From positions 29,126,940 through 29,190,939 of the forward strand of contig OX453274.1 of the NCBI GenBank assembly GCA_949710005.1: a stretch of DNA of 64,000 nucleotides. The letters run 5' to 3'. Below are positions 1 through 64,000 of this stretch, in pieces (position 1 is the stretch's first letter; every line of letters starts with the position of its first letter). Origin of the DNA: Ricordea florida (taxonomy: Eukaryota; Cnidaria; Anthozoa; Corallimorpharia; Ricordeidae). The notes beneath the pieces were generated by a model. It ran no database searches. It was not told where the DNA came from and worked only from the letters and a program-made list of their open reading frames with translations. The position numbers and the translations under genes were made by a program.

Positions 1-227
1 AAAATAGTGTCTGACTTGTAAAATGAACTATGCAAATTACTGCAAAGCAAACACTTGCTGCGGCTTATTCATGAACTGTTCAAAGTGTCAATCTAATCCT
101 TTGAACGCGAGGCCGTGACAGAGAGAGCCAAGAAAAACTTTGGAGTGGATTCAGTTGTTGGCCGATTGTCGGACAGCTATAACACGACCAAGTAAAAACC
201 TGCGATTTTCGAACTGAAAAGGCAGTT

Positions 228-1256
228 ATGAAAGAAGATTCAGGACAGAACGCATCCTCCGAAGTATGCCCTGATTTCCCATTCGTGGTGAATATGGTGT
301 CCTATCACCCGGACATAAATACTGGTATAGTGACGATATTTACTTGCACGTTCATCGGATTAGCGTGTCCATGCGCCATCGCAGCGAATGCCATGGTTTT
401 CCTCGGGGTATTGCGGAAACAGGAACTCAGAAACGTTTACAATACGTCGATTTTATTCCTAGCTACGGCGGATCTATTTACCGGACTTGTGACAATGCCC
501 GCGTTTGTCGTTTACCAAGGAACGAAGCTGATGAAACCAGAAAAGGAATTCTCCTGTGTCGCTTTAGTGGTGTACACATTTACGACTTTTTTGCTTACCG
601 GACTCACAGTATTGACCTTAATCCTAATCACACTAGAACGATATCTAGCGATATTTCACCCTTTTAAATATCGCCAGTATGTCACCAAGATGAGAATTGT
701 CGCAACTTTCTTGTCTGTGTGGATTATTTGGAGCACTTTTATCATGCTGACAAGATTTTCTCCTGGCGCAAGTGTGAGCCTCTACAGCATTCTCGCCGCA
801 GCTCTCCTAATTCCCTGTTTATTACTGACATTTTTCGTTTACTGTAAAGTTTATGTTCTAACACGTCGCGTTCGGGAATCGATCGGTCACGTAGGCGCTG
901 AACCAAGAACTGCCGAGAACATTCAAGAGACGAAGTCATCCCGAACTGTAGCGTACATTACCGGGACTGTTCTTCTCTGTTTTGCGCCGACGCTTGTCAT
1001 AGCTGCTGTTTATCAAACGGGAGCTGTGGGCTCCAATTATTTTTACCACTTGCTGTATCCTCTGTCAGATTGCGCGGCTCTGTTGAACCCCTTGTTTGAT
1101 CCCTTAATTTATGTGCTCCGAAGCAGCAGTGTTAGGAACAGCTTGCGAGAGATGATGCCGCGGAAACCGCGAAGCGCTTCTTTAAACTCCAGTCGTACAA
1201 GGTCTGACACGGGGGCTACTGCAACTACAGCCTTAGAACTGGCAGTGCTACCATGA
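228..1256 (+). CDS. Intronless class A (rhodopsin-like) GPCR, orphan
   Basis: This is a 342-residue seven-transmembrane receptor in one uninterrupted exon, presumably coupling a plasma-membrane ligand to G proteins. Seen: an N-glycosylation site near the N-terminus (NAS, residue 8), TM1 with the conserved N in the N-A-M-V context, TM2 with LATADL, a TM3 end of ERYLAIFHP (the DRY variant), and a TM7 of NPLFDPLIY, the DPxxY form of NPxxY, followed by a short basic tail. The length is normal for the class. The start is the first ATG of the frame. Known: anthozoans carry hundreds of intronless rhodopsin-type receptors of unknown ligand. The overall look is amine/melanocortin/adenosine-like, but I cannot assign a ligand. 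It lies on the same strand upstream of the GABA-B-like gene and could be nested in that gene's 5' intron. Confidence 0.9.
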   Translation: MKEDSGQNASSEVCPDFPFVVNMVSYHPDINTGIVTIFTCTFIGLACPCAIAANAMVFLGVLRKQELRNVYNTSILFLATADLFTGLVTMPAFVVYQGTKLMKPEKEFSCVALVVYTFTTFLLTGLTVLTLILITLERYLAIFHPFKYRQYVTKMRIVATFLSVWIIWSTFIMLTRFSPGASVSLYSILAAALLIPCLLLTFFVYCKVYVLTRRVRESIGHVGAEPRTAENIQETKSSRTVAYITGTVLLCFAPTLVIAAVYQTGAVGSNYFYHLLYPLSDCAALLNPLFDPLIYVLRSSSVRNSLREMMPRKPRSASLNSSRTRSDTGATATTALELAVLP

Positions 1257-1940
1257 AAGAACTGATCACTTTTATTCTCCCTCTCTATTCGTTTTTTAAG
1301 CAGCTGGTAGAAAATTTAAAAATGTATTAAAATAATTCCGCAAGGAAGCGAAAACGATAGAGTTGATAACAGACCATAACTGAGATGGCCCTGTCAGTTT
1401 CGTGATCCTCTGAAATGCTGGTAAAAAATTGATTTATGTTTTGCTTACTGTAGTCGAAATTAGGCACCTAAACTGAAATTGAAAAAGGACCTCCAAATGT
1501 TAATCTTGTTGGTACGTGACGGATGAAAAATACACATTGTCCATGTCGCAAAAGTGATAGCATTTACACTCTTAGGCGCGGTGAAAACAGTAAAATGTAA
1601 TTTTCAAAGCTGTATTTATAATTCCAGGTTCACTTTAGACAGTGAAATTTTTAGTCGACAGCTTAAATATCAACGAAGTCAGTTTAAGTCAACGAGAATA
1701 CCGCAAGGAATTGCAGCCTTTCGCGTTGCCACCGAAATTGACGAGCAACAATGACAACTGGCCTACTGAAAAGTCACCAGGTCGACTTCAGTTGAAACGG
1801 AAGTTTTTAATTTTTTTATATTTTTTTTTACTTTTATTTCAATGCGAAAAGTCCCTGCAACTTTCTTCTTTTTCTTATTCTTATGCTGGAACGTCAGATA
1901 GCGAATGCAACGAGAGAAAATATAGGTTTCCGTCGTTTAA

Positions 1941-2190
1941 GCCTGGTTCTCACTACGACACAAGCACAAGGATAAGGAGAAAACAAAGGAGAACACAAAG
2001 GAATGAAGTCAAGCGTATGACATAAGACATCGACACAAGCATAAGACATCGACATAAGACCAAGCATAAGCAAAGTAAAGACAAAGGAACAAACAAAGAA
2101 AAACACCGTCCTTTTGTCTTGTAAAGCCCCAGAGGACACGTTTTTCTTTGTTTTTATTTGCTTATGCTTGTGTCGTAGTGAAAACCAGGC
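1941..2190. mobile_element. MITE with about 30-bp terminal inverted repeats
   Basis: The left end GCCTGGTTCTCACTACGACA and the right end read as its reverse complement, with few mismatches over about 30 bp. The 250-bp interior is A/G-rich with repeats of ACAAGCATAAGAC type and no coding potential. This is a non-autonomous DNA transposon; the superfamily is not determined. Confidence 0.75.
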
Positions 2191-3560
2191 CTTAAGTTTC
2201 AACGAAAAGCAAAACTTTTGTCATGGCCTCAAAGAGTATTTTAAGACGTGTCTTAATATCCATGAGCTTTGATGTAAATATAATTGGATTTTAGGATCTC
2301 TATTGTGTAACGAAGTGTTATCAAGAGGCAATTAACTCTATGCCTTCTTTTTAAATGCCAAGTGATGGCTTAAAAGAACATTTTAGAGTACATCGACCAA
2401 TGAAATTGAATCGAAAATTGCGCGTCTCTATTCAGATATGATATGTGAAAGTCGACGGATATGAATATCTGTTGTAAAAACTCATTATTCATCGCTTACT
2501 GCTTCCTAAAACAGAAATCATTATTAATTGTGGTGCAGAATTGTTGTTCAACGTTTGAATCACTAGAGTTAAACCTCACTTCACTGTTACAGCAACATTA
2601 TGAACCACGTAGTATCGCAGTTAAGATAGGCCTGCCTTGAACCACTTACTCTCAAACTAAGGTCGGTACGGCCGATTGCAGCGTGATGTCAAATGCTCAT
2701 ACAAACCGAAATGGTATTTAAATAAGTTTTAATTTTTTTTTTCTCGTGGGAGAATGAAAGCATTAACTGAAAAAATAACATTTCTCTGAGCTTTTTTGAA
2801 TTTTTCAATATGAACTAACCGAAATATGATACATAGTTATATTGCAGCCTTTTCCATTAATAACTTGCATGTTTTGGTGATAAGATAACAACTTGATAAC
2901 AACTTTCTCCAAGAGCTAGCCGCTTTGATGAGTTTCATTCGAATTCGGTTCGGAAAAGAACTTTGCAGAAAATTGAAAACTCACTGACAAGTTGCCAAGC
3001 AAACTCGACAAAAAAACAAGTCAGTTTGCTTTGGTGTTGATGAAGATGAGTTTTAATACGGGATAAGTAATATTTGCATGGTTCTAAGTCACTTTTAAAA
3101 CATCCTTTCTGAATTGCTTTTCTCTTTATTTTTTTGAGAAAGTTCAAACAAGTTCGAGGACATTATTGACCATTATTGGCTGCTGGCGAAAGGGGTAACA
3201 AATACTTCACGTTTTCCCTCCGTCATTTTGTCAGTACAGCTCATGTTTCTTTATGTTGTTTGCTCATCTGCCTTAAAGTGAAAACAAAAAAAAAATGTTT
3301 TCCTCAACTTGATCGAGAAATTTTCAGCGTGGTCGAAAACAATTTTCGTTTGTTCCCAGAAGTGTCCTCTCTTTTACAGCCATTTTTTTGCTTTCTCACG
3401 AAGTGCCGAAGAGAGAGTGAGCTAAATGAGAAGTAAGGATGTAATTTAACCAACAACAATGCCGGCAAACTGCTTATGAATATACATGCTGCTGTTTAGG
3501 GTTCACATTCAAATGACCGAACTTTATCTTGATGTTTAACAAATCAATTTTGTTAGTTAA

Positions 3561-3648
3561 CAATTATTCGCCTTAGGCTCTGTGATTATCGGTGAATATT
3601 CACCGAGACGAAGTCACCGATAATCATTGAGCCTAAGGCGAATAATTG
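3561..3648. repeat. Near-perfect hairpin palindrome
   Basis: The left arm 3561-3594 and right arm 3614-3648 are reverse complements around a short spacer, with only a few mismatches. It lies directly beside the larger element at 3651-3857 and may be part of it. Confidence 0.7.
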
Positions 3649-3650
3649 TT

Positions 3651-3857
3651 TTATTAGTATAAATACACAGGTGATTATTTCAAAAAAAGGAAAGAAAAAG
3701 CATTGTACAAAACGAAAAAAAATTATTTCATCAAGAGCGCGCGAACGACTGGCAGCCATTTTGTTCGTGGAGGTGATTCAGTCGGCTGATAATCCGAGAT
3801 AGCGAACCAATCAGAGCGCGCGATTTTGTATAATCACCTGAGTATTTATACTAAATA
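3651..3857. mobile_element. MITE with about 28-bp inverted ends
   Basis: The left end (TTATTAGTATAAATAC) and right end (GTATTTATACTAAATAA) are inverted copies, and the complementarity continues through CAGGTGATTAT. The interior has a GC-rich segment with CAATCAGAGCGCGCG, a motif that recurs in other palindromic elements of this window. Confidence 0.65.
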
Positions 3858-4879
3858 AGGATATTCGAGTGATAAAGCCGTAGGAAAAAGGCATCTGTCT
3901 ACTGGGAGATATGATATTTGCAGTAAAATTATATGTCACTTCATAAGTTGCATTTTCCAATAAAGTTTGATTGTTATCAATCGGTTGCACCAATCGTGTT
4001 GCCGGTTTAACTTGTGTTGATCATGATGTCCCGCAACATTTGGTGGGACTCTCATGGTACAGTTTTTGAAGAAAAAAACACCTCACAGAAACACTGGGAG
4101 AGAGGTTGAGGAATCCAAATATGGTCTTATTGACAAAGGCCCAAGAAGTGAGATTGACGCTTTTAATAATGGGCCTCTAACATGGTAAAGAAAACGATCA
4201 GTTTTAGTTTTACTCAAGCTTTTCGCTTGGTAAAATGTTTACTTCTTTGAGTATATAATGTGCTAGGCCAAATACCTATACATATTATACACAGGGTTCG
4301 TGCTGGGGTGAGTAAACAGAATTTAACGACTTTTTAAGGACCAAAATACAATTTTTAAGGAGTATTTTGTTAGTTTGTTCCTTTGAAAAAGTTCCCAGGA
4401 CCAATACAACTGGAACAGGAACGCCTGACTAATAAAAGACGCAATGACTTCCATATTTTTTGTCGGTTTATGATGTGTATTTGCGGCGGTAATTCGCATT
4501 TCATAGTTTTTATGGTGCTCTGCTTTTGCTTTTGTAATACTCTAGTTTGAAGATTGTTATACAAGAAATAAGGACCCCATCGCCTGAAGAAGACTAGCAG
4601 TAAGCAGTCGAAACGTCACGATCAACAATGATCCAGTGACCACATCGTGTGACAAATGAACAATTTATATTATCACATTTCCACAACGAACAACAACCCG
4701 TTCCTTAACAGGAAATAAGGAGTTCTTAAGGAGTTTTTGCTGAATTTTGTAAATTTAAGGAGTTTTTAAGCGCCCTTTAGAACGTAAATCAAATCTAAGG
4801 AGTTTTTAAGGAGTTTAAGGAGTAGCACGAACCCTGTAGCATACAAATACCTATACCTATGCATAGGGAGTTTAGGAAA

Positions 4880-4997
4880 CTCTCCGCCGCAACCTACAAC
4901 AACAAGGAATACGCACTGTCTTCAAGTCCGACACGACATTAAGGTCTCGACTAGTCAGACCAAACGATCCTGCCGACCCAAAGAAACAAGATGGCGT
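4880..4997 (+). mobile_element. Penelope-like retroelement fragment (before the GIY-YIG domain)
   Basis: One frame reads an LRRNLQQQGIRTVFKSD-type stretch and then VRPNDPADPKKQDGVV. From family knowledge this resembles the conserved linker just upstream of the GIY-YIG endonuclease of cnidarian Penelope-like elements. The frame breaks immediately afterwards, so this is a short fossil. Confidence 0.55.
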
Positions 4998-5356
4998 AGT
5001 ACATAGACGGCTAATGGAGCATCGAATATAAACCTATCACTCTCAGAAGTGATCAATATGTAACTTCCCCTCACAATACCAATACACTGTTAAGCAAATA
5101 GGTGACGAGAATCAAGAAAATTATCAACCTGAGGATACTGAATTGATCTACTACCAAATTCTCCAAGGTAACATGTAGGAAAGTATATGACACTCACAAA
5201 GGAGAATTACTACATGGATTTTGAGTGTGAAAGTGTTTAAGAATCAACACCCATAAATTCATGTCGAACGCAGCTTTAATAATTCATTACTTCTATTTAA
5301 TTTTATAATCAACCCAGGAGCCCATGGTGATGGGCTCTTGAATCAACCCTATCAGA

Positions 5357-5556
5357 GATGGACCATTTTATTTTTGAGGAGGGGGGGTGGGTGGTTTGGG
5401 TAATTACTAAAAACAAATTCCTGCACAGCAAAAGAAAGAAATCATGCACAGTGGGCCAAGGGGGTAAAAAAATTTCTTACACAACCCAAACAGGAAAAAA
5501 ATTCTTAACAAGACAAAATTGCCCAACCCTTTCCCCAAAAAATAAAATTGTTCATC
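5357..5556. mobile_element. Poly-G MITE relative
   Basis: It has GATGGACCATTTTA followed by a G-run, then A-rich repeats with TTCCTGCACA/TTCTTACACA, and ends in TTCATCCCTTATG. The same organisation is seen at 57494-57651 and 63318-63597, so this is a diverged member of that family. Confidence 0.5.
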
Positions 5557-5723
5557 CCTTATGCTGCAAACACTGTCCATAAAGACAGTAACCAGCTGTG
5601 ACACCACAAACTCCAAAGCATCGCTGTCGCTAAAACTTTTGGTGACTTCTCACGCCCCAGGCACAAATGCGCATTGCGGGCCTATTTTTTGCACAGCAGT
5701 AAGCTTGTGTTTAACATTGGCAG

Positions 5724-5891
5724 GTTTCTTATGGGTCAACGTCACCGCCACTATCAGACAGAATCAATCCTCACCTCTTTAGAACCATTCCATCGGATGC
5801 TGCGTGTAATAAAGCCCGTATTGCCCTGTTGAAAAAATTCAATTGGAAACAAGTGGGTCTCCTTGTTAAAAGCGACATCGTGCATTCTACG
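5724..5891 (+). CDS. GABA-B-like receptor exon 1 seen (Venus-flytrap lobe)
   Basis: This is the first recognisable exon of a metabotropic GABA-B-type receptor, a class C GPCR that binds its ligand in an extracellular bilobed domain. It encodes VSYGSTSPPLSDR...FRTIPSD...KKFNWKQVGLLV, matching the conserved SYGSSSPxLSxR and FRTxPS segments of GABA-B receptors. It is flanked by acceptor CAG and donor GTAAGC and is in phase 0 at both ends (56 codons). The signal peptide and first part of the binding lobe, about 110-150 residues in the family, are not in the upstream 4.5 kb. They may lie before the window or be lost. Confidence 0.85.
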
Positions 5892-6468
5892 GTAAGCGGG
5901 TATTTGCAACTCTTAATTATTGCGGTTATGGAATTTATATTCTTGTAAACATACTGCAATAAAATTGCTATGAAGGAGAGAGACGGTGTGGAGCTTTTAC
6001 AGTCTTCCATATAATTTTTTTTTTTGAGAAGTAAAACTCATCTACTGAGTTTGTACCGGGCTCATCATGCTAACTGTGGGCTTTTACAAACCGAAGTGAG
6101 TTGAGGAAAACTCGAGGGCAGATCGTAGAAACACGAAAACGAAGGTTGAATGTTGTTCCAATCGAAGCTCGAGAGCTTTTAGCTGCACCGCAATTCTCCC
6201 AAATGCACCAAGGTTGGTATAAGCCTGTAAAACTGACACAGGAGATTAATTTTCTTTCTTTATAAATAAGTAACTTTAGTTATGCCCCAGTCCCTTTGAA
6301 GGTGACGTCAAAACCATGTTCTTAAGGCTAACATATACACAATTATTCGTAGGAGATGGGAATAAAAAGAATCGTTTTAAAAAGACAAAAGCGCTAATAG
6401 TAGGGCATTCCGGGAACCAGGCGTTAGTCAATAAGTCTCAAAATTATTCCCCGAACCTTCTTTTTCAG

Positions 6469-6570
6469 ATTACGATTGATTTGCAAGATGAACTTAAAAA
6501 GGCGAAGATCACCGTTTTGGTTTCGGAGACGTTCGCGGATGATCCATCACAACACATAAAAAGCTTAAAG
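6469..6570 (+). CDS. GABA-B-like receptor exon 2
   Basis: It encodes ITIDLQDELKKAKITVLVS followed by ETFADDPSQHIKSLK, aligning with the family segment TLDDLEERxKEAGIxxxxxxSFxxDPxxxxxxLK of the ligand-binding domain. The acceptor is TTTTTCAG and the donor GTCAGT, with 34 codons in phase 0/0. Confidence 0.85.
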
Positions 6571-6658
6571 GTCAGTCACAACAATGGTATTGCTTCTTTT
6601 GGCTGCAATTTAAGAAAAAACACGCATCAGTAAACGAGTAAGTCAGACAGCTGATTTG

Positions 6659-6803
6659 GGTAAGATTTCCGCACAGGTCCCTACTTCATTATGCATGCTG
6701 TAGTTGTATTGTCTTGGGAAGTGCGCGTGCAAGCATTTCTGAGAACGAAATCGTACGGCTACAGCATGCATAATGAAGTAGGGACCTGTGAGGAAATCTT
6801 ACC
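6659..6803. mobile_element. hAT-type MITE, family M1 (copy 1)
   Basis: The inverted ends GGTAAGATTTCC...GGAAATCTTACC enclose the inner inverted arms with GGTCCCTACTTCATTATGCA. The 8-bp direct repeat CTGATTTG on both sides is the target-site duplication size of hAT elements. The same 8-mer also ends the neighbouring MITE. Other family copies lie at 7935-8077, and diverged ones near 11129 and 37050. Confidence 0.85.
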
Positions 6804-6811
6804 CTGATTTG

Positions 6812-6943
6812 GGCTCCTACTCCGTGTACCGACACAGATGACGTAAAACAAAGACAGACAATAAAAAAGTTGTTACTGAATAACTTGCACACAATGGTGA
6901 AACAATGCATATGTCATCTGTGTCGGTACACGGAGTAGGAGCC
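6812..6943. mobile_element. hAT-type MITE, family M2, adjacent to M1
   Basis: About 30-bp inverted ends begin GGCTCCTACTCCGTGTACCG. It is bounded by CTGATTTG on the left (shared with M1) and CTGATTTG on the right (6944-6951). The interior is non-coding. Confidence 0.85.
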
Positions 6944-7300
6944 CTGATTTGTCATGAGAGAATAACCGTACTCCATGCAAAGATTAGTTTCCCCGAATGT
7001 AAACAAAATAGAGTCAATTACATACACAGTAAAGGGACAACAACTTGTGTTGTTATATAGCTGGCGTTTTTCCCGCTGCAGCGCGCCCATTCATTAGGTA
7101 GTTCATGGTCACATCACATCTAACAATGAAACTGTTCACCGCCAAATGCCCTGAGCGGACAACATTGCGAAAACTGTGAAGTCAAAGGAAAACAGTTCAC
7201 TGTTACCCGCGAAATGAATTCGAAAGTGTTTGTTTTTATGTAAATATATCAAACACGAGGAAGAGTGTTTCATTATATATATATATATATATATATATAT

Positions 7301-7542
7301 AGGCAATTGTGGAAAACGAGGACGGACAACTTCGAGCGAAAAAAAAAAAAAATATATATATATACAGTAAAAAATCTAAAAAAAGTTTAAAAATTTAATA
7401 AAAGCACTGCAACTGATGAAGGTCATTGACCGAAACGTCTATTTTTATTAAATTTTTAAACTTTTTTTAGATTTTTTACTGTATATATATATATTTTTTT
7501 TTTTTCGCTCGAAGTTGTCCGTCCTCGTTTTCCACAATTGCC
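7301..7542. repeat. Long palindrome with AT microsatellite flank
   Basis: Arms of roughly 100 bp, with AGGCAATTGTGGAAAACGAG at the outer left end, are reverse complements. The centre holds GATGAAGGTCATTGACCGAAACGTC-like sequence. (TA)n runs sit at 7273-7300 and 7637-7658. It could form a strong cruciform. Confidence 0.8.
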
Positions 7543-7934
7543 TACAAATTTCATTACTCGAGGTTTGGACTACGAATCCTTTTGGATCCTTCTGGCGTGT
7601 GGCATCCCTGTTGGCTCGAAGCATCATAACTTTTTATATATATATATATATATATATAACACCGTAAGGAGAGTTGAAAATAGATAATGTTAACTGTTTG
7701 ATTTTGTAAAACTCATGTATCGAGTGTCCTATATAGCTTCTCGAGCGAAATTATTTTGAGGGAAAAATTAACGAGACGTGTTTCATCCGATATCCAAAAC
7801 ACGTTATGGAACTTGATTTTCGGTTTTACCTTGGGGTACAAACCTGTGAAGTTTTTCTTTGTTATTTCAATATTATTTTCCTCGTCTCTACTTGTTTCCT
7901 CATTTACTCTCTGTTTCCAGCATGAAGAAATATC

Positions 7935-8077
7935 GGAATGATTTCCGTACAGGTCCCTACTTTATTATGCATGCTGCAACCATATTGTTTCATTCTGCAA
8001 TAACAAAAAATGTTTACATGTGAACAATTCATCTGGTGCATGCATAATGAAGTAGGGACCGGTGAGGAAATCTTGCC
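7935..8077. mobile_element. hAT-type MITE, family M1 (copy 2)
   Basis: The ends GGAATGATTTCC / GGAAATCTTGCC are inverted, with the same internal CCCTACTTTATTATGCATGC arms as copy 1. The 8-bp duplication GAAATATC lies on both sides, which confirms the boundaries. Confidence 0.85.
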
Positions 8078-8767
8078 GAAATATCCGCCGACAAGACAAC
8101 TTTTTACGAGTGCAGTTTATTCAACGTCGTAACGGTTCTCTCTACAAAGTCACACTGCACCATGAATAATAATTTTTTAGCGCGATCTTAAGCTAATTGA
8201 ATATGAACAAAGAATGGTCCGTATTGGGAATAACCATCTAAACAATCATTGGCTAATTGAATATGCAATATAGCGTATTGCAACAGTTTTGTCTCCTTTG
8301 TTTTCTTTGTTCTAGGTCACTCGTGAAAGTAACAGGGTTTTACACCTAGGACGAGCCTGATTTTCTTTATCTTTCTCTTATAGACCAAATGCATAAATAG
8401 TGGCCTAAAATGTATTCTTTTGTTTATATGCTAATTAAAGTCAATAACCTCGCTCTCAAGCAACATTTCTTTTGAATTTTGTCCATGCAAACGATGCTAG
8501 TGAGTCTAATTCGCACATAAACAAAAGAATAATTTTTTGGCCGCCATTTATGCATTCGGTCTATAAATGTAATGATTAATGAATTTTAAAAGGAGGGAAG
8601 GAAACCGTACAAACAGGATGGATCGAACGATATTGTTTCCATAAAGAAGAGAACCCGACATGAGGCCGTGGTTCGAAACCGAGTCATAGAGGTGAGAGAC
8701 AAGTGCTCTCACTATTGCATCAAAACCTGGGTCATTGTAAGATAAATATGCTCTTGTTCTTTGATAG

Positions 8768-8833
8768 AAAAAAGACGTGAGGATTATCATAGGAAACTTT
8801 GATGAGATCAGTGCAAGACAAGTATTTTGCCAG
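8768..8833 (+). CDS. GABA-B-like receptor exon 3
   Basis: This 22-codon exon encodes KKDVRIIIGNFDEISARQVFCQ across the whole exon. It matches the conserved DxRIIxGxFxExxARxVFCx segment of the ligand-binding domain. It follows acceptor TTTGATAG, precedes donor GTACAA, and is phase 0/0, so it bridges exons 2 and 4. Confidence 0.85.
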
Positions 8834-9355
8834 GTACAAGTGCGCTTCTCAACAGTCTTTTCGGGCGATTCCTCGTGGGCGTTGGCAAAATGAACCACGG
8901 GCGTGCCGAAAGTCCCGATACCTTTCGGGACGTTTTCTGGTACAATTACGTACACTATAGTTTCAATGAATGGATGAAAGACGTTTCTCTCAAGTCCATA
9001 GAAAAGATTAGCACAATAAGTGTTTTCAGGAGTCCATTCCAGCATAATGTGTTCCTGATGTTTCATGGTTTTACTCGGCTGGGTTTTCCCTAGGGTTAAT
9101 GTTGCCGCGCCTGGGAACAAGATCACCCTCCCATGGTTGCGGTATTGTTCAAACAAGATGGCGGATCGTTTGGATGAACGGGAGGCATTTTGGAATTCTC
9201 CTTATTCAAACGTCCCGTCAATTATGAGAATTGAAAGAACGGAGCTTAATTTCCATGTTTACTTAGCTAGAAGAAGGATGCACGTATTTAAAGAGCTAAA
9301 GGGGTTTGGAAATTGATTTCAGCGTTCGGCGAATCAGGGTAAAGATGGTCAAAGT

Positions 9356-11094
9356 GTCTCTATGTCCGGCAGTTAGAGGGCAGCCGGACAGAATTTTCAA
9401 AATACTCGGTGTCCGGCAGTCTGATTTTCTTCGCTTTCAGGGTAGATTATGCCAATTAGGTTAAGGATTAGAGCTAGGAGACAAGCAATATGGATGTTTA
9501 TACAGGCCTTCTGGTATTACGCGATGGTGCGATTTCGCACAATCGACCTCAAATCGCATCCGATCGCACAATTCACGAAAAATCGCATAATTCAAAAAAT
9601 AACGCACAACATTCATAAAATAAAGCATGAATCAACAAGTTTCTTTATAATTCCTGCAAAAAATACGCCATTTTCAAGATGATTTACCTTTCACCTTTGA
9701 TTTCGTATTCATTCGAAGTTAAGGCGTTATTTTGAATGTCAAGGACCTGGTACGAGTCTCATTCTTAAAGAGTCGCCTATTGGTGTAACACAAACACGCC
9801 CCTTGTTCAGATTAGCCAATCTGAATGGCTGTAATTTCCGGCCGTTTCCCCGCACGGCGGATTACCCCCACGGGTGATTTTTGCCAAAAGGGAAAAAAGG
9901 TATCGTCAGATAACACGCACTTGCAGATAACCCGCACACAAAAACAAAAGAATATTATGCAGAACAGTTAGAGAACTCACAAAATTTGAAGCGATGGTGC
10001 GCTTTGAAAATTGCTCTGAGCCTTTCAGGCATTTTTTAATTGAACTGGTATTTCTCGTAATTGAGTCGTAAATAATACAATTGTTTTTTAAACTTATTGA
10101 GTCAGTACTAGTTAGCCTTCTATAATTATTAGAATCGAAGAAAACTTGATTCCTTGTTTTTCCTTAACAAAATACTTTTCAGCATGCTATTAGCAAGTTT
10201 TCAGAACCACTGAAAACCATTGAGAATTGAACAAACTTGCAAAATTCGGTTCGCAATTTCCTCAAGAAACAATATCTCGGGATCTTCCGGGTCTTAGAAA
10301 TTGCTTGAAACGGGATGCGTCGAGTATTTTGGTATTATTTCTATCCTTGCAGAAGCCCATTACCCTGATCCAGGGCTCCTGATCCTTGTCAGTGTTTTGT
10401 TTACATGCGTGCCGACAATTGTATTTTTATCGCCTTGAACTAATTATGCGGCGCCATGAATTGAACAGATCACTAAGACATTTATTTATTTCAGGTTCTA
10501 CTTGGTCTAAAAACTCACTTGAAACGGGAATATATTCCACAACTAAGGCAGTGCTAGCTAGGAATATTTCGCTGATGCGTTGAGTATTCTTACATTATTT
10601 TTTTATCACAAACAGTGTTAGGTTTGCACTGCAGGTGTGCCGACATACGTCAGCATCGTGTTTCCGTTTAGCTCAACCTCGTTCCCAGGGTCCTCTCCTA
10701 CTTGGCCCCGGAGTAGGAGAGGACCCTGGGAACGAGGTTGAGTTTAGCTTTGTGTTTTACACAATAAAATTGTTTCATATAAAGCAGAAACGCATTCAAA
10801 ATGTCTTAAGAGCAGCAAAAAAGTGTTTTTCTTATCCTGAAACCTTATAAAACAAGCTTAAAATTGCTCAGAAAAAAATCGCATAATCTTCATTATTTAT
10901 CGCATAATTGGCCTCTGTAATCGCACAATTTGCCCTGCAAATTTCGCATAATTTGCACTTTTTCATCGCACCCTATCAGAAGGCCTGTTTATATTAGGTA
11001 ATCACTGATATTAAAATCATAACATGAGAAAATTTCGACTGCCGGACACCGAGTATTTTGGAAATTCTGTCCGGCTGCCGGACATATAGACACA
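9356..11094. mobile_element. Nested inverted-repeat transposons (1.7 kb)
   Basis: The outer inverted arms (9356-9432 and 11026-11094) share GTCCGGCAG...CAGCCGGACAGAATTT...AATACTCGGTGTCCGGCAGT; the left arm has about 10 extra bases. Inside, ACAGGCCTTCTG (9502) and CAGAAGGCCTGT (to 10988) bound a second element. Its subterminal regions are rich in CGCATAAT and CGCACAA motifs. No transposase reading frame is visible, so both are non-autonomous. Confidence 0.65.
10672..10742. mobile_element. 71-bp perfect-hairpin MITE
   Basis: Two near-perfect 30-base arms (CTCAACCTCGTTCCCAGGGT and its complement) surround a loop of about 10 bases. The direct repeat TTTAG lies on each side. It inserted into the larger element at 9502-10988. 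Confidence 0.85.
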
Positions 11095-11128
11095 GCGAAT
11101 GAGATAATTTGTCCTTGCAACATCGTAG

Positions 11129-11218
11129 TTGATTATGCATGCTGTAGCCGTAGTATGCAGGATAATGCACATGCAAATATTAAAAAAAGAACATTTCAAC
11201 AACAGCATGCATAATGAA
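11129..11218. mobile_element. Diverged M1-family MITE
   Basis: It keeps the inner arms GATTATGCATGCTGTAG and CAGCATGCATAATGAAG of family M1, while the outer ends are lost. Confidence 0.55.
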
Positions 11219-12023
11219 GAATGGGCTTCATTTGGAAGTCTAGCTAGGTAGTCTAGCTTCTTTGCTTTTTTTTCTTTTGTCGTTAAAGGACAACTGTTCT
11301 TGGTACTTTTATATTATAGTTTTGCAAATTAGCTTTGTTAAAAATGCAAAGCTATATCTGCCACGTAAATTGTATTTGCTAAGATTGGACCAAACAAAAC
11401 AGTAGAGCTAGAGCGTTCATGATGAAGTATAGGGTGATATGGAAAACCACTGTAGAATGGAAGCAGGGTGTCTGCTTCCGTATGAACGACATGCTAGCCT
11501 GCAGGTAAAAATGCAGTTCACAGTCCCAGGCAGGAGTTACTTTACAGGTCCAGATCACTGCAATTAATAAAAAAAAGCAAAATTAACATCTAATAAATAT
11601 ATCTGAAGTTTAGGTCTTTTAATGATAGAGCAGTGGCAGTGTTTCTATGGTGTGTGGAAAGTGATCTGCATTCTGGAAAACAGTTGGTGAACAATATGGC
11701 AGAGTGCCTCAATAAATGGCAATGCATACAACATCAATGATAAGCATACTTTCAAAATCCATGCACATTCTTGCAAGAGCTTGTTTGTCTAGTTTTAACT
11801 CGTCAATCAAAGTTTTTTTTATTAGAGAACTGTTATATTGTGTGTTTTGCTTGAAAGGCTTTGGTGAAAATCAAGCCGTAGTTTGAGGAAACATTTCTCA
11901 AAATATCCAAGTGCAAAGTGAAATAATTAAGTTATGGCCAGGAAATGCTTACCCTGATTTCATTAAAGTACAATATTAATTACAGTATGCATCTCCCATT
12001 ATCCCATTTAATTCTCTGTGTAG

Positions 12024-12221
12024 GCATATCACAGTGGGCTTTATGGATCTCGTTATGTCTGGTTGATCCCTGGGTGGTACAGCAGGAAATGGTGGACTAA
12101 GTCTTTAAACAATGAAGAACTGTCATGCAGTGAGATGGAACTGTATCGAGCAGTAAAAGGTTATATTGGCTGTGATAACCTGAAGATAAGTCCAGAGAAC
12201 TCCATCACTGTTTCTGGAATG
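12024..12221 (+). CDS. GABA-B-like receptor exon 4
   Basis: It encodes AYHSGLYGSRYVWLIPGWYS and continues with a Cys-containing loop (LSCSEM), RAVKGYIG and SITVSGM. The YGxxYVWxxxGWY signature is one of the most conserved parts of the GABA-B ligand-binding domain. The acceptor is TGTGTAG and the donor GTATAT, with 66 codons in phase 0/0. Confidence 0.9.
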
Positions 12222-12465
12222 GTATATTAACAGGCTTGCCTATATACATGTACATAAGATGAAAATGAAGAAAAACATATTTCCCAAACTGTATGTAGCT
12301 CTAAATGCTCTTACAAGTTCCCTCCCTAAAGCTTAAATTTTTGATTAAGGCTGTCTCTTAAATAAGTCCTTTCATCTGAAATAGACCTCTCCCTTCCTTC
12401 TTTACTCAAGACTAAAAAAATTGGAATTAAAAATAGATTTCATTCTCGAGTCAAGCATTGTTCAT

Positions 12466-12575
12466 ATTGTGGCTTAATTTTGTCCTTGGTTTGAATTTAA
12501 TTTTCTTTGTTTTGGGTGTGGTAATGGAAAATATAATCTAAGCCAAGGTTAAAATTGAACCCCAATATTTACATC
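12466..12575. repeat. Diverged palindromic MITE (relative of 37759-37901)
   Basis: The arms CATATTGTGGCTTAATTTTG...CCTTGGTTTGAATTTAATTTTC and their approximate complement match the palindrome in the LRRC58 intron. Confidence 0.5.
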
Positions 12576-13166
12576 TGTCTTTATATAGGACAAGTACTTT
12601 AACTAAGGAAATACATGTTCCATACAGTATTTAACCTGCAAGACAATTTAGTAGGAAAAAAAATACATAAATTTTACATAAGACTTCCCTTCAAATAAGC
12701 CTACAGTTTTGGGATACACCAAAGAACGTTTATTATGGGCTGAGACAGAGAACATAAACGTCAAATTTTACAAAGTGGTATCTTCCAGATAAAACGTTCA
12801 GAATTTTACCTGTGTTTTCACAGTTCTAGTGAAATTTGACATTTATTTTCTCTGACTCTCATGAGAAATTGGCTTTGGTGTTATTACAGATAACTCATCA
12901 TATCTATAGCCCTTTCAAAGGAAACTCTAAAAAGAAGTCAATGTTGCTTAAATTATTCTGGTACAAGGTTTTTGTCCACAGAAAATTGAAATTACCCAAT
13001 TTCCTGGTGGATTCTTTCTTAAATGTTTTTTCCAAAAAATCTCAAAATTTTGTTCAGAATCTGGACACAGTAGAAATCGCATGAACAAGAGGCCAAGTTA
13101 CTGGAAGAATGCCTATCAAGTAAGTTACCTTATAACACTTTGTTGCCAAACTTCTTTACCTTTCAG

Positions 13167-13403
13167 ACGGTTGAGGATTTTAGCAAACAATATCAAGAAA
13201 TCACTGGAAAATCGGTAATAGAAACAGACGCTGGGTTTGCATATGATGGAGCGTGGACAATAGCTTTGGCACTGAACAAGACACAAAAAATAATTGCAAA
13301 GTTGGATCCACCTCTTTCATTACAGAACTTTTCTTATTCTAATTCTGAGGTAAAAAAGTATTTTGTGAAAGCCTTGGAGGACACAAGATTTTCAGGAGTC
13401 ACA
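13167..13403 (+). CDS. GABA-B-like receptor exon 5
   Basis: It encodes TVEDFSKQYQE...GFAYDGAWTIALALNKTQK...VKKYFVKALEDTRFSGVT. The AYDxxWxxALALNKT signature is diagnostic of the GABA-B ligand-binding domain. The acceptor is TTTCAG and the donor GTGAGT, with 79 codons in phase 0/0. Confidence 0.9.
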
Positions 13404-13954
13404 GTGAGTGGATTGCAGTCACTTAGCTCTTAACCCTAATAAATAAAATGTATCATCAATAATTATTTGATAAAATAAATATCCTTTTATTTACTTGTGC
13501 AGTAGTTTCAGCACTAAGGCTAGTGGGCTGAGTAAATAATTGAAAAAAGTAAGTCACATGAAACTTAACAAGGTTAAAAGGTTCTGGGCCTGAACTCTCT
13601 TTCTCCTGATTACAAGTCCTTTGCTTGAACCACTTGGCTATGCTGCCTAAGCTTAATTAGTGATCACCAGATATTTTCTCCTCATAATGTCTATGCATAA
13701 GTTGTCAGGAAAATGAGCAATAAGAGGCACACTAACCAGGTAACTCAGCAAGATGAACCTTTTTTGCTAGCTTACGTCTGCCTCAGGATTTTCCACATAA
13801 TTGTCGTGTGAAACAACACAAAGCAAAAAGGCCATATCAACCTTGTTTGGTCAAGATGACTAGAAATTGTCCTCATTCCTTTTTTTAGATTTTAGTGGCC
13901 TTGACTACATGTACAGTATGTCTCGATCACTAAAAACGCGAAGAACTTGGCCAC

Positions 13955-14145
13955 TGATTGTAATAGCTCAGTTGGTAGAGCACTTTAGGACTATTGTGGA
14001 GGAGGTCATATTGGGTTTGAACTCAGGGTCTTTAAATTACTGAGGAGAAAGTGCTGCCTTTGCAATGACATCTGTAAATGATTAAACTTTCTAGTCTTCT
14101 TGGATAAGGATGATAAACTGTAGGTCCCGTCCTGGCACACCTTTT
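13955..14145 (+). mobile_element. tRNA-derived SINE, family S1 (copy 1)
   Basis: The A-box-like TAGCTCAGTTGGTAGAGC and B-box-like GGGTTTGAACTC are followed by the family tail CTGAGGAGAAAGTGCTGCCTTTGCA and ACTTTCTAGTCTTCT. The copy at 23745-23912 shares the tail. The cloverleaf is decayed, so this is a SINE and not a working tRNA gene. Confidence 0.7.
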
Positions 14146-14445
14146 CTTTGTAATAACTTTGTGGGACTTTGAACAACCCACTCACTGTTTGCTAAGAGTA
14201 GAAGATGTTTGATCCCAGTGTTGTGGTCTGGCCTTTCAGTGCATATAAAATTCATCTTGTAAGATGCAGTTGAATATTTACATAGAGTCTGCGTGGTATA
14301 AATTAATGATAGTAAATTAATAATAATAATAAGATTATTATTATTTAAGATGTGATTGATTGCCAACAATACACTGTGGTGATATTCTTGCACATTTTCC
14401 TTACTGGTACTGTATGAAATGTATGGTGACCTCTAAAAAGACTTT

Positions 14446-14718
14446 TTATTATATCTCTCAGTTAGTATGCATGCTGTGATCGGTCAATTTAGTGAGCCAT
14501 ACTTCACTGTATGGCCTGCTAAATTAAAAATTTTGTTTTGAGATATGATAAATGTCTTACAAACCTTGTTTTCTCAGTCCGTACGTTAAGTTACGGATCC
14601 TCATTTTTCCGCTTGGATTTATGGCCAGTGGGCTTCATGCTTGGGCCATAAATCCAAGCAGAAAAACTTGTTCCTTAACTTACAGTACACTGACCTCGAA
14701 CTCGGTAAGTAAGAGGTA
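14446..14718. mobile_element. Inverted-repeat element, family M3 (copy 1)
   Basis: It starts with TTATATCTCTCAGTTAGTATGC, contains the hairpin GATTTATGGCC...GGGCCATAAATCCAAGC and ends GAACTCGGTAAGTAAGAGGT. Related copies lie at 33925-34291 and 38714-38852. Confidence 0.65.
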
Positions 14719-14918
14719 GTACCGGACAGAAGTAACCTAACAGGGAACGCATTACTGGACACTTAAGGAACGCTAATTGGAACGCTAAGGGAACGCTAAG
14801 GGAATGCTAAGTAGAACGCTAAGGGAATTCTAAGTAGAACGGTAAGGGAATGCTAAGTAGAACGCTTAAAGATCGCGTTCTGCTTAGCGTTCTCTGTTAG
14901 GTTACTTCTGTCCGGTAC
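14719..14918. mobile_element. MITE with internal tandem repeats
   Basis: The inverted ends GTACCGGACAGAAGTAACCT and the complement enclose about five copies of a roughly 20-bp unit built on AACGCTAAGGGAATGCTAAG. It abuts the M3 element. Confidence 0.75.
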
Positions 14919-15207
14919 TGTATATGTATCTTAAGAGCTTTACCTGTGCTTGCCGTCCTTCCAGCTTTCAAGTCTAGATTAACAAAATATCATTTTTAAA
15001 GGAGTAATAATTGTATGTATTGTGGATAAATACAACACACAAGATAAGTCTTTGCCAGGACAAGACAATAAATAAACAACTTGAAGTTAACTTACTGAGA
15101 TCCATTAGGTGTAGAATGCTCTAATGTTTTGCAAGGAAAGTTTTTAGGTGCATGTAGGATTTGAATTGTAAGCTTGTACTATCTAAACCAGCAGTTTCTT
15201 GGTTAAG

Positions 15208-15271
15208 GGTCCAGTTCAGTTTACACGTGGAGGAGATAGGTTAGGTTTCCTTGGGATTCAGCAATTACAAG
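15208..15271 (+). CDS. GABA-B-like receptor exon 6
   Basis: This 64-nt exon encodes GPVQFTRGGDRLGFLGIQQLQ plus one base (phase 1 end). It matches the family's GxVxFxxxGDRxxxxxIxQLQ strand at the end of the ligand-binding domain. The acceptor is GGTTAAG and the donor GTGGGT. It is required to bring exon 7 into frame. Confidence 0.8.
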
Positions 15272-15636
15272 GTGGGTTGAAGTCTTTCAGTGTTGTCTCT
15301 GTATATTATACACGCATTGTGGACCTATGATAACTCTGTGTGAGCATAAAATAACACGTTTTGTTTTTGAAATGGTGTTGTGTGTGCTATTTATTGTGCA
15401 AGGTGTGTTTAATAAATGTTATCTTAAGTAGTCGCGTGGCTGGACCACTAGATGTACATAAAATTATTTTTTTTAAATCAGAGAATTAAAAGTATCTAAT
15501 TATTGTCAAACAGCTTTTTTGCTTTTTAATTTCACTGTAGTCAAACCCTTCTTGTTTAGTTCATGTTCATGTATCATACAAGACCTTTATGAATTAAATT
15601 TTTCATTTGAATGTTCTTGTAATTTTTTCAATCCAG

Positions 15637-15720
15637 ATGGAGAGCAGAGGATAGTCTCCTTGTATCTTGCTCAAAACAACAGCATCATTAACATTGAAGG
15701 CACCAAATTTGTTTGGCAAG
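15637..15720 (+). CDS. GABA-B-like receptor exon 7
   Basis: With the base from exon 6 it reads DGEQRIVSLYLAQNNSIINI and then EGTKFVWQ, the last strand of the ligand-binding domain before the linker. The acceptor is AATCCAG and the donor GTATGT, phase 1 to 1. Confidence 0.85.
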
Positions 15721-16348
15721 GTATGTGATAGGATGGTCATGCTTTCATGACCTGTTTATGGCATGTTTGATAAACTAAGTCAATAAAAGTTTGGAAACAG
15801 TTTAGCCAAAAGACTTCAAGGTTGCACAATGATATACGGTAACATTGGAACAAAAAAATAGGTCCGCATTGTGTACGTGTGTTTAGTGCTAGATTGTATC
15901 TGATTTTTACATATCGAGTAGAAGTAGTTGACACCAGACACAAGAGTGGTTTTGCATCATTCAATAACAAAACAGTTTCAGAAGGGGTCAGTAAGCAAAT
16001 TTTTCTCACAATAATAGTATTGGTACTTACTATACCAGGCAATGTGGATAATGTAGGGAAAAATAATAGTCAACTCAAAAAAATAACTTAAGGTCCTCAT
16101 AAATCAGATAAAAGTCACTCAAATGAGATACGAACTGAAACTACATGTACACTGTATCATATGTAAAAAGGAAATTTGTATGTGTATGAGTGTTTTGCAT
16201 TTTTACCAAAAGTCATGTTTTCTAACTGAGAAGAAGCAGCATGTTGCAAAAAGGCTTTTGTGTTGCAGTAAATATATGTATATTGTTCAGAGAGACTTGA
16301 TTGTGATTTTCACTGGTTTTTAATCAGTTTGCATTTTTTCTTTTTAAG

Positions 16349-16506
16349 GTGCTGGCCCTCCACCAGATAATTCCAAGCTTGTAATTGAGCTGATGACCAT
16401 TTCACCTGCCTTGTATATGCTATGGTATAATTTCAGCTATCTCTGTACTGTGCATCATTCTAGCAGCCTGTTTTTTGGCTTTCAATATCAAGCTTCGACA
16501 TTACAG
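16349..16506 (+). pseudogene. GABA-B-like receptor exon 8, frameshifted (linker and TM1)
   Basis: The 5' half reads GAGPPPDNSKLVIELMTISP, the family's GGxPPxD linker. The 3' half reads GIISAISVLCIILAACFLAF then NIKLRHY, a clear TM1, but in a frame shifted by one base. Phase bookkeeping agrees: entering in phase 1 and leaving in phase 2 (needed by exon 9) requires 157 nt, and the exon has 158. The extra base lies near 16411-16425, in a TTGTATATGCTATGG context. This is either a real lesion that would truncate the receptor before TM1, or a sequencing/assembly error. Confidence 0.8.
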
Positions 16507-16616
16507 GTATAAGCAAATCTAAGTGCATCCTGTATTTACATGTAGATAAACTACACCTCAAAGTTAAGCAACATCATTCATTGAGGATATAAAAGGAGCT
16601 ACACAGCCTTGCGTGG

Positions 16617-17070
16617 GGACACGGTAGTGTAGTGGTTAGCGTGTCGGACTTTCGAGCCGGAGGTCCGGAGTTCGAGACCTGGTGGTGGCACTGTGTTGTT
16701 TCCTTAGACAAGAAACTTAACTCCACACTGTCTTTGCTTTAAAAACAAAAGCTCATGAACACATAAGCCCCTGGCAACTATGTTTCATGTGGCATCCTTT
16801 ATTTGCCTCGCAGACCCAAGAGTTCCTGTAACTTTCCGCCCACTATATATATGATCTTATGTTGGATTATAATATAAGAAAAAGAATGGATATATATATA
16901 TATATATATATAAAACTTTACACTGTCTCTCTCCACCCAAGTGTGCAAATGGGTACCAGTCACATGATGCTGGGGGTAACCCTGCGTTGGACTAGCATTC
17001 CATCTAATGCTACAGAAACCAGGATAAGCTCCAGCCATGTGGACCTTAAGGCCTGTGTGCACCTTTGCCT
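16617..17070 (+). mobile_element. tRNA-derived SINE with internal AT repeat
   Basis: The head has TAGTGTAGTGGTTAGCGTG (A-box-like) and GGAGTTCGAGACC (B-box-like). The tail, after a (TA)n run at 16892-16912, has GGACTAGCATTCCATC and GGATAAGCTCCAG. The tail recurs at about 33985-34110. Confidence 0.65.
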
Positions 17071-18176
17071 ACACACCCTTGCCCAATCACCCCTGAAGAA
17101 GTCACAAGACAGGAGTGTACTTTGTGTTGTTGTGTGGAATTAAGTTGGAGGGGGGATGGTGGTGAAATGATTATTAAACTGATTTTGATCCTAAGATATA
17201 CCGAAAAATCCTCTAATAAACCAACCATGTGGCTTAGTCATTCAAGGTATCTTTTTTTTTTTGGGGGGGGGGGGGAGGAAGGGGTAGCTGATTGATTTAG
17301 CCAAATGAAGCATTATGGGTATACTTGCTAGCTAAACTTAATGCTCATTTGGAAATTTGCTATTTTCATCGTTTCAATAGCTTCATTCCTCACTTGTGTG
17401 TGTGTGTTTTTTTTTGCACCTGAGAAATCCTGAAAATGTTGAAAATACAATTAACTAAATAAAGCTACAGAGGATCCCTCTAATGGGCTACCCACAATCT
17501 TGTGACTTATGAGTCTATTATTCCCCAAATCAGCGGTGCAACAAATAATGGTAATTAAACTGAGTTGAGTGCAATTTGGTCTGAAATCATATGCATGATT
17601 TCAAATATTAGACAAGTGTGCAGCGTGAGTTCGAGATTGCATGACACAAAGTTCAATTACCACTTTATTACATCCAGTTTTAAAATCGCACAATTTAATA
17701 GTCAAAATACAGGATTTTTGTCAGTCAAGTGCCAATATTTTTTTCATCTTATGGCTGGTTTTTAGAAAAAAGCGGAACCAAAAACTCTTTTACATTTCAA
17801 TTCAGTTTATTCTTATTGGCTGAAAATAAAGATGCGATTTAGAGCCTTAGTGTAATCTGTGAATAAGTCACACTGCTATGGGCCAATCAAATTGCAGGGA
17901 TCACCTGTGATTTCAAAGTGGATGTAATAAAACCACTAACTAACCACATAGACATGAATAAATCATAGTAATTAAGTTTACCAGGGAGTTGTACATGGTA
18001 GTTATTTCACGTTGGAGAGGCTGGTTTAATTTATTCCCCCTCCAGAGAGGTGGGGGCCATGTGGCTTATAGGGGGGGGGGGGTTGGCAAGTATAAGTGAG
18101 GGTGACTTATTTAAGGGGGGGAGTGCTTAATAGAGCACTTACGTTAAGTAGTACTTCTCCTTCTTTCAACTTCCAG

Positions 18177-18309
18177 ATATATTAAGATGTCCAGCCCTCG
18201 CCTCAATGATACCATAGTCATTGGTTGTATTACCATGTATATCTCAGTGTTCCTGTTCGGTTTGGATGGTAACCTGGTATCTGCCGATCAGTATTCTACT
18301 ATATGCCAG
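18177..18309 (+). CDS. GABA-B-like receptor exon 9 (TM2)
   Basis: It completes RYIKMSSPRLNDTIVIGCIT and continues MYISVFLFGLDGN...YSTICQ. The SSPxLND loop and TM2 with the GLDG end are GABA-B signatures, and the final Cys is the conserved extracellular-loop cysteine. The acceptor is CTTCCAG and the donor GTTTGT, phase 2 to 0. Confidence 0.9.
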
Positions 18310-19025
18310 GTTTGTTTATAGACTCCCTAAGGCTTTGTGTTTTTTTTTGTGGGTAGCGTGTTTTGTGCTCTACCCGCTGTGTCGGCGGGTGTGTAAGAGT
18401 AAGGGGTGTCTTTAAACAAATAGGTCCGCAAGGTGGGCATTAATCACGAATCGGAATGTAAGTAGCATGTTCAAAGCGTTGAATTCCTAAGCATGAATTT
18501 CTGATAAACTGTGCTTAAGTACAGGATTGCGCAAAATTAACTCTTTCTTGTTATTGATTGTTATGTATTGAAATGTACAGGTGAGTGTATGGTGTTTTCC
18601 GGCAATCCTGCACCACAGAGAGTTCTGTTAGAACCCATTTTATTTTATTACACTAAAAGAATTTTCGTCCCTTGAAAGAAAAATTAAAATAGCAGAGACA
18701 AACAGTTTAAGTAATGCAATATAGTACTGTGTCAAACGTGAAAAGACCAGCCCTTGCCGAGGAGTTTACAGCATTACCCACATGTGCGCTACGTACCTAT
18801 TTTTGTGAGTAGCACAAAGTTGGAGCGAGAAAGAGAAAGACCGTTGGTCATAACTGACTAGCTTCAGGGTGAGACGAAAATGAATAGATCAGGTTGCCCT
18901 TCGGGCAAGCTATTACTTGAGGTTACTAGCCCGAAGCTCTGAGGAGCTAGCCCGAAATTAAATTATAAATTATAAATTGTTTATAAAGAATAACACAATA
19001 ATACAAGTACTGATACCAAGCATAG

Positions 19026-19207
19026 ATATAAACTAATTCTTCGTAGTATGTAATGACACTGATTGATCTTCGCAGTTATGTACACAACTTAAGCAGCACT
19101 GCACCTGTATCGCATCGTCAAGGCCTGAGTTTTTTTCAGGCTTTAATTTCACACCTGCTTAAGTTGTGTACATAACTGTGATGATCAATCAGTGTCATTA
19201 CATATTA
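19026..19207. repeat. Inverted repeat related to neighbouring SINE tail
   Basis: The arms GTAATGACACTGATTGATC and the complement flank a central segment with GTATCGCATCGTCAAGG and CTGAGTTTTTTTCAGGC. The right half recurs as the tail of the SINE at 19300-19460. Confidence 0.65.
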
Positions 19208-19299
19208 CTCCGCAGTTCAAATATATGGTCTTTCATATATATATTCACTAGCATTCTTCTCCATCTACGGGTATATTATGAACTCACATGACCAGCTTT

Positions 19300-19460
19300 A
19301 TGTTGGCTTGATAGCTCAGTTGTTAGAGCACTGCACCAGTATCGCAGAGGTCATGGGTTCCAATCCCCTTCATGCCTGAGTTTTTTTTTTTTCAGGCTTT
19401 AATTTCACACCTGCTTAAGTTGTGTACATAACTGCGATGATCAATCAGTGTCATTACATG
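19300..19460 (+). mobile_element. tRNA-derived SINE, family S2
   Basis: GATAGCTCAGTTGTTAGAGC (A box) and GGGTTCCAATCCC (B box) are followed by the tail TGCTTAAGTTGTGTACATAA shared with 19026-19207. It lies 50 bp upstream of exon 10. Confidence 0.65.
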
Positions 19461-19512
19461 ATTTACATTACATTTTGTTGTTTAACTTGAGGTCTTTTCT
19501 TTATTTTTTTAG

Positions 19513-19620
19513 GTCAGAATTTGGATGGCGTCACTAGGATTCACTACTGCGTTCGGTGCAATGTTTGCAAAAATTTGGAGAGTTTATGTGATATTTACAA
19601 ATGCAAAGCTGCGCAAAAAG
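19513..19620 (+). CDS. GABA-B-like receptor exon 10 (TM3)
   Basis: It encodes [20 protein letters not shown] then [16 protein letters not shown], the TM3 signature of GABA-B receptors (LGFTxAFGxMFxKxWRVxxIF). The acceptor is TTTTTTAG and the donor GTAAGC, 36 codons, phase 0/0. Confidence 0.92.
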
Positions 19621-19934
19621 GTAAGCAATTAGTTCAGCTAGGAGCTCATCTTATTGATCGGCTCCTGGTTTGTGTTCAGCTTGTCCTTTCTCATCGCAAT
19701 TGTAAAAAAATATGCGTTGCGTTGATACTGTGATTATAAAACCTTCAATCAAGGTTTGAAAGTCTATAATTTGTGTTTAACCAAATGTACTTTAATTCAA
19801 AACGATCATATATAGTACGCATCCAAAGACGCCCTTCTTAGTGGGGTGTATGTGTTTGGTGGTGTCCTCAGCACAGTAGCAGATGCATCTATTTTTAGAA
19901 CTCATATTTCCCGCGAAACTGTCTATGAGACATT

Positions 19935-21025
19935 ATAGTTCACCACTAAATTTATCCTATTCTCATTGGTTTCAATAGATCACGTGACGCGATAGTGTTT
20001 GCCGCGGAGAGACCCTATCAGCCCTTATAGTTCACCACTAAATTTTCTCCGATTCTTATTGGTTTAAATTGATCACGTGACGCGATAGTGTTCGTCCGCG
20101 GAGACACACTATCAGCGCATAGTGCCCTTCCGAAGAAAATACCCGGATGGATAGTACCCGTCCGTACGTGAAAATGTGAATTTTACAGTTATAACGTATA
20201 TTTTAGGCAAAGTACGTTGCGAATTATTGAAATTTCAGGCTGTGCGCATGGATAAATATTTGATAGACCTGCATTTAGTGGGTTTTGACTGCTTTTCAAC
20301 TGGCGCGCGGAAGAAAATTTAGTGGTGAACAATAAAGACAATAGAGTGGATATGTCTCGGAACTATCGGTCCGATAGTTGCCCCTTGGAAATTTGATGTT
20401 CTTAAAACAGGCATATTTTTTCGCTTCTCGGGCAAATATTTGTTTAAAGAACATCAAATTTCCGCGGCGCAACTATCAGCCGATAGTTCCTCGGCAGAAA
20501 CACTCTATTGTTTAATTATAGTTCACCACTAAATTTATCGTATTCTTATTGGTTTCAATTGATCACGTGATCCGATAGTGTTTGAGCGCGGAGATACACT
20601 ATCAGCCCATTGCGCCCTTCCGAGGAAAATACCTGGATGAATAGTACTGGTCCTTAAAATTTTTTTTAAAATAAGTATGGCTACTCGCTTCGCCGAGGTC
20701 AGCGAAGAAGATGTAACTATGCTTGTCAATAAGGGAGTGCCCCAAAAAACCAAGGAGGCGACTTCGTATGCGGTTAAAGTTTTTGAAGGGAAGGAAAAAC
20801 ATATTTGTTTCAAAGTTACAATGGCGCGCGCAAGAAAATTTAGTGGTGAACAATAACGACAATAGCGTGTTAATGTCTCGGAAATATCGGTCTAATAATT
20901 GCCCCTTGGAAATTTGATGTTCTTTAAACTATTTCTTTAAACAAATATTTGTTTTAAGGAGATAAAATTTCCGCGTGGCAACTATCAGCCGATAGTTCCT
21001 CGACAGAAAAACTCTGTTGTTTAAG
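19935..21025. mobile_element. Tandem array of two alternating MITE types (A-B-A-B)
   Basis: Type A has ends GTTCACCACTAAATTT and AAATTTAGTGGTGAACAATA (20027-20331 and 20516-20855, plus a left-end stub at 19936). Type B has ends CAATAGAGTGGATATGTCTC and CAGAAACACTCTATTGTTT (20332-20514 and a diverged copy at 20853-21025). The A interiors carry GATCACGTGA and CGATAGTGT motifs. The regular A-B-A-B order suggests duplication of a composite unit. Confidence 0.75.
20677..20853 (+). pseudogene. Captured N-terminal exon of a DUF3504/QRICH1-like protein in a MITE
   Basis: The frame from ATG reads MATRFAEVSEEDVTMLVNKG, VPQKTKEATSYAVKVFEG and more, and ends inside the type-A inverted end. From family knowledge RFAxxSEEDxxxLxxxxxxKxTKxATxxAVxVF resembles the first domain of Crypton/DUF3504-type proteins, which are abundant in cnidarians. 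It has no continuation here. Confidence 0.5.
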
Positions 21026-21193
21026 TAAGTATAATCCCAGAAGGAAAGTTCAAAATTCTTGGTAGAACCATAAAAAAAAAAACATTCTGCAGTTTAAAAG
21101 CTTAGAGTTGGAATAAATTCTTAATCTTATTGAGCGTTACGCGGCGCAATGTAATTGTCCAGTTAAGTGGTGTTTAGTCATCATTACCGCGAA

Positions 21194-21376
21194 CAGGGGT
21201 TTCAATAAGTTCTAAAGTAGAAGGCTGACCATATTAAAGTAGGCGGCTGTAACAGGTGAGAAATTCTGTGACTCAAAAAGGGACCAAAAAGAAATTTAAT
21301 GTTAGAAAGTAGGCGGCGATGATTTGGGAAGTAGGTGGCGAAATTCGCCGGTTTCCGGCTTCTATTGAAACCCCTG
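21194..21376. mobile_element. MITE family M4 (copy 1)
   Basis: The inverted ends CAGGGGTTTCAATA / TATTGAAACCCCTG are flanked by the 6-bp duplication CGCGAA. Internal AGTAGGCGGC repeats are present. The copy at 32638-32825 is about 90% similar by eye. Confidence 0.85.
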
Positions 21377-22662
21377 CGCGAAAATGAAGTTTCAGATAGC
21401 GCCATCTGCTACTGTGTTGAGGTAGAGGCCTGATAAAGGAAAGGAACGCTCCTGGTAATGGGCTTCAGACCTGCGTTCGTTGGTGGGCAGCATGGATGAT
21501 GTGCCTCAGTCGTCCATTGGGACCGTGGCAAAAATGATGTCTAGGTCAGGGTCGCTGTGGCCCTAATCGGGAATTGCCATTCTCTGCCGCAACGTGAACA
21601 GACGTATGCTACAGTGGTGCTGACTTCACAGACGCGCTCCTTACATCCAGCTGTGTTTTATTGAGCCCTGAGTTACGGATCCTTTTGTTCCCTGCCTGGC
21701 TTTGATTGTATCCGAAGGACGGTGCGCCTTTTGTTGCTGTCAGCTGCTATGTCCTCCTTAAGTTTGACAAAAATACTCTCTTCTAATTTATCGAACAGAG
21801 ATGCAGTGTTTCATCACGTATCAAAAACCGAAAAGAGAGCTGAAAACATGACGCGCAGCGGAGTATTTTTCACAGAAATTGAGGTGTTTTATATGTATCG
21901 AGTGTTTGGTATAGCTTCTCAAAGGAAGTTATTTAGTTGTTCAAATTAAAGTTGCAAAGACGAGCCATGTTTAATCAGATACACACGCACGTCACAGTTC
22001 TTGATTTTCTTTGTCATTCTCTTATGTATTATTGATGAGTTTGAGAAGCAAAACGTGCTTCTAAGTATTTCTTTGGACTACTGTGGGGTTTCCTTGTCTT
22101 TTTAAAAGAGCTACTATTGGACCGAAGAGCAAGTCCCAAATACCAGTAAGAGAATTATAATTGAAAAACCAACCTAAATGTATACAAGGTTCAGTCATTT
22201 TGTACCACCAAGCAGCCATGAAGTCTTGGCAAAATTCAGAAAGTTGCTGTTGTATAGAGAGTTTTACATGGCCAACAAATCTAGCGGTGTACCGAGTACT
22301 GAGTAATAGCAAATTGATTAAACTCAACTCCACCAGTGATATCACTCATAAACGGATATCATTTATGTCCACCCATGTGTGATATCAGTTTTATCGATTT
22401 GCTGCCATTCGATATACAACTCTTTTATATAATAAATGGCGATTCATGCCCATAGCTCAGTAGCGCGCGCTCGCGAGCAGTATTTTAATTCTAGTTACCA
22501 GTAAGACTTTTGAAATGTCAGAAAGAAAACTCTTTTTGTTTTTGAAAAAGCTTGTTGCTTCACTGGCAGCGAAGCTTGGTTGCAATATTTGGATTGGTAA
22601 AATCTCAACAGCAGGCTATCATCATTTATCCATATTTTCTTCTGCTCCTCTTGTTGTCTTAG

Positions 22663-22785
22663 GTAATTCAAGATGGCCGTCTTTTTCTCTTTGTCGGTGT
22701 TCTCCTGTTGATCGACATCTTCACCTTTAGTGTGTGGACTGGAATGGATTCCCTAACTAGAGAGCTTCAAAATGGAACAATTGAG
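22663..22785 (+). CDS. GABA-B-like receptor exon 11 (TM4)
   Basis: It encodes VIQDGRLFLFVGVLLLIDIF then TFSVWTGMDSLTRELQNGTIE. The I-x-D-x-R/Q-L-F motif and LLLID TM4 are typical of GABA-B subunits. The acceptor is GTCTTAG and the donor GTACTA, 41 codons, phase 0/0. Confidence 0.9.
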
Positions 22786-23138
22786 GTACTATTTAGTGAT
22801 ATCATTCCCCCGTACATTTTGCACTTCTGCGATTGGCTTAGAATGCTCACGCCACTTTTTCGACCAATCAGAAGTAAATCTTGACTAATCGAAGTTAGCA
22901 CGCATGCGTTTTCTTCTTCTTGTCGCGACGACATAATAGTTTCGTTGAGTTCTGATTGCTGTATAGTTCAAAGCGTGATTAACTATTCTAGATATTAAAT
23001 CCTTTAGGGCTTAGAATTTTTCTCTCAGGCGGGCTTAAAAACTCGGAAATCAAAAAAGGAATGTAGGAACATATAGGTTTTACTACGCAAGAATTGTGCA
23101 ACTTTCGAAAGCCGAACGCAGCGTGCTGCCAAGTTTCT

Positions 23139-23320
23139 TAAGGTGCGTTCCTTTGGTGGTTTCCGAATCTGGATTTGTGATCCCACGGACCATGGAGCAG
23201 GAAAGGAACCAATGAATCCACTCTGGTAAAGGTTTATCAGTTCCTTTGATGCGTGGTGATCAGTGTCTGATCTCGGATCACAAATCCAGATCCGAATCAT
23301 ACCAAAGGAACACACCTTAT
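23139..23320. mobile_element. MITE with about 45-bp imperfect inverted ends
   Basis: The left end AAGGTGCGTTCCTTTGGTGG and the right end are reverse complements through a GGATTTGTGATCC inner arm. It directly abuts the next MITE at 23319. Confidence 0.7.
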
Positions 23321-23633
23321 GCACCTATCAATGTTAAGCCAGCGGGGGGGGGGGGGGGAGGCAGGGCATGGGATGGGGATTTGAAAAATTTGCCGTCAAA
23401 TTCCCTGCCCACGGGCAAATCATTCCAGTCAAATGCAACCAAATTTCCCCACCCCGGGCTGCACATCGCTGTCAAATATCCCAAGGCTGGCAAAGAAAGA
23501 TTCAAATATTCCCTCCCCCGGGTGAACAATGTCAGTCAAATGCCCTACCCCAGGGCCAACAAAGACAATCAAATCCCCACCCCATGCCCTGACTTCCCCC
23601 CCCCCCCCGCCGCCTTAACATTGATAGGTGCAT
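23319..23633. mobile_element. Poly-G/poly-C MITE family M5 (copy 1)
   Basis: The inverted ends ATGCACCTATCAATGTTAA / TTAACATTGATAGGTGCAT enclose G- and C-runs and a quasi-tandem interior of CAAATTCCCTGCCC / CAAATGCCCTACCCC type. A copy lacking the right end lies at 33137-33412. Confidence 0.8.
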
Positions 23634-23744
23634 TACGCTTTACAGTCTCTTTGAACTACTGTAATATGTTTTAATAGTGTGATCTTTCAAAGTAAAGTTT
23701 ATTATAATAGTGATACTGAGGCAAATTGTTAACAGGTAACGACA

Positions 23745-23912
23745 GCCGACCAGTTTGCTCAGTTGCGTGACTATCGTGCGTGAGGTCGTGGGTTCGGACC
23801 ATCACTCGGTGTCTTTTAAAATACTGAGGAGAAAGTACTGCCTTTGCACTGACATCTGTAAATGGTTAGACTTTCTAGTCTTCTCGGATAAGGACGATAA
23901 ACCGTAGGTCAC
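23745..23912 (+). mobile_element. tRNA-derived SINE, family S1 (copy 2)
   Basis: It has TTTGCTCAGTTGCGTGACT and the B-box GGGTTCGGACC, then the S1 tail ACTGAGGAGAAAGTACTGCC. This matches 13955-14145. Confidence 0.7.
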
Positions 23913-23965
23913 AAACAAGCTTCATATTAAAACACAAGAAATTGGGTAAATCAAACGTATTGATA

Positions 23966-24104
23966 AAGTAGGTTATACCACCATAAGGTAAAAGGGAGGT
24001 GCTGACGTTTCGAGCGTTAGCCCTTCGTCGGAGCGAATAACGACGACGGGCTAACGCTCGAAACGTCAGCACCTCCCTTTTACCTTATGGTGGTATAACT
24101 TACT
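23966..24104. repeat. Long palindrome with GAAACGTC core
   Basis: The arms GTTATACCACCATAAGGTAA...GCTGACGTTTCGAGCGTTAG and their complement meet around CGGAGCGAATAACGACGACG. Such hairpins often accompany Penelope-like elements in cnidarians; no RT is attached here. Confidence 0.7.
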
Positions 24105-24120
24105 TAATCAATTCGTTAGA

Positions 24121-24400
24121 TTACGCGGGATGACGTAGTCAGCCAGCGTATAAAACTCGGTAGCGCATTCCTTTCGTCGTCTTGGGAGTCAAAAATTACC
24201 TTGTTTTTTTAACATTCCCGTATCCCGAGCCCGTCCCGAAAAAATTGTGTGATTTTTATTGGCTGTAACTCCGAATCATGTGCAAGTCAGGTTGGATTGC
24301 ACCATGGATATCCATGATCGCACAATCAGCAAAAAAACATACTGCGTCAGCAATTTTAAACCAACACATCCCGCGTAAACGCCTTCAGGCGTCTTCTTGT
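24121..24400 (+). mobile_element. 280-bp element, family M6 (copy 1)
   Basis: The ends TTACGCGGGATG / CATCCCGCGTAA are inverted. A highly similar copy lies in the opposite direction at 29250-29529 in a later intron, so the two form a 5-kb-spaced inverted pair inside the receptor gene. Confidence 0.8.
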
Positions 24401-24511
24401 TTACCTAATTTCTTGTGTTTCAATTCCCGACGACACCGACGCATCACCAGTTTCTTTAGAAACTATCCTCACAATACAAGCCTCATATTAACTTAGATTT
24501 TTCTTTTCCAG

Positions 24512-24838
24512 CATGGAACGGAGTTTGACATCCTTCCACAGTGGGAGTACTGTGACTGTCAGTACAAGAGTATCTGGTTTGGTGTTATATTTGCTACCAA
24601 AGGTCTACTGCTTCTATTTGGTGTGTTTTTGGCATGGGAAACCCGACATGTGAAAATCCCTGCCCTCAATGACTCTCGTTATGTTGGCATGTCGATTTAC
24701 AATGTTGTCATCTTGAGTGTGGTTGGAGTTCCCGCCACTCTGATGATCGAGCATGCGCAGAACGCCACGTTTGCGATTACAGCGGTCTTCATGATCTTCT
24801 GCACCACGGTCACTCTATGTTTGGTGTTTGTACCCAAG
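24512..24838 (+). CDS. GABA-B-like receptor exon 12 (TM5-TM7)
   Basis: It encodes an extracellular loop with PQWEYCDC, TM5 (SIWFGVIFATKGLLLLFGVF), the LAWETRHVKIPALNDSRYVG loop, TM6 (SIYNVVILSVVGVPATLMI) and TM7 (FAITAVFMIFCTTVTLCLVF). The AWETRxVxxPxLNDSxYxGxSxYNVV string is the strongest GABA-B signature in the window. The acceptor is TTTTCCAG and the donor GTAAGA, 109 codons, phase 0/0. Confidence 0.95.
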
Positions 24839-24876
24839 GTAAGAATTGTGGTAATCGGGTCCTGGTAACATATATG

Positions 24877-25008
24877 TGCGTTATTGACCAAGCGTGAGGT
24901 CAATATATATGCGTTATTGACCAAGCGTGAGGTCAAGATATATGCGTTATTGACCAAGCGTGAGGTCAAGATATATCCGTTATTGACCATGCGTGAGGTC
25001 AAGATGGC
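24877..25008. repeat. About 33-bp tandem repeat, four units
   Basis: The unit is TGCGTTATTGACCAAGCGTG followed by AGGTCAAGATATA, repeated four times with small changes. It lies in the intron just after the TM7 exon. Confidence 0.85.
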
Positions 25009-25489
25009 TGCATATTGGCCAAGTTCTTTTTTGCGTTTTTATTGACGGAGACGTAGTGCACTTTGTTTCGTTTTGTTTCGCGGGATAACGCGGGAAATCC
25101 CAATCCGAACTCAGGATTTGCCTCATTTTTCCCGCTCATGGAACCCGCCATACATTAAAGTGGTATGCTGAGTGTTAGGAAGTAAATAATAATAAATATA
25201 ATAGATCTGCAATGCGAGCGTGAGTCCAGTGCAAGGTGGAGATAGTAGAAATACCACTAACGGTGCTCGCCCTGAAGTACGAAAGTATGTTATGTATGTC
25301 TTGGTCGTGGAATACGCCGACAAAGCATGCCCGCTTAGAGAAACGAAATTTATCTTCTCTTGTTGAACACACAAAGAGAAATATGGTTCTCCGTGCGGCC
25401 GTGTAGTATCCTGTATTCATAAAACTGTTGAAGCCAGGAGTCTCGGCAGTTAAGTTCGATCGTCCAGGTGTAGGCATCTCTGAGAAGTT

Positions 25490-26045
25490 GTGTTCTTGAC
25501 GTTGACTGACGTTTCGACAACCTGAGCGGGAGTCACAAGTTAATCACACAAATCACCTGACTGTGATGAACTGTTGATGACGTTAACTGATGTTTTGACA
25601 ACCAGAGCGGAAGTCATTAGTCAGTCACACAAATCACCACTCTGATGAACTGTTGATGACGTTAACTGATGTTTTGACCAACAGAGCGGAAGTCACCAGT
25701 CAGTCACACAACTCACTTGACTCAGATGAACTGTTGATGACGTTGACTGACGTTTTGACAACCAGAGCGGAAGTCATTAGTCTGTCACACAACTCACTTG
25801 ACTCAGATGAACTGTTAATGACGTTGACTGACGTTTCGACAACCAGAGCGGAAGTCATTAGTCTGTCACACAACTCACTTGACTCAGATGAACTGTTAAT
25901 GACGTTGACTGACGTTTTGTCAACCAGAGCGGAAGTCATTAGTCTGTCACACAACTCACTTGACTCAGATGAACTGTTAATGACGTTGACTGACGTTTTG
26001 ACAACCACATCGGAAGTCACCAGTCATTCACACAAATCAATTGAC
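25490..26045. repeat. 81-bp satellite, about 6.5 units
   Basis: The unit contains GATGAACTGTTAATGACG, TTGACTGACGTTTTGACAAC, CAGAGCGGAAGTCATTAGTC and CACACAACTCACTTGACTCA. Because 81 is a multiple of three, open frames run through the array on both strands. They encode only 27-residue repeats and I do not treat them as genes. It is intronic. Confidence 0.9.
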
Positions 26046-26223
26046 TCTGACGATGAGTTCCACTCAGGTTGTCCCTCCCACCTCACTTTGTCGCGTAGCC
26101 CAGATTTAACCTGCATGCTTTCAAGATGGCGAACCACGGCCTTTTCCCTATAGAAATATTTTCAGCTGTCTTTTAGAAGGCTAACTGTTCAGCTTATTGA
26201 CAATTTGCCGTGTTTCTGTGCAG

Positions 26224-26394
26224 TTCATAGCAGTAAAACGTAATCCAAACGTTTTGAACACCAGTGGAGCCACAAACACGTCAGCCAGTCAAACAAGTGC
26301 AGAGTCATCTACTTCGCAAGACAAAGGCATTGGAGGACCAAAGTTCATTGCTTTGGCAGCTGAGAATTCCAACCTTAAGGGTTTAGTGGCTGAG
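26224..26394 (+). CDS. GABA-B-like receptor exon 13 (post-TM7 tail)
   Basis: It encodes FIAVKRNPNV, a Ser/Thr/Gln-rich linker and GGPKFIALAAENSNLKGLVAE, the start of the cytoplasmic coiled coil. In known GABA-B receptors that coiled coil mediates subunit heterodimerisation. The acceptor is CTGTGCAG and the donor GTAAGA, 57 codons, phase 0/0. Confidence 0.88.
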
Positions 26395-26484
26395 GTAAGA
26401 CAGAGATAAACACCTAATGCTATTATTGCGAGGTTATTGCGTCTACAATGTTCGTTATAAAGGTTTGTTGCTTTTATAAGAAGG

Positions 26485-26650
26485 TAGTGTGGTCGAGTTT
26501 TTAAAATGCTGGACTTGCAATTAGGAGAAACCGAGTTCAAGTCCAGCCCTCGACCGTGTCTGCTAATAGCCAGCTGGTTCAACTCCAGCTAGTTGGGATT
26601 CAAAACCGTTCATGTAAATTGTTATTTGTGTCACTCGTTTACTCGGCTCT
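26485..26650 (+). mobile_element. tRNA-like SINE
   Basis: GTAGTGTGGTCGAGTTTTTA and GAGTTCAAGTCC form A- and B-box-like motifs with tRNA-like spacing. The tail CAGCTGGTTCAACTCCAGC is palindromic. Confidence 0.5.
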
Positions 26651-27224
26651 TCTGGCCGTAGTCTGCTACAACAACTGTCGAAGATTTAGAAACAGCTAAC
26701 CTTGACTGGCTGCGTAATTGTTAGAGCAAACTAAAACGAAATAAGTAAATATGTAAATGGCATACGTTGATGTTCGTTGTGTGATAATATATTTTAGTCT
26801 GAAATCGATATATCGCGCTCTCTGATTGGCCCACTTCCATGCTGCATTCGGGCTATGAAAACACATCAAGGAAACCAAACTCAACTTTTCGCGAAACCGG
26901 CTTTTCGCTCTATGTAAACCGGCGTCAAAGTTGACGTACCTGAGTTGACTGAAAAAGGATTAATCGCGTTCGCGATTGCACTGGTACCTTGTTTTCGCCG
27001 TCATGAATATTTATGAAATGAACTGGTTGTGTCTTTTAGACCTCTTTAGACTAAACTACAAGTTTTTCAATAGAAACAGTCAACTTTAGCACCTAAGCCT
27101 TTTTTTATACTCTGGGATGTGCAAACTTTACCGTGCACATGGAGCAAAATGAGGTTTTCGGAAAATATTTCGTTACAAGAAATTGCTTGATTCCCTGCAC
27201 TCGAAGCTTAGTCGTAATCAAATG

Positions 27225-27790
27225 CTTTGGAGTACAGTTTGGAATAAATGAGCACAAGTAGATTTTTCAAAGACCGAAAAAATTGCACGAGCCTTGTAGG
27301 GCGAGTGTAATTCGTTTTCTTTCAAAACTTAATGAGTGCTTATTTATACAAGATTTTACTCGAAATCATTTGATTACTTCTGTAATAATATACATGCAAA
27401 AATTTCAGCATGCTCATTGGCTGAGAGCACGTCAAATAAATCCAAACAGTGCAGAAAATTGAAATTGAGTGTAAAAAGTTGAAATTGAGTGCAGAAAGTT
27501 GAAATTAAATTTTTGCATGTATATTATTAACAAGTAATCACATGATTTGTCTCGTGCAATTTGGGATAAATCAGCACTCGTAAATTTTTCAAAGACTACA
27601 AATTGCACTCGCCCTACGGGCTCGTGCAATTTGGTTAGCCTTTGAAAAATTTACTCGTGCTGATTTATCCCAAATTGCACTCGAAATCATGTGATTACCT
27701 ATACTACAAAATTCTGCGCTCAATTTCAACTTTCTGCACTGTTTGGGGTGAATTGATGCACGTGCTCTCAGCTAATCAGCGAGTTCGATT
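27225..27790. repeat. Complex of inverted and direct repeats
   Basis: Segments such as CGAAATCATTTGATTAC, CTCGTGCAATTTGGGATAAA, TGCAGAAAGTTGAAATTGAG and GCTCTCAGCTAATCAGCG recur in both orientations. Related sequence lies at about 63710-63890. It looks like several nested copies of one element. Confidence 0.5.
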
Positions 27791-27904
27791 TTTTACGTGT
27801 ACACAAGAGAGCGTGGTGTTTTCTTGATGAATATTATTGATGCTAGAATCTAACTGTCTGTTGAGGGTGTAACCTAACTCACTGCTATAATAATTGAAGA
27901 TTTT

Positions 27905-28010
27905 TGGCCCAAAAAACAGGCTGTAACGGCATTCGAACCCGCGACTTCGCGTATACAGGTGCGACGCACTGAGCCGCCGAGCTGAACCAGCTGTCTTCAC
28001 TGTAATAGTC
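27905..28010 (-). mobile_element. tRNA-derived SINE (reverse orientation)
   Basis: On the minus strand it has TCAGTGCGTCGCACC and the B-box GGGTTCGAATGCC with tRNA spacing. It lies 30 bp before exon 14. Confidence 0.55.
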
Positions 28011-28038
28011 TTGCTGTCAAATTACCTCCCTACCACAG

Positions 28039-28178
28039 AAAGAAGAGCAAATTTCTCAATTGGAAGCTTGTCTCAAAAGGCATGGAATTCCCGCGGATAG
28101 TCTTCGACGAATCTCCTTGGCGACTAAGCGAACTGTGTCAAGTTCCTCCGCAAATTTACGCATCAATCAAAGTGATAG
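28039..28178 (+). CDS. GABA-B-like receptor exon 14 (coiled coil)
   Basis: It encodes KEEQISQLEACLKRHGIPAD followed by a Ser-rich basic stretch. It continues the heptads begun in exon 13 as the dimerisation coiled coil. The acceptor is TACCACAG and the donor GTAATC, phase 0 to 2. Confidence 0.85.
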
Positions 28179-29249
28179 GTAATCAATTTTAGTTATATTG
28201 ATAGGAATTGCTATTGATGTATACCGCCTCGCCTACGGATGATTTGATTGGTTCAGAAAACTAAAGTGCACGTGACGAAGTGGTTTGTTTGTTTATTTAC
28301 TTTTTTGTTTTATATATGTACTTAAGGCTGGTTTTCATTAGCGACGGAGTCGGAGTCGTAATCAAAAGCGCAGAGCAGTACAATCTAGTGAAAATCAAAC
28401 TGTTGGTGTCGGAAGCAGAATACGGATTCCGCTTATAAATGACTCCGACACTTACGAACCAGTCAGTGAACTGTACTGGAATGTACTCGTTGGGTCTGAG
28501 AACGTACACTGTGATTGGTTGAATGCAGACTTTTGAGATGATCGTGACTTAAGTGTTAATGCAAGGAATACGGACATTTTCTCATTTTTTTTTATAATGA
28601 TTTTTAGGGCAGGTTTTGGTTTTCTGGTAAAAAGTAGAAAGGAAGATGGCAGGATGAACACTCTGCTCCCCATTTACAGTTTACCGTTTACACGGGAAAT
28701 CCAGTCAGTGCGCGGTTTTGGCAAACGGCAAACAAAATTCAAATTTGAGAAATTCTTCTGGAGACTGTCGTTTATCACGTATAAGAGGAGCTACAAAGAA
28801 GACGAATAGGACGGCGCGCTTGAAGCGTGGCGTAACTGAAAGACACAATAAAGCTGAAAACTGCAAAATGCAATCTCGTAGGTTTTTGTGGTCGTCTTCC
28901 CGTGCTGGCGTCTTCATCATGTCTTGCTTAATTTAAGCTCCGTACTATCCCACTTGGCTAAAACAAGGGAATTGCTTTGCTTTTGCTTAACAGGGACCTT
29001 ACGCAAAACACGCCGACGACATCGACTACGACGGAACCAAACAATAGCGTTGATGAACGAAACAATGAAACTGCACGTGTTAAATACAGGCTGGTAGATT
29101 TCTTTCCCGTCCTCTACAAAACAACAACGTGAAATTACCATTTTTCAGGTTTTCTGGAAGACGCGAGTGCACAAAGACAAAATTACCAATAAGAATTTGT
29201 AATGAACTGAAAAATCGGTGGTTTGAAAAGTTATGGAAAGAGAATGAAA

Positions 29250-29529
29250 CAAGAAGACGCCTGAAGGCGTTTACGCGGGATGTGTTGGTTTAAAATTGCT
29301 GACGCAGTATGTTCTTTTGCTGATTGTGCGATCATGGATGTCCATGGTGCAATCCAACCTGACTTGCACGTGATTCGGAGTTACAGCCAATAAAAATCAC
29401 ACAATTTTTTTGGGACGGGCTCGGGATACGGGAAAGTTAAAAAAACAAGGCGATTTTTGGCTTCCAAGACGACGAAAGGAATGCGCTACCGAATTTTATA
29501 CGCTGGCTGACTACGTCATCCCGCGTAAC
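29250..29529 (-). mobile_element. 280-bp element, family M6 (copy 2, inverted)
   Basis: This is the reverse-complement copy of 24121-24400, including both end motifs and the internal GATCATGGATGTCCATGGTG. Confidence 0.8.
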
Positions 29530-29626
29530 AAGCCTGCCGCAACTGGTACAAAAGAAAAAACAAATCCATTTTTTTGAACGTGCCGTCCTCGGTGACGTTG
29601 TCGTTCTTTCTAAAGCTCCCCAATTT

Positions 29627-29752
29627 TAGCCTACATGTAGCCGCACCCCCCCCCCCCCCGAAGGGAAAAACGGGAGGAGGGGACGACGTTCCCTCCCGGT
29701 TTTTCCTTCGGGGGGGGGGGGGGGGAGGAGGAGGGTGCAGCTACACGTAGGC
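29627..29752. mobile_element. Palindromic MITE with C/G runs
   Basis: The arms TAGCCTACATGTAGCCGCAC and the complement flank C- and G-runs and an inner AAGGGAAAAACGGGAGG palindrome. Confidence 0.8.
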
Positions 29753-29814
29753 TACCTAATTTAACCTCCATATTATTCCACTTGGCTAAAACAAGGGAAT
29801 CAATACTTTTTTAG

Positions 29815-29900
29815 GCACATTGGTGGGAGTATTCATATTGAGGTGCCAGAAGAGGAGGACACGTGTACACCAAAAAGCCCTGCAACCCCAGATGACAGAG
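29815..29900 (+). CDS. GABA-B-like receptor exon 15
   Basis: It completes RHIGGSIHIEVPEEEDTCTP and KSPATPDDR, part of the poorly conserved cytoplasmic tail. It is supported mainly by phase (2 in, 1 out) and by acceptor TTTTTTAG and donor GTACAA, not by homology. Confidence 0.7.
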
Positions 29901-30746
29901 GTACAATGCTTATTAAAGTTCCCTTGAAGTAAAACTGCCAGATGCACTCTGAGGCCGTGGTCAAAGTGTTTCGTTTCTCATCACCTGACTGACCCATTTT
30001 CATATAAACGCAAGAAAAAAATTATTAGGAGAACTTAACAGATACTCTCAGTTTTGAGTAAAAAAAAACGTGTGGTCAAGACCTTACTTTGAACGGGGAT
30101 CTGTTACACCCAAATTTGTTAGCAATGCAGGCGATTAGGAAAGCATATTCGCATTCGAAAGCACACATGTTTTCAGGTCAGTCATTTTTCTTAGCAGGCA
30201 GTTTTTTTCCTGGACTTAACCTGCGTCGGTAATTTTTTTTTTTTTTGCGACCGTCGGGACCCTTCGACGCACTTAAACGAAAGGTAAGGCGATGGGAAAA
30301 AGACCATGGTATCGGTATTTTGTGTACTCCTTGTGAAAATTACGCTGGAACCACTAACTACGTCAAAAAACCATAGGCAGTGAGAAGTCTCGTTTTATCT
30401 GATTCCCTGTGCGCGAACTCACGGTAACAGCCGCGAGGCCGCGAGGCGCAGAGTAAGTCCCCTCTACTAACTATGGCGAGGCGCGAGAAACGCTTCCGCG
30501 TGGAGGATCGGAGGAAAAAAGACGGACACGAGATATACGTGCCAACATGCCGCTTACCTTTTACTGTTCAGAGAAACTATTTGCCAATGTATTTTGATGA
30601 GGACATAAACAGCTAAAAATTTGCTTTCAAAAAATTACTTATCAGGACACTTTCATTTAGTACGTTTAGGAGTAGACGAGCAGCCCAAGAGGGTTGTCCA
30701 ATACTCCAACAAATTTATGCATTGCATTGTATAGTGTTATTTAACA
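29901..30746. other. Intron stretch without recognised feature
   Basis: I see no exon, SINE or inverted-repeat element here, apart from T-runs near 30230 and a GC-richer patch at about 30420-30500. Confidence 0.5.
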
Positions 30747-30927
30747 AATAAAGAAGCCTAAGCCGTGTATTACACTGTGATAAAACACGACGGGCATTTG
30801 AGAACACGAGTGCCTTTGAATGTAGAAAACACGAGCCGCAGGCGAGTGTTTTCTACATTTCTCGAGTGTTCTCAAATGCCCGGAGTGCTTTAATCACAGT
30901 GTAATACATGGCTTAGGCCTCTTTATT
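30747..30927. mobile_element. Palindromic MITE
   Basis: The arms AATAAAGAAGCCTAAGCCGT and the complement continue inward through TTACACTGTGAT and GAACACGAGTG-type repeats. The right end is CTTAGGCCTCTTTATT. Confidence 0.75.
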
Positions 30928-31473
30928 CGCTTTATGATGTAGATTTTACATGCCGCGAGTAGAAACAACAAGGCACACATCGACAAACCGACGCCATTTA
31001 ATACCAACTTCTCGACTTTGTTCGCTTCTTCTTCTTTATTTGTTTTATTATTCTCACGGCTTCAAAACTTTCTGCTGCCTCGCAGAGAATTCTATCATGA
31101 ATTTCTTCAAAGAAAATGTTTTTCGCCATCTCTCACAGAATTGTCGAGTAGAGGTAATCTGGCGAAAAACAATAAAACACGCTTTTTCAATGTTTTATAC
31201 TCTGATAAAACATAGGTTTTTGACCAATCAGAGCGCGCGTAAGAACGTAGCTATATTATAAATGCCATAACAATAGTTCAACAATGCATTCTAGAACGAC
31301 ACAATACAACACACTGCATTTTAATGCAATGCTGTGCATAAATTTCCCAGAGTATTGGACAGGTATGCAGCGCAAGCCACGCGTTTTGAGGGGATTTATC
31401 ACCGAGTCCGCCTACAATAACGTTCTTACAGTGACGTTCACATAACGAATAGGTTTTCTGCCTGGTTTTTCAG

Positions 31474-32045
31474 AGGACGAGTCACAAGAGCCATCCTCAG
31501 TGAAGGAAACTTGTTCGCCATCATCAAGTACCAAACTTGATAGCGGCGTTCTCTTGGGACATGAACTCAGCAAGTCAGGAATACCCAAGAAGTATTCGCT
31601 TCCTCCGAGAGCAAGACGAGATGTCCCGCGGGTTGAGGTCAGGAGCCGGACCCGCTCTGTGGACAAAGTATGTGAGGCGTATGAAAACCCTGTGGTTTCC
31701 ATCGAAACAACAGAGGAAGTGCATAAATCACCAAGGAAGAAAATATCGCTGGGTGAGAAGATGGATAGTCCTTTCTACATAGACCCCCAAGCCAGGCGTT
31801 CAGGACAGCCTCTACCCTCGCCTAGGGTGAGATACAGCAAGCGTAAGAAGGGGTCAAACGCCTCGGTACAAGATCATGCCCCTGATATGAATGACAACAT
31901 GATGGCCACTGTTAGGGGAACTGAGGCCAGACGAAAGGGAAGTATAGTGCTTGTGTCCAAGTCTCAAACAGGTGAAACCTGTTTTCAAGTCAAGACTCCA
32001 GCCAATTTAAAAGAAACTGACAGTTTTGAAGAAATCAACATTTAA
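31474..32045 (+). CDS. GABA-B-like receptor terminal exon (C-terminal tail)
   Basis: This long last exon encodes a hydrophilic 190-residue tail, rich in Ser, Lys and Arg with several R/K-x-x-S sites and the end TDSFEEINI. It enters in phase 1 after acceptor TTTTTCAG and closes with TAA. The 16 exons total 2,737 nt, one more than a multiple of three, which agrees with the single extra base in exon 8. A polyadenylation signal AATAAA lies near 32512. Confidence 0.8.
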
Positions 32046-32511
32046 AGTAGTCTTGAATTGGGGTTTATTCTTTGTCCGGCTCTGTGGTACTTTCGGGATT
32101 GAGCCGATGTACTGGTACATGGCAACCAAGTATAACTGAGCAGAAGACACCTGGCCCGAATGAGATTAACTAGAATTGAGAACACCAAACTATAGTTCCC
32201 TAATTACCTTTATTTTTTCTCTTTGCAACCTTGTCTAAGCAGTAGGTTTTATTATATCACACATTTTGTTGGATCAAAACTTCTCACCAAGTATGCAAAC
32301 TCTCCATTGGTATTTCATGACCCTAAACAAAAGTTAGACTTTACCACTTTCTATTTTCTCTTTCATATCAAACTCAGGGTAGCTTTAACAGCATGTATAC
32401 ATTGCAATCCATAACCAAATGTTAGCACTTAAAAAAAACTCCTCTTTCAAAAGATTTTTCCCTTACTTTCAGTGTTTCGGCATGTCTTGGCTATTGAATT
32501 ACCATGCTTTT

Positions 32512-32517
32512 CAATAA
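32512..32517 (+). terminator. Polyadenylation signal AATAAA
   Basis: This canonical hexamer lies about 470 bp after the receptor stop codon, on the correct strand. Confidence 0.5.
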
Positions 32518-32637
32518 AAATAATTTGGAAACCCAATCTTGTGTCTGTCTTAAAAGGGTTAAAATACATGTACACCTGCCCTACAATAATTCTTACCATG
32601 GGGATGATCTTTTTTCTTCATTAAATTTAGATTACAA

Positions 32638-32825
32638 CAGGGGTTTCAATAAGTTCTGAAGTAGGCGGCTGACCATATTAAAGTAGGCGGCTGTAACAGG
32701 TGAGAAATTTTGTGACTCAAGAAACTCAAGGAACCAAAAAGAAATTAATGTTAGAAAGTAGGCGGCGACGATTTGGGAAGTAGGTGGCGAAATTCGCCGG
32801 TTTCCGGCTTCTATTGAAACCCCTG
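32638..32825. mobile_element. MITE family M4 (copy 2)
   Basis: It has the same ends as 21194-21376, with the 6-bp duplication TTACAA on both sides, so the boundaries are exact. Confidence 0.88.
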
Positions 32826-33136
32826 TTACAACAACCGAGAAAATAACAGCAGTTGTTCACTACATAACAGTTACAGTGTGACCACTCGAACCAAGGCCTC
32901 CCAAATAAATTTTCATACAAATTCTAAATGTCTGTTTTTGACATTGAACAACAGGTTTGTGGCAAGTTTATGCTAAGATGATTCTTTTTCAATCTTGATA
33001 TGTTTTGTACAATAAAACATTTGTAGAGATTCTATTGTTTAGATACTTGATCGTGATTGGATAGTCCATCTGAAAATTTGTTTGGGTGGCTTTGGTTCAA
33101 GTGATAGCAATGTAACTTCCCCTTCACTAACTAGTA

Positions 33137-33412
33137 ATGCACCTATCAATGTTAAGCCGGCAGGGGGGGGGGGGAGTCAGGGCATGGGGTGGGGATTTGA
33201 CATTTTTGAAAAATTTGCCGTCAAATTCCCTGCCCACAGGCAAATCATTCCAGTCAAATGCAACCAAATTTCCCCACCCCGAGCTGCACATCGCTGTCAA
33301 ATATCCCAAGGCTGGCAAAGAAAGTTTCAAATATTCCCTCCCCTGGGAGAACAAGGTCAGTCAAATGCCCTACCCCAGGGCCAACAAAGACAATCAAATC
33401 CCACCCCATAAT
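33137..33412. mobile_element. Poly-G MITE family M5 (copy 2, right end missing)
   Basis: It has the left end ATGCACCTATCAATGTTAAG and an interior closely matching 23319-23633. The inverted right end is absent. Confidence 0.75.
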
Positions 33413-33648
33413 ACTGTAATGCTTTTCTTGACGATCAGTTGTAAACATATGTTTACTGGAAAATGCTGAAGCCATTTACCCTTTCCAAGCACCCGGCAAA
33501 TGTCTTGTTGACGTAAATATTTGTTGACAATCAGCATCTCGTAAATTTGCATGTACTGTAATAAGATTAATTTATGTACAGCTACTCCCACAAATAGTTT
33601 GTACAACAGTCCAATCTAAATAATATTGCCCTATATATATATATAGGA

Positions 33649-33760
33649 TATTTCATGGTGGTGCAAAGATATGACTTTTTATTTTCGACTGCACTGGCTG
33701 GTAAAATATTGTTTTCACCACTCGAAAATAAAATTTATATCTTCAAGCCACCATGTAATG
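33649..33760. mobile_element. Palindromic MITE
   Basis: The arms TTTCATGGTGGTGCAAAGAT and, at the right, CTTCAAGCCACCATG, with TTTTATTTTCG/CGAAAATAAAA as inner arms. Confidence 0.65.
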
Positions 33761-33924
33761 TTCTTTTTATTCCATGGACAAAAATCTAGAGAGAAAAATT
33801 TGTTACGACGCGCATGCACATCCGGGACATTTGGTACATAACTTTTTCATATCTTCACTGAGTGAAAATATAGAAAATACGAGTGTTTTATTTTCTGGTA
33901 AAACACTATTATAAAATAATAAAA

Positions 33925-34291
33925 AGATTTATTATATCTCTCAGTTAGTATGCACACTGTGATTGGTCAATTTAGCAGGCCGTTCTTTTTGCTGTCCCTG
34001 TGATGGACTAGCATCCCATCCAGGGGGGAGTAATAATACTCCCAGGTGCTTCATGCAACAGAAACTGGGATAAGCTCCGGTTGTGTGGGCCTTCGGCTCG
34101 TGTGTGCCTTTACTTTGCTGTATGGCCCGCGAAATTCAAAAGTTTGTTTTGAGATATAATAAATATCTTACAAACCTCGTTTTCTCGGACCATACTGTAA
34201 GTTACGGATCCTTGTTTTGTGCATTTGGATTCATGGCCCATAAATCCAAGCGGAAAAACTCGGTCCGTAACTTGAACTCGGTAAGTAAGAG
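33925..34291. mobile_element. Family M3 (copy 2) with nested SINE tail
   Basis: It begins ATTATATCTCTCAGTTAGTA and ends GAACTCGGTAAGTAAGAGG like 14446-14718. It is interrupted at about 33985-34110 by the SINE tail also seen at 16940-17060. Confidence 0.65.
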
Positions 34292-34747
34292 GTATGTATG
34301 ATCTTCTCTATTTTTCAGTAGCCTACTTAGCTCACAGCAGTAAGCATATATGCTTGCTTGAAACATTTGTTTGGGTAATAGAGCCACAGAACAGGACAGT
34401 GTGTGGGGAAAGACCCTGTCTTTTCTTCTCTGATTTATTATATACTGCTAGCTATGCAGGCTGCAACAAAGGGCAGTCTAATCAATACAGCCAATGGTAA
34501 AACAGAGAAAACAAAAACAACCAATCAGAGATAGTCTTTGACAAGGGGTGTCCACCTATCCCCTACCCCACCCAACAGGAAAGGGCAGTCTTATCCCAGT
34601 ATAAATGGACTACCTTCAAATTACATTCAAATTACTAAGGTCACTCAAACATGATTGCAAATTACCTTTTTTTACCCCTTTCATAAAAGATACTTCAAGT
34701 CCAAAAAGCCCTATTTACTGGTATTCCTGTTTTGGAAAAAATGAGTA

Positions 34748-35499
34748 CCGTAAAGTTCCATGTATAAGCCGCACCTTTTCCCTCAAAATTTAAGTCAAAA
34801 ATCGGGGGTGCGGCTTATCTACGGAAACATCTGTGATTGGAGTTCATAAAGGCCTAATTAATATTCATAAAAACGTCTTGAGATGTCACTGAATAGAGAT
34901 ACACACAAACTGAAAACATGTTGATGTTGTTCATTGACTTTTATACGAGTGGTGGCTCCTAAAGGAGCCGTTTGTACAGTGTTCGTGTCTTCAAACATTC
35001 ACCGGCGTTTCTTGTTCTCCAACAGTTCTTTCAAGCGATTTAATTTCGCTTTACTGGAACAACTAAACACCAACCTACACGGAATCTCCATTCCTCCGCA
35101 AAGTTGTTTGCAATGACGCCTGTGGCCTGCCACTTCAACAAGTATCCTTCCGCCACATGTGAGAAAATACCGGCACATTCGCGAGTACTCGCGAGGCAAA
35201 TGGCCGACCATTTCTTTTGCATGTTCTCTTCTGTGTTGTTTTGCCGAGACCCAGACTCCTCTCCACGTTTGAAAGATTGGTCGTTAAGCATTCGTTCGTT
35301 TCGTTTCAAACGCGTACGAATTTGTCGGAATTTTGACTTCATGGAATGTTTTGAAGTGATAATCATGTCCTTGTTTGTATACAAATAGAACTTCAAAGGA
35401 ACTTCGAACTTTATTGTGTTTATTTTTTTTCGAAATTTGAGCTTCCAAATCGGGGGTGCGTTTTATCTACGGGTGCGGCTTATACACGGAACTTTACGG
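34748..35499. mobile_element. Tc1/mariner- or pogo-like non-autonomous transposon
   Basis: The inverted ends CCGTAAAGTTCCATGTATAA and complement continue through GCCGCACC. They are flanked by TA on both sides, the target duplication of the Tc1/mariner-pogo group. A 118-residue minus-strand frame fills most of the interior (35040-35396) but I recognise no transposase motif. Confidence 0.75.
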
Positions 35500-35614
35500 T
35501 ACTCTTAATATTCAATTTTGTGAAACAATTGTCTCAGGTCCCATTACATCTAAATTTCCCAATAAAAGTTACCAATAACTTGTTTATAATCTATAAATAA
35601 TAAACTTAAAATAG

Positions 35615-36212
35615 TTAACCCAAAAGAACCCTTCTTAACCGTTCCTTAGGCACACCAACATCGTCATCCTCACTACTACTCGACGTACAGTCTTCCCACC
35701 TCTCACCTGCGTGCGGTGAACAGAGAAATTGTTCTAGTGGAAGTCGATATTTCCCACAGAAGTCCACAAACTTTATATGCTTCACACGAGCATCAAAGTA
35801 AACCCCACAACAACATGGATTCACACAACGACGAGCACTGTTAAGATATTTCACCAAATGAGGTGGAAGATCTTCTGGTCTGTACTTCACACCATTGCGT
35901 TTAATGCAGCGACCACTGAGTTCTAGTAAAGTTGGTGGATTAAACGACATATCACGTACAAATCTTACAACAAGGGGGTTTTCTCGAAGACTTAACTCTT
36001 CCAGGTTTCGTAGTTTTACTAGTTCAACAGGCAGCGATGTCAGTCTGTTGTTGTGAAGACTCAGTGAGTGCAAATGCACCAAGTTTACTAGTGATGATGG
36101 GAGGGATTCTATCTTGTTGTCGCAAAGGTTGAGGGCACGGAGCTTTCGAAGGTTCCCCATTTCTTTTGGAACTGATGTAAGCTGGTTTCCACCAAGGTAA
36201 AGAATTTCCAAC
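35615..36212 (-). CDS. LRRC58: LRRC58 exon 2 (LRRs and conserved C-terminal domain)
   Basis: This is the second coding exon of leucine-rich repeat protein 58, a cytoplasmic LRR protein of poorly known function. It continues the repeats (LEILYLGGNQLTSVPKEMGN, LRALNLCDNKIESLPSSL, LHSLSLHNNRLTSLP). It then has LSLRENPLVVRFVRDMSFNP and the Cys-rich domain CVNPCCCGVYFDARVKHIKF followed by VDFCGKYRLPLEQFLCSP. It ends in an acidic/Ser stretch and RVLLG. The NPLVVRFVRD string, the VKxIKFVDFCGKYRLPL string and the VLLG end are hallmarks of vertebrate LRRC58. The acceptor (TTAG on the minus strand) is clean. Confidence 0.95.
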
Positions 36213-36361
36213 CTAACGACAAAGAACATAGGTTAAACAGCAATACTGAATACAGTGTAACAAGGAAAAGCACACATGAGCCATAAGGTGCACATGGCTG
36301 GAACATATATGTAACCCAGCTTCTGAAGCACAAAGCACCTAGGAATATTGGATAGGAATTG

Positions 36362-36607
36362 CCCCAGGGCCCATTGTTCGAAGGCTCATCAGTGCTAAAC
36401 CAGGGTTAAATTTTAACCAGGGTTTCTTTTCCTCTCGTTAAAAAGCACTTTCTCCGATAACTTTTTCTTTTATTTTCAGAGCGTACAATCATCAAATTGT
36501 ATTCAAAAAGAAATATACTGAATGTGCTTTTTAAGCCATCATATCTGCATTTAAATTTCGCACTAACCCTGGGTTACCTTAACCCTGCTTCGAACAACTC
36601 AGCCCTG
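36362..36607. mobile_element. MITE in LRRC58 intron
   Basis: The left end GGCCCATTGTTCGAAGGCTC with ACCAGGGTTAA and the right end CCTGGGTTACC...CTTCGAACAACTCAGCC are inverted with mismatches. Confidence 0.6.
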
Positions 36608-37039
36608 GATAGGAAGTTATTCCATCGCAGGGTTACCCCTCCCGAATTTTTTTTGCCAGTGCCTATTTACACTACACATGTATGGCTGGTTTTTGAGTGG
36701 ACAAGATGAGGCAAACCTTAGGTTCAGATTAGCCTTTCTTACCTACTCAGGATTTCCCACTGTGTGCCATGTCCATATAATACAGTAAATTGTTCATTGA
36801 CCAAGCATGTTTGGTCAAGATGAGATGTTGGGCTTATAGATTTGTGTGTGTGTGTGTGTTTTTATCTCAACAACGACTTGGTCAATAAGAATGTAAAATG
36901 GAACTCGCCTAAGAATGTGACCGGTACCATCATTTGTTACTTAGCAATATCAGTTACTAAACCAGTCTAAAGTAAAGCCACAATTGCAAGCTATAGCCAC
37001 CTCTGAACTACTTTGAGCAGGTGGAACCTTTATACAGCC

Positions 37040-37155
37040 TGGGTGATTTCTGTATCACCACATACTATCATGCATGCTGTAGCTGAATTGTCTAGGGAAA
37101 ATGTATGAACAGCAGGGCCACAGCAAGCATAATTACCTATGGGGTGACGTGGAAA
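37040..37155. mobile_element. Diverged M1-family MITE (copy 4)
   Basis: GATTTCTGTATCACCACATA and ATCATGCATGCTGTAGC match the M1 left arm. The right arm GTGACGTGGAAATCA is degraded. Confidence 0.5.
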
Positions 37156-37758
37156 TCAAGCCGACGAGAGACAGTGCGAAGTTACGTTTCTTGGCTAAGG
37201 AGACAACATTGTACTATCAACTACTTCGAAGTTTGACATGCTAAACAATACACCAATGTGTGTTACCGAAAAAAGAATAAATCAGGTAAGAAAAGAAACT
37301 TGAATAAATGCATAAACGACGGTGTACATGTACCAGTCAAGTTTGTTGAGAAGATTTAAGCTACCGAGGGTAGAAAGAGTACAGAACAAGTACGATTATT
37401 TCACTCAACTTGATGAAAATTTAATATGTAAATTTTAAGGCAATTCTCAATTCTACTTTGACAAAAAGTTTTGTTCAATATTGAACAATAGCCACGTGTA
37501 ATGTTAAAATTCTAAAATCACATGATTCTGTTTACACAAAGAAGCACTATTTACACAAGTTTGGTGAGACAGGGCAGAATTTTCGAGTGGTTCCATGCAG
37601 CCGCCTTTGCCATATTGTGCAATGTCATGATTGTAAACAGCATTGCAACACTACAGAAAATATCACGAGAAAAAACACCATTTGAACTTTTAAAAAGCGT
37701 AAACAAATCCCTGAAATAGTACCATAAGCTGGTAAATTTCTACACTTGGTCCATGAAT

Positions 37759-37901
37759 ATATATGTTGTGGTTCAATTTTATCCTTGGTTTAAATACTAT
37801 TTTCCTTTGTTTCAAACTCATTATCATAAATTACCTTAGCAAAAAAAAAACAAAGGAAAATAACATTTAAACCAAGGAAAAACATTGAACCACAACATAT
37901 A
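37759..37901. mobile_element. Palindromic MITE in LRRC58 intron
   Basis: The arms ATATGTTGTGGTTCAATTTT and complement, with inner TCCTTGGTTTAAAT / ATTTAAACCAAGGA arms. A related copy lies at 12466-12575. Confidence 0.75.
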
Positions 37902-37940
37902 CACATGTATGATGTTGCAGTTTTGTGTTATTTGACATAC

Positions 37941-38398
37941 CTTCGAAGCCTTTGTATATCCGGTGGAATTACGTCGATCCGGTTGCCTCCGAGTAGCAAC
38001 GTTCTCAACGATGTAAGTTCAAACATTTGTGGGAAAAATGATTCAAACGAATTTCCACTCAAATTGAGATTCTCCAGCATTGAAAGCTGTCCAAACTCTT
38101 TCGGGAGATCTTCTAGGTGGTTGTTTTTTGCCGCCATGGTCCTCAGTTTTCGTAATTCACCAATGCGGGGCGTGATGTAGGCGAGGCCATTTGTCGAAAT
38201 GTCGATTTCTTCAAGATTCGAAAAATTCGTTACTGAGTCCGGTAAAACAGGGATGTGATTCCCTGACAAATCAAGCCTTGTGATTTTCAACGGATTTAGT
38301 ATATTGTTCAAAATATGGACGTCGTTCGGTAGAGAATCTAGAAAACGATTGGCCAAATTGAGTTCCCTTTTGTCGAACTCTTCACTGTTTCCGTCCAT
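37941..38398 (-). CDS. LRRC58: LRRC58 exon 1 (N-terminal LRRs)
   Basis: This is the first coding exon, starting at MDGNSEEFDKREL. An in-frame TTG 10 codons upstream is not a plausible eukaryotic start. It contains successive LRRs (ITRLDLSGNHIPVLPDSV, LEEIDISTNGLAYI, RTMAAKNNHLEDLPKEF, LENLNLSGNSF, RTLLLGGNRIDVIPPDI). AAKNNHL and LNLSGNSF match human LRRC58 positions. The donor GTATGT follows AGG split in phase 2, and exon 2 supplies the last base. The joined protein is about 350 residues, the family's usual length. Confidence 0.93.
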
Positions 38399-38713
38399 TG
38401 TAGTTCGTTCCGCGTCTATTACAACCAATACAACTTAGCAATTCCCAAGCAATACACACAGCTCCGATTATAAAGAGAATTCGACGTTTATACTGTGATG
38501 ATGCGTTGGTTTGAAAACTTTGCTTGGTCACGGTGGGTTCAGAGGTCATTCCAATTTCACGTGTACAGGAGGTGTTTGTGCCGGTCAATAAACATTTTGA
38601 TTGGTTCACATCACAATAGCAGTGTTATGTAAACAGCTTTCAGTGCCGATTAGCCACCTCTTACGTATGTGTCAAGGATAGCCTTTCGTTCTTTTCGTAT
38701 TATTTTGCTAGAT

Positions 38714-38852
38714 ACATACCTCTTATTAATCGAGTTCGAGGTCCGTACTGTAAAATACGGACCGAGTTTTTTCGCGTCGATTTATGGCCCAAGCGGCCCG
38801 CTAAACTGACCAATCACAGCGCGCGTACTGAGAGATATAATAAAATGCAATA
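38714..38852. mobile_element. Family M3 (copy 3), short form
   Basis: It has TACCTCTTATTAATCGAGTT...GTCCGTACTGTAAAATACGG and ends TACTGAGAGATATAATAAA, the reverse of the other M3 copies. It lies upstream of the LRRC58 start. Confidence 0.6.
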
Positions 38853-39867
38853 CTTGATTGGCGAGCGATCATTCAAACACGCAATCTTGCTCTAGGTTTG
38901 ACAAATATCCGTACAAGGAGCCTTTCGTTCTACAAGTTATTTGCTAGAATGTGAAAGCCTTTAAATAATTTTATGAAAAATCAACAGGAAAGAGAACGAA
39001 ATACACAGTTCATCTTCGTGTTCTGTTTTAGATTTTTTTCCTTACTTTTTTTCGTAAAACCGAAACAAGTACAAGTTTGACAGCCCAAGCTTTCAGCAAA
39101 ATGCCTCACATCGTATAAATTGTGTTTTCATAAAATGCTATATTTTCGGCTAGATTTTGAGGAATTTTGGTTGATTTACCCTCTGGAAATCGCCATCGCC
39201 AAAATCAACCGGAAACTACAAAAATACATGAATGCGAAGTAAATCTTTGTTGTATTTTTTACTACGGAAAATCGTTCAAATCCAATTATAGGTATTGGGC
39301 TACCTGTGCACGCCATAATGTTTTTTCCTCCTTCCCCAGTTTTCCGCACCACCTTCGTTATAATAAGATCCCGGGGGACTAATTTGATTTCTAAATAGTC
39401 TAATATATAGATTTAGCCAAGCCTAAAAGCGGGGCTCCCGTTAGTACTTTCATTTCACTTTAAACTGTAAAAGCATTCTAAAATATTGCGAAGGAATTCA
39501 CAAACGTTTTTAACTATAGTGAAGTGTCAAGGTCGGTTAACTTGCTATGATTTTTGTCTAAACTTTCGTCTGCCATTAGTACGGTCTTTCTACCTACAAA
39601 GTCGTGGAGTATATTCTACAAAAAACACAAATTATCAATGTACTATATTCTATTCCTGATGAAATTAACCATTCTATTTGCGTAAATGTATTTAAAAGAT
39701 TTGTACACGCTACTGGGAAATGCAGGACACAACTCTTGTCATTTTCGTTTTAAAACGAACACCTCGGTTAAATAAATGTTTACTCCAAGCAGGGTGCAAA
39801 GAAAATGAATTTTACAGATTGCCCTTCGGGCAAGCTGTAACCAACATCTACCAGCCCGAAAAACATT

Positions 39868-40087
39868 ACTACTATAATACAGTAATTATAGGTGGGTTTT
39901 ATTTTTTTATTTTTTCTTCAATTTTTTATTAAAATTTGGGTTTTTTTTTCTTCAATTTTTTTTTCTTAAATTTACCAGAAATTTTACCAACAATTTTATC
40001 AAAAATTTATGTATGGATTACAAAAAAAAAAATTAATTAAGGTTTAAAGATTTGAAAAAATTATTAAATATGGAACAATTAAAAGAT
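39868..40087 (+). repeat. Polinton left terminal inverted repeat
   Basis: It starts ACTACTATAATACAGTAATT and is identical, by my base-by-base reading, to the reverse complement of 55666-55885, including homopolymer lengths. It contains the promoter-like TTTAAAGATTT and the first codons (MEQLKD) of PolB. Confidence 0.93.
40042..40055 (+). promoter_or_regulatory. Promoter-like box of PolB (inside TIR)
   Basis: GTTTAAAGATTTGA ends about 15 nt before the first ATG. It matches the box found before most other genes of the element. Confidence 0.6.
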
Positions 40088-42889
40088 AAAGAATTGAAAA
40101 AAATTGTAAAAGAATTACGAATACCTCGTTCGTCCGGTTTTGTTAAAGCTGAAAAAATTGCAGCATTGCGAGAAATGGGAATTAATACAGTTGAAGATTT
40201 GGAAAATTACCGACAAGGACTTGTTGATAATAGACCACAAACTCCAGAGGTGTTAAATACCAGAGAAAATATGGCCAATCAAAAGAAAAGTCTTATCCCT
40301 AGACCAAAAATTGGGAAAAATATTCCTCCACCACAATCTGAAACAATTCCTTATACACAACCTTATTTTCCACCACAATATTATCAACCACAACCTTATT
40401 TTCCACCACAATATTATCAACCACAACCTTATTTTCCACCACAACCTTATTTTCCACCACAATATTATCAACCACAACCCTATTTTCCACCACAATATTA
40501 TCAACCACAACCCTATTTTCCGCCACAATATTATCAACCACAACCCTATTTTCAACCACAACAAGAACAAATACAACCACAACAAGAACAAATACAACAA
40601 CAACAAGAACAAATACAAAAACAACAAGAACAAATACAAAAACAAAAACAAGAAAAAATATCACAACCTAAAACAACTATTAAAGAAGATGTTAGAGATT
40701 ATGAGAAGGAGGGTGCAAGACCTAAAGAAACAAAACCACAAAAACCTGAAAGAGAGGAAGATTCAATTATAGGTAGGGATAATGAAAAGGAAGGTGGCAA
40801 ATTAAAAAATGAGGGGGTTACTTTGAGGGATGTGTTTAATACCAATAAAGCCAAAAAAACTAATAGAACATCAACCCTTAAAATATTTCCAATAAGGACT
40901 CCTGAACATGGAGAAATCCTTCAAAATTTCACCGAAAGAAATGAAACTATTTTTCAAATTAGGAGAGATCTAGATAATGATTTATCTGAAATTATTTATA
41001 ATGAATTAGAACCAAAAATAGAAATGCGTTCAAGAATTGTTATCAGTTTTAGCTGTTTAATTAATAAAGGGAATGGGGAAATAATTAATTACAACCATAC
41101 ATTTAGGAATGAGGGATCTTTTACCATGCTTTCAGAAATAAAAGATTATATTGAGAGGTGTGAGGGACAAAGATTGAGTTTGGAAGGTATTGCTTGGATT
41201 AGAGCATACTTACCCCCGTCAAAAAAAATTGATAAGAAAGGTGTTCATGAGGGGAGTGTTGTTTTTACAGAGGTAAAAGTAAAAGTTATTCACAGTAACG
41301 AACCTCTAATTGGGTGTGGAAAATTACCAGACCATCTTCGTAATAAAAAATGTCTTTACGCTGTCGATGGTAAGGATGATAATATGTGTTTTTGGAGGTG
41401 CTTGGCTATTCTATTTAACATTCTTGATGGTAAAGAAAGACCTGAGAAAGACATAGAAAAACTAGCTCTGAAATTGGCCAGAGATTTTTATAATAATCAA
41501 AAATTGAAAGCTTCAGAAGTTAGACCGACAAAACTTGTTGATTTTGAAAAAATCGCAAAAATGTTTTCTATTAACATTCGAGTTTACGAACAAAAAGATA
41601 TATTAAAAGACGAAATTTGGAAACTAATTTTTGGTAAAGGCCAGTTCAAAGATAAATTACCTAGTTTAGTTATTGGAATTTATGAGGGTCACTGTTTTTT
41701 CATAAAGGATATAGAGATGCTAACCAAAAAATGGGAATGCTCAGGATGTAAACAAATATTTAACCGTCATGACTATCTTGGAGACCATGTAAAAAATAAC
41801 AGCTGTAAAGGAGGAAAAACAGAAGTAATACTTACAGGCAAAAAGATAAATCATATTCCAGGAAGTTATGAAAAAGTTTTTTATGGTGGAAATACACAAT
41901 TTAGCTATAAAGCTTGTAGTTGGATAGATGAGCAATCTAAGATTAAAGGAAAACATATTCATCACGCTTTATGTGGTCATGGTGGTGAAAGGTGTGTTAA
42001 AGATGGAAGTGGAAATGAGCTTTTTTTGGTGGATGGATACGAACCTGAGACCAATACTGTTTTTGAGTTTTATGGGTGTAAATGGCACGGTTGTCCATGT
42101 TTAAACGAAGATAAAACTAAATATAATGAAACTATAAAAAGAGAAAAGATAATTAAAGATTTGGGTTATAATTTTGTATCAGTTTGGGAGTGTGAAAACC
42201 CTAAATTGAGTGATAAATGGTTTGAGAAGAAATTTATCCCGTACCCAGATTTTATTTGTTATGATTTTGAGGCAATATTACAAAAAGAATTTCAACAGAT
42301 TACTGATGATTTATCTTTTAACCAAACACATATCCCAGTTAGCGTTGCAATCCATGACACCTGTGAAAAAGAACCCACATGTATTATAAATTCAAACCCT
42401 GATGATCTTGTAAAAGAATTTGTTGAAAATTTAGAAAAACGAAGAAAAAAGATTGTAGGAAATGTTAAAAAAGAATATCAATTACCCGACCAAGATTCTA
42501 TACCAAAGACAGTTTTAGAGGAGTATGAAAGATGGTGTAATCAAGTTCCTGTTTTAGGGTTCAATAGTGGAAAGTATGATATTAATATGATTAAAAGATA
42601 TTTTGTAAAAAACATGACTGATAAAACTAAGGAGATTTTTGTTGCAAGGAATGCGAATAAATATATGTTTTTGACAACCCCCCATTTCAAATTCTTGGAT
42701 GTAATGTCTTTCCTTGCACCTGGGCTTTCTTTTGATAAGTGGTGTAAAGCAAACAACTGCGAAGCCAAAAAACTTGTACTTCCCTATGAATGGTTGGATA
42801 TTTATGATAAGCTTTCTCACGTTGGGCCAGTGAAACATGAAGACTTTTACTCAAGTTTGAAACAGGAAAATATTTCCGTAGAAGAATAG
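40070..42889 (+). CDS. POLB: Polinton protein-primed DNA polymerase B, N-terminal and exonuclease part
   Basis: Replicates the element by protein priming. In order, from the first ATG (the upstream TTG is ignored): a SAP/Rho-N-like motif in the first 45 residues (LKDKELKKIVKELRIP); a low-complexity region with five PYFPPQYYQPQ units and four QEQIQ heptads; an OTU-like segment (DGKDDNMCFWRCL, near residue 435); a CxxC...H...C zinc finger (near 557); the DGYEPETNTVFEFYGCKWHG motif typical of Polinton PolB; ExoI FICYDFEA (D near 732); and ExoII GFNSGKYDINMI (near 830). It stops at a TAG, after which the same frame continues as the polymerase half. The stop therefore separates the exonuclease from the polymerase: a lesion, or a recoded stop. 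Confidence 0.9.
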   Translation: MEQLKDKELKKIVKELRIPRSSGFVKAEKIAALREMGINTVEDLENYRQGLVDNRPQTPEVLNTRENMANQKKSLIPRPKIGKNIPPPQSETIPYTQPYFPPQYYQPQPYFPPQYYQPQPYFPPQPYFPPQYYQPQPYFPPQYYQPQPYFPPQYYQPQPYFQPQQEQIQPQQEQIQQQQEQIQKQQEQIQKQKQEKISQPKTTIKEDVRDYEKEGARPKETKPQKPEREEDSIIGRDNEKEGGKLKNEGVTLRDVFNTNKAKKTNRTSTLKIFPIRTPEHGEILQNFTERNETIFQIRRDLDNDLSEIIYNELEPKIEMRSRIVISFSCLINKGNGEIINYNHTFRNEGSFTMLSEIKDYIERCEGQRLSLEGIAWIRAYLPPSKKIDKKGVHEGSVVFTEVKVKVIHSNEPLIGCGKLPDHLRNKKCLYAVDGKDDNMCFWRCLAILFNILDGKERPEKDIEKLALKLARDFYNNQKLKASEVRPTKLVDFEKIAKMFSINIRVYEQKDILKDEIWKLIFGKGQFKDKLPSLVIGIYEGHCFFIKDIEMLTKKWECSGCKQIFNRHDYLGDHVKNNSCKGGKTEVILTGKKINHIPGSYEKVFYGGNTQFSYKACSWIDEQSKIKGKHIHHALCGHGGERCVKDGSGNELFLVDGYEPETNTVFEFYGCKWHGCPCLNEDKTKYNETIKREKIIKDLGYNFVSVWECENPKLSDKWFEKKFIPYPDFICYDFEAILQKEFQQITDDLSFNQTHIPVSVAIHDTCEKEPTCIINSNPDDLVKEFVENLEKRRKKIVGNVKKEYQLPDQDSIPKTVLEEYERWCNQVPVLGFNSGKYDINMIKRYFVKNMTDKTKEIFVARNANKYMFLTTPHFKFLDVMSFLAPGLSFDKWCKANNCEAKKLVLPYEWLDIYDKLSHVGPVKHEDFYSSLKQENISVEE
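40360..40655 (+). repeat. 33-nt coding tandem repeat inside PolB
   Basis: Five full and two partial copies encode PYFPPQYYQPQ, followed by four 21-nt units encoding QEQIQxQ. The repeat keeps the reading frame. It probably forms a disordered linker and is prone to copy-number change. Confidence 0.9.
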
Positions 42890-42901
42890 AAAGAATATAA
42901 G

Positions 42902-44776
42902 ATGGAATTCAAAAAAAGGGGTTGTGTTACAATGCTGGATTGGTTGAGAGAGTATAACCTACACGACGTTATACCTTTCAGAGAAGCTTTAGAAAAAACA
43001 AGGGCGATGTATTATCCAGACAAAATCGATATATTAAAAGATGCAGTATCCATCCCCGGTGTCTCAATGATGTACGTTCTAAATAAATACCAAAAAATGA
43101 AAAAGAAAGGTGATCCTGAATTATACGCTCCAGGTCAATACTGCATTCATAGATGTAGCAAATTTTGTAATAAAGTGTTTTGTAAAAAATGCAACAAGAT
43201 AATGAAAGATTGTAAAACATGCGACAAAAACAAGATTTATAAACTTTTGAAAACGGGTATGGTTGGGGGGCCTAGTATCATATTTATGCGTTATGCAGAG
43301 TTGGGAAAAACAAAGATTCGTTCTCATAAATATAAATTTCCAAAAAATTGTGTACGAATTGTTGGATATGATGCAAATGGGTTATATCTTTTTGCAGCGG
43401 GACAAAAAATGCCATGTGGAAAAGGAGAATGTATTGAGGTTGAAAACCCAACAGATCCTGAATTTATTAAGAAGATTTGTAAAGATATTCTTGATGGTAA
43501 ACTTTTTGGATTTTGCCAAGTTGATATAAATGTAACAGAAAACCTAAAAGAAAAGTTTGAAGAGTTCTCACCGCTATTTGTTGTAGATAATGTTCCTGAA
43601 GATTTGGTACCTGAACACATGAAAGAATATCAAAAAGCTACAGGGAGAAAACACCTAAAAGATAATAAAAAATTACTAGGGGTTACAAAGGCAAAAAAGA
43701 TACTTTTATATACAGTACTAATTGAATGGTATCTTAATCACGGTTTGGAGATTACAGCCATTCACAATATTTTGAAGTATGAACCAGGAAAACCATTTGA
43801 ATGGTTCCCAAAAGAGGTGGCCGACGCACGAAGAGATGGTGATATTGAGGTTATGCTAGAAAAGTTAAGTAAAGCTTTTGATGAAAACAAAATTGATGAT
43901 GTCGTAACCATTACCAATGAATTAAATCAATTCCCTGATATATTAACATTTATTGAAGAGAACAAAGACCTTAAAGTATTGATTGAAAAACTAAAAATAA
44001 AGTATAAAGGTTGTAAAGAATTGGCTGATACTAACAAACTAAAAGGAAACGCATTCTATGGAAAAATGATAGAAGATAAAGAAAAACACAACAACATAAG
44101 GTATACTCAGGATGAGGGTGAGGTTGAAAAAGCCTTAAGATCCCCATTCTTTGAAGATCTTACAGAAATAAATGAAACATATGAAATAATAAAACGAAAA
44201 CGTAAAATAATAATAGACCGCCCCTATCAATGCGGCATCGCGGTATATCAGCTAGCCAAACTTCGCATGTTGGAATTTTATTACGATTTTCTTGATAAAT
44301 ATGTAGATAGAAAGGATTTTGAGTTGATACAAATGGATACAGATTCCATGTACATGGCACTTTCGGCTGAAAAATTGGATAATATTATAAAACCTGAAAT
44401 GCAAAAAGAATACTTCAATGGTGGAAAAGAAAAATTCCTATCAACATCGAAATATCACGAAAAGACCCCCGGGCTGTTCAAGCTGGAGTTTGATGGTATT
44501 AGAATGATTGCTCTTTCATCAAAATGTTATTACGCAGAGAATGAGAATGGAAAAGTAAAGTATAGTTGTAAAGGAACAATTCATAGACAAAACGAAATGA
44601 ACTGGGATAGGTACATGTCTGCTTTGAATGGATCAATTGATATGGCACAAAATACTGGATTCAGAGTAAATGAAAACCAAATTGTGACATATACACAAAT
44701 TAAAAAGGGATTGAACGCATATTATGATAAAAGAATAGTTGATGAGGATGGAATTCACACATACCCCGTTTCTTAA
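42902..44776 (+). CDS. POLB: Polinton DNA polymerase B, catalytic part (after in-frame stop)
   Basis: It is in the same frame as the upstream ORF, separated only by TAG and three codons before the next ATG. It carries the family B palm and fingers. Motif A is VGYDANGLYLF (D157), motif B is NKLKGNAFYGKM (about 379-390) and motif C is QMDTDSMY (D479, D481); a KLEFDG...KCYY segment follows. The roughly 200 residues between motifs A and B match the terminal-protein-region insertions of protein-primed polymerases. All catalytic aspartates are intact, so the stop looks recent or tolerated. It may represent only the second half of one polypeptide of about 1,570 residues. Confidence 0.92.
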   Translation: MEFKKRGCVTMLDWLREYNLHDVIPFREALEKTRAMYYPDKIDILKDAVSIPGVSMMYVLNKYQKMKKKGDPELYAPGQYCIHRCSKFCNKVFCKKCNKIMKDCKTCDKNKIYKLLKTGMVGGPSIIFMRYAELGKTKIRSHKYKFPKNCVRIVGYDANGLYLFAAGQKMPCGKGECIEVENPTDPEFIKKICKDILDGKLFGFCQVDINVTENLKEKFEEFSPLFVVDNVPEDLVPEHMKEYQKATGRKHLKDNKKLLGVTKAKKILLYTVLIEWYLNHGLEITAIHNILKYEPGKPFEWFPKEVADARRDGDIEVMLEKLSKAFDENKIDDVVTITNELNQFPDILTFIEENKDLKVLIEKLKIKYKGCKELADTNKLKGNAFYGKMIEDKEKHNNIRYTQDEGEVEKALRSPFFEDLTEINETYEIIKRKRKIIIDRPYQCGIAVYQLAKLRMLEFYYDFLDKYVDRKDFELIQMDTDSMYMALSAEKLDNIIKPEMQKEYFNGGKEKFLSTSKYHEKTPGLFKLEFDGIRMIALSSKCYYAENENGKVKYSCKGTIHRQNEMNWDRYMSALNGSIDMAQNTGFRVNENQIVTYTQIKKGLNAYYDKRIVDEDGIHTYPVS

Positions 44777-44777
44777 C

Positions 44778-45794
44778 TCATTTCAAAACAAAATCAGGAG
44801 GTAACTCAGTATCATCCGGTACAACTTGAAGCTCCTCCCTTACAAAACCACGTCTTGGACCATCAAATAAATAATATAAAACTGGTTGATTAGGAGAAAC
44901 CCTACTTTCCGAAATATAATAAACCTGAATACTCCAAATAGGATCTGTAGCTCGTCTTCTTTCACCACCCTCAATTTCACCAGGGGCAAGTAAGTATCTA
45001 ACCTTAACCTCAATTGGCAGTCTAACCTCATCAAGCCCGACAACTCTCTTATATTTTTTAGGTTCAATATCAACTTCTTTCTGTTTTATAGCCTCATCAG
45101 GCTCTTTACCAGTTATTCTTGTTGGTGTATTATTCAAAGTTTTTAGAATATCTGGTAATCTTTTCACCCATACTCTAGACCTTTCATCACTAATCATTTC
45201 TTGTGCATATTGATGACTAAATAATCTTTCACCTAATATTCTGTTTGCCCTTTCAACAAATGCTTGAGCTCTATGGTTTCCAGCTTCACCCCTCTGTATT
45301 TTCACATTATGATAATTCATAAGTTTGGAAACCTCACCCATAAATTCTCTTCCAGGATCAACAATTAATGTTTTAGGATATTTCATTTTTCTAGAATATA
45401 TTTTTCTAAAAGCTTCAGATATCTCCCTACTTTCTTTTGAGGTTAATGGTTCGGAATCTTTATATCTCGAGGCAACATCAACCACAACCAATGCATATTT
45501 ATATGTTTTTCTTCCAACTCTATCATGTGGTAAAAATAATAAATCTGCTTGGTGAATTTGATTCGGTTTATCCACAGTCCAGTGTGGTCTAGGTATATAT
45601 TTTGGAGGCGGTAGATATATTTGCCATATTGCCTGTTTCTGAAGCCATTGTTTAGCCAAATTTTCACTTACTTTCGCCTTCTCAGCTAATTTAGTGATTG
45701 CAGAATATCCTTTCCAATATCCCTCAGTTGAATAATATATTTTTGATAACTTCAGCGTAGCCGACCCCCTTCGGGATATGTTTTCGTTACTCAT
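44778..45794 (-). CDS. INT: Polinton integrase (retroviral-type, DD35E)
   Basis: This 338-residue integrase inserts the linear element into host DNA. The rve core has D84 (HQADLLF), D146 (IVDPGREF) and E181 (FVERANR), with exactly 35 residues between the last two. An N-terminal helical region, with VSENLAKQWLQKQ, resembles the zinc/HTH-type region. The C-terminus has an SH3/chromo-like segment (ATDPIWSIQVYYI, YYLFDGPRRGFVREELQVVP). It is convergent with PolB: the stop codons are one base apart. It is divergent from the capsid gene, sharing a 33-bp intergenic promoter. Codons 4-18 overlap two GC-rich triloop hairpins. Confidence 0.93.
   Translation of the reverse strand: MSNENISRRGSATLKLSKIYYSTEGYWKGYSAITKLAEKAKVSENLAKQWLQKQAIWQIYLPPPKYIPRPHWTVDKPNQIHQADLLFLPHDRVGRKTYKYALVVVDVASRYKDSEPLTSKESREISEAFRKIYSRKMKYPKTLIVDPGREFMGEVSKLMNYHNVKIQRGEAGNHRAQAFVERANRILGERLFSHQYAQEMISDERSRVWVKRLPDILKTLNNTPTRITGKEPDEAIKQKEVDIEPKKYKRVVGLDEVRLPIEVKVRYLLAPGEIEGGERRRATDPIWSIQVYYISESRVSPNQPVLYYLFDGPRRGFVREELQVVPDDTELPPDFVLK
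45753..45775 (-). repeat. GC triloop hairpin pair in integrase 5' end
   Basis: On the plus strand CAGC-GTA-GCCG and CCC-TTC-GGG form two hairpins with three-base loops (one G-T pair). It is a degenerate member of the hairpin family described at 46831. Confidence 0.55.
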
Positions 45795-45805
45795 TTAAAG
45801 ATTAA
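45793..45805. promoter_or_regulatory. Divergent promoter between integrase and capsid genes
   Basis: ATTTAAAGATTAA faces the capsid gene 22 nt before its ATG, and its complement ends at the integrase start. One AT-rich 33-bp spacer appears to serve both genes. Confidence 0.5.
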
Positions 45806-45827
45806 CCAAAGTATCTTATAAATAAAT

Positions 45828-46907
45828 ATGGCAACCGTATCTGAAAAAATTAATCCAAACAGAATTCCAAGAGAGCCACTCGGTTTGAAAGAGGAATCAA
45901 TATTGAATAGAATTACACTAAACCCATCATCAGCTAGTCCTGGAGAAACATTATATATAAACATTCCAAAACTTACCCAGAATTTAGTTCTTGTGCCAGG
46001 AAGTGTATATCTAGTATTTAACTTGATTGTTGATGGTCATGAAGATAACACCCTTGTTAATAATGTAGGTAGTAATCTTGTATCCAGACTCAAGGTTCTT
46101 TTTGGTGGTGAAACATTACAGGATACTCAAAGATACGATCTATTTCAAACATACCATGACTTATTCTTAACAGATGAAGAACGTGAGGATAGATTAAAGC
46201 AGGGTATTTCTTCTGAAAACATGAGGAAGCTCAGGACAAATGCAGGCGATAAGGTAGACACAGATGCAAAGGAAGTCGCTCTTGCAGTAGTACATAACAC
46301 CAAATACCATATCCCACTAAACCACCCTATATTAAACGATCATGGGGTTTTCTATCCAAAGGCTTTAGATCATCAACTAATATTTGAGATTACACTAGCC
46401 CCAGTTAACGATATTGTTGTTTATTCTGATAAAACCAAACCTCCAACTTATAAAATCACAAACCTTGAGTTGGAATATTCTTGTATATCAAGTGAATACT
46501 TAGCTCGTGAGGCACAGGCAGCTTATCAGGTTGGTAAAGGATTCTTTTATGAAAATGTCACTCTACATAAAACTTTCACCATATCCAGACCTACAGACAG
46601 CGTTATAAATCAACATATTAATCTACCGAGAAGGTCAATTACAGGGATATTATGTTTGTTTACATTACCATATGGTGGAGGAGCACGAGATTCTGAGAAT
46701 TTTTTCAATCCAGGCATCACCTCAATCAATATCGATGTTAATGGTGTTCCAAATCGTTTTTACTCAAAGGGAATGGTGCCGTCAGATCTTTGGGAGTCAG
46801 TAAAGAAACGTTTCAGTGATTCTTCCCGTTCCGGCTTCGCCGGGGAGAGCTTTGCTCGATGGTCAGTAAAGGAAAAGGATTTTTATGGTAATAAGTTTGC
46901 TCTGTGA
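45828..46907 (+). CDS. MCP: Polinton major capsid protein (double jelly-roll), ends at in-frame TGA
   Basis: Predicted icosahedral capsid protein of the Polinton virion. Segments resemble double-jelly-roll capsid proteins of Polintons and giant viruses: NIPKLTQNLVLVPGSVYLVF, then VNNVGSNLVSRLKVLFGGET (the VNxIGxxLIxxVxLxIGG strand of first roll), YHIPLNHPILNDHGVFYPKA followed by LDHQLIFEI (strand-turn-strand before second roll), and LELEYSCISSEYL. The reading frame meets TGA after FYGNKFAL, yet stays open for another 63 codons with capsid-like GGGLALNNAQDGVKIEMKRK. The last strands of the second roll are therefore beyond the stop. A GC hairpin pair is inserted in frame near the 3' end. Confidence 0.75.
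   Translation: MATVSEKINPNRIPREPLGLKEESILNRITLNPSSASPGETLYINIPKLTQNLVLVPGSVYLVFNLIVDGHEDNTLVNNVGSNLVSRLKVLFGGETLQDTQRYDLFQTYHDLFLTDEEREDRLKQGISSENMRKLRTNAGDKVDTDAKEVALAVVHNTKYHIPLNHPILNDHGVFYPKALDHQLIFEITLAPVNDIVVYSDKTKPPTYKITNLELEYSCISSEYLAREAQAAYQVGKGFFYENVTLHKTFTISRPTDSVINQHINLPRRSITGILCLFTLPYGGGARDSENFFNPGITSINIDVNGVPNRFYSKGMVPSDLWESVKKRFSDSSRSGFAGESFARWSVKEKDFYGNKFAL
46831..46860 (+). repeat. GC double triloop hairpin, copy A (in capsid gene)
   Basis: CCGGC-TTC-GCCGG, then GGA, then GAGC-TTT-GCTC, then GAT: a 5-bp stem and a 4-bp stem, each with a three-base loop. It is in frame and encodes SGFAGESFAR. Copies B (49478) and C (51631) have the same geometry with compensated stem changes. 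Confidence 0.85.
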
Positions 46908-47099
46908 TTAGATTTGAGAACTCACCCAGATAATAGCATTCATGGAGGGGGTCTGGCCTTAAATAACGCACAAGATGGTGTAAAAATAGAAATGAAAAGA
47001 AAAGTTAGTGGATCTGGTATTATGACTTGTTACATGTTTGTGGTAGCTGATGCGTTGATGGAGGTTATGAATTCAAACTTACGCTCTATAATGTACTGA
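46908..47099 (+). pseudogene. In-frame C-terminal end of the capsid protein after the TGA
   Basis: It is open in the same frame as the capsid gene (63 codons to the next stop). It reads like the closing strands of the second jelly roll (HPDNSIHGGGLALNNAQDGV, then KIEMKRKVSGSGIMTCYMFV). Unless the TGA is read through, this part is not made. Confidence 0.65.
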
Positions 47100-47147
47100 A
47101 TGAGCGGAGCGAATTAGGTTTAAGATCAATCATGTATTAGTTAAAAG

Positions 47148-47774
47148 ATGGAAGAATTACGAGATAAAATTCCTTTTCACTGCATTATAACTGGGCCAAC
47201 AAATTGTGGAAAGACAAAGTACATAATAGATCAACTCCGAGGCCCATTCCGAAAATTGTTTGAATTCATTGTTTTAATATGCCCAACTTATGCTAAAAAT
47301 AAAACCTATCATAATTTTGCTCGAGGAGATAAACATTTCTATGTATTATCACCAGATGCTAGTAATATAGATGAGATTAATGAATTGTTAACTGATTGTC
47401 AAACTTTATTCTCTGGTACAAATACACTATTAATTTTAGATGATTGTGCTGTTTCGAATGATCTGAAGAAAAGATCGAACAAGTTTATTGATTTAGCGTT
47501 CTCTGGAAGGCATCATGGATTATCAATGTGGGTTCTAACTCAGCAATTAACATCGATAGCAAAACCATTCCGTGAAAATGTGGCTTGTGTTGTTACTTTC
47601 CATAACCCATCACAAAAAGGTATGAAGATGCTTTTCGAAGATTATGGAGGTGATTTAGACTCTGAAACATGTAAAAAGTTTGTAGAACTACTGAAAACTG
47701 AAAAATATTCTAGATTATGTTTGTGTTTACGATATCCATTTCAATGTTATTTGGAGATCCCTGAGGTGATTTAA
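47148..47774 (+). CDS. ATP: Polinton genome-packaging ATPase (A32/FtsK-HerA type)
   Basis: This 208-residue ATPase is predicted to pump the element's DNA into capsids. Walker A is GPTNCGKT (residues 16-23) and Walker B is LLILDDC (94-100). A sensor-like WVLTQQLTSIAKPFREN follows, as in poxvirus A32 and Polinton ATPases. The ATG follows AGGTTTAAGATC at a spacing of about 20 nt. It lies directly after the capsid gene, the usual pairing in this virus lineage. Confidence 0.9.
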   Translation: MEELRDKIPFHCIITGPTNCGKTKYIIDQLRGPFRKLFEFIVLICPTYAKNKTYHNFARGDKHFYVLSPDASNIDEINELLTDCQTLFSGTNTLLILDDCAVSNDLKKRSNKFIDLAFSGRHHGLSMWVLTQQLTSIAKPFRENVACVVTFHNPSQKGMKMLFEDYGGDLDSETCKKFVELLKTEKYSRLCLCLRYPFQCYLEIPEVI

Positions 47775-47805
47775 AAGAATCTTTGTATTATTAGAAAATT
47801 ATAAG

Positions 47806-48447
47806 ATGGCAGATCGGACGAAGTCCTCCCCGCCTTTGGCGGAAGTTGAAGATTATATCCGCCTGGAAGGCGGGACCGGCTCCGCCGATATAGAAGAAAA
47901 ACAAGAGGTAAAATCTGATGATATTGAAATAAAACAAGAATCACTAGCTATTCTCGCATCTCTTGGAACTACAAAGGAATATTTGGGAGTTGATATGAGT
48001 CTGGGTGATATAAAGAAACTATCGGTAAAAGATGTTGAAAAATATTATAATCGATATCAAGCAGTATTAGGTAAGAAAATTAGCGGTGGATTAGTAGATT
48101 CATCTCTTCAATTAGTTTCTCAAGTTATTTCTTACATAGTTCCTGTTGATGATATAGAAGCTCTTTGTTTGGATTTGAAGAATGATGATTTGGTTAATCG
48201 TGAACTAACAAACATTGTAGGGCTCTTAGCATTGAAAGCAGGAAGATTGGCAGCACTTGCTAGCGGGCTATTCCAGGTTGCTAAACATGTTAAAATAGGT
48301 AAAATCAGCGAAGCTGGGCCTGCTCTTCGAGCAGAAATACAACAATTTACAAGAACAAATACCGACCTATTAAGGGAGGAATCAGATAATTCTAAAACTC
48401 AACCAGCTCCGCTGAATACAACTGAACAAGTCGCCGAGCACAACTAA
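47806..48447 (+). CDS. Polinton-associated protein of unknown function
   Basis: This is a 213-residue soluble protein. The first 45 residues are acidic and contain the GC-rich hairpin cluster; the rest is helical (SLGDIKKLSVKDVEKYYNRY, GGLVDSSLQLVSQVISYIVP, LLALKAGRLAALASGLFQVA). Similar unannotated proteins occur in cnidarian Polintons, from memory and unverified. No catalytic motif is seen. It sits between the ATPase and small membrane proteins, suggesting a virion-assembly role by position only. Confidence 0.65.
   Translation: MADRTKSSPPLAEVEDYIRLEGGTGSADIEEKQEVKSDDIEIKQESLAILASLGTTKEYLGVDMSLGDIKKLSVKDVEKYYNRYQAVLGKKISGGLVDSSLQLVSQVISYIVPVDDIEALCLDLKNDDLVNRELTNIVGLLALKAGRLAALASGLFQVAKHVKIGKISEAGPALRAEIQQFTRTNTDLLREESDNSKTQPAPLNTTEQVAEHN
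47816..47887 (+). repeat. Cluster of four GC triloop hairpins
   Basis: GGAC-GAA-GTCC, CCGCC-TTT-GGCGG, CCGCCT-GGA-AGGCGG and CGGC-TCC-GCCG follow each other within the first codons of this gene, each with a three-base loop. They are in frame and interrupt an otherwise AT-rich sequence. Confidence 0.8.
48306..48334 (+). repeat. GC triloop hairpin pair (D)
   Basis: CAGC-GAA-GCTG and CTGCTC-TTC-GAGCAG are separated by GGC: two hairpins with three-base loops in tandem, as in copies A-C but with a longer second stem. Confidence 0.75.
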
Positions 48448-48449
48448 GC

Positions 48450-48466
48450 GATTTAAAGATTTCTTA
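48450..48466 (+). promoter_or_regulatory. Promoter-like box before 48484 gene
   Basis: GATTTAAAGATTTCTTA, then TGAT..GTAAAAAATTATG. The whole 35-nt leader is shared with the genes at 48978 and 49678. Confidence 0.65.
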
Positions 48467-48483
48467 ATGATATGTAAAAAATT

Positions 48484-48921
48484 ATGTCTGAAGAAGTAGA
48501 AGAAAGAACCGGAGGTGTTGAACAAATTACTAGAGACCAACCAAAAGAAAAAACTGAAGGTAATGGTTCTAAAAAGAGGGATAAAGATCCTAAAAAAGTA
48601 GCAGCAGGTAAGAAATTAGCTGAATATAATAAAAAAGCAAAAGAAGCATTAGCTAGAGAGACCCTGCGAGCTGAGGAGCAAATGAAACGTGAAGAAGAGC
48701 AAAATGAAAATGGAGAGAGTGAATCTAAAGCATGGATTCCAGAGCTATCTTTTACTACTGTTTTATCCATTGTAGGAATAGGGTTTACAGCATTTGATAT
48801 GTTTATGAGATACCGACAAAATAGAGAACCTACCCAACCACCCCAAACATCAAATATTTCTCTACCTCAACCAACTACAAAATCCGCAGGGCCAAAAACA
48901 CCGAAAATGGGAATGATATAA
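48484..48921 (+). CDS. Small membrane-anchored basic protein
   Basis: This is a 145-residue protein with a charged N-terminal half (KKRDKDPKKVAAGKKLAEYN, then an Arg/Glu helix). It has one transmembrane segment at about 95-115 (FTTVLSIVGIGFTAFDMFM) and a Pro/Gln-rich tail ending PKMGMI. I recognise no family. The lysine-rich part could bind DNA, which is speculative. Confidence 0.65.
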   Translation: MSEEVEERTGGVEQITRDQPKEKTEGNGSKKRDKDPKKVAAGKKLAEYNKKAKEALARETLRAEEQMKREEEQNENGESESKAWIPELSFTTVLSIVGIGFTAFDMFMRYRQNREPTQPPQTSNISLPQPTTKSAGPKTPKMGMI

Positions 48922-48943
48922 TTAAAATTACATTTGATAAACA

Positions 48944-48960
48944 GTTTAAAGGTTTCTTAC
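48944..48960 (+). promoter_or_regulatory. Promoter-like box before 48978 gene
   Basis: GTTTAAAGGTTTCTTAC, then TGAT..AGTAAAAAATTATG, the same leader as 48450. Confidence 0.65.
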
Positions 48961-48977
48961 TGATACAGTAAAAAATT

Positions 48978-49196
48978 ATGTCAACCGAAAACAAACTTGT
49001 TAAAACTGTTACTGATTCAGCAGTCCTTATCGGATTAGCAGCTGGAGTTGGGTATGTAGCTAAAAAGGTTATGAAAGAATCATTTATGAACGATCCATCA
49101 TCAAGTATTACAAATTATGCAAAATGGGTGGCTGTATTGTCAGGTAGTATGTACCTAAAAACATATTTAGAGGATCAAAAGATTTTACCAAATTAA
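48978..49196 (+). CDS. Very small two-helix membrane protein
   Basis: This 72-residue protein has two hydrophobic stretches (SAVLIGLAAGVGYVAKKV and WVAVLSGSMYLKTYLEDQKI). It ends 2 nt before the next ATG, indicating tight coupling with the following gene. Function is unknown. Confidence 0.65.
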   Translation: MSTENKLVKTVTDSAVLIGLAAGVGYVAKKVMKESFMNDPSSSITNYAKWVAVLSGSMYLKTYLEDQKILPN

Positions 49197-49198
49197 AC

Positions 49199-49621
49199 AT
49201 GGCAACAATAGCAATGATGGTTGGAGGAGCTATATTGAATGCTACCGCTTTTGTTGGTGGTTCATATCTTGCAAAATCTCTATCAGGTGATAAAACAGAT
49301 GAAGAAAGAATACGACACGATAAGGCATTAGAAAAATATCAAAAAGATTATGCTAAATATCAAGAAAATAGACAGAAACTAATTGATTGGAAAGTACAAA
49401 AAAAGGATGATAAATACCAGGCCTCAAAAAATATTTCGAATACCGATGAAGCTTTGAAATTGTATAGTGAGACACATCCGACGGAGTCGGGGAGAGCTTC
49501 GCTCGATGAACCAAAATTCTCTGATTATTATAGACCAAGTGACAACCAAAAAATGGGTGAAATGGTATATGTAGGTGGTGGTATGTTGGCATTAGGTTAT
49601 GCGGTTAGTAAATTCTTTTAG
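49199..49621 (+). CDS. Membrane protein with hydrophobic ends and charged middle
   Basis: This 140-residue protein has hydrophobic segments at both ends (MATIAMMVGGAILNATAFVG and YVGGGMLALGYAVSKFF) and a lysine/glutamate-rich helix between them (KALEKYQKDYAKYQENRQKL). It has no promoter box of its own and starts 2 nt after the previous stop. It contains hairpin copy B in frame (TESGRASLD). Family not named; similar proteins are familiar from cnidarian Polintons (memory, unverified). Confidence 0.65.
   Translation: MATIAMMVGGAILNATAFVGGSYLAKSLSGDKTDEERIRHDKALEKYQKDYAKYQENRQKLIDWKVQKKDDKYQASKNISNTDEALKLYSETHPTESGRASLDEPKFSDYYRPSDNQKMGEMVYVGGGMLALGYAVSKFF
49478..49507 (+). repeat. GC double triloop hairpin, copy B
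   Basis: CCGAC-GGA-GTCGG, then GGA, then GAGC-TTC-GCTC, then GAT. Compared with copy A, the fourth base of stem 1 and its partner have both changed (G-C to A-T), keeping the pairing. Confidence 0.85.
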
Positions 49622-49626
49622 AGTTT

Positions 49627-49660
49627 GCTTCGCGGTCCTAAGGGGTCTAAAGATTTCTTA
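49627..49660 (+). promoter_or_regulatory. Promoter-like box with GC upstream element
   Basis: GCTTCGCGGTCCTAAGGGG precedes TCTAAAGATTTCTTA; 50974-51008 has the parallel TCGCGGCCCTAAAGGGG + TCTAAAGATATC. Both drive the next ATG at about 20-28 nt. The TCTA core recalls the late-type TCTA promoter reported for the virophage Mavirus. Confidence 0.6.
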
Positions 49661-49677
49661 CAGATGAGTAAAAAATC

Positions 49678-50952
49678 ATGGCAGAAGCAGAAGCTGATCC
49701 CATCGGATTGGGGGTAGAAGAAAATCCTGATGATTTTGATGAAAAAAGTCCACTACTTGGTAGAAAGCCATCACAAAAAAAAGTTCTAGTAACATCTACA
49801 AACTTTGAAAAAGATTATGCTGGTTATGATGAATATAAAGATGATGAAGGAAGGAAGCGAGCTGGATGGGTCAAACCGACTGAAGCTAGGAACCTGAGTG
49901 ATGTTTTAAAAGAAAGAGATGAGGAATATGATAGAAGGAGAGAAGCCAGACAACAACTCAAACGTTATTTTCCAAATTATAACCCTGATGATGGTTCATT
50001 TAATGTAAAATTTGGAGAAGATGGTAGTTTAATGGGAAAATTAATTGGTAGGGTAGATAATGTGTGGCATATATTAGTTGATAAAGATGGGGTTATGAAG
50101 ATTGAAGATTTACCAAAAACAATTAGAAAAGCTCTAGGTGCTGATTATGTATCCATGCTGGAAAAATATAATGATACTATATCACAATTAAATGAAAAAA
50201 ATGAAGAAAATAGAGAATTAGAAAATATTGCGAAAGGATTAAGTTCAACCGCAAAAGTATATATAGATGAGATTAGTTTATATAAAGAAAAAGAAGAAAA
50301 AATTCGTGAATTCCTTAAAAAAGAAAAAGAACTTCGTGAATTCATTGAGAGACAACAATTAGAAAATAAAAGTCTTTTTGATAAAACTGTTAAACAGAAT
50401 ATAGAATTAAAAATACAAGGCGAAAAACTTTTGAGTGAAACAAAATTATACAAAGAAGAAATAGACAAATATAAGAAGGATAAATTAAATTTATCAAAGT
50501 TAGAACAAAGCAATGAACGATTACAATCTGAGATTGATAAATTAAGAGAACAAATTAGAAAGAATACAATCTCCAAGTTAGAACAAATATCAGATATTGA
50601 GGTTCGAAAAGATGAAATAATTAAAAATCTTCCATTAAGAGAGAGGTTAAAGTATATCTTCAAAAAGTATGGGTTTACAGTATTTGCTGTTGTGAGTGCT
50701 GTTGGTGTAATCATTGGAGTTATAGTTTCTAATATTTCTAAAGGTCTATCAACATTAGGTAAAGGTGTTGGTAATGGGTTGAAAGCTATTGGTAAAAAAC
50801 TTGGTGAAATATTGCCTGGAATGGTTGGAGCAATTGTAAGCTTTCTGTTCAAAACAGCGGGCGAGGTCATTGGGTTTTTAGGTAAGAATGCTTGGCTTTT
50901 GATAATGGCTGTGGTTCTATATTTTGTGGAAAGGTTAAAGAAGAGTCGATAA
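49678..50952 (+). CDS. Coiled-coil protein with C-terminal membrane segments
   Basis: This 424-residue protein has an acidic N-terminus (DFDEKSPLLGRK), a globular part to about 150, and a long coiled coil at about 160-310 (repeated Glu/Lys/Leu heptads). Three hydrophobic segments follow (FTVFAVVSAVGVIIGVIVSN, MVGAIVSFLFKTAGEVIGFL, NAWLLIMAVVLYFVERL) with a glycine-rich amphipathic GKGVGNGLKAIGKKLGEILP between them. A coiled-coil stalk plus a membrane-active C-terminus could suit membrane attachment or penetration during entry or assembly. That is inference only. Confidence 0.7.
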   Translation: MAEAEADPIGLGVEENPDDFDEKSPLLGRKPSQKKVLVTSTNFEKDYAGYDEYKDDEGRKRAGWVKPTEARNLSDVLKERDEEYDRRREARQQLKRYFPNYNPDDGSFNVKFGEDGSLMGKLIGRVDNVWHILVDKDGVMKIEDLPKTIRKALGADYVSMLEKYNDTISQLNEKNEENRELENIAKGLSSTAKVYIDEISLYKEKEEKIREFLKKEKELREFIERQQLENKSLFDKTVKQNIELKIQGEKLLSETKLYKEEIDKYKKDKLNLSKLEQSNERLQSEIDKLREQIRKNTISKLEQISDIEVRKDEIIKNLPLRERLKYIFKKYGFTVFAVVSAVGVIIGVIVSNISKGLSTLGKGVGNGLKAIGKKLGEILPGMVGAIVSFLFKTAGEVIGFLGKNAWLLIMAVVLYFVERLKKSR

Positions 50953-50973
50953 CAAACCTGGTCGTATCTATTT

Positions 50974-51008
50974 TATTCGCGGCCCTAAAGGGGTCTAAAG
51001 ATATCATG
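50974..51008 (+). promoter_or_regulatory. Promoter-like box before 51028 gene
   Basis: The GC element CGCGGCCCTAAAGGGG is followed by TCTAAAGATATCATG, parallel to 49627-49660. Confidence 0.6.
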
Positions 51009-51027
51009 TTGATCAGTAAAATACAAT

Positions 51028-51639
51028 ATGGATGACTACAATAGAATTTATCCTAATGTGCCTGTTAATTCAGACCCGAGTTCCTCATTTCAGTCGGTTA
51101 ATTTCAGACTACAAAAGTCATGCGAAGTACTACAAAATCTTGAGAAGGAAATTAAACATTATGAGAAAGTTAGAAAAAAGTATAATCGAGCGAGAGGTAT
51201 ATTTACAAAAATAAGTGTTAGTAGTGGGGTGTTTTCAGTTATCCTATCTGCAAGTGGATTGGGTACCTCTCTTACTGGTTTTGGTGCTGTTGTTGGTATA
51301 CCATTAGGAGCTGTGGGAGGTATTTGTGGGGGAATATCGGTTGGATGTGGTGTGGCATCAAAAAGACTTTCACATAAAGTTAGTAAACATGAACAAACAG
51401 TTTCTCTAGCAAAAGCAAAAGTAAACACCATTCACGACTTAGTTTCAAAAGCACTGAAAGATAATGCAATATCAGACCAAGAATTTTCCCTAATTTTATC
51501 AGAAGTTGAAAAGTTTGAAAAACTAAAACAAGAAATCCGTCAAAAAACTAGAAAAGATACAGAAAAAAACTTAAATATGAATCAGATAAGAACAGAGGTT
51601 CGGGCAGAAATATTAAAGGATCTAACCGGTCCAGCTTAG
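51028..51639 (+). CDS. Two-helix glycine-rich membrane protein
   Basis: This 203-residue protein has an N-terminal coiled coil (LQNLEKEIKHYEKVRKKYNR) and a hydrophobic Gly/Ser-rich hairpin at about 65-110 (SGVFSVILSASGLGTSLTGF, GAVVGIPLGAVGGICGGISV). A helical tail follows (KHEQTVSLAKAKVNTIHDLV, ISDQEFSLILSEVEKFEKLK). The pattern matches a family widespread in cnidarian and bivalve transposon loci (recollection, unverified). The stop codon lies inside hairpin copy C, so the hairpin sets the C-terminus. Confidence 0.68.
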   Translation: MDDYNRIYPNVPVNSDPSSSFQSVNFRLQKSCEVLQNLEKEIKHYEKVRKKYNRARGIFTKISVSSGVFSVILSASGLGTSLTGFGAVVGIPLGAVGGICGGISVGCGVASKRLSHKVSKHEQTVSLAKAKVNTIHDLVSKALKDNAISDQEFSLILSEVEKFEKLKQEIRQKTRKDTEKNLNMNQIRTEVRAEILKDLTGPA

Positions 51640-51660
51640 CTGGGGAGGGCTACGCCCGAT
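51631..51660 (+). repeat. GC double triloop hairpin, copy C
   Basis: CCAGC-TTA-GCTGG, then GGA, then GGGC-TAC-GCCC, then GAT. Both stems differ from copy A by base changes on both sides that keep pairing. It contains the TAG stop of the preceding gene. Confidence 0.85.
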
Positions 51661-51775
51661 CGAGATCGCTGAAAATTTCGTTTGAGAGAACAGATGTAGG
51701 ATGTAATTGTTTTGCTGGTATTAGAAAAGAACGGTATTGATTTAAAAGCATCTCATTATCAACGTAAATAATAAG

Positions 51776-53386
51776 ATGGGATTATACAATGATTTCAGAA
51801 AAAGGTACCCAAATGCTGATCTAAGTCAATTTGAATTTGTATCTGATCAGTATGGTGGTTACATTAAATGGAAAGCAAATGGTATAACGGTAATGTCAAA
51901 TGATGATCCTACTGGAAAAACATGGACTGATGACCTATCACCTCGTTTGAAAAAAATTTTATGGGAAGATTTAGGACTGAGCGAAGCGAAGAACTTGAGT
52001 TCTTTTCCAAAAAGTTTATCCATAACCAACCAATCTTATCCAATACCTGCTATTAAATTTGATGACTTTACAACTGATATAACAAAAATGCTAACCTATC
52101 TGGATATATACGTGTCAAATACTAAAAAATTTACAGCAAAGATGCGTGATGTTTTTACCAATCAAGTTGTTACTTTCAAGTTTGGAAAGCAAAGTAAAAA
52201 ATGGTTGAACAACCCTGATATGAATTATTGGCCACAACAACTTAACTTTGCAGTTTGGTGTGCAACATCTGGTTGTGGTATAAGTCCTTTTGAAAGTATA
52301 AATTATCCTAAAGTAGTAAATAGCTTCATTAAGTTTCATATATATTTCACAATAAGGCGGATATTATATGAATTAAGCCTTCCCTTACCTGATGAGCAAC
52401 CTTTTGTGATAAATAATAATCCATATCGTAAAGTTGCATATCAACGATTGTGTGATGAATTTGGGGTTAATAATAATTCCGATTTTAGATGGAAAGGTGG
52501 AAGAAATGGAGGATTGGGTGATATATTCCTTGATTATGGTTCTGGATATCATGGAAAAGGTGGTGGATATCAAAATGTACATATTGTAAGGAATTATGAT
52601 GTTGAAGCAGATCAATGGCCCGGCGAGGGTGGTAAATTCGCTGATGAAGGAGGTAAGAAAGAAAAGGGTAATCTCATTTCATTTATCCGTAACGATGACT
52701 TTGCCGATTTCAAATATGCTTGGTTTATCCCAACAAGTGGACATGGACTCACTAAAGCTGGACTTGGTAGATTGAATCGATCTGCTGAAGCTTTTGTTTA
52801 CTGTATATTGGGAGCACAAGTTAACACAAGAAATTCAATTTATGGTAATGGTGGTGGAGCGATTGAGACACAACAAGAATTCTTAGCTTTATTTGAAAGT
52901 AGTGTGATCGAGAATGACATTTCTAGTTCTATCCAAAGGTATCAATTAGCTGTACAAGAAGCGAAATTACGGCTTGATTTAGCTATTGCTCCTGGTGTAT
53001 GGTTAATGCCAAGTAATATGATAATCAATACTGAAAGCGTGACTGGTTTTAACAACAAACTTATGAAAGCGAGTAATGATATGAATTTTGGTGTGAATAA
53101 TTCCATAAACACTGAAGCAAAACAAGTTGGAATAATTCATAACTTAGGATCTTCAAAGTTAAAGTTACCTCATATTCGCATGGAAGACAAGGCCAGCTTC
53201 GTTGATAAAACTGAAACGAAGAAAAACCCGAAGGAACCAAAACCCTCAACGCAAACATACCAAATGAAACAGGAAATCCGTAGGACCAGCTCCGCTGAAA
53301 ATAATATTGACTCAACGCAACATGAAAAGAATATATTAGCATTTATAATTATCTCTGGCGGATTAGCGTGGTATCTATTTCGGTAG
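51776..53386 (+). CDS. Large Polinton structural-type protein with C-terminal anchor
   Basis: This is a 536-residue protein. The central part (WPQQLNFAVWCATSGCGISP, FIKFHIYFTIRRILYELSLP, NNPYRKVAYQRLCDEFGVNN, FIPTSGHGLTKAGLGRLNRS, AEAFVYCILGAQ) resembles a protein conserved among cnidarian Polintons whose role I cannot name. It ends in a Lys/Pro/Gln-rich linker and one transmembrane helix (ILAFIIISGGLAWYLF). A membrane anchor is unusual for a capsid shell protein, so a vertex or entry role is possible. The start follows GATTTAAAAGCATCTC by about 25 nt. Confidence 0.7.
   Translation: MGLYNDFRKRYPNADLSQFEFVSDQYGGYIKWKANGITVMSNDDPTGKTWTDDLSPRLKKILWEDLGLSEAKNLSSFPKSLSITNQSYPIPAIKFDDFTTDITKMLTYLDIYVSNTKKFTAKMRDVFTNQVVTFKFGKQSKKWLNNPDMNYWPQQLNFAVWCATSGCGISPFESINYPKVVNSFIKFHIYFTIRRILYELSLPLPDEQPFVINNNPYRKVAYQRLCDEFGVNNNSDFRWKGGRNGGLGDIFLDYGSGYHGKGGGYQNVHIVRNYDVEADQWPGEGGKFADEGGKKEKGNLISFIRNDDFADFKYAWFIPTSGHGLTKAGLGRLNRSAEAFVYCILGAQVNTRNSIYGNGGGAIETQQEFLALFESSVIENDISSSIQRYQLAVQEAKLRLDLAIAPGVWLMPSNMIINTESVTGFNNKLMKASNDMNFGVNNSINTEAKQVGIIHNLGSSKLKLPHIRMEDKASFVDKTETKKNPKEPKPSTQTYQMKQEIRRTSSAENNIDSTQHEKNILAFIIISGGLAWYLFR
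53188..53285 (+). repeat. Two single GC triloop hairpins near the gene's 3' end
   Basis: CAGC-TTC-GTTG (one G-T pair, about 53194) and CAGC-TCC-GCTG (about 53275) both have three-base loops and sit in frame in the linker before the transmembrane helix. Confidence 0.55.
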
Positions 53387-53481
53387 ATGACTGGATTTTT
53401 CAGCTTACGCGTAAGTCGTTTTTTATCACAGGCGGTGATTATAGAAAATTTAAAAAGATGAATATGGAGTAATCAAACAAA

Positions 53482-54117
53482 ATGTTAAGCATAACAATGT
53501 ATGAGTCAGAAACTAGGATTTATTTAGATCCTCCGCTGAAAAATCTTCGAGAGATACAACTCCTGGATTGTAATATAAAAACCAAAAGATTGATTAATTT
53601 CAAGTATGAAGAGATATTATACAATGAAAAGAATCAAGCCCTCATAATAATACAACCTGGTACATATTCTTTGCGTGATATTCAATCGATCTTTCTAAAA
53701 GATACTGATAGGGAAAAGATAACAATAATTGAGACTGATACTGTTGACTATCTATATTCAAATAAGAACTTCAACATTAAACTTACTAGAGGGTTGTCGA
53801 TTGGTTTAGGTTTGCCTGAAATTATAAATCCTGGTAAATTATACCCCATAAATATACAGATTAAGGAACCGCTGAGACTTATGTGTAGTATATTGGATAA
53901 TAAGTCTTCATATATGAATAAAACCAAATATGGAGAACTTGTGAAACTCTCACCATCAACCCTACTTGCAAACATACCCTCAAAGGATTATCCAACAATT
54001 CCAGTTCGAAAATATGATAGCGTTATAAACCACTTTGATTTAAACATCTTAGACAATGAATGGAAAAAACTTGATCTTAAGGGTTCTCCCATAACTTTTA
54101 GTTTAAGATTTAGATAA
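53482..54117 (+). CDS. Candidate minor capsid / penton protein
   Basis: This is a 211-residue, beta-rich protein with GTYSLRDIQSIF, a LGLPEIINPGKLYPINI segment and the ending LDLKGSPITFSLRFR. The layout (GTY..dIn.., LGF/LGLP.., then a final D..G..idl.G..i.f.L.f) is that of the small jelly-roll vertex protein of Polintons. This assignment rests on recalled family features. It is the last plus-strand gene, after the anchored protein. Confidence 0.55.
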   Translation: MLSITMYESETRIYLDPPLKNLREIQLLDCNIKTKRLINFKYEEILYNEKNQALIIIQPGTYSLRDIQSIFLKDTDREKITIIETDTVDYLYSNKNFNIKLTRGLSIGLGLPEIINPGKLYPINIQIKEPLRLMCSILDNKSSYMNKTKYGELVKLSPSTLLANIPSKDYPTIPVRKYDSVINHFDLNILDNEWKKLDLKGSPITFSLRFR

Positions 54118-54155
54118 ATTTTTATGTTATGTAACACATATAAGCGTTATATAAC

Positions 54156-54818
54156 TTAATTTTTTCCCCAACGTTCTTTCAAATCCCTTGACTCCTCAAA
54201 ATCAATACACCAATCTAAAACTCTATCTGTATCCCATGCTACTTTCATTAAATCATTATAAAAGTCTTTGTAAAATTTATTTTTATGTTTTAACTTATCT
54301 TCATTTCTACACATAACAACATTTAATGATTTAACAATAAAATTGTTATCAAAATTATTAATATTACATTCCTTATCATAATAACCAAAATCTCTAACAT
54401 AATATTCATCATAACATCTATCATAATATTTCAAAATATCAAATCCCCCATTATAATAATCACACATTCTATTTTCATTAATAGATTCTTTTATCCATTC
54501 TTTATACTCTTCATTAGCACTATTTAATAAATCTTTTACAAATTTATTAACACATATACCATTAACGCCAAAATTTATATCAAAGTAATAACTAATACTA
54601 TAATTATTATCATTATCATTATCTTTATCAACATAAATAATTTCAAAATAAATATAGCTATTTTTTTTATCAATAAAACCACGATTTTTTGATATTTTTT
54701 TTAACAAATCTTCTCTTATTGTCTCTATAAAATCACAAAAACTCAGTTCTTTTCTATTATAATATTTAATATTAATAGTTTTTTTTCCGCTATTTAAATT
54801 TTTCACTAGTCTTTCCAT
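54156..54818 (-). CDS. Unknown Polinton protein, Asp/Asn/Tyr-rich
   Basis: This is a 220-residue acidic protein with a DNDNDNN run and the C-terminal motif MKVAWDTDRVLDWCIDFEES. AWxPxRVxDWC-type motifs occur in some proteins of giant viruses and algae (recollection). It is convergent with the penton candidate and preceded by TTTAAAGATTT (54841-54852, minus strand), so it has its own box. Function unknown. Confidence 0.6.
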   Translation of the reverse strand: MERLVKNLNSGKKTINIKYYNRKELSFCDFIETIREDLLKKISKNRGFIDKKNSYIYFEIIYVDKDNDNDNNYSISYYFDINFGVNGICVNKFVKDLLNSANEEYKEWIKESINENRMCDYYNGGFDILKYYDRCYDEYYVRDFGYYDKECNINNFDNNFIVKSLNVVMCRNEDKLKHKNKFYKDFYNDLMKVAWDTDRVLDWCIDFEESRDLKERWGKN

Positions 54819-54840
54819 CTTTTTTTTTTTATTTTATTTA

Positions 54841-54852
54841 AAATCTTTAAAT
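54841..54852 (-). promoter_or_regulatory. Promoter-like box before 54818 gene
   Basis: The minus strand reads ATTTAAAGATTT, 23 nt before the ATG. Confidence 0.6.
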
Positions 54853-54888
54853 TATAATTCATTTTTTTAAAGTTAATAAATATTAAAT

Positions 54889-55683
54889 CTATCTTACTAT
54901 ATTTTCCAGCGTTTCCAGAAATTCAATATACTTTTGTAATTGTTCTTTAAATTCTTTTCTTGATATAATTTCTTCTGTTTCTGAATATCTAAATTGCATT
55001 TCTGTTGATCCAAATTGCATTCCTAAATGATTCAAAAATTCATCGTTATCGATTAAACTAGAAATAAGATCTTTTTTTCTCAAAGAAGAATTTTTAATTT
55101 TGTATGCTTCTGTATAACTCACTAAATCTTCGATTTTTGAAGACCATAAATTATTTATTATCCCCTTCATATTTATTTTTATTATTTTGTCCATATTTAA
55201 TTTTTTTTTATAACTATTTTCTTTAAAATTAATTTTTTTTATTATTATTTTTCGACATTCTCTACAATGTGCTTTCTGTTTTTTATGTTCACATATTTGT
55301 GATCCTCCACATTCTTTACAATGTGTTCTCTGTCTATCGTGTTCACATATTTGTGATCCTCCACATTCTTTACAATGTGTTTTTTGTATGTTGTGTTTAC
55401 AAAATTTTGATCCTTTACATTCTTTACAACAATATTTAATTTTATTGTGTATACATAATTGCGACCCGCAACACTCTTTACAAAAATATTTACACTTTTT
55501 ATGAATACAAAAATATTTATTATTGATAGCATCTTTTTTAATTTCATTAATAATTTCCTCCTCTGAAAATTTTTTAATACTTTGAATTAAATTTTCTTTA
55601 TTCATTTTTGTTCTTCCTTTTATTTTCAACTCTTTTGCAATATTTTTTAATTGGTGAAAATTTAAATCTTTTAATTGTTCCAT
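54889..55683 (-). CDS. SAP-like plus Cys/His-repeat protein starting in the TIR
   Basis: From the first ATG it is 264 residues. The N-terminus LKDLNFHQLKNIAKELKIKG with KMNKENLIQSI resembles a SAP/Rho-N DNA-binding motif. A Cys/His array follows with about six units of the form C-x2-C-x4-S-x-x-C-x-H (for example THCKECGGSQICEHDRQRTH), likely zinc-binding. The last third is helical. The first six codons are shared with PolB because both lie in the TIRs. A DNA-binding or regulatory role is inference. Confidence 0.65.
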   Translation of the reverse strand: MEQLKDLNFHQLKNIAKELKIKGRTKMNKENLIQSIKKFSEEEIINEIKKDAINNKYFCIHKKCKYFCKECCGSQLCIHNKIKYCCKECKGSKFCKHNIQKTHCKECGGSQICEHDRQRTHCKECGGSQICEHKKQKAHCRECRKIIIKKINFKENSYKKKLNMDKIIKINMKGIINNLWSSKIEDLVSYTEAYKIKNSSLRKKDLISSLIDNDEFLNHLGMQFGSTEMQFRYSETEEIISRKEFKEQLQKYIEFLETLENIVR

Positions 55684-55885
55684 ATTTAATAATTTTTTCA
55701 AATCTTTAAACCTTAATTAATTTTTTTTTTTGTAATCCATACATAAATTTTTGATAAAATTGTTGGTAAAATTTCTGGTAAATTTAAGAAAAAAAAATTG
55801 AAGAAAAAAAAACCCAAATTTTAATAAAAAATTGAAGAAAAAATAAAAAAATAAAACCCACCTATAATTACTGTATTATAGTAGT
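55666..55885 (-). repeat. Polinton right terminal inverted repeat
   Basis: This is the mirror copy of the left repeat. On the minus strand it carries the same promoter-like box and encodes the same first codons for the terminal Cys-rich protein, then diverges right after the sixth codon. Confidence 0.93.
55699..55712 (-). promoter_or_regulatory. Promoter-like box (inside right TIR)
   Basis: This is the mirror copy of 40042-40055, upstream of the Cys/His-repeat gene. Confidence 0.6.
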
Positions 55886-56471
55886 ACATTTTTCACGAGA
55901 ATGAAAAAATAATTATTAATTATTCTTTTCTTAATTACATTGTAAGTTTAAAAAATTACTGCCTTCATTTATTCACTACAATCAGCTGTAGTTACTTAAC
56001 AAAAGAAATAAATAACCGTAAAAGTGTGAACTATAAGTAGACCTGGTCCAACGCAACACGTGAATGACTAACATACATTTGAGACATTTTACAATTTAGA
56101 AGAACATTTTTTTACGAAAACAACGGCGTTGAAACCAAAGTTCTCAATCGACACACTAAATGACAACGTCGACAACGCGAAAAGCTGCCAGTGAAAGCGC
56201 TACATTCTGCAATTTGCCGCCAAGAGAAAATTCCCGCGGGAGTATTTCTTGGCCGTCGACAGAAGAGATGTTTATATGATTAAAGGACATAAAAATTTGA
56301 AATCTTTCATCAGTTTGCTTCTCATTCAAAAGTAGTGCATTCAGAAGATCATTTTTCTGAAGAAGGTTTGTTTAGAAGTCGGTTTTCCAAGTCAAGTGTC
56401 AAGTTTAAGGGAAAGTGGAAAGTGCGAGTGCTGAGTCACGCATCAGTGAGCAAATATTATGCAGACAAAAC

Positions 56472-56816
56472 TTATGCAAATTTGTGGTCCATAGCACGGA
56501 GTCTTTCCACTTCTCGGCTTTCTTCGCTACAATTTTGTCTGTTTTCCACACCACGGAGTCTTTCCGCTTCTCGGCTTTCTTCGCTACAATTTTGTCTGTT
56601 TTCCACACCACGGAGTCTTTCCGCTTCTCGGCATTCTTCGCTACAATTTTGTCTGTTTTCCACAGCACGGAATCTTTCCGCTTCTCGGCGTTCTTCGTTA
56701 ACATTTTGTCTATTTTCTCGAGCCCGGACTCTTTTTGGTTGTCGGCGTTCTTCGCTATAATTTCGTCTCCTTTCTCTTTCCCGAGCGCGCCTTCTTTGGC
56801 GATCTACTTCGCTCAT
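56472..56816 (-). CDS. Arg/Glu-rich 19-residue repeat ORF
   Basis: This 114-residue frame starts MSEVDRQRRRARERERRRNY. It consists of about six 19-residue repeats of the type ENRQNCSEESREAERLRGV (57-bp DNA repeat). Such basic, charged repeats occur at the start of Helitron-type and other transposon proteins in cnidarians (inference). It could be a first exon or a fossil; no continuation is found. Confidence 0.45.
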   Translation of the reverse strand: MSEVDRQRRRARERERRRNYSEERRQPKRVRARENRQNVNEERREAERFRAVENRQNCSEECREAERLRGVENRQNCSEESREAERLRGVENRQNCSEESREVERLRAMDHKFA

Positions 56817-57254
56817 TCTTCCTCAGTTAATTCTTGCTCTCTTTCCCGTTGCTCTTCACCTGAACCCTGTGTTCTGCAAATTATATTTTCTCTGCTATTG
56901 TTTGTTGACATAGCAATAGAAATTGTTTCGTTTATCCTTTAGTAAAACTTTAACAGTGTAGAGTAGTAATATTGTGTCTCAAAAAGACAATGAACTGAAA
57001 ATTTCTTTTTCAGTCGTCAACGCAATTTCCCGCCAAAAATATGCGGGTTTCCAGAACAGCTTCCAAATAAATCACGTCACCTCGATGAGTTGACACATGA
57101 GCCAACAATATGGTCATGTGATGCTGGTCAGTGGCTATCCCGTTTTGACAGCTGTCAATTGACCATATTGTGAATGTCCAATATAAAAGATGTGGATTTG
57201 CCAAGACACGCCTGAGATACCCCTCCCTTCCTTTTGATAGTCTACCCTACCCTA

Positions 57255-57312
57255 CCCGTACAATCTGTAGACGCGTACGTACGTACGTACGGACGTACGG
57301 ACGTACGCTCGG
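57255..57312. repeat. ACGT-rich microsatellite
   Basis: A run of GTACGTACGTACGGACGTAC-like units. Confidence 0.8.
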
Positions 57313-57493
57313 TCAGTCACGTGACAACCAAAGGAAAAGAGGTTGACCATATTCCATGAGTATGGGCTCTGCTCCACGCGCGCTTCGCGCGCGGGAGCCC
57401 CGCTAAAAATAGGACTGGAATTTTTTCTGGACTGGACTCTGGACTATTTTTTAAATATATTTTCCCACTCACGTGTTTTAAGCCTTGTTCAGT

Positions 57494-57651
57494 TAGGGAC
57501 GGACCATTAGAAAAGTGATGGGGGGGGGTGGGGGGGTGGGGATAAAACCAAAAAAAAATTCATGCAAAAGCAGTGAGCGAAAAAAAAAATTCTTGCAAGC
57601 TGAAAATTCCCCACCCCCACCCCTATCACTTTTCTAATGGTCTGTCCCTTA
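57494..57651. mobile_element. Poly-G MITE family M7 (copy 1)
   Basis: The inverted ends AGGGACGGACCATTAGAAAA / CTAATGGTCTGTCCCT enclose a G-run, A-runs with ATTCATGCAAAAGCAGTGAG, and CCCCACCCCCACC. The copy at 63318-63597 matches. Confidence 0.8.
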
Positions 57652-57840
57652 CGTTATAGCTTTGCTCTAACGAGTATATCTTTTAGGGAACGCCCTTTCT
57701 TGTATGATATTAGTGGCGGTTCCCTAAAAATCTCTCTGAGCTTTGGTTTTTTTTATCTATTAAATCTTCAGTTTATTTCCTATTTGGAATAGCTTTCGCT
57801 AATACAAGAGGTGGAACTCAATAAATAATTACATTACTAA

Positions 57841-58320
57841 GGTTGCGTTCGATTGACCCTATTCCGGAATGGGAATAAACAGAATAAAATAGAATGTCCG
57901 TTCGATTGAGTCACTATTCCGATTCCGGAATACGCAGAATGTATTCCAAGCATTCTGCTCCAGGTAGCAGAATGTTTGGAATAATCCGGAATAATGACGT
58001 CACGTCCTCTTCACTTCGCAACATCTGCACAACAACTGAACAAAAATGGCGGCTGCAAGCGGTACAGAAGCTAGTCAACAAAAAATTCTACCACAGCTGC
58101 CAAAATACAGCAAACAACAACATCTAATGTTTCGGCCATGTTTGTTGCAAATTCTGCAGCAATTTGTATTTTCCTACGGATAGCCGCTGTCTCATCGTTA
58201 TATCGCGGGCCATTATTCAAGAAACGGAATAATCGTTTTATTGACGTGCGGACGGAATGGCTATTCTGGAATAATCCGGAATGAATTCTTATTCCGGAAT
58301 AGGGTCAATCGAACGCAACC
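57841..58320. mobile_element. Harbinger-like MITE (480 bp)
   Basis: The inverted ends GGTTGCGTTCGATTGACCCT and complement continue through ATTCCGGAAT. The 3-bp TAA on both sides fits PIF/Harbinger. The interior has repeated GATTCCGGAATA-type palindromes and no transposase. Confidence 0.8.
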
Positions 58321-58365
58321 TAAGTAATAAATAAGAAATACAGATAATAGTAGATAAAGCAATTA

Positions 58366-60640
58366 TCAGTTATTGAATGAATCAATTAGTAAATAATAAC
58401 AAATAATAGTAATAACAAATAATAATAATAATAACAAACAATAGTAATAAATAAGTAAATAGATAAATAAAATAAAATGGGGGCTCTGCAGCCTACGAAG
58501 GTAGCTGGGTGCCTTCAAAGATCTTAGGCTGAGCGGCAGACCTAAACGACGGCACATTATTGGATGAGATTACATTTTCAGGTAACTGATTCCAAATCCT
58601 AACAGCCCGAGGGAAAAATAAATGATTAAATGAGAAAATATTAGCTTGTGGCTGACTGTAAAGACAGGAGTTATGTCTAGAAGGCCTGAAGGAACGCTTA
58701 ACTGTATCAGGAAAAGACAAATTTACCAAGTTATTATGGAGCTTAATGAAAGGTGTTACTTGGCTAGTCAAGTGTCTCTGTTCAAGACTGTCCCAATTGA
58801 GATTTTTGACTAGCACAGATGTTCTTGAGTACGGATTGTAATTGTTGGTGACAAATCTGGCAGCATTCTTTTGGACCTGTTCAATTCGGTTGACATCAGT
58901 ATTAGTAAATGGGTTCCACGCTGGAGCAGCATACTCTAAGATTGGTCGAACAAGGGTTAGGTATGCTCTTTCTTTAACTACTTGGCTGCATGGCTTTAGA
59001 GTTCTTCTAATCAGCACTTTTTTTCCATATTTGGAAGTATGTGGTCCCCAACGCAACTTAGAGCAGCGACACACACCAAGATAGTCTTCAGTTCAGGTAC
59101 TTTATCAAGAACGTGACTGTTTATGGAGTAGGAGAAATCAGATGGTTTCCGTTTATTTGTCATGGATAACAAGTGGCATTTTGTTACACTAAAGTCAATT
59201 TGCCAGTCCTTGGCCCAACTGGACGACTTGGATAGATCATTCTGCAAGATTTAGTGATGGGAGTAGTTGTTTATCGTACGGTAGACAACAGTGTTATTTG
59301 CGAATAGGCGTATTTGCGAGTTGGTTTGTGAGGTGATGTCGTTGATAAACAATAGAAACAATGCTGGACCTAAAACTTGACTGATGTGACTAGGATACTG
59401 TAAGAATAACAGCCGTTAACTGATACAAATTGTGATCTATTAGATAAGAAGCCTGTGATCCAACTATAGGTCTTACCACAAATACCATAGCTTTAGAGTT
59501 TGTATAGGAGCTTAGTGTGGGACACTTTGTCAAAGGTTTTAGAGACGTCTAACAGAATCGCGTCAACTTGGCCATGACAGTTAAGAGCAGTAGTCCAATC
59601 ATGCATTGTTATGATCAGTTGAGACTCACAGGAGAAGCCAGCACGGAAGCAATGTTGGAGATCAGAAAGGATGTTGTTTTCTTCACTGAAGGTGTTTAGA
59701 TGACTCAAAATCACGTGCTCCGTAACGTAAAGCAAATACAAGTCAGTGATATCGGCCGATAGCTCTCAGGATATTGTCCTTTCGTGATACCTTATGAACG
59801 GTGACCACCATAACATTTAACCAGTCCTTAGGCAGTGTACTTGAATTATAGCTTTGTTGGAAAACGAAAGTTAGCATAGGAGAAGTCACAGATGAAAATT
59901 CAGGTAATATTCTTGGAGACAAGCCATCAGGCCCTGGAGACTTAGATGGATTAAGCAGCTGGAGTTGTTTGCGAATACCAGGCTCAGTAAAAAATAATGT
60001 CATTGATAGGTGATGTAAAAGACGGTTGTAGGACTGGTACTTGATCATTATCTTTAGTGAGTACACTCTGAAATTGCTTGTTAAGGGCCTTAGCCTTGTT
60101 TGCATCACTAACGAAGATTGAGTCGTGAAAGCCCCCGACAGGAATCGAACCCATGACCTCCCGAACATCGGGCGGGCGCTCTATCCACTGAGCTACGAGA
60201 ACTCATGGAGAGCAAGGTCATTTAACTGAGTTCATATATGACAGGTGTCCTGCATACTGCTAAGATCAACGCTATCGAAGTCATCGTGAGTTGTGATAAG
60301 TTTATAAAGATGGTTAATTGAAGATTGAGTCGTTTACACGTAGTGTGGAGATGCCAAATTTTTCACACCATGAAGGCTTAACGTAACTCAAAACATTTTT
60401 GGGATTAGATTGAAGGCTATCATCAATAACATTATTCAGGTAGCTGTTGTGTGCTTCCTTGAGAGATTTAACAACTTTTGTTTCTTTGTTTTCGGTAACT
60501 GGTCCAAACAGTTGAATGTTTGTCGTTACTGCGTTTAGCTTTGGAGAGAGGGCGGTCCCTCTTTCTCATTTGACGCTTGATATCACGTGACACCCAAGGA
60601 AGGGACAGGCTAGATTTGGACATTTTTACAGGTACATTAA
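58366..60640 (-). mobile_element. Degenerate LINE (jockey/CR1-like RT)
   Basis: Minus-strand fragments in several frames give a non-LTR reverse transcriptase in order: a nuclease-to-RT linker (SYLNNVIDDSLQSNPKNVLS, ANKAKALNKQFQSV); RT with SKSPGPDGLSPRILPE, LPKDWLNVMVVTVHK, QHCFRAGFSCESQLI and VDAILLDVSKTFDKVSHTKL; and the 3' region LVRPILEYAAPAWNPFTNTD, IEQVQKNAARFV, FFPRAVRIWNQLPENV. It ends in an AAT-rich microsatellite (58366-58475). Frameshifts and stops make it inactive, and a SINE interrupts it. Confidence 0.85.
60127..60319 (-). mobile_element. tRNA-derived SINE inserted in the LINE
   Basis: On the minus strand it has TAGCTCAGTGGATAGAGC and GGGTTCGATTCC. The 14-bp duplication GAAGATTGAGTCGT lies on both sides (60113-60126, 60320-60333). 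Skipping the insert restores continuous LINE coding (…RVNDSIF | VSDANKAK…). Confidence 0.88.
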
Positions 60641-60644
60641 TTTC

Positions 60645-61150
60645 AACAACTGATGAAAGGTTTGATTGCGTTTTGGCTTATGATTTCTCTTTCAACTTTG
60701 GCCATGAAGATGTTGGCAAAGGCTACTGACATCTTTGTTCCATGTCAGTTCCAAGTGTTTGGAGATACAATGCAATTCTTTCTATAAATCTGGAATTCTC
60801 TTATGAAACAAGCCTGAGCGCTTCTTTAAGTAGTGGAGTATCTATGGATAGAAGGTTTCTTTTCATGGAATGCATCGTCTGCTCTGCATACTGTTTGGAT
60901 TCCCTCCTCCTGTGGTATATTAGTATATAAGCTCGTTAAGTCCTTTGAAAAAAAGTTAATGAAGCCAGTGGTATCTTTTAGATATGACCTCTGTTGTTTT
61001 GCTATAGGCTGAAGAATTCTATCATCAAATGATGATAATTTCTCTGTTGGGCCATCACATCCTGATATTATTGATCTCCCGACGGGTGCCGCGGTTTGTG
61101 AATTTTAGTGAGTGTGCAGAAGACCGGAATTTGACTGAGGCGGGTTTGGT
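60645..61150 (-). mobile_element. Penelope-like element RT fragment
   Basis: Minus-strand pieces read PVFCTLTKIHKPRHP, then SGCDGPTEKLSSF-type sequence, LYTNIPQEEGIQTVC, SIHTPLLKEALRLV, LQTLGTDM and VAFANIFMAKVEREI in order. These resemble the Penelope RT core (LPKIHKP, SLYTNIP, GTxMG, AxxFM). Several frameshifts are present, and it abuts the LINE on the same strand. Confidence 0.7.
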
Positions 61151-62692
61151 CCTTTTTTAGTTGTTTCGTCTACATGTTTTTTTTTTGTTACGTTTCGTCT
61201 ATGTTGTTTTTTTTTTGAAGAGCTTTGAAACTACCTATTCAATAGAATTTAGCCGAGAACCGTGGTCACACTTAAATTATTCGAGATAAGGAAAAAATTC
61301 CCATTTTTCCTGTTAGTTTGTTTGAAATATTTATAAAAACACATTTTGAGTCCAGAGTCAAGTCCTGATTTTAGACTATGCCATTTAATTCTGGGGCTTG
61401 TAGAGGGGTGCTTATTAGTCTTATTAGAGAGCGGGGGTTAATTAGAGGGGGGGTGGGGGTGGCATGTTAAAAAATGTTCTAAAATCTCACTCAGCTTTAA
61501 TAAATTTCTTGTACAATGACATTATGTAGTAGAAGTCTCATTCTTGGCCATTAATTTAAAACCGAAACATTTCGAACCCACTCGATCAAAAACAATTCTA
61601 CATTTTACTGCATTACATTTAGACCGCCAGGCAAGTGTGCGAGACTGACGACAAGTGTTTACCCAAAGCACATCCAAGGCTGTCGGACTTTAAACAAGTC
61701 TCTGCGATTGTAATTCAACATCATTTTCATCACCCTCGTGGTCAGAGTCAATTTTCTACTCGACTATGTCCTCAAGAACTGAAGAGAAGTTATCAAGGTC
61801 CTGAAATTAAAACTTTCACAAGAGAGCGCAAAAACTAGTTCATACGAAGTTTAAAGTTGGCACTGTAAAATCAAGAGTAAAATCAGCTTTCAAAACCATA
61901 TTTTGCGGCTAACTGTTAATATTTTGGCTTTTTTTACGACTAACGGTTAATTTATTTGCCTTACGGTTAACAGAAAACGTAAAATTAATTTCCATTCTCT
62001 TAAAAAAGTAAATAATTAATATTCATTATTTAAGGAATCTAAAAATTTATCAAGTTCATGGATAGGATGCTTTTACGGTTACCATTTTTTACGGCTGACG
62101 GTTAAAAGTTTCCAATTTTTGCGCCTAACGGCTAAATTTTTGCCCCGTTTCACGGCTGACGGTTAACCCCATTGACACCCTCGGGCAGGGGGGGGAGGTT
62201 ATGAGAGAGAGGGGGGGGTATTAGAGCGTTTGAGTTAATAGTGATTATAACAGCCAACCAGAATAAAATTGTTTATTGACGATATGTAGAAATATTTGCT
62301 ACACAACATGATTGTAAGCAAGAACGCAAAAATGAAGGAGCAAAGCCCCTTGCAAGCTCAAATAACAATTTCACTCTTGTCTTTCTTCCCTTACATCCCG
62401 GGGGGGTACTTTAGGAATTTCTGGGTGGGGATGTGCCGCTGGAACCCTGGAATCCTTGCTAATTGGCCTATACCAGAGCTGGTTCAGCTGAATTTTGCTA
62501 CCCTATACTAGAGTAACCCCCCACCCCCCCCCAAATCACTCCTATAACAGATTATTAAACAGTATTAAACCACCGATTCCATTCGCATCCAGATTTTTGA
62601 CAGTTTGATAGTCAATTCCTGGTTTCCTTGGTCTAGATAAAATCTTCAACCAAATGGTCAGTTTCGTGAAAAATGATAACCTGTTCTAGCTA

Positions 62693-62736
<44 letters not shown>

Positions 62737-62763
62737 TGCTTTAAAACCATACCCTTCACGGCG

Positions 62764-62797
<34 letters not shown>

Positions 62798-63317
62798 ACC
62801 CCGGGCCTTACATCACGTTTATCTTTGCAATTGTAGCTATAACTTCCTCTTAAGAAAATGAAGCAATATAGATTTTCGTAAGCGATTTTGATGGGCTGCT
62901 GACTCCGACTTCTTTTACTGAAGACATTATTTTCTACTGAAGAAAATGGGTAAAACGCATTTTTGATGGGCTCCTGTAAAAAGTCACAGAAAAGACTATA
63001 GTAGAATATGGCCGATCTCTCGAACCCTCGGTTTCTCGAATTACCTCCCGATAACTCGAACTACCATTCGTTTCCCTTCAGGTCATTTTCTCTGTGTAAT
63101 TTCACCCTCGATAACTCGAACTCCCGACAAATCGAACCAATTTACGTTTCCCTTGGAGGTTAGAGAAATCTGGATTCTACAGTAAATGTTTCGAAATTAA
63201 ATCACCACGCTTAGCCGAATGTTAATTAGTTTTACTTGTGTGCCATATTTGTATAGGAAATCAATTAATTTTAGTGCAATTTTTGTGGAGAAACTAAGCA
63301 GAATTAAAGTTTATGAT
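61151..63317. other. No gene recognised; scattered low-complexity repeats
   Basis: Short direct repeats of GGCTAACTGTTAAT / GACGGTTAA type occur at 61890-62170, and G-runs at 61438-61465 and 62188-62215. The region from 62390 to 63180 includes repeated CGATAACTCGAACT motifs. None of the frames resembles a known protein. Confidence 0.5.
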
Positions 63318-63597
63318 GTAAGGGGGGGGGGGGGGTGGGGAAAAAAACAAAAAAAAATTCATGCAAGGCAAAATGCCAAAAAAAAAATTCATGCAAAGAA
63401 GAAGGTTAAAAAAAAAAATTCATGCAGAAGGAAGGTCCAATTGTGACTTTTTCACACCTAGTAAAAAAAATTCGTGCAGAGAGGTTCACCTGAAAAAAAA
63501 ATTCCTGCAAAAGCAGTGAGCGAAAAAAAAAATTCGTGCAAGCTGAAAATTCCCCACCCCCCCCCCCCCCATCACTTTTCTAATGGTCCGTCCCTTA
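63318..63597. mobile_element. Poly-G MITE family M7 (copy 2)
   Basis: It has a long G-run, then four A-run/ATTCATGCA units, a C-run and the right end CACTTTTCTAATGGTCCGTC. The left inverted end is missing. Confidence 0.7.
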
Positions 63598-64000
63598 TCT
63601 ATTCCAATGTACAGTCGAAATTATTTCATTCAGTATGAACATGAAATCTTAGGCGATCGGTGTAACAAGATCTATTTTTCTGAATGTTTTTAAAACAATG
63701 GTTTTTTTACTTGTTAGTATTATGCATGCAAAAATGTTATCATAGTTCATTCACTAATAGCCTATTGCAACTTTTGCTTTCAATTTAGACGCACTGCACT
63801 GGGATGGGCCGAAGCGCTCTCTGTTCTCAGCCAATCGGCATGTTGAAATTTTTGCATGCGTATTATTGCGCAAGCGTTAACAGGCAAGGTTGGTTTGTCC
63901 ATCCCTTCTCTATTTGCAAGCCAACTCCATTTCGTCACTCGAAAGTGGCAGGCAAGAAAGAGTGTTGAGCACCCAACGAAAACAAGATTAAAGAGTACTT

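Follow-up and report, generated by a model that had tools for sequence, protein, structure and literature searches.

The window analysed here, a stretch of 64,000 nucleotides of Ricordea florida DNA, contains a Polinton that carries short double hairpins, which are best explained, with a probability of roughly 0.85, as mobile but non-autonomous DNA elements, about 30 bp long, that live in the Polintons of this genome. They are inserted as units at many sites, they keep their structure while the letters of their stems change, and nearly all sampled copies are in Polinton DNA. The firmest part of this explanation is that they are mobile elements, which we consider very probable, while a replication-coupled mechanism of movement is put forward tentatively, at somewhat below even odds.

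A Polinton carrying double hairpins

The Polinton (39860-55893, no strand assigned) is delimited by terminal inverted repeats of 228 bp that are 99% complementary (39860-40087 and 55666-55893). Together with these repeats it shows the RVE integrase, A32-type ATPase and capsid protein by which Polinton/Maverick elements are recognized: rve and Pox_A32 score above the Pfam cut-off, and the capsid ORF has a Pfam match below the cut-off and 714 homologs, some of those listed with PF16903. A Rho_N/Cys-repeat protein is encoded at 54889-55701. A protein-primed DNA polymerase B is likewise characteristic of such elements; no polymerase family of Pfam, PHROGs or NCBIfam matched ORFs 40052-42889 and 42902-44776, the latter also having no polymerase match in the PDB, and no matching target duplication was seen at the ends of the Polinton. 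The family is large, with at least 150 scored ATPase matches in the genome at 94-100% identity, 5 of these 150 having an internal stop. The window lies within a contig of more than 29 Mb; a rhodopsin-type receptor and a histone stem-loop were also detected, and suggest an animal host.

Hairpins with 3-base loops, a stem of at least 4 bp and at least 3 G/C pairs were counted against 200 dinucleotide shuffles. The late half of the Polinton (45700-53400) contains 14 of them, against a shuffle mean of 2.23 and maximum of 8, which bears out the excess on which the original prediction had staked itself. Six tandem pairs are found in this region, with a gap of 3 nt in every one, and none in the 200 shuffles; elsewhere there is no such pair in the Polinton, one in the host DNA at 1-39850 and none in that at 55900-64000. 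It should be noted that single hairpins with at least 4 G/C pairs are also in excess over shuffles in the host flanks (at 1-39850, 12 against a mean of 3.32, and at 55900-64000, 4 against 0.74), hence what distinguishes the Polinton is the arrangement of two hairpins in tandem, 3 nt apart, rather than the lone hairpin. Four pairs are on the plus strand (46831, 47859, 49478 and 51631) and two on the minus strand (47816 and 48306). Folded as single-stranded DNA, all six give the two-hairpin structure, with energies only 1.4 to 2.3 standard deviations below those of shuffles.

The pairs belong to two families. Family 1 consists of a 5-bp hairpin, GGA, a 4-bp hairpin and GA, preceded and followed by a T; it adds a net 30 bp behind a T, can lie in either orientation and duplicates no more than this T. 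In the window it is represented by four 30-nt elements. Element A (46831-46860, plus strand) is in the capsid ORF, with stems CCGGC/GCCGG and GAGC/GCTC, B (49478-49507, plus) is in the 49199-49621 ORF, and C (51631-51660, plus) is at the end of the 51028-51639 ORF, whose terminating TAG (51637-51639) comes from the element itself. These three had been proposed to share one geometry, which is confirmed, and in all of them both stems pair. Element D (47813-47842, minus) is at the start of the 47806 ORF. Family 2 is represented by element E (47855-47891, plus), a 29-nt double hairpin (47859-47887) between two copies of ATAT (47855-47858 and 47888-47891), and element F (48302-48338, minus), likewise of 29 nt (48306-48334) and bordered by AAAT (48302-48305 and 48335-48338). 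The four hairpins originally grouped at 47816-47887 thus exist but divide between families, the first pair being a GGA element on the minus strand and the 47859 pair a member of the second family; the pair at 48306-48334 also stands as a pair and is reassigned to that second family.

The remaining predicted hairpins fared less evenly. Related, imperfect hairpins are indeed present around 45753, at the integrase start, where the site proved to be a 33-nt indel with respect to another Polinton (45750-45783, minus); they are placed in neither family. Within the proposed group at 53188-53285, the hairpin at 53188 falls below the thresholds, and the scan retains single 4-bp hairpins at 48404-48414 and 53287-53297, both on the plus strand. 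At the latter, another Polinton (L044) has a family-1 copy within the loop of the matching hairpin.

Unit insertion at the window sites

Genes with and without the insert, a comparison that had been proposed as a check, were compared by joining the window flanks of each pair by script and aligning them with 59 loci of the same genome. The window itself is counted among the spanning loci, and occupied loci are under-counted because the 30-base gap often splits the alignment. Exact empty sites occur in other Polintons for five of the six pairs: in 10 of 24 spanning loci for A, 12 of 20 for D (flank identity of 100% in L051), 16 of 22 for B (flanks 100% identical in L031), 13 of 19 for C (97.5% in L031) and 30 of 31 for F, for which L031 shows identical anatomy. 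The sixth, E, lies in a hypervariable stretch and has an exact empty site in none of 17 spanning loci; in L044 its site shows a clean 33-nt indel with exact duplication of ATAT.

Protein relatives give a similar picture. The ten residues encoded by A are present in none of the 120 capsid homologs listed, a few of which stop short of that point, and a homolog 89% identical (P0002) reads DSS-RWS where the window has the ten residues in between. Concerning the 47806 ORF, the ten-residue insert at 47816 and the eleven-residue one at 48306 are both missing from all 55 homologs aligned (120 listed of 461); one (P0129) contains most of the 47859 insert, and three (P0138, P0140 and P0145) have an insert of another kind at 48306. 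In the ten columns of B, 34 of the 120 homologs listed are without any residue and most others have 5-9 residues of a natural loop, so that the protein evidence for B comes from close relatives. A search for the peptide signature found none among 240 homologs, and a relaxed one over 361 proteins, one of which is the window's own, found a protein with an insert matching B (P0243). The observation that would have counted against the prediction, i.e. the same amino acids encoded by unpaired codons, was absent, the close relatives being without these residues at A and 47816.

What is observed at each site is presence or absence, and precise excision would look alike at any single one. Since empty sites predominate and close relatives do not have the residues, gain is likelier than loss, and we infer insertion.

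Copy number and compensating stems

A first sample of family 1 comprised the window Polinton and 28 loci selected with a core pattern blind to the preceding base, with one mismatch allowed per stem. Each of the 54 copies obtained is preceded by T; 52 are 30 nt long (46 as 5+4 bp, 6 as 4+5 bp) and the other two count as 28 nt, while GAT ends 51 copies, being demanded of 28 by the choice of loci. Adding 19 loci whose pattern required the T yields 76 copies, 72 with 30 nt and four with 28 nt, from 48 sequences; for one of the 28-nt forms the empty site implies 30 nt. The insertion sites group into about 29 clusters, some perhaps representing a single site in copies that have diverged, and three clusters are inside the loop of another hairpin (L044, L054 and L059). 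A preference for hairpin loops as targets was considered on these grounds, as 3 of 29 clusters compare with 0.29% of random T sites; given that the T mostly falls in loops and that old inserts mark tolerated spots, the figure is suggestive only.

A search of the genome with free stem and loop letters returned 818 matches, against none for the reversed control. Among 100 of these that were examined, pairing extends to both stems in 83, is confined to stem 2 in 13 and to stem 1 in three, and is absent in one. The 57 distinct matches of this set were compared with 5000 shuffles in which the 3' arms were re-dealt among matches: stem 1 pairs in 43, against a mean of 14.1 and a maximum of 25, and stem 2 in 53, against 20.1 and 32. 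Compensating pairs include GGC/GCC, AGC/GCT, GCC/GGC and GAC/GTC as well as AG/CT, GG/CC, GA/TC and GT/AC. Stem changes matched by the partner arm, first proposed from the window copies, are also seen among these genomic matches.

The alternative that survives best, although we consider it unlikely, is that a few old insertions were afterwards passed on solely through recombination and gene conversion among Polintons and that the elements are now inert. Copies at one site do keep site-specific stem variants, such as CCGAC/GTCGG, which all four loci listed for the B site share, and this shows inheritance after insertion. Conversion between like sites cannot, however, explain about 29 site clusters, both orientations and copies inside other hairpins; it is also compatible with insertion, and both can coexist. 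The suggestion of a tiny mobile palindrome, comparable to organellar or bacterial GC clusters, is well supported by the exact empty sites, the site clusters, the nested copies and the 818 genomic matches.

Border duplications

When 29 sequences were aligned all against all, 279 indels of 8-60 nt were bordered by good flanks, and these are mutually non-independent. Multiples of three account for 226 of them, and among sizes above 9 nt (n=44) the most frequent is 30 nt (n=39). Many of these indels separate Polintons without any hairpin being involved, and a double hairpin is present in 39 rows. In family 2, all eight rows (six sites) in which a core of 26-31 nt, other than GGA, is joined by 4-5 extra bases show an exact flanking duplication, namely ATAT, AAAT, AAAC, TAAA or ATTTA, and the window copies at 47859 and 48306 have this same anatomy. 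Five further double-hairpin rows, from two loci (L033 at 4289 and L043 at 5704), have ragged boundaries and no duplication. In family 1, longer indels of 36-54 nt make up a few rows. Three family-1 rows have last three bases that repeat the flank, which we take as coincidence.

Distribution and reading frames

Sampled places lie in DNA similar to the window Polinton in 47 of 48 cases (8 + 20 + 20), the exception being a pattern match with unpaired stems (L066); all 48 are on two contigs (C1 and C2) and represent a small part of the 818 matches. When 12 Polintons were picked by their ATPase alone, family 1 was found within 1.17 kb in three (L072, L076 and L080). No family-1 copy mapped to the ATPase gene or before 44777, a part for which only about six fetched loci extend before 44000. 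On viral contigs, pattern matches numbered 20, all without stem 1; the fuller element pattern had no match on viral and prokaryote contigs, and scans with the ATPase, the capsid protein and a capsid alignment found no relatives.

RNA structures that modulate translation and protein-binding hairpins with a role were also proposed, and gain no support here. More broadly, functional RNA or DNA hairpins for the Polinton's own use, in translation control, transcript ends or packaging, would agree with the stable stems and compensating changes; giant viruses reportedly use hairpins at transcript ends (PMC4402537). We regard such a function as highly improbable, considering that at five of the six sites the spanning loci without the element make up a large share or the majority, that presence and absence differ between closely similar Polintons, and that copies occur in both orientations, in several registers and in mid-gene positions, with no family match in Rfam.

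With respect to reading frame, 30 of 72 family-1 copies in 47 loci are inside one tblastn alignment, which requires a kept frame, and the other 42 are without verdict; none of the 72 was seen between alignments in differing frames. Of the 30, 21 are in phase 1 and three in phase 0 of the gene strand, and five in phase 1 and one in phase 2 of the opposite strand. Several reading registers and both orientations are therefore in use, which argues for a DNA element. In addition, an intergenic site at 47102 is occupied by the same family-1 element, again of 30 nt, in three loci (L023, L031 and L046); the unit length therefore belongs to the element itself and is not owed to selection only. That a short protein repeat or linker is being selected, its codons giving rise to the hairpins incidentally, has a negligible probability: 21 of the 30 copies do share one strand and phase, but the other nine occupy three other registers, including six copies on the opposite strand, and these as well as the intergenic copies contradict it. 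A possible openness of the elements in all six frames was set aside, as the 82 of 100 found open against 28% in plain shuffles become 32 of 40 distinct perfect copies against 68% in a null that keeps the hairpins.

Possible mechanism

For mobile elements of this kind, the hairpin shape may be what is recognized, and copying would take place during Polinton replication, with an enzyme of the Polinton or of the host acting in trans. Family 1 may use the single strands that protein-primed replication exposes. In family 2 a staggered cut would account for the 4-5-bp duplications; as Polinton integration gives duplications of 5-6 bp, the Polinton integrase would be the natural candidate for making it. 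Inserts of 30 or 33 nt probably persist in genes by keeping the frame and by hitting variable loops and protein ends. Going one step further, and with a little less confidence than in the replication-coupled mechanism itself, the elements could be molecular hyperparasites that multiply only through the replication or integration machinery of a virus-like transposon and are recognized more by their shape than by their sequence; with a unit of 30 they would be able to enter viral genes in several frames, giving rise to new peptide segments in the capsid and in other proteins of the virion. They look, in short, like parasites of a parasite, and point to a way in which virus-like capsid genes could acquire novelty in frame.

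Comparison with known hairpin elements

By form, the nearest known systems are mitochondrial double-hairpin elements and GC clusters; by effect, the palindromic elements of Rickettsia. The double-hairpin elements (DHE) of Allomyces mitochondrial DNA (Paquin et al. 2000, as cited in PMC2800124, PMC4478555 and PMC7218506) also consist of two adjacent hairpins, have no coding capacity and are sporadically present between close relatives. Both the two-hairpin unit and its optional presence at one site between close relatives are found here. DHE are said to be without flanking duplications (PMC2800124), which is nearly true of family 1, with at most its single T, whereas family 2 has exact duplications of 4-5 bp. 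They differ also in residing in fungal mitochondria, while here the carrier is a nuclear virus-like transposon, the unit a net 30 bp after T, and the sampled places, with the one exception, are in Polinton-like DNA on large contigs. Our elements work like a DHE; we do not claim descent from DHE nor file them as such.

Yeast mitochondrial GC clusters (PMC4478555) are similarly short G/C-rich palindromes in A/T-rich DNA with direct repeats at their borders, and their merger is comparable to the nesting seen here; they are mostly intergenic, one type (GC42) is 42 nt long, and their border repeats are AG or ACT, unlike the T of family 1 and the 4-5-bp borders of family 2. The repetitive hairpin-forming elements of sponge mitochondrial DNA (PMC2800124) share single and double hairpins, divergent sequence, repeated invasion and occasional location in genes, but are mitochondrial and mostly intergenic or in rRNA. 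Tiny hairpin elements have been described from organelles and bacteria, and the movement of the organellar ones is still treated as open (PMC2800124, PMC4478555). In the open-licence literature, mostly as titles and beginnings of abstracts, we found no report of such elements in Polintons. With at least 818 pattern matches in one genome, empty sites with identical flanks and a carrier of few genes, the question of how palindromes move becomes directly testable.

Rickettsia palindromic elements (PMC10969869) are likewise inserted in frame into protein genes, as found here for the 30 copies within one alignment, the other 42 being without verdict. They are about 150 bp long with a conserved ORF and reside in bacterial chromosomes, whereas the present elements have 30 nt, no such ORF and several registers. 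A MITE would have terminal inverted repeats and target-site duplications; family 2 has duplications, but the two hairpins of an element are separate palindromes, and reading the copies revealed no terminal repeat pair. Finally, REP elements moved by RAYT (PMC3733652) have a GTAG tag and a Y1 transposase, while here no GTAG end was seen and the Y1 (IS200/IS605-type) family (PF01797), which matches in 5 of 14 control genomes, has no match in this genome; they are alike in being non-autonomous palindromes of 20-40 bp, some of them lodged within other palindromes.

Hairpin inserts and length variation among Polintons

Inserts corresponding to the double triloop hairpins of the window Polinton are also found in homologous proteins encoded on other public contigs, with the insert in one of them (P0243) matching element B, a 30-nt copy of family 1 (49478-49507), and that in another (P0129) matching most of element E, the family-2 double hairpin at 47855-47891. 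The capsid loop that holds element A, the family-1 copy at 46831-46860, lies around position 46822; comparison of 12 Polintons of the same genome picked by their ATPase alone (L069-L080) shows that this loop differs in length and contains short repeats, and one of them, L080, appears to retain part of a decayed family-1 element. The capsid ORF of the window ends at a stop codon at 46905-46907, giving a length of 359 aa, whereas many close homologs among the matches listed reach about 410 aa, and this copy is probably broken. Among the window Polinton and the 28 loci first fetched (L021-L048) there are also many indels of 9, 12, 18 and 21 nt that carry no hairpin, corresponding either to decayed elements or to some other process. 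In the host flanks, two pairs of identical triloop hairpins (21337-21359 with 32786-32808, and 18894-18908 with 39819-39833) are perhaps copies of a host repeat.

Other features of the Polinton

Two long ORFs (40052-44776) occupy the position where the polymerase is expected, the first displaying tandem repeats rich in Pro and Gln; no polymerase family was found for either in Pfam, PHROGs or NCBIfam, nor for the second in the PDB. Immediately upstream of late ORFs, a 34-nt motif is present in four copies (48446-48479, 48939-48972, 49640-49673 and 50988-51021), which are 68-82% alike and could represent a Polinton late promoter or leader. Finally, the minus-strand ORF at 54889-55701, with a Rho_N (SAP-like) start followed by tandem Cys/His repeats, encodes a candidate DNA-junction protein, showing a weak match to an endonuclease VII family PHROG limited to the ORF start.
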